Assembly: GCF_019649055.1 (NCBI RefSeq)
Contig: NW_026570307.1
Coordinates: 558,001 to 622,000 of the forward strand
Length of the DNA: 64,000 bases
DNA from: Paramacrobiotus metropolitanus
Lineage: Eukaryota > Tardigrada > Eutardigrada > Parachela > Macrobiotidae
Reading direction: 5' to 3'
Under the pieces are notes generated by a model. The model was not told where the DNA came from. It saw nothing but the letters and a program-made list of their open reading frames with translations, and searched no databases. Below, in pieces: positions 1 to 64,000 of this stretch; position 1 is the stretch's first letter; each line of letters opens with the position of its first letter. The position numbers were made by a program, and so were the translations under genes.

Positions 1-3000
1 TACGTGCACTCACATAAACAATATCCCTGATCAAGGAATTCTTGAAAAACCAGTCTAGTTTAATCAGCTCATTTTCCAAGACATCCGCCAAGCATCCTTT
101 GGAACATAATTCCCCGACAATGTACGCACAAACATTGTTCTGATCCACAGCCACACCGATGAACTTTTGCAAATTGGTGTGCTCGATCGGCCTGATCTAA
201 ACGCCAAATTTTTTTCGTACTCTTTCATTAATTCAAATATGATGCATTGGATTGACAACTCTTTCGACACGTACAGCTCAGTTCATTATAATATAACACG
301 GTAATATTATTACCGTATTTAGTTCATCAATCAGCTCTTTCGTTGCTTGCTTTTTCGTGTCGCTGACATCCACCAAACCAACCAGCACACCACGAAAGCC
401 GGCAAAGAGCTCCACAATATACGAGGAGAATCCGCTGGTGACGCCGCCCGTACTTTTACTTTGCTAATCCAGAAAACCAAATACATTATTTTCCATACGA
501 GTAGTGCATTATAATTAATCCCTCCATTATAGAAAAAGCAAACGCTCATCCGTTATATTTGGAAGGAAAGTTGCGATTTCGCGTTAGAGAGTTTTGTAGT
601 GTTTACACGTCCTGAGTCAGGAATCCTGCCCTACAGTTAGTTAGCATGCACTCGTATTAACGATAATTATGCTGCTGTTAGTACTTATCATTACACACCA
701 ATAAAGAATATTTTTGGATGAAAATATACCAATGTTCGTTTGGATCCGCTGGGAGTGCGAGTGTTCTTAATGTCCAGTTCCTCCACGGCAATCTTCCACC
801 AGTTGGGATTATATTCAGCCCGGAATTTCCTGTCAGTTTAAAAATAATTTGTTTACTCACCCTAAGATCACGCAGGATGTGTTTATCCGCACAAGCGACG
901 TTTACCAAACGTACCAGACTTTGATGTAGAGAAATATACCGCCGCCAATCATCGCCAGCACCACAATAATGGGAACCACCGCCGCTACAGCCAGGGCCGC
1001 CGGGGACAGGCCTTCTTCTTTGCATTTGTCTTCACGATATCCGCAACGCGGCTCATCCGGCGGCAGATTGCCATCCCAGCTGGGCCAGCGGAGTTTCTTC
1101 ACAAAGTGGAACGTCATATTTCCACCGGCATGGGGCATATGTTGGAGAAATGTCTTGTAAAAGGGACAATAAAAGGTCAGATCTCTAAGCGCCTAAATGC
1201 TTATATTTAATTACAGCTAATTTAGTGAAACTGTATTACCGAAGCCATTAAAGCCGCTACTAAGCGGTTTAATGATGACAATAATTACCACAGACATTTT
1301 GCAGCTGATTAAATTTAGTTTCCGCATCATGCACCTGTATAACGTTTAAACAATTTCCGCTCTCAAATCTGCTGCTCTATAGGCTTTGTAATTACTTCGT
1401 CAGCGTTTTATTAATTCCTTAGCTGGTACGCGTTAGTCGTTACCGGTCTTTTCATACCTGCATCTCGTCGGCTCGCTCGTTATAGATTTTCATGCAGTAG
1501 TCTTTCTCTCGTTGACGATCCTTTCCAATATAAATTCGGTCGGCGCCCATAAGGGGGCTATCGAAGGATGCATTAATAACTTTATCCACAATCAAATCCC
1601 CGTTTGTGTAATTTGCGCCAATCTTGTGCAGCTTGTTAACAACTTCGGCATAAATCAAAACTGCTTCGTAATGGGCAGTCACTACTACGTCCATCTACAA
1701 TGCAGCCAAAATTACAAGTTACATGTTACAGAATAGGATTTTATAAGCAGAGCTTCAATTTAAATGGTTTTGTAAATTTTGTAGCTTTTTCAGCAAAACT
1801 TTGTTATTATTGTACATAAAATGTTTTGTATGATATGAAATGGTGCGCGATATCTTCCCCAAATCTAACTCTGTGTAAACCGCACGGGCGCGCAAACTCA
1901 TGAGAAATCCAGTGTACGATATTCTGTACTCATAAAATGCAAGTGCAGCGATCAACGTCGTACATATAAAAAATTATCCCTACCTTTTCCAGTGGATTAA
2001 AGGTGTAGTTGTATTTTTCTCTGGCTAAAATTTTCACGAGATCATCGAAGTCACCTTGATGTAGTGGTTTGATCTCCATGAAGGCTATCACAATCAAACT
2101 TTGATACGCTTGAACGGCTTGCTAAACACATGCAAGATACAAGTCTTTCATTCATCGGCAAAGTAGAAGCTGAAGAATGTTTCCAGAGGTCACTCTACTT
2201 ATTAATATTTAGGCCGTAATTAACTTTAAAGGCTTTAAAGTGTATCGGGCATTATATAGTATAGATATTACATGCACAATAGCGCTGCCCTGTTTTTGGT
2301 AACACCTACCCGGGTAGTACATACAGTATTTCGGTTTAAATAGTTATGTTTTTCAGCACATTTTTTGCATGTATTTTCGTGCTTACAAAATCTGACTCTA
2401 CTCCAATTGTCGCATCGATTGTTCCCCAATATTCCAAGTAAAATAATTCTACAGCCATATATACCTGGAAAATGACAAAAAAATTCTTGACAGTGCCCTA
2501 CCATCTGGTAAAAATGGAATGTGAACTCACGTGTTGACCTTGAGTCATGCCGAGATCGTATGCAGTAAGCTACAGAATAACGGCTAATCAGTGAAAAAAC
2601 GGCACCTAATCACCTATTTATTACAAACATCATTATTAATAAAACATTCGAAAATAGTTAACGACTTTTTTACTTGAACGCGCACGTGCAAGGAAAAGTG
2701 TCACGTACACCAAGTTGCACACCCATAGAAAAACTGAAAAGTTTCCAAGGACCTACCATAATATCCCTTACGCACTTGGCATGTCCAAAAATTAAGAAAA
2801 CTGAAAGAAAGCAAAAATACTGTTTCGTCCATAGCCATTGCATCCGCGCTTAATTCGGTGAAAATAAATTTTTAATTAAATGATGGTAAATCAGAAATAC
2901 ACATATACAGATATCATATCTGTATACGTGCATTTCTTATTTACCAACATTTATGTAATGCAATCAGAAATGTATGTAATTCCACTTCGATCCGCTTATT

Positions 3001-4679
3001 ACGTAATAGGAGCCATGGCTTAATTAACTGTAGAAAGTCATGTGCGCTTACCGCGGGATCGTTCATTAGCCGATTTCAAAAGATCTCGATAGATCTGCTT
3101 TGTTGTCCGTTTACTGCGCACAGCGGTGACCACGGTGTTCATGTACAGGGTGGGATTGCGATCACGGACAAAACGCAGAAATGCCTCGGAGAGGACGGAA
3201 TAGTACGAGTAGGAGTCGTCACGGAAAATCGTGGTGTGATAATAGTTGTTCATCTCCAGAAAGCCGGCAACGAAGTTAGTTAAGTCAGCATAACCGTATC
3301 CCGGCTGGAGGAGGTAGTCGAAATCATCGATAAGCGAATCCAACTGCAACACCCAGGCGCCGGCAGCCGGGATGGCCATCAGGGGAACGTTGGCCATTTG
3401 CGCGAAACCGTGTAGAGCGGAGGCCGTGTAGGGACAACCTGCAATCAGCGAAAAAGTAATTACTCATTTCATATTACATTTTTCAGATCCAAACTGATAA
3501 ATCACGAAATAGAGTGCTGCCGCCCTGCAAGACTTAAGCTGCAAAAGAATACGGTAAAGCTATTATTCAACTATGTACGGCATGTGAGAGCACTGTACAG
3601 TAGTTAATGGTTGCAGGTTTTACAGTAAATGTTTGGCTAATTTTCCCACAGAAGGTTTTGGTGCTAGCATAATTTAGGTAATTTGTGAAAGCTGACAAAA
3701 CGTACTGAAATGATATAAAAAAGTGTATGTCTGCATGAGTAGAAAAAGTATACGTGAGTACAGCTGGTCAAACACGCTATCATCTGCCAAGATGTTCATA
3801 AAGCTGGTGGCAAGACCCGATCTACTGACTTACATAATTATTATACATTTTTAATAATTTAAAATTCCAGAACATTTTTTCTTGTTTTTAGATTAATGCA
3901 TTGTTACATATTACCTGAACGTAGTTAAACAGCCAAAAATAATAGACCTATCAAAACATATATTAATGTGTATGCTATTTTTCAGTTAATTAAACTTTAA
4001 ACCAGCATGAATGCGAAACCGGTTTCCATATATACCGATATATTATGTGCCTATAGTGCATTTATTACTACGGAACTAGAGATAATTTAAATTTTGTTCA
4101 AAAATCATAACGCAAACAAATGCTTTTTCCTGAACGGCCATATAAACTAATTCAGTGGAAACAGTTTACGGTATTCATATTCAGTTGCTCTAAAAAGCAG
4201 CTAATATTTTTTTGATAGTACTCACCAGCGCCCAGAAACAAATGGCATTTCGTCCGTGATGTCAGCAGGTTGAACACATTGGACACCAGCGAAAACTGTG
4301 TCCGCGTGCAGGATGTTCCGGAACTCTGATACACCAACTGCAGCGATAGGGGATCTTCCAGAACAAATTTGTTAGCATGCTGGATACCCAAATCCACCGC
4401 TGCGATAACACGCTGATAATTGGAAAAGTACGAATCATCTTCCCAGATAAAACACACCGTCAGCTTCGTCGGCTCATTATCGTACTTTGACGTTCCCTTG
4501 GAAAGGTGTGGCAGGGCAATCAGGGCAAAAATTAATATTGTAATTACTGTGTATGAAGCGTTACAGCACAATGAACATAGTGAATGCACCGACATTTCTG
4601 TCAGTTTAAAAATGAGTAAGTATGAATGCGCGGTGAGCTGCGAATGCACCGTAGCAGCGCCGTGATCCGTTAATTGCAT
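1..4679 (-). CDS. Receptor guanylyl cyclase A (5' part, cut by window edge)
   Basis: Membrane guanylyl cyclase making cGMP from GTP, here only the extracellular, transmembrane and early kinase-homology part. Exon 1 (4226-4679) has a hydrophobic signal/anchor and CFIWEDDSY, near-identical to receptor B. Exon 2 (3052-3438) holds the ANF-receptor-type ligand-binding segment with FRDDSYSYY. Further exons lie near 1984-2122 and 1455-1695, the latter with YIGKDRQREKDY. A transmembrane helix follows a Cys-containing stalk (about 910-1160), then NPNWWKIAVEELD-like juxtamembrane sequence (730-860) and kinase-homology exons (about 360-500 and 17-230). The gene runs off position 1 before the cyclase domain. 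Start could be the ATG at 4679 or at 4595, which sits closer to the signal sequence. The order and splice phases match receptor B, so the two are tandem duplicates. Family call is confident; ligand unknown. Confidence 0.85.
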
Positions 4680-6109
4680 AACATTACACCCAGGACAATG
4701 AATGGGATTCGCGCGCTCCTTTTGAATTCCCCTGTCAATTAATTGTGCACGTAGGTATTTTCTCCCCTTTTCTATGCGGTCGGTGAATTTGTTGACGGTG
4801 TTGCCCTCTCAAGGGATATTCATCTGCTCCGGATGGGCAAATTAAAAGGAAAAATCCAGAGCGCCATTAATTCGACACCGGAAGCAGATTTTCTAAATAA
4901 GTGGAAATAAATGCAAAGTGCACCGTCTAATCGCCGGCTAATGCGGTCGGGCATTTATCAACATTAATTATTTTAATCGTGATATGCCGATTTAGCCGTG
5001 AACATACGCCGATATAATCTGCGTAACGGCGTACGTAACTATAATAGTGCAGTTGATCACTCCGGATATGGCTGCTGTAATTAACCAACGTTGTCTGCAT
5101 GAGCACTTCCGATTCCTTGAGAGAACTGCACGCTAGATACTCGAAAAATAAAATAATTTTTTCGGTGAACTAATTTTCAAATGCGTCAAGGTTACGTGCT
5201 GAATCTGCTGATCGTGTAAAAGTATGGCGAAAATCGAAAATTAATTCTTCTCAAAACAGACTAGTTATTGTAGATCTATTAAGCAATAAATGTTGCAAAT
5301 ACCGGAAGAGTAAAGAATTGTAGAAATTCGGGTAGTACGTTATTACCGCTAGCAGTACACAAAATAAGTACTTATGCCAGTCATAATACATAATTATTCA
5401 TTATCTGCACATTTCAATGAATGGTACTCGTAACATTTCGTAAATCGTGAGTAAGTGGTCTGTGGTAGATTGGGAATGACGCACACTTATATAGATATAG
5501 TATAGTTAAGCACACGTACGAGTATTTCTACTGACGATGAGATACTTCGTAATAATGTTCTGTTTTCTCTATAAAGTTGTCGGTGACGATGAGCAACTAT
5601 TGTAACTTGTACTGTAACTACAGTACTTCCGGATTACGCTGATGTGCAGTTTGTGTTACCAGTGCAATACGTACAAGTACATGATCGTGTTTATACAGTT
5701 TATCCAATTTAACAGTAACCCAAGTCAATTACTTATCGTTAATACTTTTTCGTTTTATATCTGTACGAAGTACTCCATTTACACTTTACTACCAGGAAAA
5801 TCTTTTTTGTGTCACTATTCGTGACAGTGAGTGAAAAGGTCGTCCAGTCATTCTACATTTATTAGAGTTTCAGATTTTGCATGACCTCATAAATTTTCAG
5901 AGCAGCTAAAAAATTTAAACAAGTATATATAAAAAAAGTTTTCGAGCAATATAAAAATACTGACACTCATGCGTACAAATAAAACGATTTCATTTTCACA
6001 AATTCCGCTTTCTGGTACTTATGCACAACAACATTCACTCGTCAGATACAAACAAATGTAACAGTCAACGCGGATGTCCGGCATGGAATAGGGTGCATCG
6101 TGCAGCGGC
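4680..6109. other. Intergenic, 5' side of receptor A
   Basis: AT-rich sequence upstream of receptor A and downstream of the small secreted gene. I see no convincing exon, RNA gene or repeat. A TATA or CpG-type promoter for receptor A is not obvious. Confidence 0.4.
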
Positions 6110-6694
6110 CTAGATGGTATTGAAGAAGAGCTCCACCAGGTGCTTGTCGACGCCGAGTTCACTGGCGATCTGCGCAACATTCTTGCCTTTCTCTTTCAGA
6201 GTCCGGATCCTGCCCTTCTGGGCCTCGGTTAACTTCGGCAATTTGATGCCCCTGGCTTCCGTCTCCTGCACCAGCTACACAAAAATAGCAAAAATTACTT
6301 ATTTTATGACGCAAAAACTAGTTGTAATTTTGAAGAAAATTTTAATAGTTAACCTGCTGTAATATGGTAAATGCATATGTTTACGTAAACTGCCGCGCAG
6401 ACGAAATCAAGCAAACAAACACTTATAATACTACAATACTAATACCGTAATCATGCAACTGCAGTACTGACTAATTATTTTATATACTTAAGTACAGGTT
6501 ACAAATAAATTATAGAAACAAATTACTAAGCGTAACCGTAAATAATTCGCAGTCGTGACATAGAATATTAATACGCAAACCAAAGCAAATTTTTATCGCA
6601 GTGTACGATCCTACACGAACTTATGGTAAGGGTTGTCACTTACCACAAACGAGAGGACAACAATCAGAAGGAGGAACCACTTCATAAAGTTCAT
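6110..6694 (-). CDS. Small secreted protein with HTH-like C-terminus, copy 1
   Basis: Two exons (6644-6694 and 6110-6274) join in phase 0 with a GTAAGT donor and a TTTTTGTGTAG acceptor, giving about 71 residues. Residues 1-17 are a strong signal peptide (MNFMKWFLLLIVVLSFV). The mature part of about 52 residues is charged, Cys-free and ends in VELFFNTI before a TAG. Its centre (IRTLKEKGKNVAQIASELG) reads like the helix-turn-helix of Tc1/resolvase-type DNA-binding domains, although the protein looks secreted. A paralogue lies 1 kb away with the same exon 1 length and the same VE-x-FFN-x-I ending. I do not recognise the family. It could be a secreted peptide with an amphipathic helical hairpin that only resembles an HTH. 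Confidence 0.75.
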
Positions 6695-7658
6695 GGTTGC
6701 TACGATTGGGAACTGCGGAGACTTGTAGTGGAAAATAGATACTGTAAGTAATCCCAGCTGTAGTGCGAAAAATAAAAGGGCAAACTGTAGAGGAAAGACT
6801 AAAACTCGGCAGCACGAATGTTGTTTAGATGATCCAAGTTTAAATACCATCCGCGCCTCAACTTCGCGTTGGCTTTTTTCCTGCGCCTTCTCATAGTTCC
6901 GAGCTCAAACCGGATGCACTCCATTATTAACAAAGCCAATTGTGCAACGTTCTGATTTTATCCGATCTTTGTTCCTTGATACAGACACTCACTGGTCAGT
7001 ACATACATTACAGTCCTGCACAATGCAGTTTCCGGATGCGTACCTTGAATATTATATATGAGTAGTGCCTACAAAATTACAAAACACTTACAAAATTATT
7101 ACACTTATGGTTAGAAAATTAGCGTTAATTAACGAAATGATATTATCTGATCAAGAATAAGGGCTTAATCTGTTTATCCGTAATCGCAAAAATGGATGTA
7201 CCTTTGAGTAAAGTACTGTATCTTAATGGAACTGCACAGCTTCGAATATTTGATCCTTGAAGCTAATTTTGCATGAAAGTCGAAGATAGTTATGTATTAG
7301 GCATCGGAGGAAGACATATAAAGATACAATGTCCAATGTATTTTATGATTCGTATTACTTTATTCACTTATTGGTCACTGTCAGTAATTGGACGAACATG
7401 TTGCATAAAATGCAAAACTATACAAGCACCACCGTATAAACTCGGTGAAATAATTGGATGTCAACCGATTAATGTCGACATCTACATATCGCGGATTTCC
7501 ACGAAATCGAAATGAAATTATAAAGCACACCATAGTATCACATGCAGTGTATTGTAGAAGAGGTTGGTGAAACAACACAGACTAGACATAGTATCTTTGA
7601 CAGCTCCACCAAATATTCCGTCATAGAACTACTTGCAATTGGGTAAGAGCGCAGGAGT

Positions 7659-8328
7659 TTAAATATGGTTGAAGAACGCTTCAACCAGTAACTCTGGGAG
7701 ATGGAGTTCATTGGCAATATCTTTAGCTTTCTCTCCTTTCGACTTTCTCTCCTTGATTTCTTCTTTCTGCTTATTGTCCAGACTCTGGAAGAAAAGGTCA
7801 CCACATTACGACGTACCCTATAGGCAGGATCAGCGATTCAGAATCAGGGGCAATCTGTTCGCTGTAGTCTCACTGTGATACTTCATGTACTAAGTGTTCA
7901 TATGATCGGCAAACGTATTAAGATTTCACTTTTAATGCTTACCTTTGGGTGCCTTTGCCGCCGCCGCCGCTTGGTCTGCCCGCTTCGGCTCCAGCGAACT
8001 GTAATGTAATAAGGAGTATTAAATAGCTGACCATCTGTTCACTTTATAATGTTTGATATATGAAGCAAGCAAAACAACCCATGTTTATTAACATGTGTGC
8101 TCTTTATAAATTTTATATTGCGCTTTCACTTTACTGGACTTTTTTGTAACGAGACTTTATCGCTTAATATTAATTTATTATTATCAAACGGCTTTTGAAC
8201 AAAACTTATTTAGAACTAAGACAAGCAAATTTAAAGGCCATTTTATTGAAAAGTTTGGATTGCCACTTTAAACTAACCACAAGAGCCAGGACGACGACGA
8301 GGAGAAGGAAATACTTCATCAGATGCAT
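7659..8328 (-). CDS. Small secreted protein with HTH-like C-terminus, copy 2
   Basis: Three exons (8278-8328, 7943-7998, 7659-7782) splice cleanly into about 76 residues. Exon 1 encodes a 17-residue signal peptide (MHLMKYFLLLVVVLALV), nearly the same as copy 1. Exon 2 adds a short Gly-rich linker (PSGGGGKGT) absent from copy 1. Exon 3 encodes the charged domain with IKERKSKGEKAKDIANELH and ends VEAFFNHI before TAA. The start is set by the first ATG, which matches the start in copy 1. The pair arose by tandem duplication, with a linker exon gained or lost. Function unknown; secretion is inferred from the signal peptide only. Confidence 0.75.
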
Positions 8329-10296
8329 GGTTGCGTTGTGGTAGAGTTGGTAAATTACAATTAGAAAACTGAAAAGGTTCAGAAAAACTGAATGAGAGGG
8401 ATTAATGGTTTTTGCAGCGGTCGTTGCTCGGTTTTTATACCAAAGTGTTGCTTTGTTTGTTGTTTATTTTGGCGGCTTAATCACACTTGGGAGAATTCCG
8501 AACTTTTCATTCATGTTTTCTTAATTAATGCCGGCAATCCGCGGTACAGGTTATATTGAAAACTATTGTTTTTCCATTACAAAAAGGTTACACTAAAGTG
8601 ATTAAGTGTTTCCGTTAACAAGTGGACGTAAACTAGAAGACGGACAAATATAACCTGAGGGAATTGAATCACTTTGTTTCTCAACGAGCAGCACCTAGAA
8701 ACCAGTTATTTTGCACTTGTGTTTAGTAATAACGAAATAGATATTGCCGGTATTGTACAATGACAATGCATTATGCAATAACATGTTTGCCTCGGAAAAT
8801 GGTCACGAAAATCAGTTCACAAATAAGTATTGTAGCTCGTTTATTACCTATTTTCATTAACGAGTGCAACAAACTTTGTACGTGGGTGGACAAAATTTTT
8901 ACGCAGACGCACAAAAAAATAGCAAACAACACAGTTTGATATTGTACAGCTTGATATTGTACAGTACATTTGCACTTGGGTAGTATAGTAACATGGTAGA
9001 TTAGAATGCACTACCAGTACAGAGGTAGTACTGCCAAAGGTGTCCTCTCAAAGCCATTACAATATATATATATATATATATTCTAATGGATTTTATCCTC
9101 TGTATTAAGTTTCGTGCATTTCTTCTTTATTAACTAAACCATCAGATAGATTAGCGTAGTAGTGAATTAAAAATTCACGCGCCATGAATACTTATGCTTT
9201 CGAATTTAAATGTACCAAATCTATGATGTAGAAAGAGTTTTGAGAGTGGAGTACCTTTTGATGGTTATCCTAGGTCCATACTTCAGTTGTAAGAAAAAGT
9301 TGTACAACAAATACTTCTGCTCTTTATTCATGTTTACATCGCGATATAACAGTCATGACTCGTATCACTACGGTACAACAAATCGTAGTCTTAAAAATTA
9401 ATGGGAACTACGATCACAACATTCGTAGTTGCAGTTACCAGGATGTTCCGACCATACTTAAACCACAACTAAAATTTAAGCCAACCCAGCACAGACGCGA
9501 TTGGGGCAGGTTATCCCGCTTATTTTTATTTACAAGCGGAAGCAACCCTTTTATTAATTTTATTATACCACTGACCACACGAAAACGTACAGAAATACAA
9601 TAATATACCAATCACGGTCGCTATCATACCAAAAAAACATTATAATATAAATGCAGACTTATGTAGTTACTACAGTAAATCGAGTTTCTAAAAAAGTATC
9701 GGCAGAGTTATAATAATACAGATCGAGACACCTAGTTTTGATGTTACTAAAGAGCGCAGAGGTATGTAAGTAATCAAAAATGGGGCATAACCTGCAGACC
9801 ACGTACTACGTAAACAATGCATGCGAAGTCCCGAAAGCACACCATCTGAACAATAATTTTACCCCCGCAGGTAAATCTGAATCGTCAGTTTGCCACTTAT
9901 ACATTGTATATGATACGAGTACATAGAGAGTAACTCGCTCATTATCGTTGTTAAAATTTTGTAAGAGTCGTACGTATAAGGAACTTCTCTAAACGGTGTC
10001 ATCGCTTCCGGTCTCCCGATTCTCGGTACGATCAATTGGTTATACAAGAGTCCACTCTAATCAACTAACTTTAATTTGGTTCATATGGTTTTTAAAGCTA
10101 TTAAGATTTCCAAATAATTAATGAATAACGCTTGTTTCCGGGATACAGTGACAAACTGGATCCAGTAATAAGATTGCAGTTCAAACTTAATACTTACAGT
10201 AAGATTACATAGTCCGTTATTAAAGGAACAGTTATAAGGAAAAAAGTGTACAACATTGAACACTTAACAAATTGTGAGCAAAATATATTAGTTATC
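8329..10296. other. Intergenic, AT-rich
   Basis: Gene-free stretch between the small secreted genes and the 3' end of receptor B. It holds a short TA microsatellite and otherwise no coding signal. The open frames present (for example 9210-9603) lack splice context and domain character. Confidence 0.4.
9062..9082. repeat. (TA)n microsatellite
   Basis: About ten TA units in a row inside AT-rich intergenic DNA. Confidence 0.9.
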
Positions 10297-13200
10297 TCAT
10301 CCGCTCGAATCTTTCTTTACCGGTGCGCTGGTCGTTCTTGTGCGGGATAACAACCAGTGGGTTACCATTGTGCCCTTTCCCTAATGATATATTCAGAAAA
10401 AGTTAAATGTGTACAGTCGCAACGGCAACGTATTTAGAACTTGTAAGTAGGTATATTATGCTTCCGTTATTAGAATTTAACCTTGACAGAAATTGGTCCG
10501 CGTTCCATAATAAGAAATCCACCAACATTATCCAGTAGATTTCTTGTTTCTTCACCAATCTGGATCCTAGACGCTGCATAAAAATATGACTTGTAAACTG
10601 CATGTCAGCTGTTGCACTAACGTAGCAATGCAAGTTCCTGGCCGCACCATATGTTTTAATAACTCCACAATAGACTGTGTATAGCATTCATCGAAAACGA
10701 AAAATTTGTGGTATCTGTTTGTAACTAACGTTTCCGTGTACAAAATATATAAGCGAGACTTACGTTCACCGGTAGATTCCATCCTGGAGGCAACGTTAAC
10801 GGTATCCCCAAACCTAAGAAGATTGGTTTTGCTAGAATGAGTAGCGCTGTGCTCTTTGTTTTTTGGACGCATGCTTACAAACAGTATCGCGGCATTTTCA
10901 GTCCCACAATTCCTGCCACACACGGACCTGAAGTCATACATGCACTGCGTTTTTCAAACTTTTTGTTTACGCCTGCGTTTCCAGATGCACACGCATAATC
11001 AAAAATACCATAATATTATATAATATAATAATATATATATCTTTACGTTATTTATTGATGTTCAAATCGCGACATAACAGTCGTAAGTCAATTCACTGCG
11101 TCCAGCATTGCACAATTAAGAATTAAAAAAACTGTACATACAAAAAATATACTCGTATTAAATATATATATGCGTGGTGCGCATACGATACACTATAAAT
11201 GGTCAATGCATATTTTAAAGATTTTGTAGTATGTATAAAATTTTGCACTGATGTATTACTGAGTTTTTAAAAAGCAAAATGTTTAATATGTGACTGCCGA
11301 TTTCATGTTTACCGGAATTAATTCCAATACGAATCTGTATTCGTTCACCGGGTCGATGCGGTACCACAAAGCTCTCAATTTTCGTTAAGAGATCCAAGGC
11401 CATCGACGCGATTTCTGTCACGTGTCGATTACCATTTCGCACCGGCAGGCCGGAAGAGACCTAAGCACACGAGAAACTGTTAGCTAAATTTGCAAGCTAA
11501 TATCAGACAAAGTAGTTTAGAAAGGCAGTGCCCGTCTTGCATTACCATGTACGCATCGCCGATCGTCTCCACTTTGTAAACATCAAATTTCTCCAGGACA
11601 TTATCAAAGAATGTGTACAAGCTATTGAGCAGATCGACAACGTCCATGGGTGTGCCCTTGGCGGCGATTGTGGTGAAACCAACAATGTCACTAAAGAATA
11701 TCGTCACACTCTCGAACGCCTCCGGATCCACGGTGATACCTTTGGTTAATGCCGCCGCAACCGATCTGCCAACAAGTCAGAATTTTACTACGAGCGCTTT
11801 TTCTAGGAAAAGCACGGTTATCACGTTTAAGGGTTTAATCATCTTATTTACAAAAGCGCGTTATGGAAGCGTTTTCCCACACACGCGGAAACGCCCAGAG
11901 AATCTACAGATATGATTGCATTTACATATAAGTAAAAGTTTAGCAAGCTTGTCTGGTGATTTTGAAATAAAAAATTACTGAATTACAAGAAACTTGGTAT
12001 TGGGTGCACTTTTTTCTTATTATTGCAACTACTTAAGCATTAGCAAATAAGAATATAAAGCTGTAACAGCGATCCACTTGGTACCGAATACTGTATGTTC
12101 AGTTACAACTTACCGGTAGAATACAGTATCATGCAAGTTGCAACTACAATATTTCAAAACTTATGCAATTTTGTTGGAATGATAATTACTCCCACAAATG
12201 TTTTTAGCAGTTTTTTTTGTGTAAGTATTTAACAGTATAAGAAAACTTCGCCACTTGTGCTAATCGCGGGACTCTTACTTCGGTAGCAGCTGGCTGAGCA
12301 ACTGTTCTGAGCGGTTTTTCTCATCCATAAACTGCCGCGTCTGATCGGCAACTTTCTGCTCCAAATCCAATGCATATTGTTCCATTTTTTTAAACAACAA
12401 ATCCACAATATTATCCCCAATATTGCCCATAATTCTCTTTAAACCTTCGCGAATTTTAGGAAATGTCGGGCGTTCGAGCGGTACTTCCTCCCAGCAGCGC
12501 TCCATCAGATCGTACAGTTCGTTAGAACAGGATGAACGAGGCACACGCGGACGCACCGGCGGGATGTTGGCCGCTATAATCTGAACACCAACAGTCTCAC
12601 TTCTTCAGGATAATGGTGTATTGCATACTTGATTATTCTACTAACACTTGCAGCTGAAATAATAATATCATAATTATATCTGTATTCCTACATCTTATGT
12701 ACTTAGCAGAACTGCTATGATAACATGACGAATTTTCACAACGTTATCATGATAACTCTTCGCAACGCTAAAAAAACTGTGGAACAAATTTGAATCACCA
12801 CTGTGAAATGGTGGGCAGAGTTCTTTTTTGCGTTAATCACAAACAGCTACGAGTGTTATCAAAATTATGTGGAGACAGTGGATATACAAATAACGCCTTT
12901 GCACTACAAACACTACTAATAATCGCTATGCACTCTAGATCTGGGTTTTAGCGCACTTCGAAAGTACGGATAAAATTATTACGGATAAAGCATAAATAGC
13001 GAAGTATACTGTATATACATGTAAATCGAGCATACGTTAAAGCTGATTAAACTATTTCTTGGAAAACTGCACATACTATGGTACATACCGTATTACAGTA
13101 CATTATGAGTAAAGTGCTGCAGTAATAAAGATTTTATTTGCAAAAATGTACAATGGCGTAACTGTGCGCTCGGTAACTGCAAGCAAATGAAAAATAACAC

Positions 13201-16200
13201 ACTCACCAGTCAGTATAACACAAAGAGTTAATATTATGTATTGTACTTACCTCCTGAATAATCTCCTTGTCGGATAATTCCAGAGGATCATTCGGTAGTT
13301 CAAACGGTCCGCTGCGCAGAATAATTTGCTGTATTATGATGGCGAAACTGTAAACATCACCTTTCTAGGAAAAAACAAAACCCATGTACCTAATTTGCTG
13401 TTGGACCAGCGAAAACACAAAACAATTCCTTGTCTGTAAAGTAATTAATAATGTAATTTCCAATGTAATTCCGTTTGTGTACCTGTGTGCCTTTCGGCGG
13501 CATTGCCTGCCGCAGCAGCTCGGGTGCACGCCATAACAATTTGGTCAGTGACCTTTCGGTATCACCGGGCCGAAAGGGCAACAAATCGGAGGCTTTACGG
13601 AATATCGTAAGCCCATAATCACAAATTTTCAAGGTAAAGCGTGTATCCACCAGGCACGTGAAGGATGTCAAAAAGCCGTGGGAGTGAATAGGACTCAGGT
13701 GGATGTAGGTCATACCCTTGAAAAAAATAACATCTCTGTATACGTATTGTAAAGAGATCTCATTCTACCCACCGGCCTCCGTATACTGGCGTACAGTTGC
13801 ATAAGAAAATTTATTATCTTTCACGGTGACGCGGATAAAATAAATACGAAAGCCGCAATTGGCAGTCACCTTTATTTTGTTGAACATCTGTTGCCGAATG
13901 TGCTATACCTACGGAGCTACGGATAAAATATACCTCGTATAACCGAGACAAGTTATGATGATTTATGTGTAATTGCGATACTGCGATATTATAAGCGCAC
14001 GTTGTAATTTTAAATACAGTATGTTTTATATATCCCATCATGAGGGACACGAAGGTCACAATGCTAAATAAAATTGGTGGGATACGGACTATACAATTAC
14101 AAAATATGTGGCTTTATAACATATCTGAAATTTAAAAAATTCCATTTTCTCTAAACTCCAATTAAATAATTTTCGTTGAATTTATCCTTGTCTTTTAAAA
14201 AAACCTTACATAAGAGTTTGCTTATCACGTTAGAAGCTTATGAAAGTAATACTACAGCATGACTGCTAAATATGACTTGAATAAGTTACAATATATGATC
14301 ACCCTGTTTCGCAAAGTGCTTTTTTTTGCATTGACGCTAACTTACCGTAATAAACCAAACTACAATTGTAGGAATCTCTGATAAATTGCTCGATTACCAT
14401 AACAATATCCCGAATCAAAGAATTCTTGAAAAACCAATCTAGTTTCAGCATCTCATTGTCCAAGACGTCCGTCAGAGATCCTTTGGAGCACAACTCAGCC
14501 ACGATATACTGACAAACATCTTGAGCAGTCAGCGCAATGCCAATAAAGTGTTGTAGATTTCCATTATCGACAGTTTTCATCTGCAATTAATTTAGTGTTA
14601 TTTATTTGTGCTCAACTAATTACAATATTACGAATGCAAAGATTTGATCGATAGTTATACCAAAGGTCGTTAAGTACGGATGTGTGGTTAAACAATTATT
14701 CGTATTTGTAATGCGATATAACAACAATCAAATTACCACAACATAAATACATTGCACATAAGGCACGTTTTCGGAAAATGATAATTGATATGAATATTTA
14801 ATGCAGTCGATGAACTCGAATTGTAAAAAGCCACTGCTTGCCACGGTAAGTTCCTCAGTGAGCGTTTTATCTGGTCGCTTGTTCAGGTCCACGACGTCGG
14901 TCAACTCGACAAGAACTCCGTTATACGATGCCAGAATATCCACCAAATACGAGGTATAGCCAGTTCCGGCTGTCGAATGGCTTCTCTAAATTAAAAACAA
15001 TGCATTCAGTAGAATAAATGCATTATTATGAAATATTACTATCTATTTGCTTACTGCTGTATCCACTGCACGTGACATGGGAAACTTGCTTTTTTGTACA
15101 ATATTAACGTCATAAATGACTTATGACGGATGACCAATATCTAGGGGTGTGTAAATTACGGTTTTTTCTCAGTAAATCAGTGATTCAGCGTGACCTTTAA
15201 AAGGCCACGTTCTTGTATTATACCTAGTTCAGCCGGTGATAAAATGTAGCAGAGATTACAAATGTTATGTAAAATTACCAAAGTTCTTTTCGATCCACTA
15301 GCAGTCCTGTTCTGCTTAACGTCCAGTTCTTCCACAGGGATTTTCCACCAATTAGGATTGTATTGCAGACGAAGTTTCCTGCCAAATTGAATACTAACGC
15401 TGCTGCAGAGTATCCATTTATGGAAAATCATGAATCAATCATAGAGCAAATAATACTATTATATGGTTTATAGAACTTCTCGTTGCTTCTAATAACAAAA
15501 ACAACTGTTGCTCTTTAGGTACAGGTATGCCGTATGGGTATTGTATATACAGTCTGTACATATGTACGGTACTTGCGCTTGTACGCGTACGACTGCTTTT
15601 ATCGAGAGACACCCAGCTGAAAATTTTCTACTTAAGTTTCTCTCAAATACAAAAAGTATGGCATAATTTACAGAAATCCGTTTGAATGTGTACCATAATT
15701 TAACGAACAGTATCCCGCCTCCAATCGCTATGCACATGACGAACACCAAGGGGACGACGACAGCGGTGGCCAGCAGCGGCGTCGATAGCGTACTCGTTTG
15801 GCATTTGTTATTACGAAATCCACAGACCGGTTCGTTAGGAGGAAGCTTGCCACCAGGACGCGGCCACATTAACTCGTTAACATGATTAAAGGTTGCATTT
15901 TTTGCTCCATCGACAGCATGCTGCAAATACTGTAAAAATGGCTGCAAAAGAACCAGTAAAACGTTACCAGAATTTTCCACACGATGACGGGCTTGCAGAT
16001 TAAGGTTACGAGAGACGTATTGCCTTGGAATGGAATATATGCATGCTTTACAATTAGTTACAATGGAATATTCATATATGTTTTTAGTTACTGTTTACTG
16101 ATTATGCATCAAGAATTCGCAGCACACATGAATGTGAAACATATCATTTGTGGAGTTTTAGCAAATGCACCTAATGATCCCCAATGCCGCTGTCAATCCC

Positions 16201-19200
16201 TAAATTAATTAAAATGCCAAATTTAAAATGTGCAGTTACTTCAAATTTCATGGAAGCCCGGTTAAAATAGGACACTTGGAAATCTTTATCCCGCTGACGA
16301 TCCTCACCGATCCACATGGTTTTCCCTTCGAAGCCGGTAAACGACGTATTGGACATGTAGGTGATGAGCAAAGTACCGTTGTGGTAATCAACGGTATTGG
16401 AAGAATCGTTGTACAGATCCGTCACCGCTGAGGCGTACATCATAATCGCTTCGTAATGACCCGCCACAATGGGATCGATCTAAGAAAAGAAGTAAATGTC
16501 AAGTAGATCGTAGCGAGCTAGCAACATTACCGTAAAGTCAAAAATTAGGTCGGTATTTTTTGTAATTATATATAGCACAAATGGGTAAATCCATCGCGCC
16601 TTGCAATATGTACTTGATATCTTTAGATGGTCGATTACATGATAATTTTGCGCAGCTGATTAAAACATTTGCTCTTCATAAAAGTAGCTATTAATGTTTT
16701 GTTTGTTCTGTTTTTACCGATTCCAGAGGATTCATAACGAAGTTGTATTTGTTGCGAGCGATATTTCGCAGCTGTCGTCCAAAATTTTCCTCATTTGGGG
16801 CTTCTTGTTCGTAAAACGCAATCAACAGTAAATGTCGAAAGGCTTGCGCTGCCAACTGCAAAATTAATTAAAATGCATTACACTGCGTCGGAGTTTTGCT
16901 TTTTTCAACTAAGGCTTTGCAGAAACTCAGCACCTTGTCAGAAGCGTCACCAATGTTGGGTGCGATCCGACCCCAGTACGCCAACTCGTAAAGCTGTATA
17001 GTCAGGAATACCTGTGCATAAAAAAGCCACATTTAAGGTATATCTAGAGCATCTGACCTATGAATTTTGATTTGTGTCCTGATATAACATTACTGCTTCA
17101 ATTGTGGAACAAGTACAGCATCGTAATTATAAAATTAAACGTCTAAGTGCCGCTATTTGCTTCACGAGCTGAGTAACTAACCAGTAAGCGTTGCACACAG
17201 AATAACTATTATAATATATAGAAACATCACTTTGTGCAAATTGCGATCTGTTAAATTGGTTCATGGTAATTTTGCTCGAAAGTATGTAGGTTAATTGACG
17301 AAAGGATCAGATGAAACGAGACAACTGATCAGTTTGTGACTTGTACGATAGTTATTAAAGACATGCATAATGCATATGGTCTTTGTATTCTTGCAGCTAG
17401 CGCTAATTATGTGTGATCTTCGCATGTTCTTCTCTATAAGATTGACTTTCTGGGATTTTATACTAAACCCCCGTTCTTGTCTTCTACTTGTATTAACTAA
17501 GAGAAATGTACGTTGAGTTAACGTTGTCCTCGTAATGTTGCAGTTGCCCGGTTGTTTCACCTGACGCCGAAATATATGCGAGTAGGTATACTGTATAACC
17601 GTAATGCAGAAAGGCAGATGGAGTGGATAAAAGTAGCGTATCTAAATTATTAATATTAGTGAGACATTAATTAATTTACTTAGGCAACCAAATCTGGAGC
17701 CGAATCTTCTGTTACTCGAGTAGGCAATGCTCCAGAAAACTAATGCGTCGCTTCCTGAATGTTGATCAGGCGCAAGGTCCTCTTCAGCTGTGTTAATGCC
17801 ACTTGCGCCCATTTTGTAGAAAACATTACCAACAGAATTTCAGACCAAGTGGACAAACGACTGGAAACAAAAAGCATCTATCTTTGTTTTTGTCACGATT
17901 GAGCTCTTCTACGAACTCTGGGTTTCTTAATCACGCATCAGTATTACAGCACCGTCTCTTCACTACTGTAATGATCACAAGACGTGCCAAGTGAATGATT
18001 TTAAAAACCCTGATTTTCGACATTCGGTATATCTTCCTGTTAAATCCCATATTCCGAAACGTTCTTCGTTACACGGGTATGGTAATGCACGTATAACGTC
18101 TGAGGACGCATTATACGATACTAACGGAAAGTAATTCTAGGTTTTATTATTATTTATAACTAGGTATTTTATTAACATACTCATTCTTACATATGCATGT
18201 ATTCAATGACAACTTAAATAAGTACTAGCATGAATGCGTGCCATTTCATGGTACGTGAATAATAACACTAAGAATTGCTTTCCCTAATTACATAAAAAAA
18301 ACGCATTTTTATAGTATAAAACATATATACACTTTTGCGTAACTACTGTACAGTTTATCACGTAAATGTGCTTGGGATTAGCCGTTTTATAATTATATAG
18401 TATCATATTTTGTATTATTGTAATTATTGGCAGTTCATATATACGTGGACTCACGTGATCACCATCAGTGTACCCGATTTCATTGGCAGCGAGCTGCAAA
18501 AGTACCCATTACCGCGTTAAAGAAAACAGTAATTAAGATGCAAGGTGGAAACATTTTGACGTGCAAAGTAAAAATGGAGAGGGGAGAGCACTGCTGTTCT
18601 TTAAAGACTCATTACGAGGCACGGCTATTAGAAACTTACCATTAATTCGCGGATCCCTTTCGAATGTATTAGTATCAGAAACACTACGAAAAAGCAGCTG
18701 TAATTAAATCACAAATGCAACGAACTAATTTTTAATTAAGCAAACAAAATAACAATAATTTATTGCCTATTTTTATACAGTAGGAAGGTTGACTGCAAAA
18801 TATAAAAACAAAAGAAAAACAAATGGCAATGTCTACACAAAAACGCACCTCTAGCTCGATCATTGGCGCTAGCCAACAGTGTCTTGTATCGCTGGCGTGT
18901 AAACCCCACAGAACGCACCGTCAAAACTGTGGTGCCCTGGAACAGATCTGGACTGTTCTCTTTAATAAAGCGTACAATCGGCTCAGCCATGGATCCATAA
19001 TATGGGTAGGAATCATCGCGAAATATGGCCAGGTTACTGTAATTATAAAGGTCACAAAAACTGATAAGGAATTCCGCCAGATCGCCGTAACCGAATGCCG
19101 GCATTAACAGAAGCGGAAAATCATCCAGGCTGGAGTCCTGGAGAGTCCATGCGCCCCCGGCTGGCAGTGACAGCAGTGGAACGTTGAGTTTTTTTGCAAA

Positions 19201-20097
19201 GCCATATAAAGCAGCAGCCGTGTACGAGCAACCTGAGAAATCCACAATATGTCACACATTCAAGCCATTTGCTGCATGGATCGAATTGCACTATTAAAAG
19301 CAATGCTTTTAGTGCAATAAATTTGGGCGTAGTTAAGGTCAAGGGCAGGACCGTTATGAGGTCGCTTAATCAAAAGAAATTGCGGAAATAAAATTAATGT
19401 TCCAAAGGCACGCAAGGCTACTCTATACACATTCCAGCTTCTTATTACTGCAAGTTGATCAAACCAAGAAGCAGCCGGTACAGTTATTTTAAATATCCCG
19501 CATCGAAAACGTTATAGCACATTTTCATAGTTTATTATGGTAGTCATCATTCTATGTTCAACAAAATATTATTGAAATTTACATGCATCTTTTTATTCAA
19601 ATACACCGCGCATGGTTTACGTGCATTTTTTCAGTTTCTCTGTCAATAATGCATTTAAGATTTAAAACAACACCAAACATCAGGTGCTAGCTAATTCAAA
19701 TAAATTCCTTTATATGTGGTATCCGCACTATTTCTAGTCCAATTATCAAGTTGTAAGCATAAAATGCTTACGTATGTAATTACTTACTTGCTCCCAAAAA
19801 TACATCACACTGCACGCCATCGGCCAGTAAATCGTAGACACCGGGGATAAGTGAGTACATGGTTTTGGAGCATGACGCACCGGAACTTCGGTAGACCACC
19901 TGGATATTCCAGCCTTTAGGCAATACAAAACTATTGGCATGATCCACGCCCATGTCGAGTGCCGGTGCTAATTTCAGATAAGTGGCATAATACGAATCAT
20001 CTTCCCAGATGAAACATGCAGTCAGATTGGCCGAATCGGTCTTTTTCGCACCGGATATCACGGAAATCGCCACGGCGCACACAGTAATAATCTGCAT
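10297..20097 (-). CDS. Receptor guanylyl cyclase B, complete
   Basis: Single-pass receptor guanylyl cyclase (GTP to cGMP). Exon 1 (19788-20097) has a signal peptide and [13 protein letters not shown]. Exon 2 (18849-19232) has the ANF-receptor core with [10 protein letters not shown]. Small exons near 18650 and 18455 follow, then 16990, 16740-16860 and 16260-16480 ([11 protein letters not shown]). The stalk and transmembrane helix lie at about 15700-15950. Kinase-homology exons run from about 15400 to 13260. The HRD position reads HSHG, so it is a pseudokinase, as usual in this family. The dimerisation helix is at about 12290-12590 ([26 protein letters not shown]). Cyclase exons (11470-11770, 11290-11460, about 10880-10930, 10780-10815) show [19 protein letters not shown] and [13 protein letters not shown]. 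The last exons end GPISVK then [11 protein letters not shown] and TGA at 10297. No frame break seen. Confidence 0.9.
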
Positions 20098-22111
20098 GTT
20101 TTTCCAACAATTCGATAAATTTTCTGAGTTTTTCTTGCGTTTTGATTACGAACGACAAAATAATTTCCCTGTTCATCTAATTAAAGAATTTTCGGCTAAT
20201 TCGTTACGCATGTCGGTGTAATACTGGAAAAGCCCGTAAACAAAAGCCGTATTCCAAATTAATTATTTTTATTTATCATTAAACGTCCATTAAAAACGAG
20301 ACACGATAGCATAAAGCACGGGAAATAAAGTTCCTCATCTTTTGGTACGGCAGATATTCACATACCTGAGACAGCAATTGCAGCATACCAGCAGGCAGAG
20401 TTTGGGAGAAAAACGCTAATTAGTTAAATTAAAATGCGGTCGCGAGATGCACTACCCGGACTATGAAGACATTCAGCGAACACATTTATACGTTGATATT
20501 GTAATTGTGCGTGTAAAGCGGTTGGTGTACCGGCGAAGAGGAAGTCCGTTTAGGATAACCAGCGAAAAAGCACGTTTTCTCTTATATGCATAACGACTGT
20601 CGGTTCTTCCACTGGCGGCCGGGTAACATTGAATTATCTCATATGGCTAACCCGTTTAATTAAGGGATAATTATCGATCCTTCTTCCGGGATTTGCGGCA
20701 CTTTAACGTCTGGGCGTTATCAGTTTGTTCTTGGATACTGCGGTAACTGGATTCGTTTATCCAGTAGTTACATGTAAATCCTTGCGCTATACAGGCAAAA
20801 ATCGAAAGAGAGAGTACTACCGTAGATATTGTCATGCCAGGCATCCTGGCACCATATTTCGGCGCGCTAATACGAACATAAATTGACTGCGCTTTGTGTG
20901 GGTGGTTGCGTGTTCTTCGAATGGCGTCACTGTGAATTGGGAATATTTATTAAACTAATATATATACCTGTTGTGCCGTAATTTATTATGCAATGCGATA
21001 TGCATAAAAAGTAACATGTTTAAAGACCTTCAGTTTAATATCTATCGCTAACCTTATTAAGTTTTTTCATTATTTTTCTTAAATTAATTATTATACAATT
21101 CCATCCCGAGAGAAGGATTCGATAAAATTGCTTAGATGACAAACTTATAAAACAAAAACATACAAAGTTGTACAGTAAATTTGCCCAAATTTTGAGTTTT
21201 TAAAATAATTCATGTTGTTTTTGCATATTTTTCATATGTGACATTAAACTTATTGTTAGCGGAAGAAAGATTCCGTGGCCGGTTTTTAATTAGTAGCCGT
21301 AACCCGATTTAATCCTTGGAATTCGGATTAAAGTTTATCGGGAAAAACTTTATCGGGAACTTTCCATACCGCTACTTTTGAAGGTCAATAATAATATTGT
21401 TATGAACAGCGTCATAAACACGCAAACATGACCTTGCTTGGGACAACATAAAAATTCAGTACAGTAATCGCAATTTCTGCATGCCCTGCAGGCTGCAGCT
21501 ACATACTGTACGGTGCAAAAATCGTGTACGACCACACCGACGGTTTTGACAAATTTCCACCAATCCAAATCTTTGTTGATTTTTTCAAGTAATTTTTAGG
21601 TGCTAATGGTGGTAACAAAGCGTACATCCGCTCTACCGATAGATGCAAATGTGCACTTACTTAGTTTTCGAAAAACAACTTTTTCCGTAAGTTGTACCGG
21701 TATGCCCTTGCCTACTTAGATTTATATTTCAGTATACAGTATAGACCCAATGTTCTAAGCAGAACTACTCGTAATAGATGAAAGTACAATATGTAGCGAG
21801 CAGTGTGGCTACTGCATTTGCGGTATATCAAGTGCGTTTAACTTCGATGAAAAACCTGCTTTGCTGGTTTATCAGTGTTGCTTTTCCTCATACCCGGCGT
21901 TTACTTCCAACTTGATCGGCTGCTTAATAATTTTCTTTTCGAAATTAATACTTCCATTTGCGACCACGTAAAGTTTGCACTTGTTTACATTCTTTTATTT
22001 TCCCTTTTGCCAGGAAGTTAGCTTTGGTTTTTGACAAAGGCAAATTATGCGCTACTGTATTATTACTGTATAACTGGACCAGATGAAATTTTAATAGCAG
22101 GTTACCGAGTA
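20098..22111. other. Intergenic between receptor B and cytochrome b5
   Basis: These genes are divergent, so both promoters should lie here. A minus-strand segment near 20350-20400 ends in CAG before GTATGTG and could be a 5' untranslated exon of receptor B. Nothing else is supported. Confidence 0.35.
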
Positions 22112-25100
22112 ATGGATATCAAGGTAAACTTCACTAATATTTTTCTTTTAGTATTTATCGTCATTATTTAAATAGTTTTACGCTTTAGTCATAATTTTCT
22201 CATGAAATTAATATCTCGCTGTAATGTCTAATGTCTAATTTATAATAATGCCTTCTGGTCGTCAATTTTTCGTTTCCAGCTTATACTTACCAAAGATGAG
22301 CCGTTCGGTGAACTACAACTGTCAGCAGTGAATCAAAAATCACCGGCATATTACACACTGAAAGAAGTTTCCAAACACTTTTCTTACGATTCTTGCTGGA
22401 TTATCGTATGGAATCGCATATACAACGTAACGGATTATTTGCAACAGGTAAAATTACGAGCATCAGAGCATGCTACTGAGTATTGTACACTTGAAATCAA
22501 AGATGAGCTTGGCTAAGAGTGGAAAGCGCAGAGTATTTATCAGCAGTTTTGAATTCATTATTCACAAAAACTAACCAAATTTTAGAGAATGGGTTTGTTA
22601 ATCTGTTTAATTTCATTTGTACAAGTTACAATATCAGTTTCTTTAACCTTCGATCCTGACGACTTAATCAATTTTACATTAGGGAAAATTATTGACTAAG
22701 ACATTCGGTTTAATACGTATCCAAGAAAAAAATAATACCAAATGGGTTATTGAGTTTTCGGGATAACCAGTAACCATTGCGCAGGTGCATCTGGTTATAG
22801 CGCACAAATACTGTACCTATTTTTATATTGTATAACGGGGTTTATTAAAGTGATCCGAACTGCATTAAATGAATTCAAATTAAAAAATAGCCGATTGTGA
22901 TTTGGTGCAGTGCTTGCAAAGAAAGAATACAGATGCTTACTAGAAAATTGTAGCTATTACTCTGTATATGCTGACTTCCAAAAAATCCCAAATAAAGCAA
23001 ATCTGAATCTGATTTATGCAAATCTGAACAGCTCATTTACTTTGCGCTGACATTCCACTGTTGAATTGCGGAGGTGTGTCTCGTATACACCGGCAGCTTG
23101 CGGTCAACTTGCTTTCATGACCGGCACGAGATAATATGTGAGTTCTAATAATGAATAATCGATAATAATGAGAAAATATTCTACTATCATCATGTGATTT
23201 CGGTTAAAAAAGTCATTAGCGCTAAAACTGGTCGCTCAGATTTTGCCGAATTGTTGAAAGATACAATGTAGGACTAAATGGTCGCATAGCCCCATACCCA
23301 GCATTCTGTACGCAAGCGGTGCAGTGCACTTGTACGAAACGGATATTTTGAACTCAGTCGTACAGTGCACTGCGCTGCATTTGTACTGAATGTGGAGATG
23401 TTGGGTATGCGACCATTTTGTCCTAAGCTGTATCATGCGACTATCGTGACCGTCGTTAATCGAAAAATGTTCGTTTGTTGTTCATATCCCGCACGATAGT
23501 AATCGCAGAAAATTGATCAATTTTAGGCTATTTTATACTAAATTTTACGCAATTTCGAGTGTGGAATTTTTGTTCTGAATTGGTCTCCTAAAATTGCAGG
23601 AGAAGTATCGCACAGATGCGTTTTAGGGACTTCCGGTGTGTTTTTTCGGGATGAAACGCACATCATTTGCACAATATTTATGGCACATTTGCGAAAAAAA
23701 AATCATTTTTATTGCTGTTTTATTGCACTTCCAAAACACATGATTGTGCGTTGTACCGCTGTACAACGCGCGTATTCTAAACACACATCGATGTGTGTAC
23801 CCAATAAACTCGGTATCCAGAAAAATAAATCTGTTAAATTAAACAAAAACGTTAAAAATAATAGTTCCACCGACAGTTTCACCAAAAACAAAACCAAACT
23901 TGGAAATCCAGATGTACTAAAAATCACGCTAAAAGCTTAAATGACCGAAAAAAACTGCGTTTCTCGTCAACAGTAAACTCAACTGAAATTCGGAATTAAA
24001 GTGTTTTGCTGATTAGGACAGCAACTAACAAAAATGGATATCCAGGAATTACTCTTATGGTAACAATTCTTTAGCGTCCTCCGCTTCAGCTACGGGCATG
24101 TTGCGAAACTGCACACGATATTTAGAGAAATGAGAACCAATTGTTTGTCCAAAGCTCTTAGGAACATCGCCAGGACACTGCGTGACCTTCAGTTTCGTAA
24201 CAAAGTCTGCAAAGTAACAGGCACCTTAATAATAGAAAAACTACGTAAGACACGGATTTCCAAATTAGAAAGAGATTTTCGAAAAAGAAATTTGGCTGCA
24301 AAACTTACGCTCAATGGCTTTCAGCAAATTCGGATGCATCTTTGCGATACCGGCTCGCTCTGACGGCTTCTCTTCAGATAAAAAGCGTCGGACTCCTTCT
24401 TCTCCTCCCAGAAGGAAAGTAGCCAAGTTGCAGGCCAGATTCGCCTTTGATTTTGAACGATCCACCAACACCTGGAGATCCGAGCAGTCCACAAAAACGC
24501 CAGTATAAGGGGCGAGTTCACGCTTTTTTCCAGTTTTGACCAAATATGGATATTCTAAAGAAATTTCATTTCAGGATTTTCAAATATTTACTTAGAAAAC
24601 TTGCAAATCATACCATTTCCCGCAAGCGACTTCTTTGGAAGTAATTCTATCAAAATAACGGTAGTTTTAATGGAAGAAATGACAGAACGTAATCTCTGTG
24701 CATCTCACAAAGTCTTTGCTAAACTTTTACCGTTAGAGCTACCGGAAGTTGACGAAAACGAAGGCGTTCGTCGTTTGCGGTCCTTCTTATGCTTTCGACG
24801 ACGTTTCTTTTCGCGTCCTGTGGAGGGCATTTTAGGAATAAAAACACGAATGTGGATTTCCAAAAATTAAATACCTTTAGATGAATCACGATGCTTTCGT
24901 TTATGACGTTTAGAACCTACGAAAACATTATCTGCAAAATTGAACAAATTTAACTAAAACTGCCAGTTTTACTTTCGTCAGAGTCCGACTCCGATGAACT
25001 GCTTGTATCGCGCTTTCTTTTCTCTGCAATGGAGTAATCTTTTCATTCTTCTACACTTGTATGCGTTATTCTCGTACTCTTATGACGACGTTCCTTTGGC

Positions 25101-28100
25101 TGTTCTTTGGATGGTTCAGGAAATCCAGGCAAAATGTCTGACGGATTTTTTCCTGCACCCAGAAAAAAGGTGAAGCTGACAAAAAAATCTGAAATGGTAC
25201 AACTAACCCGCTGTATTTTGTTCTTTATCAGCTCGCATTTCTGGAAATCCGGGCGTTTTAACTTAAAAAAAAATAACATTAAAATAGTTTTGTTGTCAGG
25301 CTATATGGCAATAAGTTCTTCGGCTCATACCACCAGCTGAAGGAACAGTTTGACTGGGAGCGGCTAACGATGGCACCTACAACGAAAGATACTGCACATG
25401 TTCAATTAACTTTGTAATGAAATTACCTGAGGTAGTGCGCGGAACAGAGAACGTGGCTCAGGAGGAGGAGCCAACAAACCACCGTTGGCATTCGCCACAT
25501 TGCGCAGTAGTGCCTGTGTTTCTTTCTTGTTCTTTTCAGCGGAACTGGTCCTGTCTTCCTAAGGGAGTTTAAGGAAAGTTGAAATAAACTTTTCTAAAGA
25601 TATTGTTGCCACGCAATAAATATTACCCAAGATTTTTCAAATTTATCTTTCAAAGAAATCGCATGAGCGACCGTATTGCAAATAGCCAGGATTTCCGACA
25701 GGTACGTGCGATCATCATACGTTGCCAGAAGACGGTCGCCCAATGTGAACCCGTCGTCCGCAATTCTTCCCACAGAGGCGGCGTCCGGAAAAATAGGATC
25801 AGTGTCGAAGTCCAGAGAGGATTTCAGTGCCACGATGTTGTCGCCTTTGAAGCGAATCACTAGTGTTTCTGCAATCAACTGTTATCTGAAAGCTTAAGCA
25901 TGCTATTTGACGATTTACATGTAGAAATTAAGAAGTTGGATTTCCAGGTTGCTATCTTCAGGTTGGCGCGTACTTACGTTTCCTCTCAACCAGCAACTGC
26001 ACAGCTTTCTCGAAGTTATCGGTCTGCTTTGTCGGAACACCCTTGTGGAGCTAAGTTCAGAATTTATCAAACGTTATTAGACAGTCCGATATTAGCGAGG
26101 AAATGCCACGAAGTTACTCGTATGTAAAAAAAGCGAAACAAAACCTGGACATCCACTGAATTTGTGCCCGAGTCGCCGTTTTCGTTTTCCACTGGACCTG
26201 CTTAACAGTGTTAAAATAAATCGATGCCAACAAAATTGGGGCATACGATTTTATAATTACGTACTGAAATACAGCACAAATACATGACAACACGCTAATC
26301 AGGCTACATCGAGAAAGGATGTTACGTTTTTGTTACTTAGTTCAAAAAGATGTTACTTACTTCGAAAAAATGGAGAGCATATAGAAAATTAACTTACGAG
26401 TGATGGATTTCCGAGCTTCAATAGATTTCGCCATATCTACAAGGCTTTTCATAGGAGTGAAGTCGGGTTTCGTAGATACCTTTGGCTGTTTCCGGACCAA
26501 ACCTGGAATAATTCACATAGCTGCACCAATATGTCAAATTCTCAACAAATTTCCCGGGATTTCCCAGTTTAAAAACATTGCCAGTGATAAGTAACAGAGA
26601 GAAGTTGAACTTCCAGGTTATCTATTCTGTTCCAAAAAAACAGTCTTACCATTTGCGGGCTTAGCTTTCGTTACGGAAACTGCAAAGCCTTTGAGCTTGG
26701 ATGGCTCTTTAACAGGACGAGCTGGGCGCTTACCGGAGGTTTTCTCTAAAATTTAAAAGAATTAACGTTCCACCATGCTTCACCGTTCTAAGTTTACAAC
26801 AAACCAGTTGGTGGTTTATTCGTTTTCCTGCTTTTGTTCTTTTCTTGGATTTCCAGATTCTCGTTCTCGTCTACAAAGAAAAAACGTGGTGATATGCTAG
26901 CACTCGTGATACCAAACGTTTAATTACCAGAATCCGACATGTTTAATGACCAAAATATGGGATGGGATACGCATTCAGGAAGAAACAGGGGGGAAATAAG
27001 CGTGTTACTGTGGCTTGAACTTGGAACAACTAATTCACGTTTGCAACCGTTCCGTTGTCAGCTCGATTAAATGAACGCGAATGAACGCTTGCAGCAAAAC
27101 CTCTGAACCGTTTGAATTGATGCGACCAATCAGAACAGAGAGGCGATCTTCGCGATGACGTTTTCATAATTCAAATTATATTTGGTAATTTGTGAATTCT
27201 TTGGTATTCTGTAAGTTGTATTATTTGTGAAACTTCATGTTGGAATTCCCAGAGCAATGAGTAAACGACCCAGAGTTTATTATAATTCCCATCTTCATGA
27301 TCCCTCCAAGGAGATCACTGCACGGCAGAAGCGCCAGATCGAAAAGAGCCGGGAAAGAAAGCTTGTGGCAGGCGGAGAGCATTGCCTGGACAACTTATTA
27401 CCTACTGTTGAACAACCTTGGATTTCCGACGAAAGCGACGATTCTGCCGATTCAAACGATGTATCTGATAGCGAAACAAATAGCAGCTATTCAGAAACAG
27501 AGCCCGAAGACTTGGAAAATGGAGATTGTGATAGCGATCCTGCCAAACTGGGACACGAGCGTTTGGACGCCCCGCTCTTTGAAGGCTCGCCCATGTCACT
27601 CGGCGAATACATCCAGATTCAGCTGACGTTTGCGCGACGTCATAATTTATCCCGGCAAGCCACGATTGGATTATTCCAGAAAGACGCGTTAGTTCTGCCA
27701 ATTGATAACAGGGATTTCCCAGATTCGTGGTTTAAACTTACAAAATTGCTCAATGGATATCTGTCCAATTATTGCGTGCATTATATTTGTCCGGAGCATC
27801 AGTGTTATCTCGGATTTCCAGCAATGGATGAAAATGAATTACAATGTCCAACCGACCACAAAATGATTTTCGTCAAAGATGAGTGCGTAAAGAAACTGTT
27901 TTATTTCACGACGATATCTGTTGCCGAGACGTTGCGAGTCTTTTTAAAAGCAAATTACCGTAAAGTCAAATTTGATTTTCAACCGAATTCTGAAGGGGAA
28001 ATCCTAGACTTGAGTGACGGTTTGATGTATCGATGTCACAAAGAGAACTATGGAGCCGGCTGCCGGTCAATTTCCCTGTCAATTCATTTGGACAACGTCG

Positions 28101-31100
28101 CTCCTCATAAAGGAAAATCCGCCAACAAAAAGACGTGCTATGTCGGGCAGTTTACCATTAACGAAATGACAAGTGCGGATCGGCAAAGGCATGTGTTTCC
28201 TTTTCTTATATATTGTGGTAAGTTATTTTGCAGTTACAGATGTTCGTCTGTAATTTTTAAAAACTTTTTTTATCAAATTAAGTTGTTATTAAGGAAAGTT
28301 TAACTAATTGTGTAATTATGTTTGGTTATCTTATTAAAGTTCGCTGGTCATCTTTAGCTTTGATTTACAATTAACCATTCTTTGTTATTTTAAATAAATA
28401 TTACATGCAGCATTTGAATAAAAATAATATGGCAATTGCAGGACGTAGTATGCCGCCGCGGGAGACGTTGCTCGCACCTTTCATTGCGGAGATGAATCAA
28501 TTGATGATACATGGTTTAGATTGCGAGATACAGGGAAATCCAGCATTAATAAAAGTCTTTCCTATATTATTTCCATGCGATACAGTAGAGCGCAATCGCC
28601 TTATGGAGATAAAGGGACACACCGGATATTACAGCTGTACAACATGCTGTCAAAAGGGGAGCCATGCCGGAACGCATATATTTGAATATACGAACGATTT
28701 ACCTTTACGGCGGCATGAAGAGCACATGAAGCTGGCGAGAAAGGCGGCCAACTACAATAAGAACGAGAAAAAGAAAATGGAGGATCAGCTGTTGGGCGTC
28801 AGAGGAATGTCTGTACTGTGTGCCCTCTCCCTTCCGGTTGCCAATTTTCCTAGGAGTTTTCCGTCTGATTTTTTACATTTGATTTGTGAAGGAATTTTCA
28901 AGACCATGCTGGAATACTGGATCACAAACAATTTCTTGGATATCCAGGCTTCCGATTGGTCGTTATCTTTGTGCAGGCCCCACTTATGTGTGAAACGTTT
29001 GGTACGTTCTATAGCAGAATACCATACGCAGTTTAATGGTGGCGAGCTGATGTTCTTGTTGCTGTTTTTCGGACCTGTGGCATTCAACGGAAATTTGACG
29101 CTTAATTTGTACGTTCATTATCTGAAACTAGTGCGCCTCTGCCACTTTCTACTGAGTGACAATCTGCGGTCACAGCTGCTTCCTGCGCTAGATTTGGAGG
29201 TACATAATTTTATCAGGGATTTCCAAAGTATATACGGAAAAGAAAAAATGGGATCCAACGTACATCAGCTGCTGCACATTGTTGGCCAGATTGAAGACTG
29301 GGGTCCAGTTAATCACTATTGGACATTCCAGTTCGAGGGAAACATTGGATCCATCACGAAACGTATCCATGGCAGTCAACACCTGAGTAAAGAAATTGCA
29401 AAAACAGCCACTTTGGCCTTGTGTGAAACGTGCCTGGAGAGCGATTTTGGAGGCGGCAGCACGGCAGAACGTGACCTTTTTCGCAGCGGATTAAAAAATT
29501 CTCAGCAAAAAAAGGGAGCCATAATTGTTTATTCATCGGCAACATTCGCAGTTCTGAATGGTGTGATTATAAAGGAATTATCATTTGTGAAACGATTCCC
29601 GGATTTCCATGCTATGACCGTGGCGATACTTAAAGGTGCCGTGGGAGACGATTTTACCATTTTGGGATTTTCGCAGTCTTGTGTGGTCGACTCCGGTTTC
29701 ACCTGTAAGGCCGAAAATACGGAAAGCGCAGGCCGGAACTCGTCTTTTGTTTTCACATCCGCTAAACAGATTGTTTCAGTGGTGTGGAGTGTTGCTGTGG
29801 AAGATAACACGGAAAAGGTTAAAATTTTTTTAATCGGAAAATCTTATGAGTATAACTATTCTGTGTTATTTTTAAATGACCCGGATTTCCCAGTATTTTT
29901 TGATTTAAGTGATCGCTTTGAATACGTTGCTGTACCATCAACAGATGCCGTTTGTGCTATCATGAAGTGTAGTACTGGATTACGAGTTACTGTTGCCAAG
30001 ATTCCCAGTTGTTTGCATTCAGACTTGTAAATTTGAAATAAAATAAAATCAAAACTGAAGTTTTTTTTCCCGGTTTCCAAAGGCCAATTCCACAAGTAAA
30101 AGATCAAATCATAGCAGATACACGCTTCAGCAACATCTTACATTCCAAAAATCAACTTCAATTCAGTCAACAACTGAATCAATTCAGTTATTTCAGTACG
30201 CAACGAAGTAGCATGAAATCACAACAAAAGTAAAGTACAAGCTGTAGTCAGTGCACACAGTGCAAGAAGTATAAAAGCATTCAAGATCATTTAGTAAATA
30301 CATATCATCATGGAAATCCGCGAATCCGAGGTTTGCATCATGGCCGAATAAAAGCAGCGTAAAGGAAACCAAACTCCAAACTAGTCCAGGATTTCCTAGT
30401 AGTAATGGTTCTCGTAATAGTAGGTCATTCTCTCCTGGTAGATCTAAAATCAGACAAAATACTAATAAGTTTGCATTCCAGATTTAACTTAAAATTACAA
30501 TACTGAATCAAACGTAATAACTTACGCTTCCACGACTCTGACCGCTTTCACCAGAGCAAACAGTTCCGCTTTCACTAGCCGTGTCACTAGTATCCCGTTG
30601 TCCAGTCGAAACAGTTTTCCCGCTGGAATCAGAAGCGTTGCTGGTGCTGGAGGTTTCTTCATCATCGGAAAACTCGCTACCGTCGGACGAGTCGCTGACG
30701 TCCGAAGCCTCACTCTCGCTGTCCGGCAGATCGCGCACAACCGGTTCAGCAGGCATGGCGATGCGCCAAGAGAAGTACGCCGAGTGGACAGGTTTGCCGC
30801 TGCTTGCAGTGAGGATGTACTCTGTTTTCAGCGGCACAACCCTTCCGTCTTTCTTAAAAACATTCAACATCATCCCGGAAATCCAGGGACCACGCGGCTT
30901 ACGCTGCAGCATTCCACTGCTAACCCGACAATCATACGCTGCATGGATGTTTGGGCAGACGACGCGGTGGTTCCAGTAATTCGGATTATCAAAATCCTCG
31001 TCGTGCCCTCCCGTCAGCCAAGGGACCATGCACTGATCACACAGCCGATATTCTTCCTAAATTCAGGAAATCCAATCCAAAATATTTATAATGTTTTATT

Positions 31101-33760
31101 CGCATACCATGGTGCGGGAATCGTGCAGGCGCAGTTTAGTCATGCGTCGCGTGTCCCGCAGCAGATCGTACACTTTGCGAAACACCGCCCAAGCCGGCCC
31201 TTGAAACACCTGACTTCCACCACGCGCTAACTCTTCACAAAGTCTTGGATATCCAAGTCTACAAAGAAAACTGGTCACAAAAGTGACGACAGACTGTGTT
31301 TGCTCCGGAGATGTTACCGGTCGGCAATCTTCATCGCGGTTGGCCGCTGGCCACGCAGTATCAGTGGAACCAGTAAGGAGCTCAGGTGGTGCTCAACATC
31401 GTAGTAGACAGGCTTGGATGTGCCAACGAAACCAGCCACTACTTTCTTATCCACAATATGATTCACCCGCATCAGATCCATACCAGCTGGGCAGACCATT
31501 TCTGCATACAGATCGACGTCGAACCCCCCACGCAGCAGGAAAAATCCAAAGCGCATCACCTGCCCGTGCTTAAGATTCCCGTAAGAAAACGCTTTGAACA
31601 GGCATTCCGGGATGTCCGGAAGTCGCGTTAAGTCCGAGTGAATGTAACTGCAATATCACAAAACACATGCTTGGAAATCCACGTGAATAACATTAACAAC
31701 AATAGTAATTATAACGGTTGTGTATCACGATATATAATAATTAACGCTTCCGTATTTTACCCCTCTGCGCTTGTAATTATATAATTCATTTTAACTGCAG
31801 CGGGCCAGGATATTAATTTCATAATACTCACTCGAACACAACCTGCAGCAACCGCAAATGGTAGATCGTATCGTAGTAAAATTCAGCTGTGCCTCCATTG
31901 AGCATTCCAGCAAATTTCGGCAGGACTTTCTTCAGCAGGTACATCTTCAGTTGAACGGGTTCGGGCAGCACCTGGCGGATACGATTTTCAACCTCCCTCA
32001 AAGCATGAGCCGACGAAAACACATCACTGTCTTGGAAATCCAGGGAAGAAAAAAGGCTTCGTTCTGTGTTCACTGAAACATTTAAGTACACTGTCAGTTG
32101 ACGGCTAATATTCCATGACATTAGATCAGACAGTAAATTAAAAAAGACAGCAACAAAGTGAAAAAGGTCATTTTCCTTACCATGTGGCACTACATACAAA
32201 TGTGCCCATCGAGCTTTCAACATCGTTCCAGGAAATCCAAGCTTTTCCATATCTTCTGCTGATTCGATCATCGCCCAGTTATGGGGCAGATCCAGCACTA
32301 AAAAATGGCATTCAACACACAAAAAGAAACCAAAACCAATATACGTACCAGGTTTTTTCACGGAGTTTGCAGACATGAACACGCGAGTGCTCGTGTGGAA
32401 GCCATAATCGCGTTGTTCTTCAGGTAGGTCGGTCATTGTGAGATGCTCACTACATGCACTCACGCAGAAACAAGAAACCACAAACAAACACACGTTTCTA
32501 GAGTTAAAAACAATCAAGTAAGAATGAAAATCAGAAAATCTGACCAAATCAAACGATATTCTAGGGTCTTCAAACGAGTCTAAAATGTAGGAAAGTTCCC
32601 GCACGTGAAGAACTAAAAAATTGGCTTTTGCAGAAGTCAAAATTCCACGTGCGGTATGAATGCGCGTATGGTGCTGTCGCCACAGGGCGGGTGCAGTGCT
32701 ATCATGCGGGCATAGTATTAATTACACTAACAGTGCACCAACCCACAAGTAAGTAAAGTTCTGTAAGAACTATGAAAACAAGCTAATAAACCATATTACA
32801 GCAGCAAGAAAACTTTTTTTGTGCTGTACAGCGTCCCTGTTAGAGTTTATAAGTATGTACAGCAGCCGCTTATGTGTTGGCAAAAGAATTGTAATTATCA
32901 GTGGACTAATGGGAAGAAATGCAGCACTCTTGTGCAAATTGCGATTCGAATTGCTTTTGAACGGGAAAACGGTAAAGCGAAATTGTTCGTGTACAAAAAA
33001 GCGAGTTTTGATGTACATAACTAGTCCAGCTAACAAAAATCAATGGCGAGTTGTAGAAAAGATGTTACAAACTCTAAAAAAGATGTTTCATCCTGGAATT
33101 ATATAACTTTCATCCTGGAATTATATAACTTGTGCACCAAATTATGCACTTATTGGCAGCATCCAGGCGGAATGGAAATAATTCTGGAATTCGCCGGTAG
33201 CGATGCCACATCTGCTTTTATCGATAAAGGTCACTCCCGAGTGGCTGTTGAAATCCTGGAAGACTATTACATTGGTGAACTGACACCGGTAAGTGGTGTA
33301 CAGTAATATACTAACATAATTGCGTTATATCTTAATCTATATATATATATATTTATTATCGTGGGTTTAATAATTATGTGCTCAAGTTTATTATCTATAC
33401 TAGTACTTGTGTTGTATGTGCGTGTCTAGTTTAACTTACACCGTTCTGGATTAATCAGCAAACAGTTTTGCACACAATAAGCCGTGGTTGTTTAAATACA
33501 TTGTTTTATTAATGCTTACGAGTTAACTGTACAGATATACTATGTATGTGCGTGTGAGTAATGCATATCTTGTTACAACAAAGAATGATTTAAGTGACCG
33601 CTTGATTTCACCCAATCAACAAAGGCCATAGATAGTATTACTAAACCTTCAGGTTTAGTAATATTATGCATAAGCATATAAACTTCTAAAATAACTGCTG
33701 ATTATCGGTATTTGCAATTTACAGGAAGATCGCCTGTATCCAGATTATTCTTCACCGTAA
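22112..33760 (+). CDS. Cytochrome b5, small tail-less form, four exons
   Basis: Haem-binding electron carrier. Exons 22112-22123, 22280-22447, 33160-33288 and 33725-33760 join in phase 0 to give 114 residues with ATG (MDIK) and TAA. Residues about 24-60 (YYTLKEVSKHFSYDSCWIIV, then RIYNVTDYLQQ) match the N-terminal half of the fold. Exon 3 opens with HPGG, the classic haem ligand His, and carries GHS with the second ligand, then ILEDYYIGEL. The chain ends soon after the domain with no membrane tail, so this form should be soluble. Intron 2 falls just before HPGG and is about 10.7 kb, against 156 and 436 bp for the others, because a transposon sits inside it. Both splice sites are intact, so the gene is probably still functional. 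Confidence 0.85.
23260..23434. mobile_element. MITE-like imperfect palindrome
   Basis: About 80 bp at the left (GATACAATGTAGGACTAAAT and onward) is repeated inverted at the right (ending GTCCTAAGCTGTATC), with a short AT-rich centre. Both arms share AATGGTCGCATA and GTGCAGTGCACT-like segments. It carries no ORF and lies just left of the large transposon, in the same intron. This fits a small non-autonomous inverted-repeat element. I see no certain target duplication. Confidence 0.55.
23488..23501 (+). repeat. Candidate left terminal inverted repeat
   Basis: CCCGCACGATAGTA, matching the reverse complement of 32697-32710 at 12 of 14 positions. It lies outside all the motif copies and genes of the element. 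Confidence 0.4.
24055..26940 (-). CDS. Transposon-encoded nuclear protein with BEN-like C-terminus
   Basis: About a dozen exons on the minus strand. The start ATG is at 26940 (MSD, then DENENLEIQEKNK) and TAA is at 24055-24057. Splice phases agree all the way, with no internal stop. The N-terminal part is charged and disordered (KRPARPVKEPSKLKGFAV). The middle exon (about 25625-25875) looks folded (TLVIRFKGDNIVALKSSLDF). Three small exons are very basic (EKKRRRKHKKDRKRR; KRHKRKHR) and should act as nuclear localisation/DNA-contact segments. The C-terminal part (about 24055-24560) has VFVDCSDLQVLVDRSKSK and NLACNLATFLLGGEEGVRRF, then HPNLLKAIER. That spacing is reminiscent of BEN domains, which bind short palindromic DNA. 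It is divergent from the transposase gene, sharing a 316-bp gap. The BEN assignment is by eye and moderate. Role inferred: binding the element's own motif. Confidence 0.6.
26941..27256. promoter_or_regulatory. Divergent promoter region of the transposon
   Basis: The 316 bp between the two outward-facing element genes must hold both promoters. It is AT-rich with no perfect TATA box. One GGAATTCC copy lies at its right end (27242). Confidence 0.45.
27257..30030 (+). CDS. EnSpm/CACTA-type transposase
   Basis: Two exons (27257-28217 and 28442-30030) splice to about 849 residues. The first true ATG is 27257 (MSKRPRVYYN). The N-terminal region is acidic and Ser-rich. A Cys/His cluster follows (CPEHQCYL), then APFIAEMNQLMIHGLD and a CTTCC zinc-knuckle-like site. 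The catalytic region shows SDFLHLICEGIFKTMLEYW, the counterpart of the DYMH motif that holds a catalytic Asp in this family. It then shows NVHQLLHIVGQIEDWGPV followed by FQFEG, matching the DUF4218/Transposase_21 pattern that ends in the PFE Glu. Both acidic residues are present, so the enzyme may be active. The exon 2 acceptor at 28442 avoids an in-frame stop left by the nearer AG. Eight GGAWWTCC copies lie in the coding exons. Confidence 0.8.
30396..32436 (-). CDS. Third transposon gene, unrecognised, acidic Ser-rich tail
   Basis: Spliced minus-strand gene of about 500 residues. Exons are 32349-32436, 32181-32297, 31832-32072, 31318-31647, about 31108-31264, about 30527-31059 and about 30396-30441. 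Phases agree and no stop interrupts it. The start is ATG at 32436 (MTDLPEEQRDYGF) and the last exon ends in a Tyr-rich tail (MTYYYENHYY). A Cys/His-containing stretch (YRLCDQCMVPW, then HRVVCPNIHAAYDC) may bind zinc. The C-terminal region is a long Ser/Asp/Glu tract (DSESEASDVSDSSDGSEFSD). It converges on the transposase gene. I do not recognise the family. By position it may be an accessory transposition or targeting protein like TnpA, but nothing in the sequence proves that. Confidence 0.65.
32697..32710 (-). repeat. Candidate right terminal inverted repeat
   Basis: TGCTATCATGCGGG on the plus strand, the partner of the left candidate. The next bases are CATAG, against CATAT before the left end. 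Confidence 0.4.
33086..33129. repeat. Perfect 22-bp tandem duplication
   Basis: TTTCATCCTGGAATTATATAAC twice in a row, 30 bp upstream of the cytochrome b5 exon 3 acceptor. Confidence 0.9.
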
Positions 33761-34883
33761 AATTGATGGCACCTTTGATGGCACGTTGCTCAACCGAATG
33801 CAGAAAACCGACAATCTACCTCCCGGCATTTGTAAACTGGGAAACCAACACTCTGTGTCATCGAATAGAGCCGTCCATTAGCCTCCAGGTCGTGATTTCA
33901 CTGCATTTCTGAACTCGGCCTTGAAAACGTTGGCCAAATGTATGTACAAAACGTGCTAACGTTTTTCAGCAAATGCCCGTGATTCAAGCTAGCTAAATCC
34001 ATATCGATAATATGACGATTATTTAATGCCAATTTATGGCAAAGTCTTATTCATTTCATGTTGTACGATATCTTTGAAATCTGTAATAGCTATAAATCTT
34101 CTGGAGCTCGATGTATCGAGACGTTTACTTTTGTACAGTCGACTGAATGCAACATAAAACAACGCCACACGGCGACAAATGCAAAGAAAATAGAAATGTT
34201 TTCCCACTTTAAGCACGCTTTACAATTAGATATGACATAGTGTATGCACCACCATTGTTTTCGCTAATTTCACTCACACCATTAATATCTGTATATCCTG
34301 AAAACAGTAGTGACACGATCAAACAAGCGTACGATGCATGCGGTAGCGCCACGGCACTTCGGCATTCCGGCATCGTCGGTCAAATTTCTCCTACAAAAAT
34401 TACAACAGTCAAAAAAATCGAAGCGCTGTTTTTAAAACTTTTTGCAAAAGATTTTATTCCAGCAATGCTTTGTGGTCGCTCAGCTGTCGCGCAAACTATG
34501 AACAAGTTAGAAAAACCCTACGAAAATCGTAAATGACTATCCCGACATTCTAACACAAGTTACAAGGAAGCCGTCAATAACTTCATAACGCGATTTTGTG
34601 AAAACGATCCAAAACATAACCGCAATACTCCCTTATTATTAATTAGCAGAACTGTTAGCGCTGAAAACTAGTAAAAAATTCCTCCTTGCATTCAGTGCTA
34701 ATACGTCTGAGACTCTGAGTTTATAATTGTAAAAGCGAATCATCTTAAAAGTAACAAAGCTTTTTTGCATAGTTGTGACTTGTGTGTAAACATGAGTATC
34801 ACAAAACACCAGAAAACATACCAATAACACTGAGCATAACAATTTAATATAGCACAAGACGTTTTAAATCTATCAAGCGTTAC
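33761..34883. other. Downstream of cytochrome b5
   Basis: It holds a 98-codon plus-strand open frame (34240-34536) that I do not recognise and do not trust as a gene. The last coding exon of the NDUFB4-like gene should lie in the right part, but I could not place it with confidence. Confidence 0.3.
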
Positions 34884-35686
34884 CTGCGTATAAAAACTGT
34901 GATATCCAAGGACTGTGACTGGGAAGATGAACGAGAAGAAGAAAATCATGAAGTTAGCCTTGTTTGGTTTGAAGTAGTGGTAATAATCAGCACGTGTCGC
35001 TGTGAAACGCTGCATCATAGGATCAAACTGGAAATAAAAATCCTGCTAAGCAAAAAAGCGAAGAACAACAAGAAAAAAATATTCCCAATTCCCACTTAAC
35101 GAACCATAAAGCTACACCACTAAACCCGAAAATATTCACGTATTAAGAATTCTGCAAAATCGAAAACAGAAAATTCCAGCGTGATACGTAAAACGCATGT
35201 TGCTGCAAAAGGTTTGAACCTTTCGCAGCAATAAAATTTAAGCCGCTTAAACAAAAAAATTCAGACCTTTTTCAAATAAAATCATATCATTATTATGCTG
35301 AAGAATGAAGACTTAAAAATATACACTAAAAAAAGTTTTTTGCACTGCCGATTCACATGAGCAATTATCAAAACTAAAATTTTAATTAGGGTATTTAGAT
35401 GCGCAGATACAGATAGTTTTATTTAAAGAGATACAGTTATGAATATCAATTTATACTACAGCAAGCATTAGGAAGAAACAAACAGAAACTGGAAAGTCAC
35501 ACGTACGACTGTGCCGCCTTCGACCGACATATTCTTCCAGGGATTGTACAGCGTGCGAAAGTATTCATTCTTCAGGTTGGCCCGACGTTGGGCGCGCTCT
35601 TCAATGATCTGCAGTTGTTCCGATGTTAAGTTATACTGCTCGGGCCTGCCCCATTCTCCCACTTGAGAACCACTATACCGCTGCAT
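34884..35686 (-). CDS. Complex I subunit NDUFB4-like
   Basis: Accessory subunit of mitochondrial NADH:ubiquinone oxidoreductase in the membrane arm. Exon 1 (35507-35686) starts at ATG and has YNLTSEQLQIIEERAQRRAN then LKNEYFRTLYNP, matching the NDUFB4 helix with its ERRAxxRxxLKxEYLxxYNxP spacing. Exon 2 (34884-35027), joined in phase 0, has DPMMQRFTATRADYYHYFKP followed by a single hydrophobic membrane segment. These give 108 residues, against about 129 in vertebrates. A short C-terminal exon of about 20 residues is expected between about 34620 and 34870, but the possible acceptors there give early stops or unconvincing tails. The gene is otherwise intact. Confidence 0.7.
35200..35231. repeat. 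Short hairpin in the NDUFB4 intron
   Basis: TTGCTGCAAAAGGTTT is followed directly by its near-perfect inverse (15 of 16), leaving almost no loop. It lies in intron 1 of the NDUFB4-like gene. Confidence 0.8.
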
Positions 35687-36776
35687 TTCTCCGTTTGGCG
35701 TACTCCAATCTGCAGAAAATCGACGTCACTGCAAACCATCCATGTCTGATCACATGCAAATATATAACCGGTCAAATGTTATACCAATCAACAATAGTTA
35801 GAGAAAAATCTGTCCCAATTTGGAATGTTTAGAGAATAAAGAGCTGAGAGACCGTGAGAGCCAATAAAAAGGAATATGATGGCAAAATGAAAATCCAAAG
35901 ATTACCTCCGACTAACTGACTAACTGACACGAACTACAGATCCTGCTAAGTATGCCATGCAGTACTGCACAATTTTACCTGACTTCCGTTTCAGTGAGGA
36001 TTAAAAAAACTATTCCATGCAAATCACGCTACCACGACATGGATAAATTCCAAAAAACTCAAAAAATTAATTAAAAATCTCGAAACACAAATCACGTTTG
36101 AAAGTTACTGAAACCCAAACAGGAAAATCAGATGCATGGATACAGGGAATGATCATTGCAGACTTCAAATACGTTTTTTGAACTGCGCGCGGGTACATCC
36201 GCCGAACCGCCCGCACGCTGCTATGGTCTGGATTACTTTAAGATCTTACAAAAACTTTTAAATTGCAAACGGTTTGCGAAATTTTGAATTTTATAATACT
36301 GATGCAAATACGAACTTTGTGCCAATTCTGAATCGTTTTTTAGTCAGCCTTTAAAACATAGCGCTACTGCAATTTGGGCTGTTTCTTCCGGAAGTCACTC
36401 TCGCACTAAGGATTCATTACATTGCGCCAGGTTTAAGTGCTATTTATTCGTGCGCGAACTTACGTTTGTGAAGTTGCAAACATTCCCCGTTCTTACAAAA
36501 GCCAGTCAAGGCTCGAGACAAAGCTTTACGTTTGCGAACCTTGGCTGGCTTTGGCTGGCTTTGCTACGCGTATTATTCATTTATATTCATTCTGTAAATT
36601 TCTTTCAGCAAAATTAATTTAGCTATTTTTATGTTTTAAACTTCTATGATTTTCGTAGTTTGTGGTCTGTTGCATTGTTCTTTCATAGGTGCCTCTTCAG
36701 AACCATTTACAACTTGCTCGTGAAGTAAGGGAAGCTAAAATCTTTGTTGTGCGGAGATTCTTGTGGAACGGCCAAA
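35687..36776. other. Divergent intergenic region
   Basis: Shared upstream region of the NDUFB4-like and borealin-like genes. It contains a small GGCTGGCTTT direct repeat near 36540-36560. No further gene seen. Confidence 0.4.
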
Positions 36777-38494
36777 ATGCCACCGAAAAAAGCTGCGTCC
36801 ACTGCGAACAAATCTCGGACTGGAAACAAGTATGCATTTTTAATTTTTTATGGAATTTTATGAACCAGTTAACAGTAAAAAGTTAGCCATATTAGCTGGT
36901 GCTTTTGTTGACGTTGGCTGGGATATACGCTCTGTAATAGTGTAATGTGAGAGTTGTTTGGCAGAACTGGCTCTCGCATCGTCAGCAAGATCGCGGATAA
37001 ACCCGAACTCTCAGAGAAGAACAAGATGCTGCTGGATCGTTTGGTGCAATTCCAGGAAACTTTAAAGGGACAAAGTATGTCTGGGCCGTTGGTATTTTTG
37101 TGCTGTCGGATTTACATGCTTTTCGAAGTCAGTTCAAAATTACCGTATCTTCGTACCTATTACTACCTAAGTTTCGTCACAGACAATCAGGATAATGATA
37201 CTGTAAGTCAATAAGTGCTTTTATTGTGTTACCGGTTACCCTAACGTTTACCTATACGTTTTGGCAGTTCGTACATTTTTATTATTTGCTCAAATGCATG
37301 TGATCATCATTGCTTAATATATCGGAATATTGACTTGTGAGTTGATTTGCATTCGGTTAATAATTAAATTTTTGTTTCAGATTTATATATCTTTACAATT
37401 CGTACAGATACCGATACACGATGATTTCTCGATTCTTCCTGATGCTTTTTTTTATTCGTTACCGACGTTACATAGTGTTTCGCTCCGTAATAAGCAAATA
37501 TTTTGATGAAAACTGGTGACTGGGCAGCTGTTTGTCGTTCACCGTCTAATTATTGCTGTATGTTTACAGTGGACAAAAATCAAGCAGAGCACGAAGAGAG
37601 AATGAAAAAGTTAGATGAAGAAGAGGAAGCTGCTTTTCAGAATGCCTGCCGAAAATACACCGAAGAGCAGCTGAATATGACTTGCCCGGAATTCGAGCGG
37701 TTTCTGGAACAACAAGAAGCTGGTGGGTTGAACTGAACAGATGGTACAGTCACATATGTAAAAATCACCAAACAACGATTTTAAGGTTTGGCTGAGTGCT
37801 GTGTCACTTATGTGTGGTGCTAGTAAACTGTTTTATGCACACTGGTTTAAATCTATAGGTATCTATTTATTACGTTTAAATCAGTTCATGAATAGTAAGG
37901 ATATGTGCCATGTGGTATTGATATTTACTAAATCTGTTTTGGTATTTAGCAGTTTAGGTATTTACTAACTCAGCAAATTAGGTTTTATACTGAACAATTG
38001 TTTGGTTGGACAGTTTGTATATCCCGTTTATTTTAGTTGCAGTTGTTGAATCCAAAAACGAAGCGAACGTTCCTCCGCAGAACATCGAAGGCCCGCAGCA
38101 TCCTGAGCATAATGTGTACGACATTGAAAATGAATTTTCAGCCCCGGAAGTCGTCAAAGTTCGCCTCAACTTTGGCAAAAAGTACGGTTTGAAAGCATTT
38201 TCATTTATTCACATGCCTGGAATAGACATTCTGCTTGATGAAATTTATGGCTTGTCATCTCACTTTTGCAGGAGCAAACAGAAGAAAGCATCAGAAGCTC
38301 GCAAATCCAAAGCCAAACCCCGGCGCCCGTCCTTTGCGAATCAATTTGTCACTCCGACGACTTCGGCTAGTGCCTTGCGCCGTTTTGTGCCCAAATTTAT
38401 GAAGAGCGGCATTAAGGAAAGTCAGCCCCGAGCGGCACGACCCGGCGAGATTGTCCTTTCGGAGAATGGCAGTCCAGTTTTGTTCCGGATATGA
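36777..38494 (+). CDS. Borealin-like chromosomal passenger protein
   Basis: Probable homologue of borealin (CDCA8), which joins INCENP and survivin in a three-helix bundle and brings Aurora B to centromeres. The first exon encodes a basic start (MPPKKAASTANKSRTGN). Exons near 36965-37074 and 37570-37722 form a long helix (KNKMLLDRLVQFQETLKGQ; EHEERMKKLDEEEEAAFQNA) ending in CPEFERFLEQQ. This parallels the borealin N-terminal helix that ends in a LP...W/F-x-x-F pattern. The last exon starts at about 38042 and is basic. It ends RPGEIVLSENGSPVLFRI, close to the AGERIYNISGNGSP motif of borealin. Total about 255 residues against 280 in human. The longer C-terminal dimerisation domain is missing. 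The family call is by eye and could be wrong. Confidence 0.5.
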
Positions 38495-39561
38495 CATCAA
38501 AATTGGCTGTAAGGAACATTGAAGAAACATTTTAAAAGGCTTTTTGTGTCGAATCTCGGTCCTGAGTCAGTGAGTGTACACGATAAAAGACACCAGCGTT
38601 TCATATGATTACTTTAATGAGTTTTATGGATCTTAAACTTGTATTTGCGAAGCAGTTTGACAGGAGAATCTGTATAAACTAATTTGCTTCTTTTCGTGCA
38701 AGATGTTTCAAAATGGTTTAGCAGTAAAACTTGCAATGATTGTTTTCGTTTTTGGGGCAGATGATAGTGGAAGTGCCTGTACATTTTTTTGCGAATTTCG
38801 AAAAATGAATCGTGTGAATTCTTCTCATGGATGCGCTTTAGTCACGGGCTGCAACGTTTATCAATGATTGCGATTTATTTTTTAAACACGAACGTCTCGG
38901 CGCACGACCGAATAATACTCTCCGCTTACAAGTTAGTCGCTTACTGATGCGCGATGCTGATAATTTGATAATTACCGCAGTTTCCGGTGATAACGGTCAA
39001 TATAAAAACGCAAAAATAACAATTGTGAATTCGCTTTATAAGCAGATTTTTTCTGCTGATGAGGTGATGTCATCCCCTCGACACAGGACACTGAAAATAA
39101 AGAAGGCTGCAATATTTACATAAGGTGAATATGTTCTGCTTATCGGTCATTCAAATCAATATGATCTCATCCAAAAATAAAAGCCGCCTCATTCATTAAA
39201 TCGGTGCAACTTTACTGAGCCTCTGTTTACACCGCCTCTTCTTCCGTATGCTGTACAGGGTACAACGACGCCGACGCGAATTGAGTTGCATCTTTTCAAA
39301 TAAAGCAATAGCGGCGCCAACTCTAAAGTCCCTGTGTGCTGGCGTCTGGCTTGTGAAATCGTCTACAGATTGCAGGCGGAAATTGCACTTCGCAAATTTT
39401 CCTCCAATCCGTTTTTTTTTATGAAACACGATCACGCGCGAGCTGGATGATGCCGGTGTGTGGTCGCAGAATGATCAGGAGAAGCGGTATAAGAAGCACA
39501 GTACTAAAGTTACCTGCAATATTTCGACTGTAAGATCGGAGAGCATCAACCAGCGAGAGAA
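38495..39561. other. Intergenic
   Basis: Between the borealin-like gene and the transporter on the same strand. No gene, RNA or strong repeat recognised. Confidence 0.4.
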
Positions 39562-48164
<8,603 letters not shown>

Positions 48165-48514
48165 TGGTTTTACGGTGGAAGTTTAACTGTATATATGTCG
48201 CTGACCAGAATTGGTGATATTGGTTGTATCAGTACCGTTTGTTGGTTTGAGCTTTTATTTATTACTTAGTTTAAGGTTTTATAAAAATCGATTGTATTTC
48301 GGGTTGGAATAGTTGGCATTCGCCAAATTTGGTAGAGAAAAATTTTCTATTAATTTTACATGAGTTTTTCTTGACAAGCAGCATCTCCATGTCTAGACAA
48401 CTCAGAATAAAATGCAGAATATCGACACGCCCAATTTTTCCACAATATGTCTAAAGCTGCATGACTGCAGCGATGCGCTCATAATTCATAAAATAGATTG
48501 AAGGTTTCCACATG

Positions 48515-50904
48515 CTACCAGTTGAGCGGGGACTCCAGCAGCCAATACGTGGTCAGTTGACCTTTTCCCTGCGACAATATTTGCTGGTTTTCTTAAAACA
48601 GATTATTCACAGATTCTGCTGAGACTATGCACAGTATCTTGTGAAACGAGTTACCTTAACTTGAATTGTACCACGCGTAGTGAAGTACTTATCCAAATTC
48701 GGCGAATGAACCACGACCAAGTTCTTGGTCGACGGGCTCACGTGAATTTTGTCCACTAAGTAATGTAAAGCGCAAAAGTTATCTTCAGCTGATGCACTAA
48801 ACTCATATGATATTTTGCGCTTTTGATGACACCTGGTTATAATACTGAGGAGGAACGAAATGAGTATTTTGCTAAGTAACATTTTACCGTAGCCATGGGA
48901 TTCCATTCGGCTGGCTGTATTCATAGCATCCCCAAACCTGTTCCAAACAGAACTGGACTTAATTACCTTTATAAGAGACTAGCAGATCATCAAACCAAAT
49001 GCATACAAACAGTAGTGAGGCATACGAGTGCCAATAACCCCGGCTGCGATCGGTCCTGTAAAGCAGCGGCACTAATTTAATGGAGGAGACCTTTAGTGTA
49101 TTTTAGCTCAACATTTCCATACCCGAGTTAATGCCAATGCGAGCTGCTGCCCGGTTAATATGATCATTGGGCAGCGCCACTGTGCGGGCTGTTCTCAAGA
49201 AATCAATGGCCAATGTGCATACTTCCCAAGCGTGCTCGTGACCGTTGCGCAGTGGTACCCCACTGGAAACCTAAATTACGCTCTGAGTCTCTGACTTTTT
49301 GCACCGCAGTATAACAAAAAAGCTTTCAAAGTCTTTTAAAATACAGCTTACCACGTAACAATCACCAATCGTTTCCACCTTGTAGCATTTCGATTCAGCA
49401 ACAATGCGGTCGAAGGCAATGTAGATGGTATTGAGGAAGACCACCAAATCCATCGGTGTACACTGAGCTGCCAGACGGGCAAAGATCGGAATATCGCTGA
49501 ACAGTATCGTCACCGCGTCAAAGCATTCCGCGGTAATCTGCTCCCGGTTGCGCATTTGCTCAATCAGTGACCTTTACATAATTTTAGTGGTTATCGCGGA
49601 ACTGCTACAATCTGCTTAAGTTGGATTGCGCACTTTCTCAACTGTGACCTTTACATTGTTACGGAACTGTTATGCTGTAAAAGAATGCTGACGTACGCCG
49701 GCAGTATTTGCAGCAGTAGTTCATCGACTTTCCGTGTCTCCACGACGAGTGCCATTGTGCGTTCTCTGACAAGATTTTCTAGTTGATCCGTGTGACGCTG
49801 CAGTTCCTCCAGTAGCATGGATGGTACTGTACCGATTCGGCATTCTTTGGCTATCGCGTTGAGTGACGTGCGGATCTGATTGGCCGATGGTCTGCTTAGC
49901 TCAGCCATGCAGCTTTCTGCCAATCGGCGTAGGTAAGGCGCTAAGGCATCATAATGCGGTGTACCTTGCTGCACACCTGATCCAGCAACAAGTGCAAAAA
50001 TTAGCGTTATTATGCTGTAGACATCCGAATACACTTTCTGCGTTGCACAAGAACGCAAATTTCATACTTTACCAGTGGTGATAACTTCCAAAATAATTGT
50101 TCCCAGTTGAATAATATCTGATCTTTGCGATGGAGAATCATGATCGTTGTAAGACTGGCCCCGCCTCGAGTTCTTTGGTGTTTTTGTTAACGCGATATCC
50201 ATATGAATTTGGCCGTTTCGAAGCAGTTTCACCGCAAATCGGTGGTCTATTAGGCAGACTTCCGTGTTGAGCATCCCGTGGCAATGCAGAAGAGAACGAT
50301 GGATAAAGGTCATCCCCTAATTAAAGGGCCTCTTATATGCCAAGCACATTGTATGCTCAATAAATGAATCAGTTTACCTCGAGAATATCTTGTAAGAACG
50401 ACAGACGAAAAAACAAATCCGTAAGCAGTTTATTACTGGCCAGTAGATGGCGCAAATGTCCTCGAACATTGTACTCGTATAAAAGGTAAACTCCAGCCGA
50501 CGTAAAGGTCACACCCAAAAGGGTAGAGAGATTGCGGTGGTGCAGGGCGTTGACCTGTAGAGCACAATCAAGTTGCACAGAAGTCCATGTACCATCCATC
50601 TGCTTACAGCGCATATTTGCCGCTAAAATAAATACTTACAGCATGAAGCAACCGGCAAAAGATAGTGTTCAACCGCGCCTGTTTCTTTGTCACAGTAGCT
50701 GTCAAAGACACGGCAATCACCGACATCCCCAGCAAATAAATGGGCCGGTCTGCGCTTGGCTGTGTGTTGCGTACGGAAGGCGTTGCTTTTTTGCTGTAGT
50801 CCGCTTCGCGGAAAACAGATATCGATGAACAGTTTTTCACTTTTCATGTTGGCATTTAACGAGCTACAAAACATTGGGTAATGTTTCCATATTTTATTTT
50901 GCAC
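48515..50904 (-). CDS. Third guanylyl cyclase, intracellular half only
   Basis: Minus-strand exons encode a kinase-homology domain (about 50090-50610; HHRNLSTLLGVTF, YLLYEYNVRGHLRHLL, GMTFIHRSLLHCHGML) and a dimerisation helix (about 49690-49970; RERTMALVVETRKVDELLLQ). The cyclase domain lies at about 48600-49550, with VTILFSDIPIFARLAAQ, ETIGDCYVV and FGDAMNTASRMESHG. The last exons read SPSTKNLVVVHSPNLDKYF, RGTIQVK, then GKGQLTTYWLLESPLNW and TAG at 48515. It lacks the ANF-type ectodomain and transmembrane segment that receptors A and B have. Sequence upstream of about 50.9 kb is occupied by the virus-like region. The beginning is uncertain and the stated right end is only the limit of plausible coding. 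It may be truncated by the insertion, or a soluble form. In SDIPIFARL the usual G-F-T is replaced, so activity is in doubt. Confidence 0.7.
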
Positions 50905-50927
50905 ATCAGAAGATATAGCGCTAGTTT

Positions 50928-51015
50928 AGCGTCAGCTCCGAATCGGTCCGGTTTTCGACCGGTCCGCGGTTCGGCTCGTGATCGGTTCGGTTTTCAGCCG
51001 GTTTTTAATCGGTTG
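50928..51015. repeat. CGGTTCGG-type degenerate repeat at the host/insert junction
   Basis: Repeated ATCGGTYCGGTTTTC and ACCGGTCCG-like units in an otherwise AT-rich setting. They lie exactly between the truncated cyclase and the IAP gene. Possibly a simple repeat or an element end. Confidence 0.5.
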
Positions 51016-51096
51016 TTCTCCTTTCTTTGGTTTATTTTTCCCCACCCTCTTTTTTCTATGAACATGAATGAACATGCATGATACAGACAATAAAAA

Positions 51097-51853
51097 CTAA
51101 CAGAAGAAAGCCCAGCACTTATGGAAAATGACACCCCGACAAATCGGACACAACAGCAGCTTGCTTGAACATTTTGCACAGCAAACTAAATGACCACATG
51201 GTCTGAACATGATTTCCCGAATCATTTTCATAGCAGACTTTACAGCGTAATTTCTCTTTGGGGTCTTCAGAAGTTGTAGGTGCTTGAGCTTTTCGTGTTA
51301 GTCCACAACATGTTGTTTCGGCTTCTTGGCGTTTTTTACGAACATCGTTGATGAATGTTGAGCCCTTTGTTTGTACAAGATACGGACATTTCGGGTAAGT
51401 CCAAGCGTGCTCTTCCCACGGAACATCATCTTTGTCCCAAGCATAAAGTGCACCACCGCAGTGAAAGCAGCGTACACAGTCATCTCGGCCTTCATAATAA
51501 AAACCGGCTGCAGCCATATCTCTGGGTTGCTGGTGTTTGTTAGCAGGCCATTCAGCGTAAGTAGCAAAGCGTGTCTTGTAGTCTTTCATTGCCGGTGAGT
51601 GCGGAATGTGTTTTCTTGATCCGGATTCTTCCATAGCCCTAACACAGTCTGGACGTGCTAAACGGTGTCGGTAGTATGGTTTATACCGTGAGTTCACCCA
51701 GTCACCCATAATATAGCCACAGTACGCGCAGTGGATTTCGTCATGCTGCCCTTGATAAAAGAACCCTTGGCTTGCCAGTTCCTCAGGGGCAAGGGACTGA
51801 TCCGGCCAGTTTTCAAAACTCCCGAAGCGATTGCTCATCTGTGTCATATCCAT
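51097..51853 (-). CDS. Inhibitor of apoptosis: two BIR domains plus RING in a second frame
   Basis: BIR proteins bind caspases or IAP antagonists; the RING is an E3 ubiquitin ligase. No ATG lies upstream in frame before 51853. BIR1 (about residues 9-75) has CAYCG, then His and Cys in zinc spacing. BIR2 (about 95-165) has CFHCG with C-x2-C-x16-H-x6-C intact. A RING starts with CKVCYE, but the frame then changes at an A run (plus-strand T run 51225-51228). The rest of the RING, including CGHL, is in the neighbouring frame down to a stop at 51097, while the original frame runs on to 51119. No intron is seen, unlike the host genes. A TATA box lies 40 bp upstream. Host or viral origin is open. The TATA layout and the position beside the inverted repeat favour the insertion. 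Confidence 0.8.
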
Positions 51854-51892
51854 TTTGGCTACCAACTGAACAGTCGCACTGAAATGCTAGGG

Positions 51893-51900
51893 TTTATATA
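51893..51900 (-). promoter_or_regulatory. TATA box of the IAP gene
   Basis: TATATAAA on the minus strand, 40 bp before the ATG. This allows a very short leader of about 15-20 nt. Confidence 0.7.
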
Positions 51901-52060
51901 GTATCTATCAGTCGTGTCAGCTCAAGGTAAAACCCCTAGCACAGTGTGCTCGCCAGCTATTGGTTCATCACCGTGTAGCCCAACCCCTAGTTATACTGCG
52001 ATATTATCGTATGGGTCGGATTCGTCGTCTCCACGTACAGCATTACTTGGAGTATTAAAG

Positions 52061-52671
52061 TTGAACTATTGGTCACAATCTTGTGTCTTTGTGGTAGAGG
52101 TTTAGCCTGGAACTAATGTTGTGGTATGTTGTACTACTGTTGTACTAATGTTGTACTAGCCAACTGTGTTATGTTGTAGTGGGTGGCGATTTGTATTAAA
52201 CTACGTTAAACACAGTGTGTGGTGCCATGTATTAAACTATGCTGTCTAGCTTGTTTATAAGCACGAAGAAGCTCTGTCTAGCTTAGTCATTAAATCAAGT
52301 TTTTAGTCTATCTGTATTGGTTTAATTGTAACAAGGATAGGTCCGGCTGTATAGGTTAAGATACTATTACATTTTGTGCCCATTCATTAAGTAAAAGAAT
52401 GTCACGATTAGCTCCGGTTAGCTTTCCATGAATACGGAACTACCGTATTGTTTTATGAGATGAGTGGCATCGTTCTTTGAATATTAAATGCTTTTAATCC
52501 GGGTTCAACGTGTTTGTAGTCGGGAGTTTATTGTATATCAAATTATACACTAGCGGTCTATGGGTCAATAAAACAAAACCCTTTTATCAACAGAGGTTTC
52601 ATTAGTATCCGGGTTAATAAGACAGCTACTGACGTAACACAGTGGTCCGAGCGAAGCGAGGACCACGCGCG
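52061..52671 (+). repeat. Long inverted repeat, left arm
   Basis: Matches the reverse complement of 55108-55644 with only scattered single-base differences. It carries one extra block of about 74 bp (within 52131-52205). The outer end starts TTGAACTATTGG. The inner end is GC-rich and finishes with GTGGTCCGAGCGAAGCGAGG and ACCACGCGCG. Confidence 0.95.
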
Positions 52672-52762
52672 CACTCTCGGTGTGTGCGCGTGAAGCCGAT
52701 GCCCAATTTCAAGTCTGTGTAATAGCTGGCTGTTGTATCAGTACGCTCGTATTAGTTTAAGC

Positions 52763-52985
52763 CCGCCCACATGGGTTCTCTCTGATATTAGCGTGTTTCA
52801 GTCACTCATTGTTTTAGGAACGGTTTTTATTGGTTGATTCAAAACTGAAGTACGCCCACGTAGGTTTCTCTCTGATATTAGCGCGTTTCAGTCACTCATT
52901 GTTTTAGGAACGATTTTTACTGGTTGATTTGAAACTGAAGTACGCCCACGTAGGTTTCTCTCTGATATTAGCACGTTCCAGTTAC
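52763..52985 (+). repeat. 90-bp tandem repeat, about 2.5 copies
   Basis: The marker TCTGATATTA recurs at 52781, 52871 and 52961, exactly 90 bp apart. The units share CGCCCACGTAGGTTTCTCTC and TCACTCATTGTTTTAGGAAC. It lies between the left inverted repeat and the TATA box of the 53.3-kb gene, so an enhancer or replication-origin role is possible. Confidence 0.95.
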
Positions 52986-53167
52986 TTTCGGTAATACAAG
53001 TAATGGTGGTATTGTTCAGTGAAACGTTACGGTTGGTTACTAGTCTAAACGTCAATTTTTAGTCTGGTCAACAGAGTTCTGTTAACGGGTGGCGTAGTAC
53101 AAGTAACTAAAACAATAGCTAATACGTTGTTTTAAATTTTGAGAGTTGAAACCAACACTTTTTTGAG

Positions 53168-53174
53168 TATAAAA
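53168..53174 (+). promoter_or_regulatory. TATA box of the 53.3-kb gene
   Basis: TATAAAA, 125 bp upstream of the start codon. Confidence 0.65.
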
Positions 53175-53292
53175 CCTCAGCGGCCAAGCAAATTTTTTCA
53201 TTCCAAAGTTTTTTTTAATCCAATCCACCTACCTTGGAATACCTGCCTGGATCCCCTCATATTTTCAGTTAGTTCAGTTTATCTTTTACTCC

Positions 53293-54794
53293 ATGGCTCC
53301 CTTCAAGTATCTTGCGGATTATCAGGAGTGGTGCCGCCAGCAATGTGGTAAGTCTTATCCCTTTTTTTTAAAAATCTTTATAATTTTTTATTATTAAAAG
53401 TATTTAATATTATTGTTCTAAGAAAAAAAATATTGTTAGGTATAATCAAGGGGTTGGAAACCCAGTGGGACGGTTTTTCGGAGCAAGAGAAACGGGAGTG
53501 TGCCCAGTATAATATCGGTACGTTCTCGTTATTATTTGTTAAAAGGTTTGAACTTAAACAATGAAAATTTATTTTATTAGATCTGTGTGCAAGTGTCAAG
53601 AAGTTTGTCGGCAGCTGTACATGGAGTAAGCCGGGAAAGGTGGTAGACCTTTTGCTACATGCGGTCAACCGGTTGGAGGTATATTGATTTTTTATTTTAT
53701 TTCACAAAATTAGTGGTACATCCGTATAATATGTTTAGTGGTCGGTTACCTTCTTGAGTTGTGACATTGTTCCCGATCCGCGTCGTACCAACTTACAACT
53801 GGATACGGTCCCCATTATAATGGCAGGCAGTGTGGAGCGTGACCGAAAGAAGAAAGAGAAGCTCAAGGCCAAGTCTTCGTCATCAGTGAAGCCATGTACT
53901 TCCAAAGCCAAGCCGAAGAAGAAGAAGCAAAACCAAGCCAAGCGGGTAATCCAGTCACCAACACCCTCTCCACCGTCAAGCCGTTCTCCAACCCCGGACT
54001 TTGGCGGTTACGATTTTACCCGGCAGCGGGAGCCCACCCCCCAACCATCGCCACCTGTCTTCTCTGAGCCAACACAACATGCTACATCTTTACCGGCGGC
54101 TGTCATCACTGAGCCACCTCAACCTACTCCACCATTGCCGGCGGCTGTCATCACTGAGCCTACTCAACCATTGGCAGTATCTGTTACTGCTGACCAGCCG
54201 ACTACTATGCATATGGAGTTTCCTGTTAGCCAGCACGCCATTGTTTCCTCGGGTACTATTACATTCCAGGCAACGTTCGCTGACGGTACGACCATTGAAG
54301 ACACCCTGCCTGTCCCTCCGACTATTCCTACTCCACCGTCTCCACACTTCAAGGCGCCATTGCCAGTGAAAAAGTGCGTCCTCGTTCCGCAGAAGTTTAC
54401 GTTCCCGAACACTCAAACCGTGATTACCGTGAAAGACGATCCACTTGGCAGTGCCGAAAATCCTATCATCATTGAAGACAAAGAAGAGCCGCCCGTCATT
54501 ACTTTGGATGACTCTGACAGTTCGGATGAAGGTATGAAAACGCTTTGCTTTGAGTCGGATAATGGGGGTGGAGGGGTCGTTTTGGACGGAGGCCAGGATA
54601 CCGACATGGAGGACAATGACGAAGACGGCGGTAATGAAATGGACGACGGATTCTTGGGAGACATCGATGAAGATGCATTCGAGCCGCCATTTACGTCTAC
54701 TCAGTATTCATTGGACAACAATGCGATGGAGGACACAGTTGGTATGACCGAAGTGGAGGGCTGGTTGAACGCATTTGGTTATTACTTAGACTGA
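53293..54794 (+). CDS. Virus-like spliced gene: repeat domain plus Pro-rich and acidic tail
   Basis: Four exons. Exon 1 (from ATG 53293) encodes MAPFKYLADYQEWCRQQC and ends in phase 1. Exons 2 (about 53439-53518) and 3 (about 53581-53680) encode a helical unit (GLETQWDGF; VVDLLLHAVNRLE) ending in phase 0. The last exon (about 53740-54794) opens with WSVTFLSCDIVP, then has a basic stretch (RDRKKKEKLKAK; KPKKKKQNQAK). A Pro/Thr-rich region with repeated AAVITEP units follows, and then an acidic tail, ending in TGA. The total is about 430 residues. The helical unit corresponds to the two units of the 58.3-kb gene, with the same flanking intron phases. The basic stretch suggests nuclear entry and the acidic tail suggests transcription activation or chromatin binding. 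The family is not recognised. The gene sits between the two inverted-repeat arms. Confidence 0.7.
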
Positions 54795-55107
54795 TGAATT
54801 GTTTTCTCTTCTTCATGTTGTTACCTTAGCTAAACCATTTTGCTAATGATGGCTTTTATGTAACTTGCGGTTGATGGGTGCAATGTTGATAAGAAAAATG
54901 TTAACAATAACTTTTGATGTGAACTCTGAACGAAATCTGTTGTTGGTCTATTAAACTGTTTTTAAAAGAATAGATATACGGGTTTAATGATTTGTCGCAG
55001 AAACACAAAAAAGCACTTTATAATGATGTGCAACATAGGTCCATTATAAAGCGCCCTCGAGGCGCGCGCGCGCAAAGCCAAAGCCGCGGCCGAGCGCAGC
55101 CAGGCCA
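54795..55107. other. 3' region of the 53.3-kb gene
   Basis: AT-rich sequence turning into a GC-rich CGCGCG tract (about 55055-55110) that leads into the right inverted-repeat arm. No gene seen. Confidence 0.4.
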
Positions 55108-55644
55108 CGCGCGTGGTCCTCGCTTCGCTCGGACCACTGTGTTACGTCACTAGCTGTCTTATTAACCCGGATACTAATGAAACCTCTGTTGATAAAAGGG
55201 TTTTGTTTTATTGACCCATAGACCGCTAGTGTATAATTTGATATACAATAAACTCCCGACTACAAACACGTTGAACCCGGATTAAAAGCATTTAATATTC
55301 AAAGAACGATGCCACTCATCTCATAAAACAATACGGTAGTTCCGTATTCATGGGAAGCTAACCGGAGCTAATCGTGACATTCTTTTACTTAATGAATGGG
55401 CACAAAATGTAATAGTATCTTAACCTATACAGCCGGACCTATCCTTGTTACAATTAAACCAATACAGATAGACTAAAAACTTGATTTAATGACTAAGCTA
55501 GACAGAGCTTCTTCGTGCTTATAAACAAGCTAGACAGCATAGTTTAATACATGGCACCACACACTGTGTTTAACAACATACCACAACATTAGTTCCAGGC
55601 TAAACCTCTACCACAAAGACACAAGACAGTGACCAATAGTTCAA
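55108..55644 (-). repeat. Long inverted repeat, right arm
   Basis: Reverse-complement partner of the left arm, lacking the 74-bp block. No matching target duplication is visible outside the two arms, so they may not be the ends of a simple 3.6-kb transposon. Confidence 0.95.
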
Positions 55645-55713
55645 GTCCGAGATTCCTAACAAACAAAACAATTTTTAAAAACGGGAAATATTAGAAATTA
55701 GGCAAATCGCTAA

Positions 55714-57187
55714 TTAATTATAGCGGCGACGGCGAGGGTCTGATTCATTCGGCGAATCGGTGGAACGCTTTCGCGTAGTCGGCTGGCTGTAAATTTCCTC
55801 CGGATAATGGTCCCTGGGTGAGTTAGCGATGCGGTTAATTTGGTCAAGGATAAAAGGTTGGGAAAGAAGGCTATCGATTCTTTCAACGGCGGTCTGGTCC
55901 TCTGGTGAATAGTCTTGTACTGGCGTTGATGCGCGCGGAGTCGTTGAATGGAACGGTGTTGGCGGGCGGCGGCGGCGTTGCGGTGCATTCACAAAGCGTG
56001 ATCGGCATGGATTGCGAGTCGGTGTAGTAAAAGCATCAGACGTGGAAGGCATTGTGGGTGACGGTGGAGTTGAAGAGCGGTGGCGTCCACCTCGTGGCGC
56101 ATCCAAAAGACGTGTGCTGTATGGACTGCTGGGAGAAGATGGTGACGTCAAGCGAATCAAATTGAAGGGCTGTGTGCGAATCGGTGAAGGCATTCGATCC
56201 CGGGCAACGCGGGCAACATTCCAACGAGAGGTATGTGCTGGCTGCGTAAGGTAATGGCTCAAAGTTGACATGTCAGGAGAAGCAGGACTGTACTCCACCA
56301 TCTGGGTCGGTTCCGGTGTGCGAGAACGTTGTGGCAGGGAAAATGCTAGCTCTTGCTCGTGATCGTCAGGCAACGGAGAGTAGACGCTGCCGTAAGCAGC
56401 AGCAGTATAGACGCCGCCGTCGTTGATTGGAGTGTAGATGTGGTGGGTGTTGTCTGGAGGATAGTCGTTAGCTGGAGTGTAGAAGCCAGTAGGTGGTTGT
56501 GGTGGTGGTGGACTTGGCGGTGCGTAAAGCTGCGAGGCGGGTAAGGGGTTCTCACCAATGAACGGCACGGTGCCGGTCACGCCAAACTGGTAGACTGAAT
56601 TGTAGGCGGCGCAAGGGCCATACGGACCAACCAAAGAAATAAGACGGGCGTCATGGAAAAACTGAATGTCTCCCTATAAAAGGCAGACAACTATACTATA
56701 TAAAGAATCCGGCTAATATATTTTTGCTAACAAAATAATATCACTCCTTTGAAGGTGGGGCAAAAAAGCAAAACCAAATCTATCGTGGAACTTACCAAAA
56801 TCATATTAGCCAGATGGATAGCATGCACCCAGGCATCAGGAAGATTATCCATGGCGCTTACGTTTGGACGCCGGGCCAGCATATCACGACGTATACGGGT
56901 AGCAATTTCTGTTTAATTTAATTTTGTTGTAATAATAGACAGAAAATCAATTGGAAAATTATCTTACCGAATGCTCTATTGGAGATGGCAGCCAGCTCTG
57001 CAGTCGTTGGCGTGCGAGTGAACACATGAAAAAACTGGTCAATCTCCAGACAAGCATTAGCAAACGGACAACCAGGATCCACCAAGTTGTATGGGCGATA
57101 CACGCCATCGGAGGAAGTGGATGATGCGTAGGACAATGAGGATGAAGAAGATCCGGTAGATGCTACTGAATCTGCTCGGGAAGACAT
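55714..57187 (-). CDS. Virus-like spliced gene with long Pro/Ser/Thr-rich tail
   Basis: Three exons on the minus strand: ATG 57187 to about 56966, about 56796-56909, and 56676 to the TAA at 55714. Phases agree. Exon 1 is a Ser-rich leader (MSSRADSVAS), then a compact region (CPFANACLEIDQFFHVF; TTAELAAISNRAFG). Exon 2 gives IATRIRRDMLARRP and DNLPDAWVHAIHLANMIL. Exon 3 gives FFHDARLISLVGPYG and then some 290 residues of low complexity, rich in PP, SPSSP and RRRR, ending KRSTDSPNESDPRRRRYN. The total is about 420 residues. The folded N-terminal part and the Arg/Pro tail could suit a structural or nucleic-acid-binding protein. I do not recognise it. Its 3' end lies 70 bp from the right inverted-repeat arm. 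Confidence 0.65.
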
Positions 57188-57318
57188 TATGTAAAGGTCA
57201 CTCGTTAACTGATGCTTACTAAGTCTACAGCGCTGTTATGAGCTAACAGTGAAAGATCCAAGAAGCGTCCAAAAACTGCTGCTCGAGCAACTGATGGATT
57301 AACTGTGGCTGCAGTTGG

Positions 57319-57324
57319 TTTATA
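57319..57324 (-). promoter_or_regulatory. TATA box of the 57.2-kb gene
   Basis: TATAAA on the minus strand (within GATATAAACC), 132 bp before the ATG. Confidence 0.6.
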
Positions 57325-57599
57325 TCAGCGAAAATTTGGTTTCCAGATTTTTCACCGTATTTGTTCTTTTGTTTCCTTACAGTCGGTCTGGTTAAGGCTC
57401 TTTCTCCTTCGTAAGACTAAACCTTACTGTTTCCATACATACGTGTAAGGAAAAAGTTCAAACCAACAAGGCACGAAGCGTACGGTTGAGTTTCTTAGTA
57501 CAAATGTTAAAAGAAAAGACAAGTTTCTGTGGAATTTTGGTATGTGTTGAAGTAAAGGAAAGTTGAGAGGAAACCTATGACAAGAGGTTAGAGCGCAAG

Positions 57600-57935
57600 C
57601 AATAAACAGTAATCCGTCTCGCGACCCGGATAAGAGCCATTATGTTCTTGTTTTTCTGGGTCAAGCGACGGTTTGATTTACCCTGCATCCGTATCTTAGA
57701 TCCTGAATAAGTCGCGTCAGCGACCTGGTTTCTATTGTTTGAGATTTTTGGTATAATGGCTGTCGTTCTCCTGTTCATTTGCCCTGTTGCCCAGCTAATA
57801 TCCCGGATTCGTCGCGACACTGACCAAGATTGCATTGTTTTGCTACCGACATAATCCTGTTTATCTGGGTTACACGTTCTTTTGATTTGGTCTGGTAGCT
57901 TGATATCTGCGAGCCGGATTCCGTCGCGACTTCCA
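57600..57935. repeat. Spaced TCGCGAC-type repeats, about 100 bp apart
   Basis: TCGCGAC or GTCGCG-like cores occur near 57618, 57710, 57811 and 57922. Two of them are preceded by CCGGATT(C)CGTCGCGAC. The sequence between them is less similar. They lie in the non-coding gap between two outward-facing virus-like genes. Confidence 0.5.
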
Positions 57936-58193
57936 TTGTTCAAAAAACGGTTTTTCCGGATTCTTACAATGGTTCTCCCTCAGGCCTTTTTACCTAATAG
58001 GTCAAAAGGAATTTTCCTTGGTAGCTTCACGTATCATACAGCCCAACCCACATCGTTAGAGAACCAGTGTCCACCAGACCAAAAACTCTCTGCTTCGGAC
58101 CACATCAGTCTGGTCAAGGGTAGTGGGAGTTTACAAATCACCTGCAGCCAATGGTTGCGCACCAGAAAAAATGTTGAGTTCCAAGCCAGAGGA

Positions 58194-58199
58194 TATAAG
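58194..58199 (+). promoter_or_regulatory. TATA-like box of the 58.3-kb gene
   Basis: TATAAG, 81 bp upstream of the ATG, with a CCAAT sequence about 45 bp further upstream (near 58148). Confidence 0.45.
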
Positions 58200-58279
58200 T
58201 CGATTTCTCTAACACAAAATCAAATCATTCGGACAGTTTTCTTTTACGCACCACTGCAACTGGATTTTCAGCATCTCCC

Positions 58280-59572
58280 ATGGCTATTCCTGATTTTCCG
58301 GACGAGTTTCCACTGCTTGAAGAGTACACCGGTAAGTTAAAACAGTATGTATTGCTAACTTATGTATTTACAAAAGCTGTCAAATTTATTTTTCTAACAT
58401 TAGTAATGGTGACCTTTCATAGTTAGATTGAGGCTCTTTATAACACGATTATTGCTCCATTACCTAAAGAAAACCTCGGCTTCTTATAGAGATCGCAAAT
58501 GAATTGTTTTCGGATTGGTTGGCTCTCAACCACTGCCGCAGAATCCGGCGTTATTCTGGCTATTTCAACCTAGCCTATGCGTTGTGGATTGACCTTGCTT
58601 ACTACATCCGCCATTATGATGCTCTCGTCTTGTTTCTCCATGTCGCTGAATTTCTGGTAAGCAGCCACTGTAAATCTTATTCTTCACCTAGATTTGCATT
58701 TCTTAATTCTCCTTTGACTTTGGTTTGCGATTTATCGCTAATTTCAAAATTTTCCATGTAGAAACAACTTCACGATTTCTACTATCGGCTCATTGTTCCC
58801 ACTCCGGATTTGCCTGACGAATTTCCACAACTTGCACAGTACATTGGTGAGCCACTGCATTTTCGTCAAGATTTTCGTGTTTGTCTGTTCCGGTACGTAT
58901 AACATATTTAACCTTTTAGAGCAGGCCAACGACTTGATTTCGGACTGGGCTTCACGTACTGAGTTTGACCAGATCCACACCTACTACACGTACTATCAGC
59001 GGGCCAAGAATATGTGGTTTGATCTTCAGCGTTACACCCGCAATGCCGGCGTCCTTCTCCTGTTTCTCCGTCTAACTGATTTTATGGTAAGAACCCGCGC
59101 CGTTGATGTACTTTTTTTGTGCATAATTTAAGTTATATTCAATGCTTGATGTTTATAGAAGCGGCTGCACGACTTCTACTACGAACGCATTGCTGGCGCC
59201 CCGGACAACTCGCTTGACTCGGGTTTCTTTGAGGGCGATCCGTCGGATGAAGCTGAAAGCGACGTGGGTGACGAAAACGAAGAAGAAGAAGAAGGTGAAC
59301 ACGTTCTCGCGGATGACACGTTGGAGAGTGAGCCGGCGACTGAAGCTGAAGAAGGAGAAATCGACGAGGTTCCGGAGACCGAAGCCGAAGAGGAATTGGA
59401 CGACACTCTCCTGGTAGGAGACATTGACTTGGACGAGTACCTGAACGGCACTGAGCCTGTGGACACTGTCGAAGGCGGCAACAAACGAAAGCATTCGGAC
59501 GACGACGACAACAACGACACCGAGGAACCGCCTGCCAAGAAGCAAGAGACTGAGGTGAACACGCAAAACTAA
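58280..59572 (+). CDS. Virus-like spliced gene with duplicated helical domain and acidic tail
   Basis: Five exons. Exon 1 (from ATG 58280) encodes MAIPDFPDEFPLLEEYT. Exon 2 encodes ANELFSDWLALNHCRR and YALWIDLAYYIRHYDALVLF. Exon 3 encodes KQLHDFYYRLIVPTPDLPDE. Exon 4 encodes ANDLISDWAS and MWFDLQRYTRNAGVLLLF. Exon 5 (59159-59572) begins KRLHDFYYERI and becomes a Glu/Asp-rich tail with a KRKHS/PAKK nuclear signal. Two copies of one domain are thus in tandem. Each domain exon enters in phase 1 and leaves in phase 0, and each is followed by K-x-LHDFYY. The total is about 300 residues. The acidic tail and nuclear signal suggest a nuclear regulator or histone-binding protein. The family is not recognised. 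Confidence 0.7.
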
Positions 59573-59748
59573 AATGTCGTAGTGTTTTTCTTTTATGGTT
59601 TTGTTTTTACATACAATACATACCATGGGCTAATGGCAGTACAGTTTTCATACCTCTCATTTGATACCGCATTCCGTGGGATAATGGTTACAGTAATAGC
59701 GGAATTACAGTGTTGTGGTAATGGTGTAGACTGTTTTCGATGGAGATG

Positions 59749-59770
59749 GTTGTTGTTGTTGTTGTTGTTG
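59749..59770 (+). repeat. (GTT)n microsatellite
   Basis: About seven GTT units downstream of the 58.3-kb gene. Confidence 0.85.
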
Positions 59771-59987
59771 AAAATAATACAACGCGGCGCTTTTCCGTTA
59801 GATTTTTACGTTAAAACATGTCGAAAAAAAGGCCGAGCGGTTACTTACCGACGCTGCTAGCGCCGGTAAGTATCCACCCGCGCCCACTGGAACGCCCAAA
59901 GGTGTGGCTTAAACACTGTTAACCAATTGCATCGCATTACAGAAAACATCAGACCAATAAGCACACGCTGCAATAATTCAGCTCGTG

Positions 59988-59995
59988 TATAAAAG
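59988..59995 (+). promoter_or_regulatory. TATA box of the DNA polymerase gene
   Basis: TATAAAAG, 58 bp upstream of the ATG and followed by GC-rich sequence. A CCAAT sequence (AGACCAATAAG) lies about 35 bp further upstream. Confidence 0.75.
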
Positions 59996-60045
59996 CCGCG
60001 CGGCACGAGATTTTTCTTCATTTAAATCCTTCACGACTGGCGAAA

Positions 60046-63000
60046 ATGACTTATCAGTTATCTGCTTCTGATCACGCGGCTATTGCGGCCATACTTAGTG
60101 AGCCCTGGATGGATGTTGATGATGAGCAGCAGCAGCCGCAAGTTAATGATGCGTACCAGCTAACCGCTGAAGATCAAGCAGCCTTTGATCACATGCTTGC
60201 TAATCCCAATGAGTTGAACGAACATGATGAACAGACTCTAGCAACGACTTTGCTGCATCTGGATCAGGTTGATCGGTTAAGCCCAGGATCTTTAGCTGCC
60301 GCTCTTGCTCTTGCGCAACTGGACGACTGGCAGTATGAAGATCCTCCAGCGCCGCAAGCTGGTGGAAATGCGGTTCGAGATGAATCGCTGCCCGATTTCT
60401 CAGGTCTGTTCCAATTGGTCAAAGAATCGGAACGCGTTTTCAAAACCTTCAACAGCACTGAACAGAAATACCGTGTCCAAATAGCCTCGCTACCGCGAAT
60501 TTTTGCAAAAGAAGAAACCATGCTTATCATGCCCGAAATCTTGCGCGTCATAATGGATTTGTGCTTTAAAGAATTTGCCCCGACGGACCGTGTTGTTGTG
60601 GCTCTCAAATCGGATGGGCTTGAAAGAGCGTTCTATTTAACCATGCGAAAACTTTCTGACTTTAGCATACCCGCTTTTATGCATCGTATTGAGCTTCACG
60701 AACTCCGGCCAGAAGTTGGTTATTTTTGCTGGATCAATGCACGCATTTTGAAATCCTTGGTCAGAACCGCGCCCGCTTTTACTGCATGACACCCGCATAC
60801 TTCTGCAATGATTGCGATCGACCGTATCATCATAAAGAACGTCATCGTTGCGAGGAAATGTAGGTCGTGCTACCGCAACAAGAGCGACTGTCTGGTGGAC
60901 AATACAATCTCCTGCACTGAATGCAGCCGTCGGTTCCACAACCAACAGTGTTACGATATCCATAAGAAGAAAAGGAAAAATGGAAAGAATTATTGCGAGC
61001 AAATGTTCATCTGCCAGACATGCGGTGTTGTGAATCTGTCCAGTCGTGGCAAAACGTAACACACCAGTGCGGGAAATTTATTGCAACACGTGCAATGGTT
61101 TTTTCTCAAGCTACGCATTTGTGCTACATAAAACCACTCAAGGCACCGCCACCATGGCAGCAAGAAGAAATGAAATACATTTTCTTCGATTACGAAACCT
61201 ACAACGATCCGGTGAATGGTCACGTGCCCACATGCATCGTTGCGCAATATGCTGATGGTTCGGAAGTACGTTTTCCGGAAGATGGTCAGCCGATGAATGC
61301 GGAAGTTGATGAGGCATTTGGGCGCTGGCTGTTTCAAGAAAAGCATCGGGGATTTACTATCATAGCACACAATTTTCGAGGCTATGATGGACATTTTGTC
61401 CTGAAGTACATGTTGGACAATGGTTTGAAAGGAGGAAGTCATCAAGCGTGGGACGCAGTTGTTGGAATTGCGGTACCGCAAACTGGGATCCGGTCACGCG
61501 ATACCCTCAACTTTCTGGCTTTGAAGTTGAGTCAGTTACCAAAAGCGGTTTTGGAAATCGAGTGCAGAAAGGCGACTTCCCACATCGATTTAATAAGCCT
61601 GAAAATTGGGATAAAACTGATTTGCCCTGGCCCGAGCCAGAACAGTACATGATTGATGGAATGCGAAAAAAGCAAAAGAAGAATTTCTAAAGTGGCACGC
61701 TGAAGAAAGCGGCCGCCAATGGGTGTTCAATTTTCGCGAGCAGATGATGACATATTGCTCGAACGATGTTACGGTTTTGCGTGTGTGCGTTAAAGTTTAT
61801 CAGCGATTACCAAGCTCTGACGTCGCTGAATCCAATGGAAAGTATGACCATGCCTTCGGCCTGCTACCGGTACTGGAGAATGTTCCACCTTCCCGAGAAC
61901 AAAGTTGCCGCGTTATCCAGTCACGGACCGCACAGAAACCGACGAACTAGTATTCAAGCCACGCAATGGCTGGAATGGGAGAACATGAGCGCAAACGGCC
62001 GTATACGCCATGGTCGGAACGGCAAAGAAGTTAAAATGGGCGATACTTTGTAGACGGTTTTGACAAGGAAACACAAACCGTTTACGAGTATAACGGCTGC
62101 GTCTTCCATGGACATCCTTTCTGTACTGAAGAAAACGATGTTGTACCATACCCAAAAAGAAAATGCGCGAAGTTTACGAAGAGTTCCAGGAACGCGAACG
62201 CTTCCTTGAAAGTCAGGGCTACACTGTGGAGGTGAAATGGAGCTGAGTGGCTTAAAGAACGACAAGATCCCGATATTGCCGCATTTCTGCTGAATATGAA
62301 CATTCGTGAGCCAATGAATCCTCGTGACGCCTTCAAAGGAGGCAGAACGAATGCCAGTCGTTTGTATTACCGTGAAGGATGACGAAGAAATTAGGCACTA
62401 TGACGTTGTTAGCTTGTACCCATTCGTGAACAAGACCAAGGCATACCCGGTCGGCCATCCTGAAGTAATCGTATCCAATTTCAAGGATGCCAAAGATTAT
62501 TTTGGACTGGTCTACTGCAAAGTAGCGGCTCCGGATCAATGCCTGTATCCAGTCTTACCGGCCACGATAAACGGCAAACTCATGTTTGTTCTGTGCAAAA
62601 AATGCGCGATGGAAAAGCGGCGAACCGCTGTGCGCATACAGACGATGATCGCTGTTTCGAAGGGGTTTGGGCGACACCGAACTACATCATGCAATCGATG
62701 TGGGGTATCGTGTTGTGGAAATGTATGAAGTGTGGCACTGGACGCATTCTGACACCAAGCCTTTGCGGCATACATGGACAAGTTTTAAAAGTGAAAATGG
62801 AAGCCAGTGGTTGGCCTGCGTGGTGCGATACCGATGAAAAGAAAGCCAAGTTTATTCAGACGGTTAAAGAACGCGAAGGCATTTCCTTGATCCGATGCTA
62901 TGGTTTTGATGCTGGAAGAAGAGCACCACCAAAAGTGGTGAACAGTCTTTGGGTAAAACCGCAAAGTTGCGATATGAACTCAACGGAGTTTGTCTACGAC

Positions 63001-63668
63001 CCCAAACGGTATTCTGATCTGTGTCGTTCAAAAGCTATTGAAATACATGATGTCTATGGCGTAAGCCCAACGTGTCTGATGGTAACACACTCGAAAGTGG
63101 ATGACTACAATGAAGGTAGCAACGGTACGAATGTTGTCATTGCCGCTTTCACCACCAGCCATGCGCGACTTATACTGTTATCCCTCATGGAAAAGTTGGG
63201 CGAGCGCCTCCTGTACTACGACACGGATTCCGTGATATTCATTCACCGACCTGGCGACTGGCTTCCTGATACCGGCAGTATTCTGGGCTTGGGATACAGC
63301 TAGAAGCTGGCGAGAATCACATCGTCAAATTTGTTTCCTGTGGTCCAAAAGTGTACAGCTACGAAACCGACACGGGGCGCATTGAGTTGAAAGTGAAAGG
63401 GATGATGCAGAACGGATTTACGGAAGATATTCTGGATTGGGACTCGGTCACGAAGGAGCTGACGCGGACTGAAAGCCTTGATTTAACCAGCTGAAGCGGT
63501 TACTGGATGGTGTGGATGGGCACGTGCAGGTTGTATATCCAGAATACATCAAACGAAATGGAAAACCCAAGAAATTAATACTGTTCAGTTAGCTAAGAAA
63601 TTGAAGCTTGTTTACGACAAGCGCATCATGTTGATGATTTTACAACGCTGCCTTTTGGCACGCGATAA
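60046..63668 (+). pseudogene. Protein-primed family B DNA polymerase, Polinton/adintovirus type, frame-broken
   Basis: The polymerase copies the element's own genome. The first frame (60046-60789) is an acidic N-terminal region followed by the conserved pre-zinc-finger segment of these polymerases. It ends in an ATGA overlap with the next frame, which starts a Cys/His zinc-finger block (60786-61030). Then come exonuclease motifs FFDYET (about 61190) and HNFRGYDGHF (about 61370). Polymerase motif A reads DVVSLYP (about 62405), the motif B region lies near 62935-62960, and motif C reads YYDTDS (about 63218). The C-terminal LPFG ending gives a stop at 63668. At least six frame changes separate these blocks, several at short homopolymer runs. 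The full length of about 1,200 residues is normal for the family. It is either a decayed copy or uncorrected sequence; as it stands it cannot be translated. No capsid, integrase or ATPase gene lies in the window. Confidence 0.85.
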
Positions 63669-64000
63669 AAAAGAGGGTGGGGAAAAATCAATAAAAGAAA
63701 GGGGAAACCTAATCTGTTTGCGTCGCTTCGTCGCTCACCATCACATCAAGCACCTCTTCGTAATCTCATTCTTCCAACTGCGTACGATTGGGACTTGATA
63801 AAATAGGAAACAATTTCTAAAGTATTGAAGACTACCAGCAGCATGGTGACCAGTACTGCAAAGAATACTGATGCTGCTTTTTTAGCTAACGGCTTAACCA
63901 TTTCTTATAAGGTCGCGTATAAATGTTGCGTCACGGACTACAGTCCTTAGTCGGAAGAACTTGTTGATGAATTTACATACAAATTTATCATTCACCCCTT
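63669..64000. other. Downstream of the polymerase
   Basis: No gene or repeat recognised up to the window edge. Confidence 0.4.

Follow-up and report, generated by a model that had tools for sequence, protein, structure and literature searches.

Near-palindromic GGAWWTCC words tile a Plavaka-like transposon in the tardigrade Paramacrobiotus metropolitanus

Introduction

Word-and-reader systems, in which a transposon carries a short word that is read by one of its own proteins, are already known in kind from VANDAL and CACTA elements. Passages of two reports describe how VANC lifts silencing over a whole Arabidopsis VANDAL element, and how its words are mainly non-coding, lie in dense tandem arrays of one orientation and turn over fast (PMC5735166, PMC10398659). 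For CACTA/EnSpm elements, part of PMC2613891 describes element-specific repeats that cluster near the ends and are read by a second protein of the element, one that is poorly conserved. Palindromes are also read by host proteins: according to a passage of PMC6911014, Insensitive and the ELBA factors of Drosophila bind palindromes (CCAATTGG) as homodimers. The BEN fold consists of a beta-hairpin and five helices, as given in sections on BEN proteins (PMC6911014) and on BANP/BEND6 (PMC10206803).

Here we analyse a 64,000-nt stretch of the Paramacrobiotus metropolitanus genome, referred to as the window, which contains a transposon (family A) densely marked by the word GGAWWTCC. As in the VANC/VANDAL system the word is short, dense and element-specific, related families use different words, and a divergent protein encoded by the element is a candidate for the reader. 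In contrast to VANDALs, the words of family A are near-palindromic and evenly tiled, occur in exons too and in both orientations, are not tandem, and are largely fixed in place between copies that are 60% identical. Further, the transposase and the host kingdom differ, anti-silencing is proposed here by analogy, and DUF1985 and DUF287, the VANC domains named in the cited part of PMC5735166, are absent in a Pfam scan of P0001 and P0002.

With TNPA of CACTA/EnSpm the locus probably shares the broad transposon group, Plavaka being grouped with EnSpm in a passage of PMC12730594. It also shares element-specific repeated words and, as a candidate, the second protein. Unlike the end-clustered CACTA words, those found here tile the whole element. 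The near-palindromic word, together with the order of a BEN fold predicted for the C-terminus of a family A protein, recalls the BEN boundary proteins; those, however, are host proteins, while the protein of the element is Pfam-negative for BEN. In the open-access collection that was searched we found no account of palindromes that tile an entire element at even spacing.

Results

Sites and genes of the element

In the window there are 31 exact matches to GGAWWTCC against 2.97 expected, and none of 100 dinucleotide shuffles reaches this number (the maximum is 7). All but two of the copies fall within 23902-32238 (Table 1). The original prediction had put 27 copies of three forms into 8.3 kb; the enrichment holds, while the count is corrected to 28 plus one GGAATTCC at 27242. 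It had also named a single copy elsewhere, at 7493, which is right for the three forms, the remaining match at 19068 being GGAATTCC. Inside the 9.2 kb element GGAAATCC/GGATTTCC is found 25 times, or 57 times the genome mean, and the 169.8 Mb genome has 8052 copies of GGAAATCC, counted on both strands, or about one per 21 kb. The best palindrome-like 8-mer has a -log10P of 28.5 in the element; elsewhere in the window, six stretches of 9 kb (two of them overlapping) give at most 5.4.

The sites have no fixed period, as had been predicted, yet they are spaced more evenly than random: the mean distance is 297 bp with a CV of 0.47, against 0.95 under the null, and 0 of 5000 random placements are as even. 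The predicted presence of sites in exons, introns and gene gaps is borne out by the gene models and by the reading frames used. Nine sites lie in the span of the left gene, four of them entirely exonic in the gene model built here, and a fifth, at 25243, seems by eye to be exonic as well, in an additional exon that the public model has. Another nine, spread over three frames, lie in the transposase coding sequence. The flanks differ between sites, and the centre is mismatched (AA or TT) in 25 of 29. Complementarity between the flanks is weak and limited to position 1 (28/64 vs 20.1).

Table 1. Features of the family A element in the window. The sites are exact matches; their state in the second copy, on C168, is taken from the pairwise alignment.
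Feature	Position	Strand	Remark
Transposon, family A	23536..32717		limits set where the alignment of the two copies breaks off, right limit moved out to a TAGTA; tentative
Left gene, LOC129596270	24055..26940	-	15 exons, 492 aa, candidate reader
Exon of left gene	24309..24554	-	most of possibly BEN-like domain; remainder in 24055-24206
Transposase, Plavaka-like	27257..30030	+	two exons, ~27257-28217 and 28442-30030, splice sites by eye
Right gene	30508..32436	-	several exons, ORF-based
Site GGAAATCC	23902..23909		within 40 columns
Site GGATATCC	24036..24043		same column, there GGATTTCC
Site GGATTTCC	24254..24261		within 40 columns
Site GGATTTCC	24854..24861		within 40 columns
Site GGAAATCC	25119..25126		none nearby
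Site GGAAATCC	25243..25250		same column
Site GGATTTCC	25689..25696		same column
Site GGATTTCC	25938..25945		same column
Site GGATTTCC	26405..26412		same column
Site GGATTTCC	26557..26564		within 40 columns
Site GGATTTCC	26847..26854		same column
Site GGAATTCC	27242..27249		none nearby
Site GGATTTCC	27420..27427		same column
Site GGATTTCC	27712..27719		same column
Site GGATTTCC	27812..27819		same column
Site GGAAATCC	27997..28004		none nearby
Site GGAAATCC	28534..28541		same column
Site GGATATCC	28938..28945		same column
Site GGATTTCC	29217..29224		same column
Site GGATTTCC	29601..29608		same column
Site GGATTTCC	29883..29890		same column
Site GGAAATCC	30312..30319		within 40 columns
Site GGATTTCC	30389..30396		same column, there GGATATCC
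Site GGAAATCC	30877..30884		same column
Site GGAAATCC	31066..31073		same column
Site GGATATCC	31247..31254		same column
Site GGAAATCC	31673..31680		same column
Site GGAAATCC	32034..32041		same column
Site GGAAATCC	32231..32238		same column

The transposase matches the Pfam family Plavaka (PF18759) with an E-value of 0.0088 and 15.7 bits, under the cut-off of 26.3, and CTTC is visible by eye in its translation. The left-gene product has its match in LOC129596270, an uncharacterised protein of the same species. For the right protein, matches of the part used as query are confined to the two copies in the window and on C168, and the idea that the right gene is a widespread partner was therefore rejected.

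The termini of the window element read TACTA...TAGTA, with TTA outside both ends. Plavaka/EnSpm-CACTA (CMCT) transposons have CA..TG-like termini and a target site duplication of 2-5 bp. As the ends seen in the window do not recur in the C168 copy, the exact termini are tentative, and no convincing long terminal inverted repeats were found. The right terminal stretch (32576-32711) matches five more places at 74-81%, three on C49, one on C164 and one on C56, which are perhaps relatives or non-autonomous copies.

A side observation concerns the two main forms of the word. In both copies GGATTTCC is the commoner form up to about 30 kb and GGAAATCC beyond it, with hand counts of 14:5 vs 1:6 and 16:6 vs 1:8 (p 0.02 and 0.004). 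This bias may follow strand composition.

Conservation of the word in a second copy

A DNA search with the element and a search with the right protein found at least one close copy besides that in the window, at about 71.1-80.6 kb on C168. It carries 35 GGAWWTCC sites in 9 kb, from 71441 to 80442, with a sharp edge: the 28 kb region of C168 holds a single further site, at 87336, outside the copy. There GGAAATCC, counted on both strands, stands at 69 times the genome mean. The arrangement is thus not that of subterminal repeats, as had been noted originally, since the sites tile the whole element in both copies.

The two copies are 60% identical over 9002 aligned columns, and only 4.7% of all 8-column windows in the alignment are identical. 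Nevertheless, 21 of the 29 window sites coincide in column with a site of C168, and in 19 of these 21 pairs the central bases are identical; another five have a C168 site at most 40 columns away and three have none. In the transposase we compared third codon bases between the two copies, using only codons that encode an identical residue and agree in their first two bases. They agree in 15 of 17 cases inside sites and in 275 of 543 outside (p=0.002).

Words that are one base off are not enriched, with 1.42 and 1.37 per kb in the elements against 1.59 and 1.41 outside. As they are no commoner inside the elements, decayed sites are not seen. Spacing in the C168 copy is also even, with a mean of 265 bp and a CV of 0.49, against 0.95-0.96 under the null (0 of 5000 as even). 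The shared columns, the third bases, the lack of one-base-off words and the even spacing together show a word that is preserved for its DNA sequence and is tiled over the element. The GGAWWTCC sites are under selection at the DNA level, as intact words evenly spread.

Words of other transposase lineages

Searching the genome with the transposase gave 31 matches, 29 of them distant (22-35% identity). We analysed 28 distant loci (L016-L043); some of these overlap or are near-copies, and because the loci are not independent, clades are the units of comparison. GGAWWTCC is not common to the distant relatives, with zero to two copies in each of the 28 loci. The enrichment that had been predicted for relatives is therefore seen in the close C168 copy but not in the distant ones.

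Further lineages of the same transposase superfamily carry dispersed palindromes of their own. Among six further clades, four are tiled by a word of their own: GGTCGACC, GGAGCTCC, TGNNNGTCGACN'N'N'CA and GCGNNNNCGC. Words from an open 8-mer count were tested against 29 MITE-flank control loci, whose best value is 5.0; controls in which the MITE is kept reach 7.5, because the MITE itself has GTGCAC. In six loci (L021, L025, L026, L029, L037 and L040) GGTCGACC reaches 11.7-18.6, while GGAGCTCC reaches 15.2 in L027 and 11.2 in L035. Values for TGTCGACA in L017, L019, L020 and L024 (5.1-7.0) exceed the controls by little, owing to the variable arms.

A gapped search found GCGAnnTCGC in the two loci of family E, L016 and L030, with 7 and 11 copies and values of 8.3 and 14.3 against a best control of 6.2. 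The centre of this word is free, GCGnnnnCGC occurring 40 times in the two loci combined. In the gapped-palindrome test family D (5.0-6.3) and the family A loci L015 (6.6) and L014 (none) do not stand out, one control being at 6.2.

In two clades (L018/L022/L028/L023/L032 and L031/L033/L034/L036/L042) no word was detectable. One candidate, AGAAATCT in L034, passes the 8-mer control at 8.1, but the strongest words of this locus are overlapping parts of one repeat, and it was set aside as looking like a satellite. Beside the transposases of this palindrome-less clade, L033 and L034 show a short tandem-looking repeat around AGAAATCTAAG.

In a tree of 25 transposases, out of 30 loci, the words are clade-specific, with one each for families A, B, C, D and E. 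Families A and C, which both have GGAnnTCC-like words, group at a weak support of 0.604, and the words of B and D have a common GTCGAC core. Even spacing is found here as well: the CV is 0.27 in family D, 0.28-0.30 in L021, L026 and L027, 0.42 in L017 and 0.39 in L019. Family E is weakly even (CV 0.51-0.53; p 0.10 in L016 and 0.03 in L030).

The word of family D rests on the count of palindromes of at least 12 bp and on a test of arm symmetry. There are 8-11 such palindromes per locus in 3.9-4.0 kb, against 26 in 81 kb of control. A 10 kb stretch of this family has 17 GTCGAC, 16 of them as an array at C19:1003610-1010340 (L075, L020). In 16 of 16 sites of this array, positions 1-4 of the two flanks are complementary to each other, with letters that vary from site to site; shuffling gives an expectation of 5.7, 7.4, 6.3 and 12.5 for the four positions. 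Family B has 22 sites, of which 20 are symmetric as far as position 1, 18 as far as position 2 and 9 as far as position 3.

At one family D site, compared by eye, L017 reads TGCAGGTCGACCTGCA, and the arms in L019, L020 and L024 are TGCGG...CCGCA, so that two changes have left the symmetry intact; most other arms are identical across copies. Genome-wide, TGNNNGTCGACNNNCA occurs 363 times and its reversed control 236 times, and 23 of the 50 distinct places listed are symmetric, against a chance of 1 in 64. These 23 places are clustered, with sites 0.3-1.2 kb apart, and many are copies of one element; L076, which is without a long ORF, is among the clusters. Self-complementary but varying arms around GTCGAC were thus seen in L075/L020, L017, L019, L024 and L076. 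The symmetry of the arms may have a structural or a mutational cause.

The left gene product as candidate reader

In all four families examined (A, B, D and E) the transposase has a divergently transcribed gene as its head-to-head neighbour, and the N-terminal domains encoded by this gene are homologous among B, D and E. The family A protein is predicted to consist of a folded N-terminal domain, a basic serine-rich linker and a C-terminus that is possibly a BEN-like domain, its predicted order being a beta-hairpin followed by five helices. The AlphaFold models are poor (pLDDT 39 and 53), and the structural matches listed are mostly to gyrase, those to BEN being weak. The model of the whole left protein, poor as well, matches neither BEN nor anything else of use. 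BEN is absent from Pfam scans of the left protein at E-values up to 10, the left-gene locus is not among the matches of a genome search with PF10523, and PDB sequence searches with the protein found nothing.

The left protein of family A has a marginal similarity to those of B, D and E, whose significance depends on the ends chosen. For the C-terminal domains of A and B one choice of ends gives a score of 26.0 against a shuffled mean of 25.8, and their homology was counted as unproven. Longer ends give p-values of 0.036 and 0.017, with exons picked by eye and 16 pairs tested. In a profile search with family A the best match outside A is a family B exon (E 0.88). No public protein was found for the left gene of family B at E-values up to 0.01. 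That for family D (P0003) is partial, marked LOW QUALITY and has two further Pfam domains, and it was set aside.

What the sites may be for

With moderate confidence, we read the 29 GGAWWTCC sites as selected recognition sites of a reader that is encoded by the element and coats the whole Plavaka-like (EnSpm/CACTA-type) transposon. The left-gene product would, most likely, bind as a homodimer to the near-palindromes, which recur about every 300 bp, and the bound reader would mark or coat the entire element. The likeliest benefit would be that the chromatin of the element is kept open, by anti-silencing or insulation, as VANC does for plant VANDALs. Word and reader would co-diverge, so that each lineage marks itself only. 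A homodimeric reader could explain why the word is near-palindromic, self-encoded readers why different words exist in one nucleus, and coating why the tiling runs through exons. That a binding site is spread over the whole element had been predicted originally, and at the level of sequence this is supported by the sites kept in the sister copy, by the conservation as DNA and by the private palindromes of other lineages.

We propose, more tentatively, a wider version, in which animal DNA transposons would carry an address code over the entire element: in this one genome at least five lineages would each be tiled from end to end, through the exons as well, by a palindrome of their own, and a co-diverging self-encoded reader would shield the chromatin. 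Here the GTCGAC address would be partly structural, since its arms vary between sites but stay self-complementary.

It is rather unlikely that a TNPA-like cofactor along the element instead serves transposition, through compaction, end pairing or self-marking against self-insertion. Such a role has a precedent in the second EnSpm/CACTA protein, whose element-specific repeats are required for transposition according to part of PMC2613891, and tiling would shield the whole interior from self-insertion. However, the sites are not concentrated at the ends, the first lying 366 bp inside the left end and the last 479 bp inside the right, while the middle and the coding exons are tiled; this even tiling is easier to reconcile with a chromatin role than with end synapsis, though it may also serve self-marking against self-insertion.

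We consider it improbable that the element exploits a host DNA-binding protein, such as an insulator or a germline activator, as the reader. Host insulator proteins of BEN type with palindromic sites exist in flies (a passage of PMC6911014), and sites along the whole element could recruit such a protein, but several host readers would be needed for the clade-specific words of related elements in the same genome, where GGAAATCC/GGATTTCC has a density of about 1 per 21 kb.

The varying yet self-complementary arms of families D and B suggest another origin, in which the words are DNA or RNA structures (hairpins or cruciforms), or owe their palindromy to a mutational process such as template switching, with no dimeric reader. 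This is very improbable: in family E the centre is free, and a 3 bp arm, as in family A, cannot form a hairpin. The hairpin reading of family A is rejected by its mismatched centres and by flanks that are uncorrelated beyond the weak signal at position 1. Finally, an artefact of satellite spread, of one peptide motif or of base composition, which the nine sites in the transposase coding sequence might suggest, can practically be dismissed: three frames (which reject a single peptide motif), introns and gaps are used, the flanks differ, no shuffle reaches the count, and nearby stretches of equal length hold nothing alike.

If element-encoded readers do coat these transposons, they would be an animal counterpart of the anti-silencing by VANC in plants. 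As the code runs through protein-coding exons, the coding sequence would then carry a second code. Several diverged word-reader pairs in one genome would form a natural experiment on the co-evolution of specificity and target, and tiled palindromes next to a head-to-head gene would be a simple diagnostic for such systems elsewhere.

Neighbourhood of the element

Directly to the left of the element, at 23261-23434, the window has a MITE-like repeat with long inverted arms, for which 40 copies were scored out of 356 candidates, at 96-100% identity. Further to the right, ORFs in 53700-64000 resemble, by eye, those of a Polinton/Maverick, a type B DNA polymerase among them; the two of these ORFs that were tested gave no Pfam match. 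The protein encoded at 51119-51886 contains two stretches of BIR (inhibitor of apoptosis) type.
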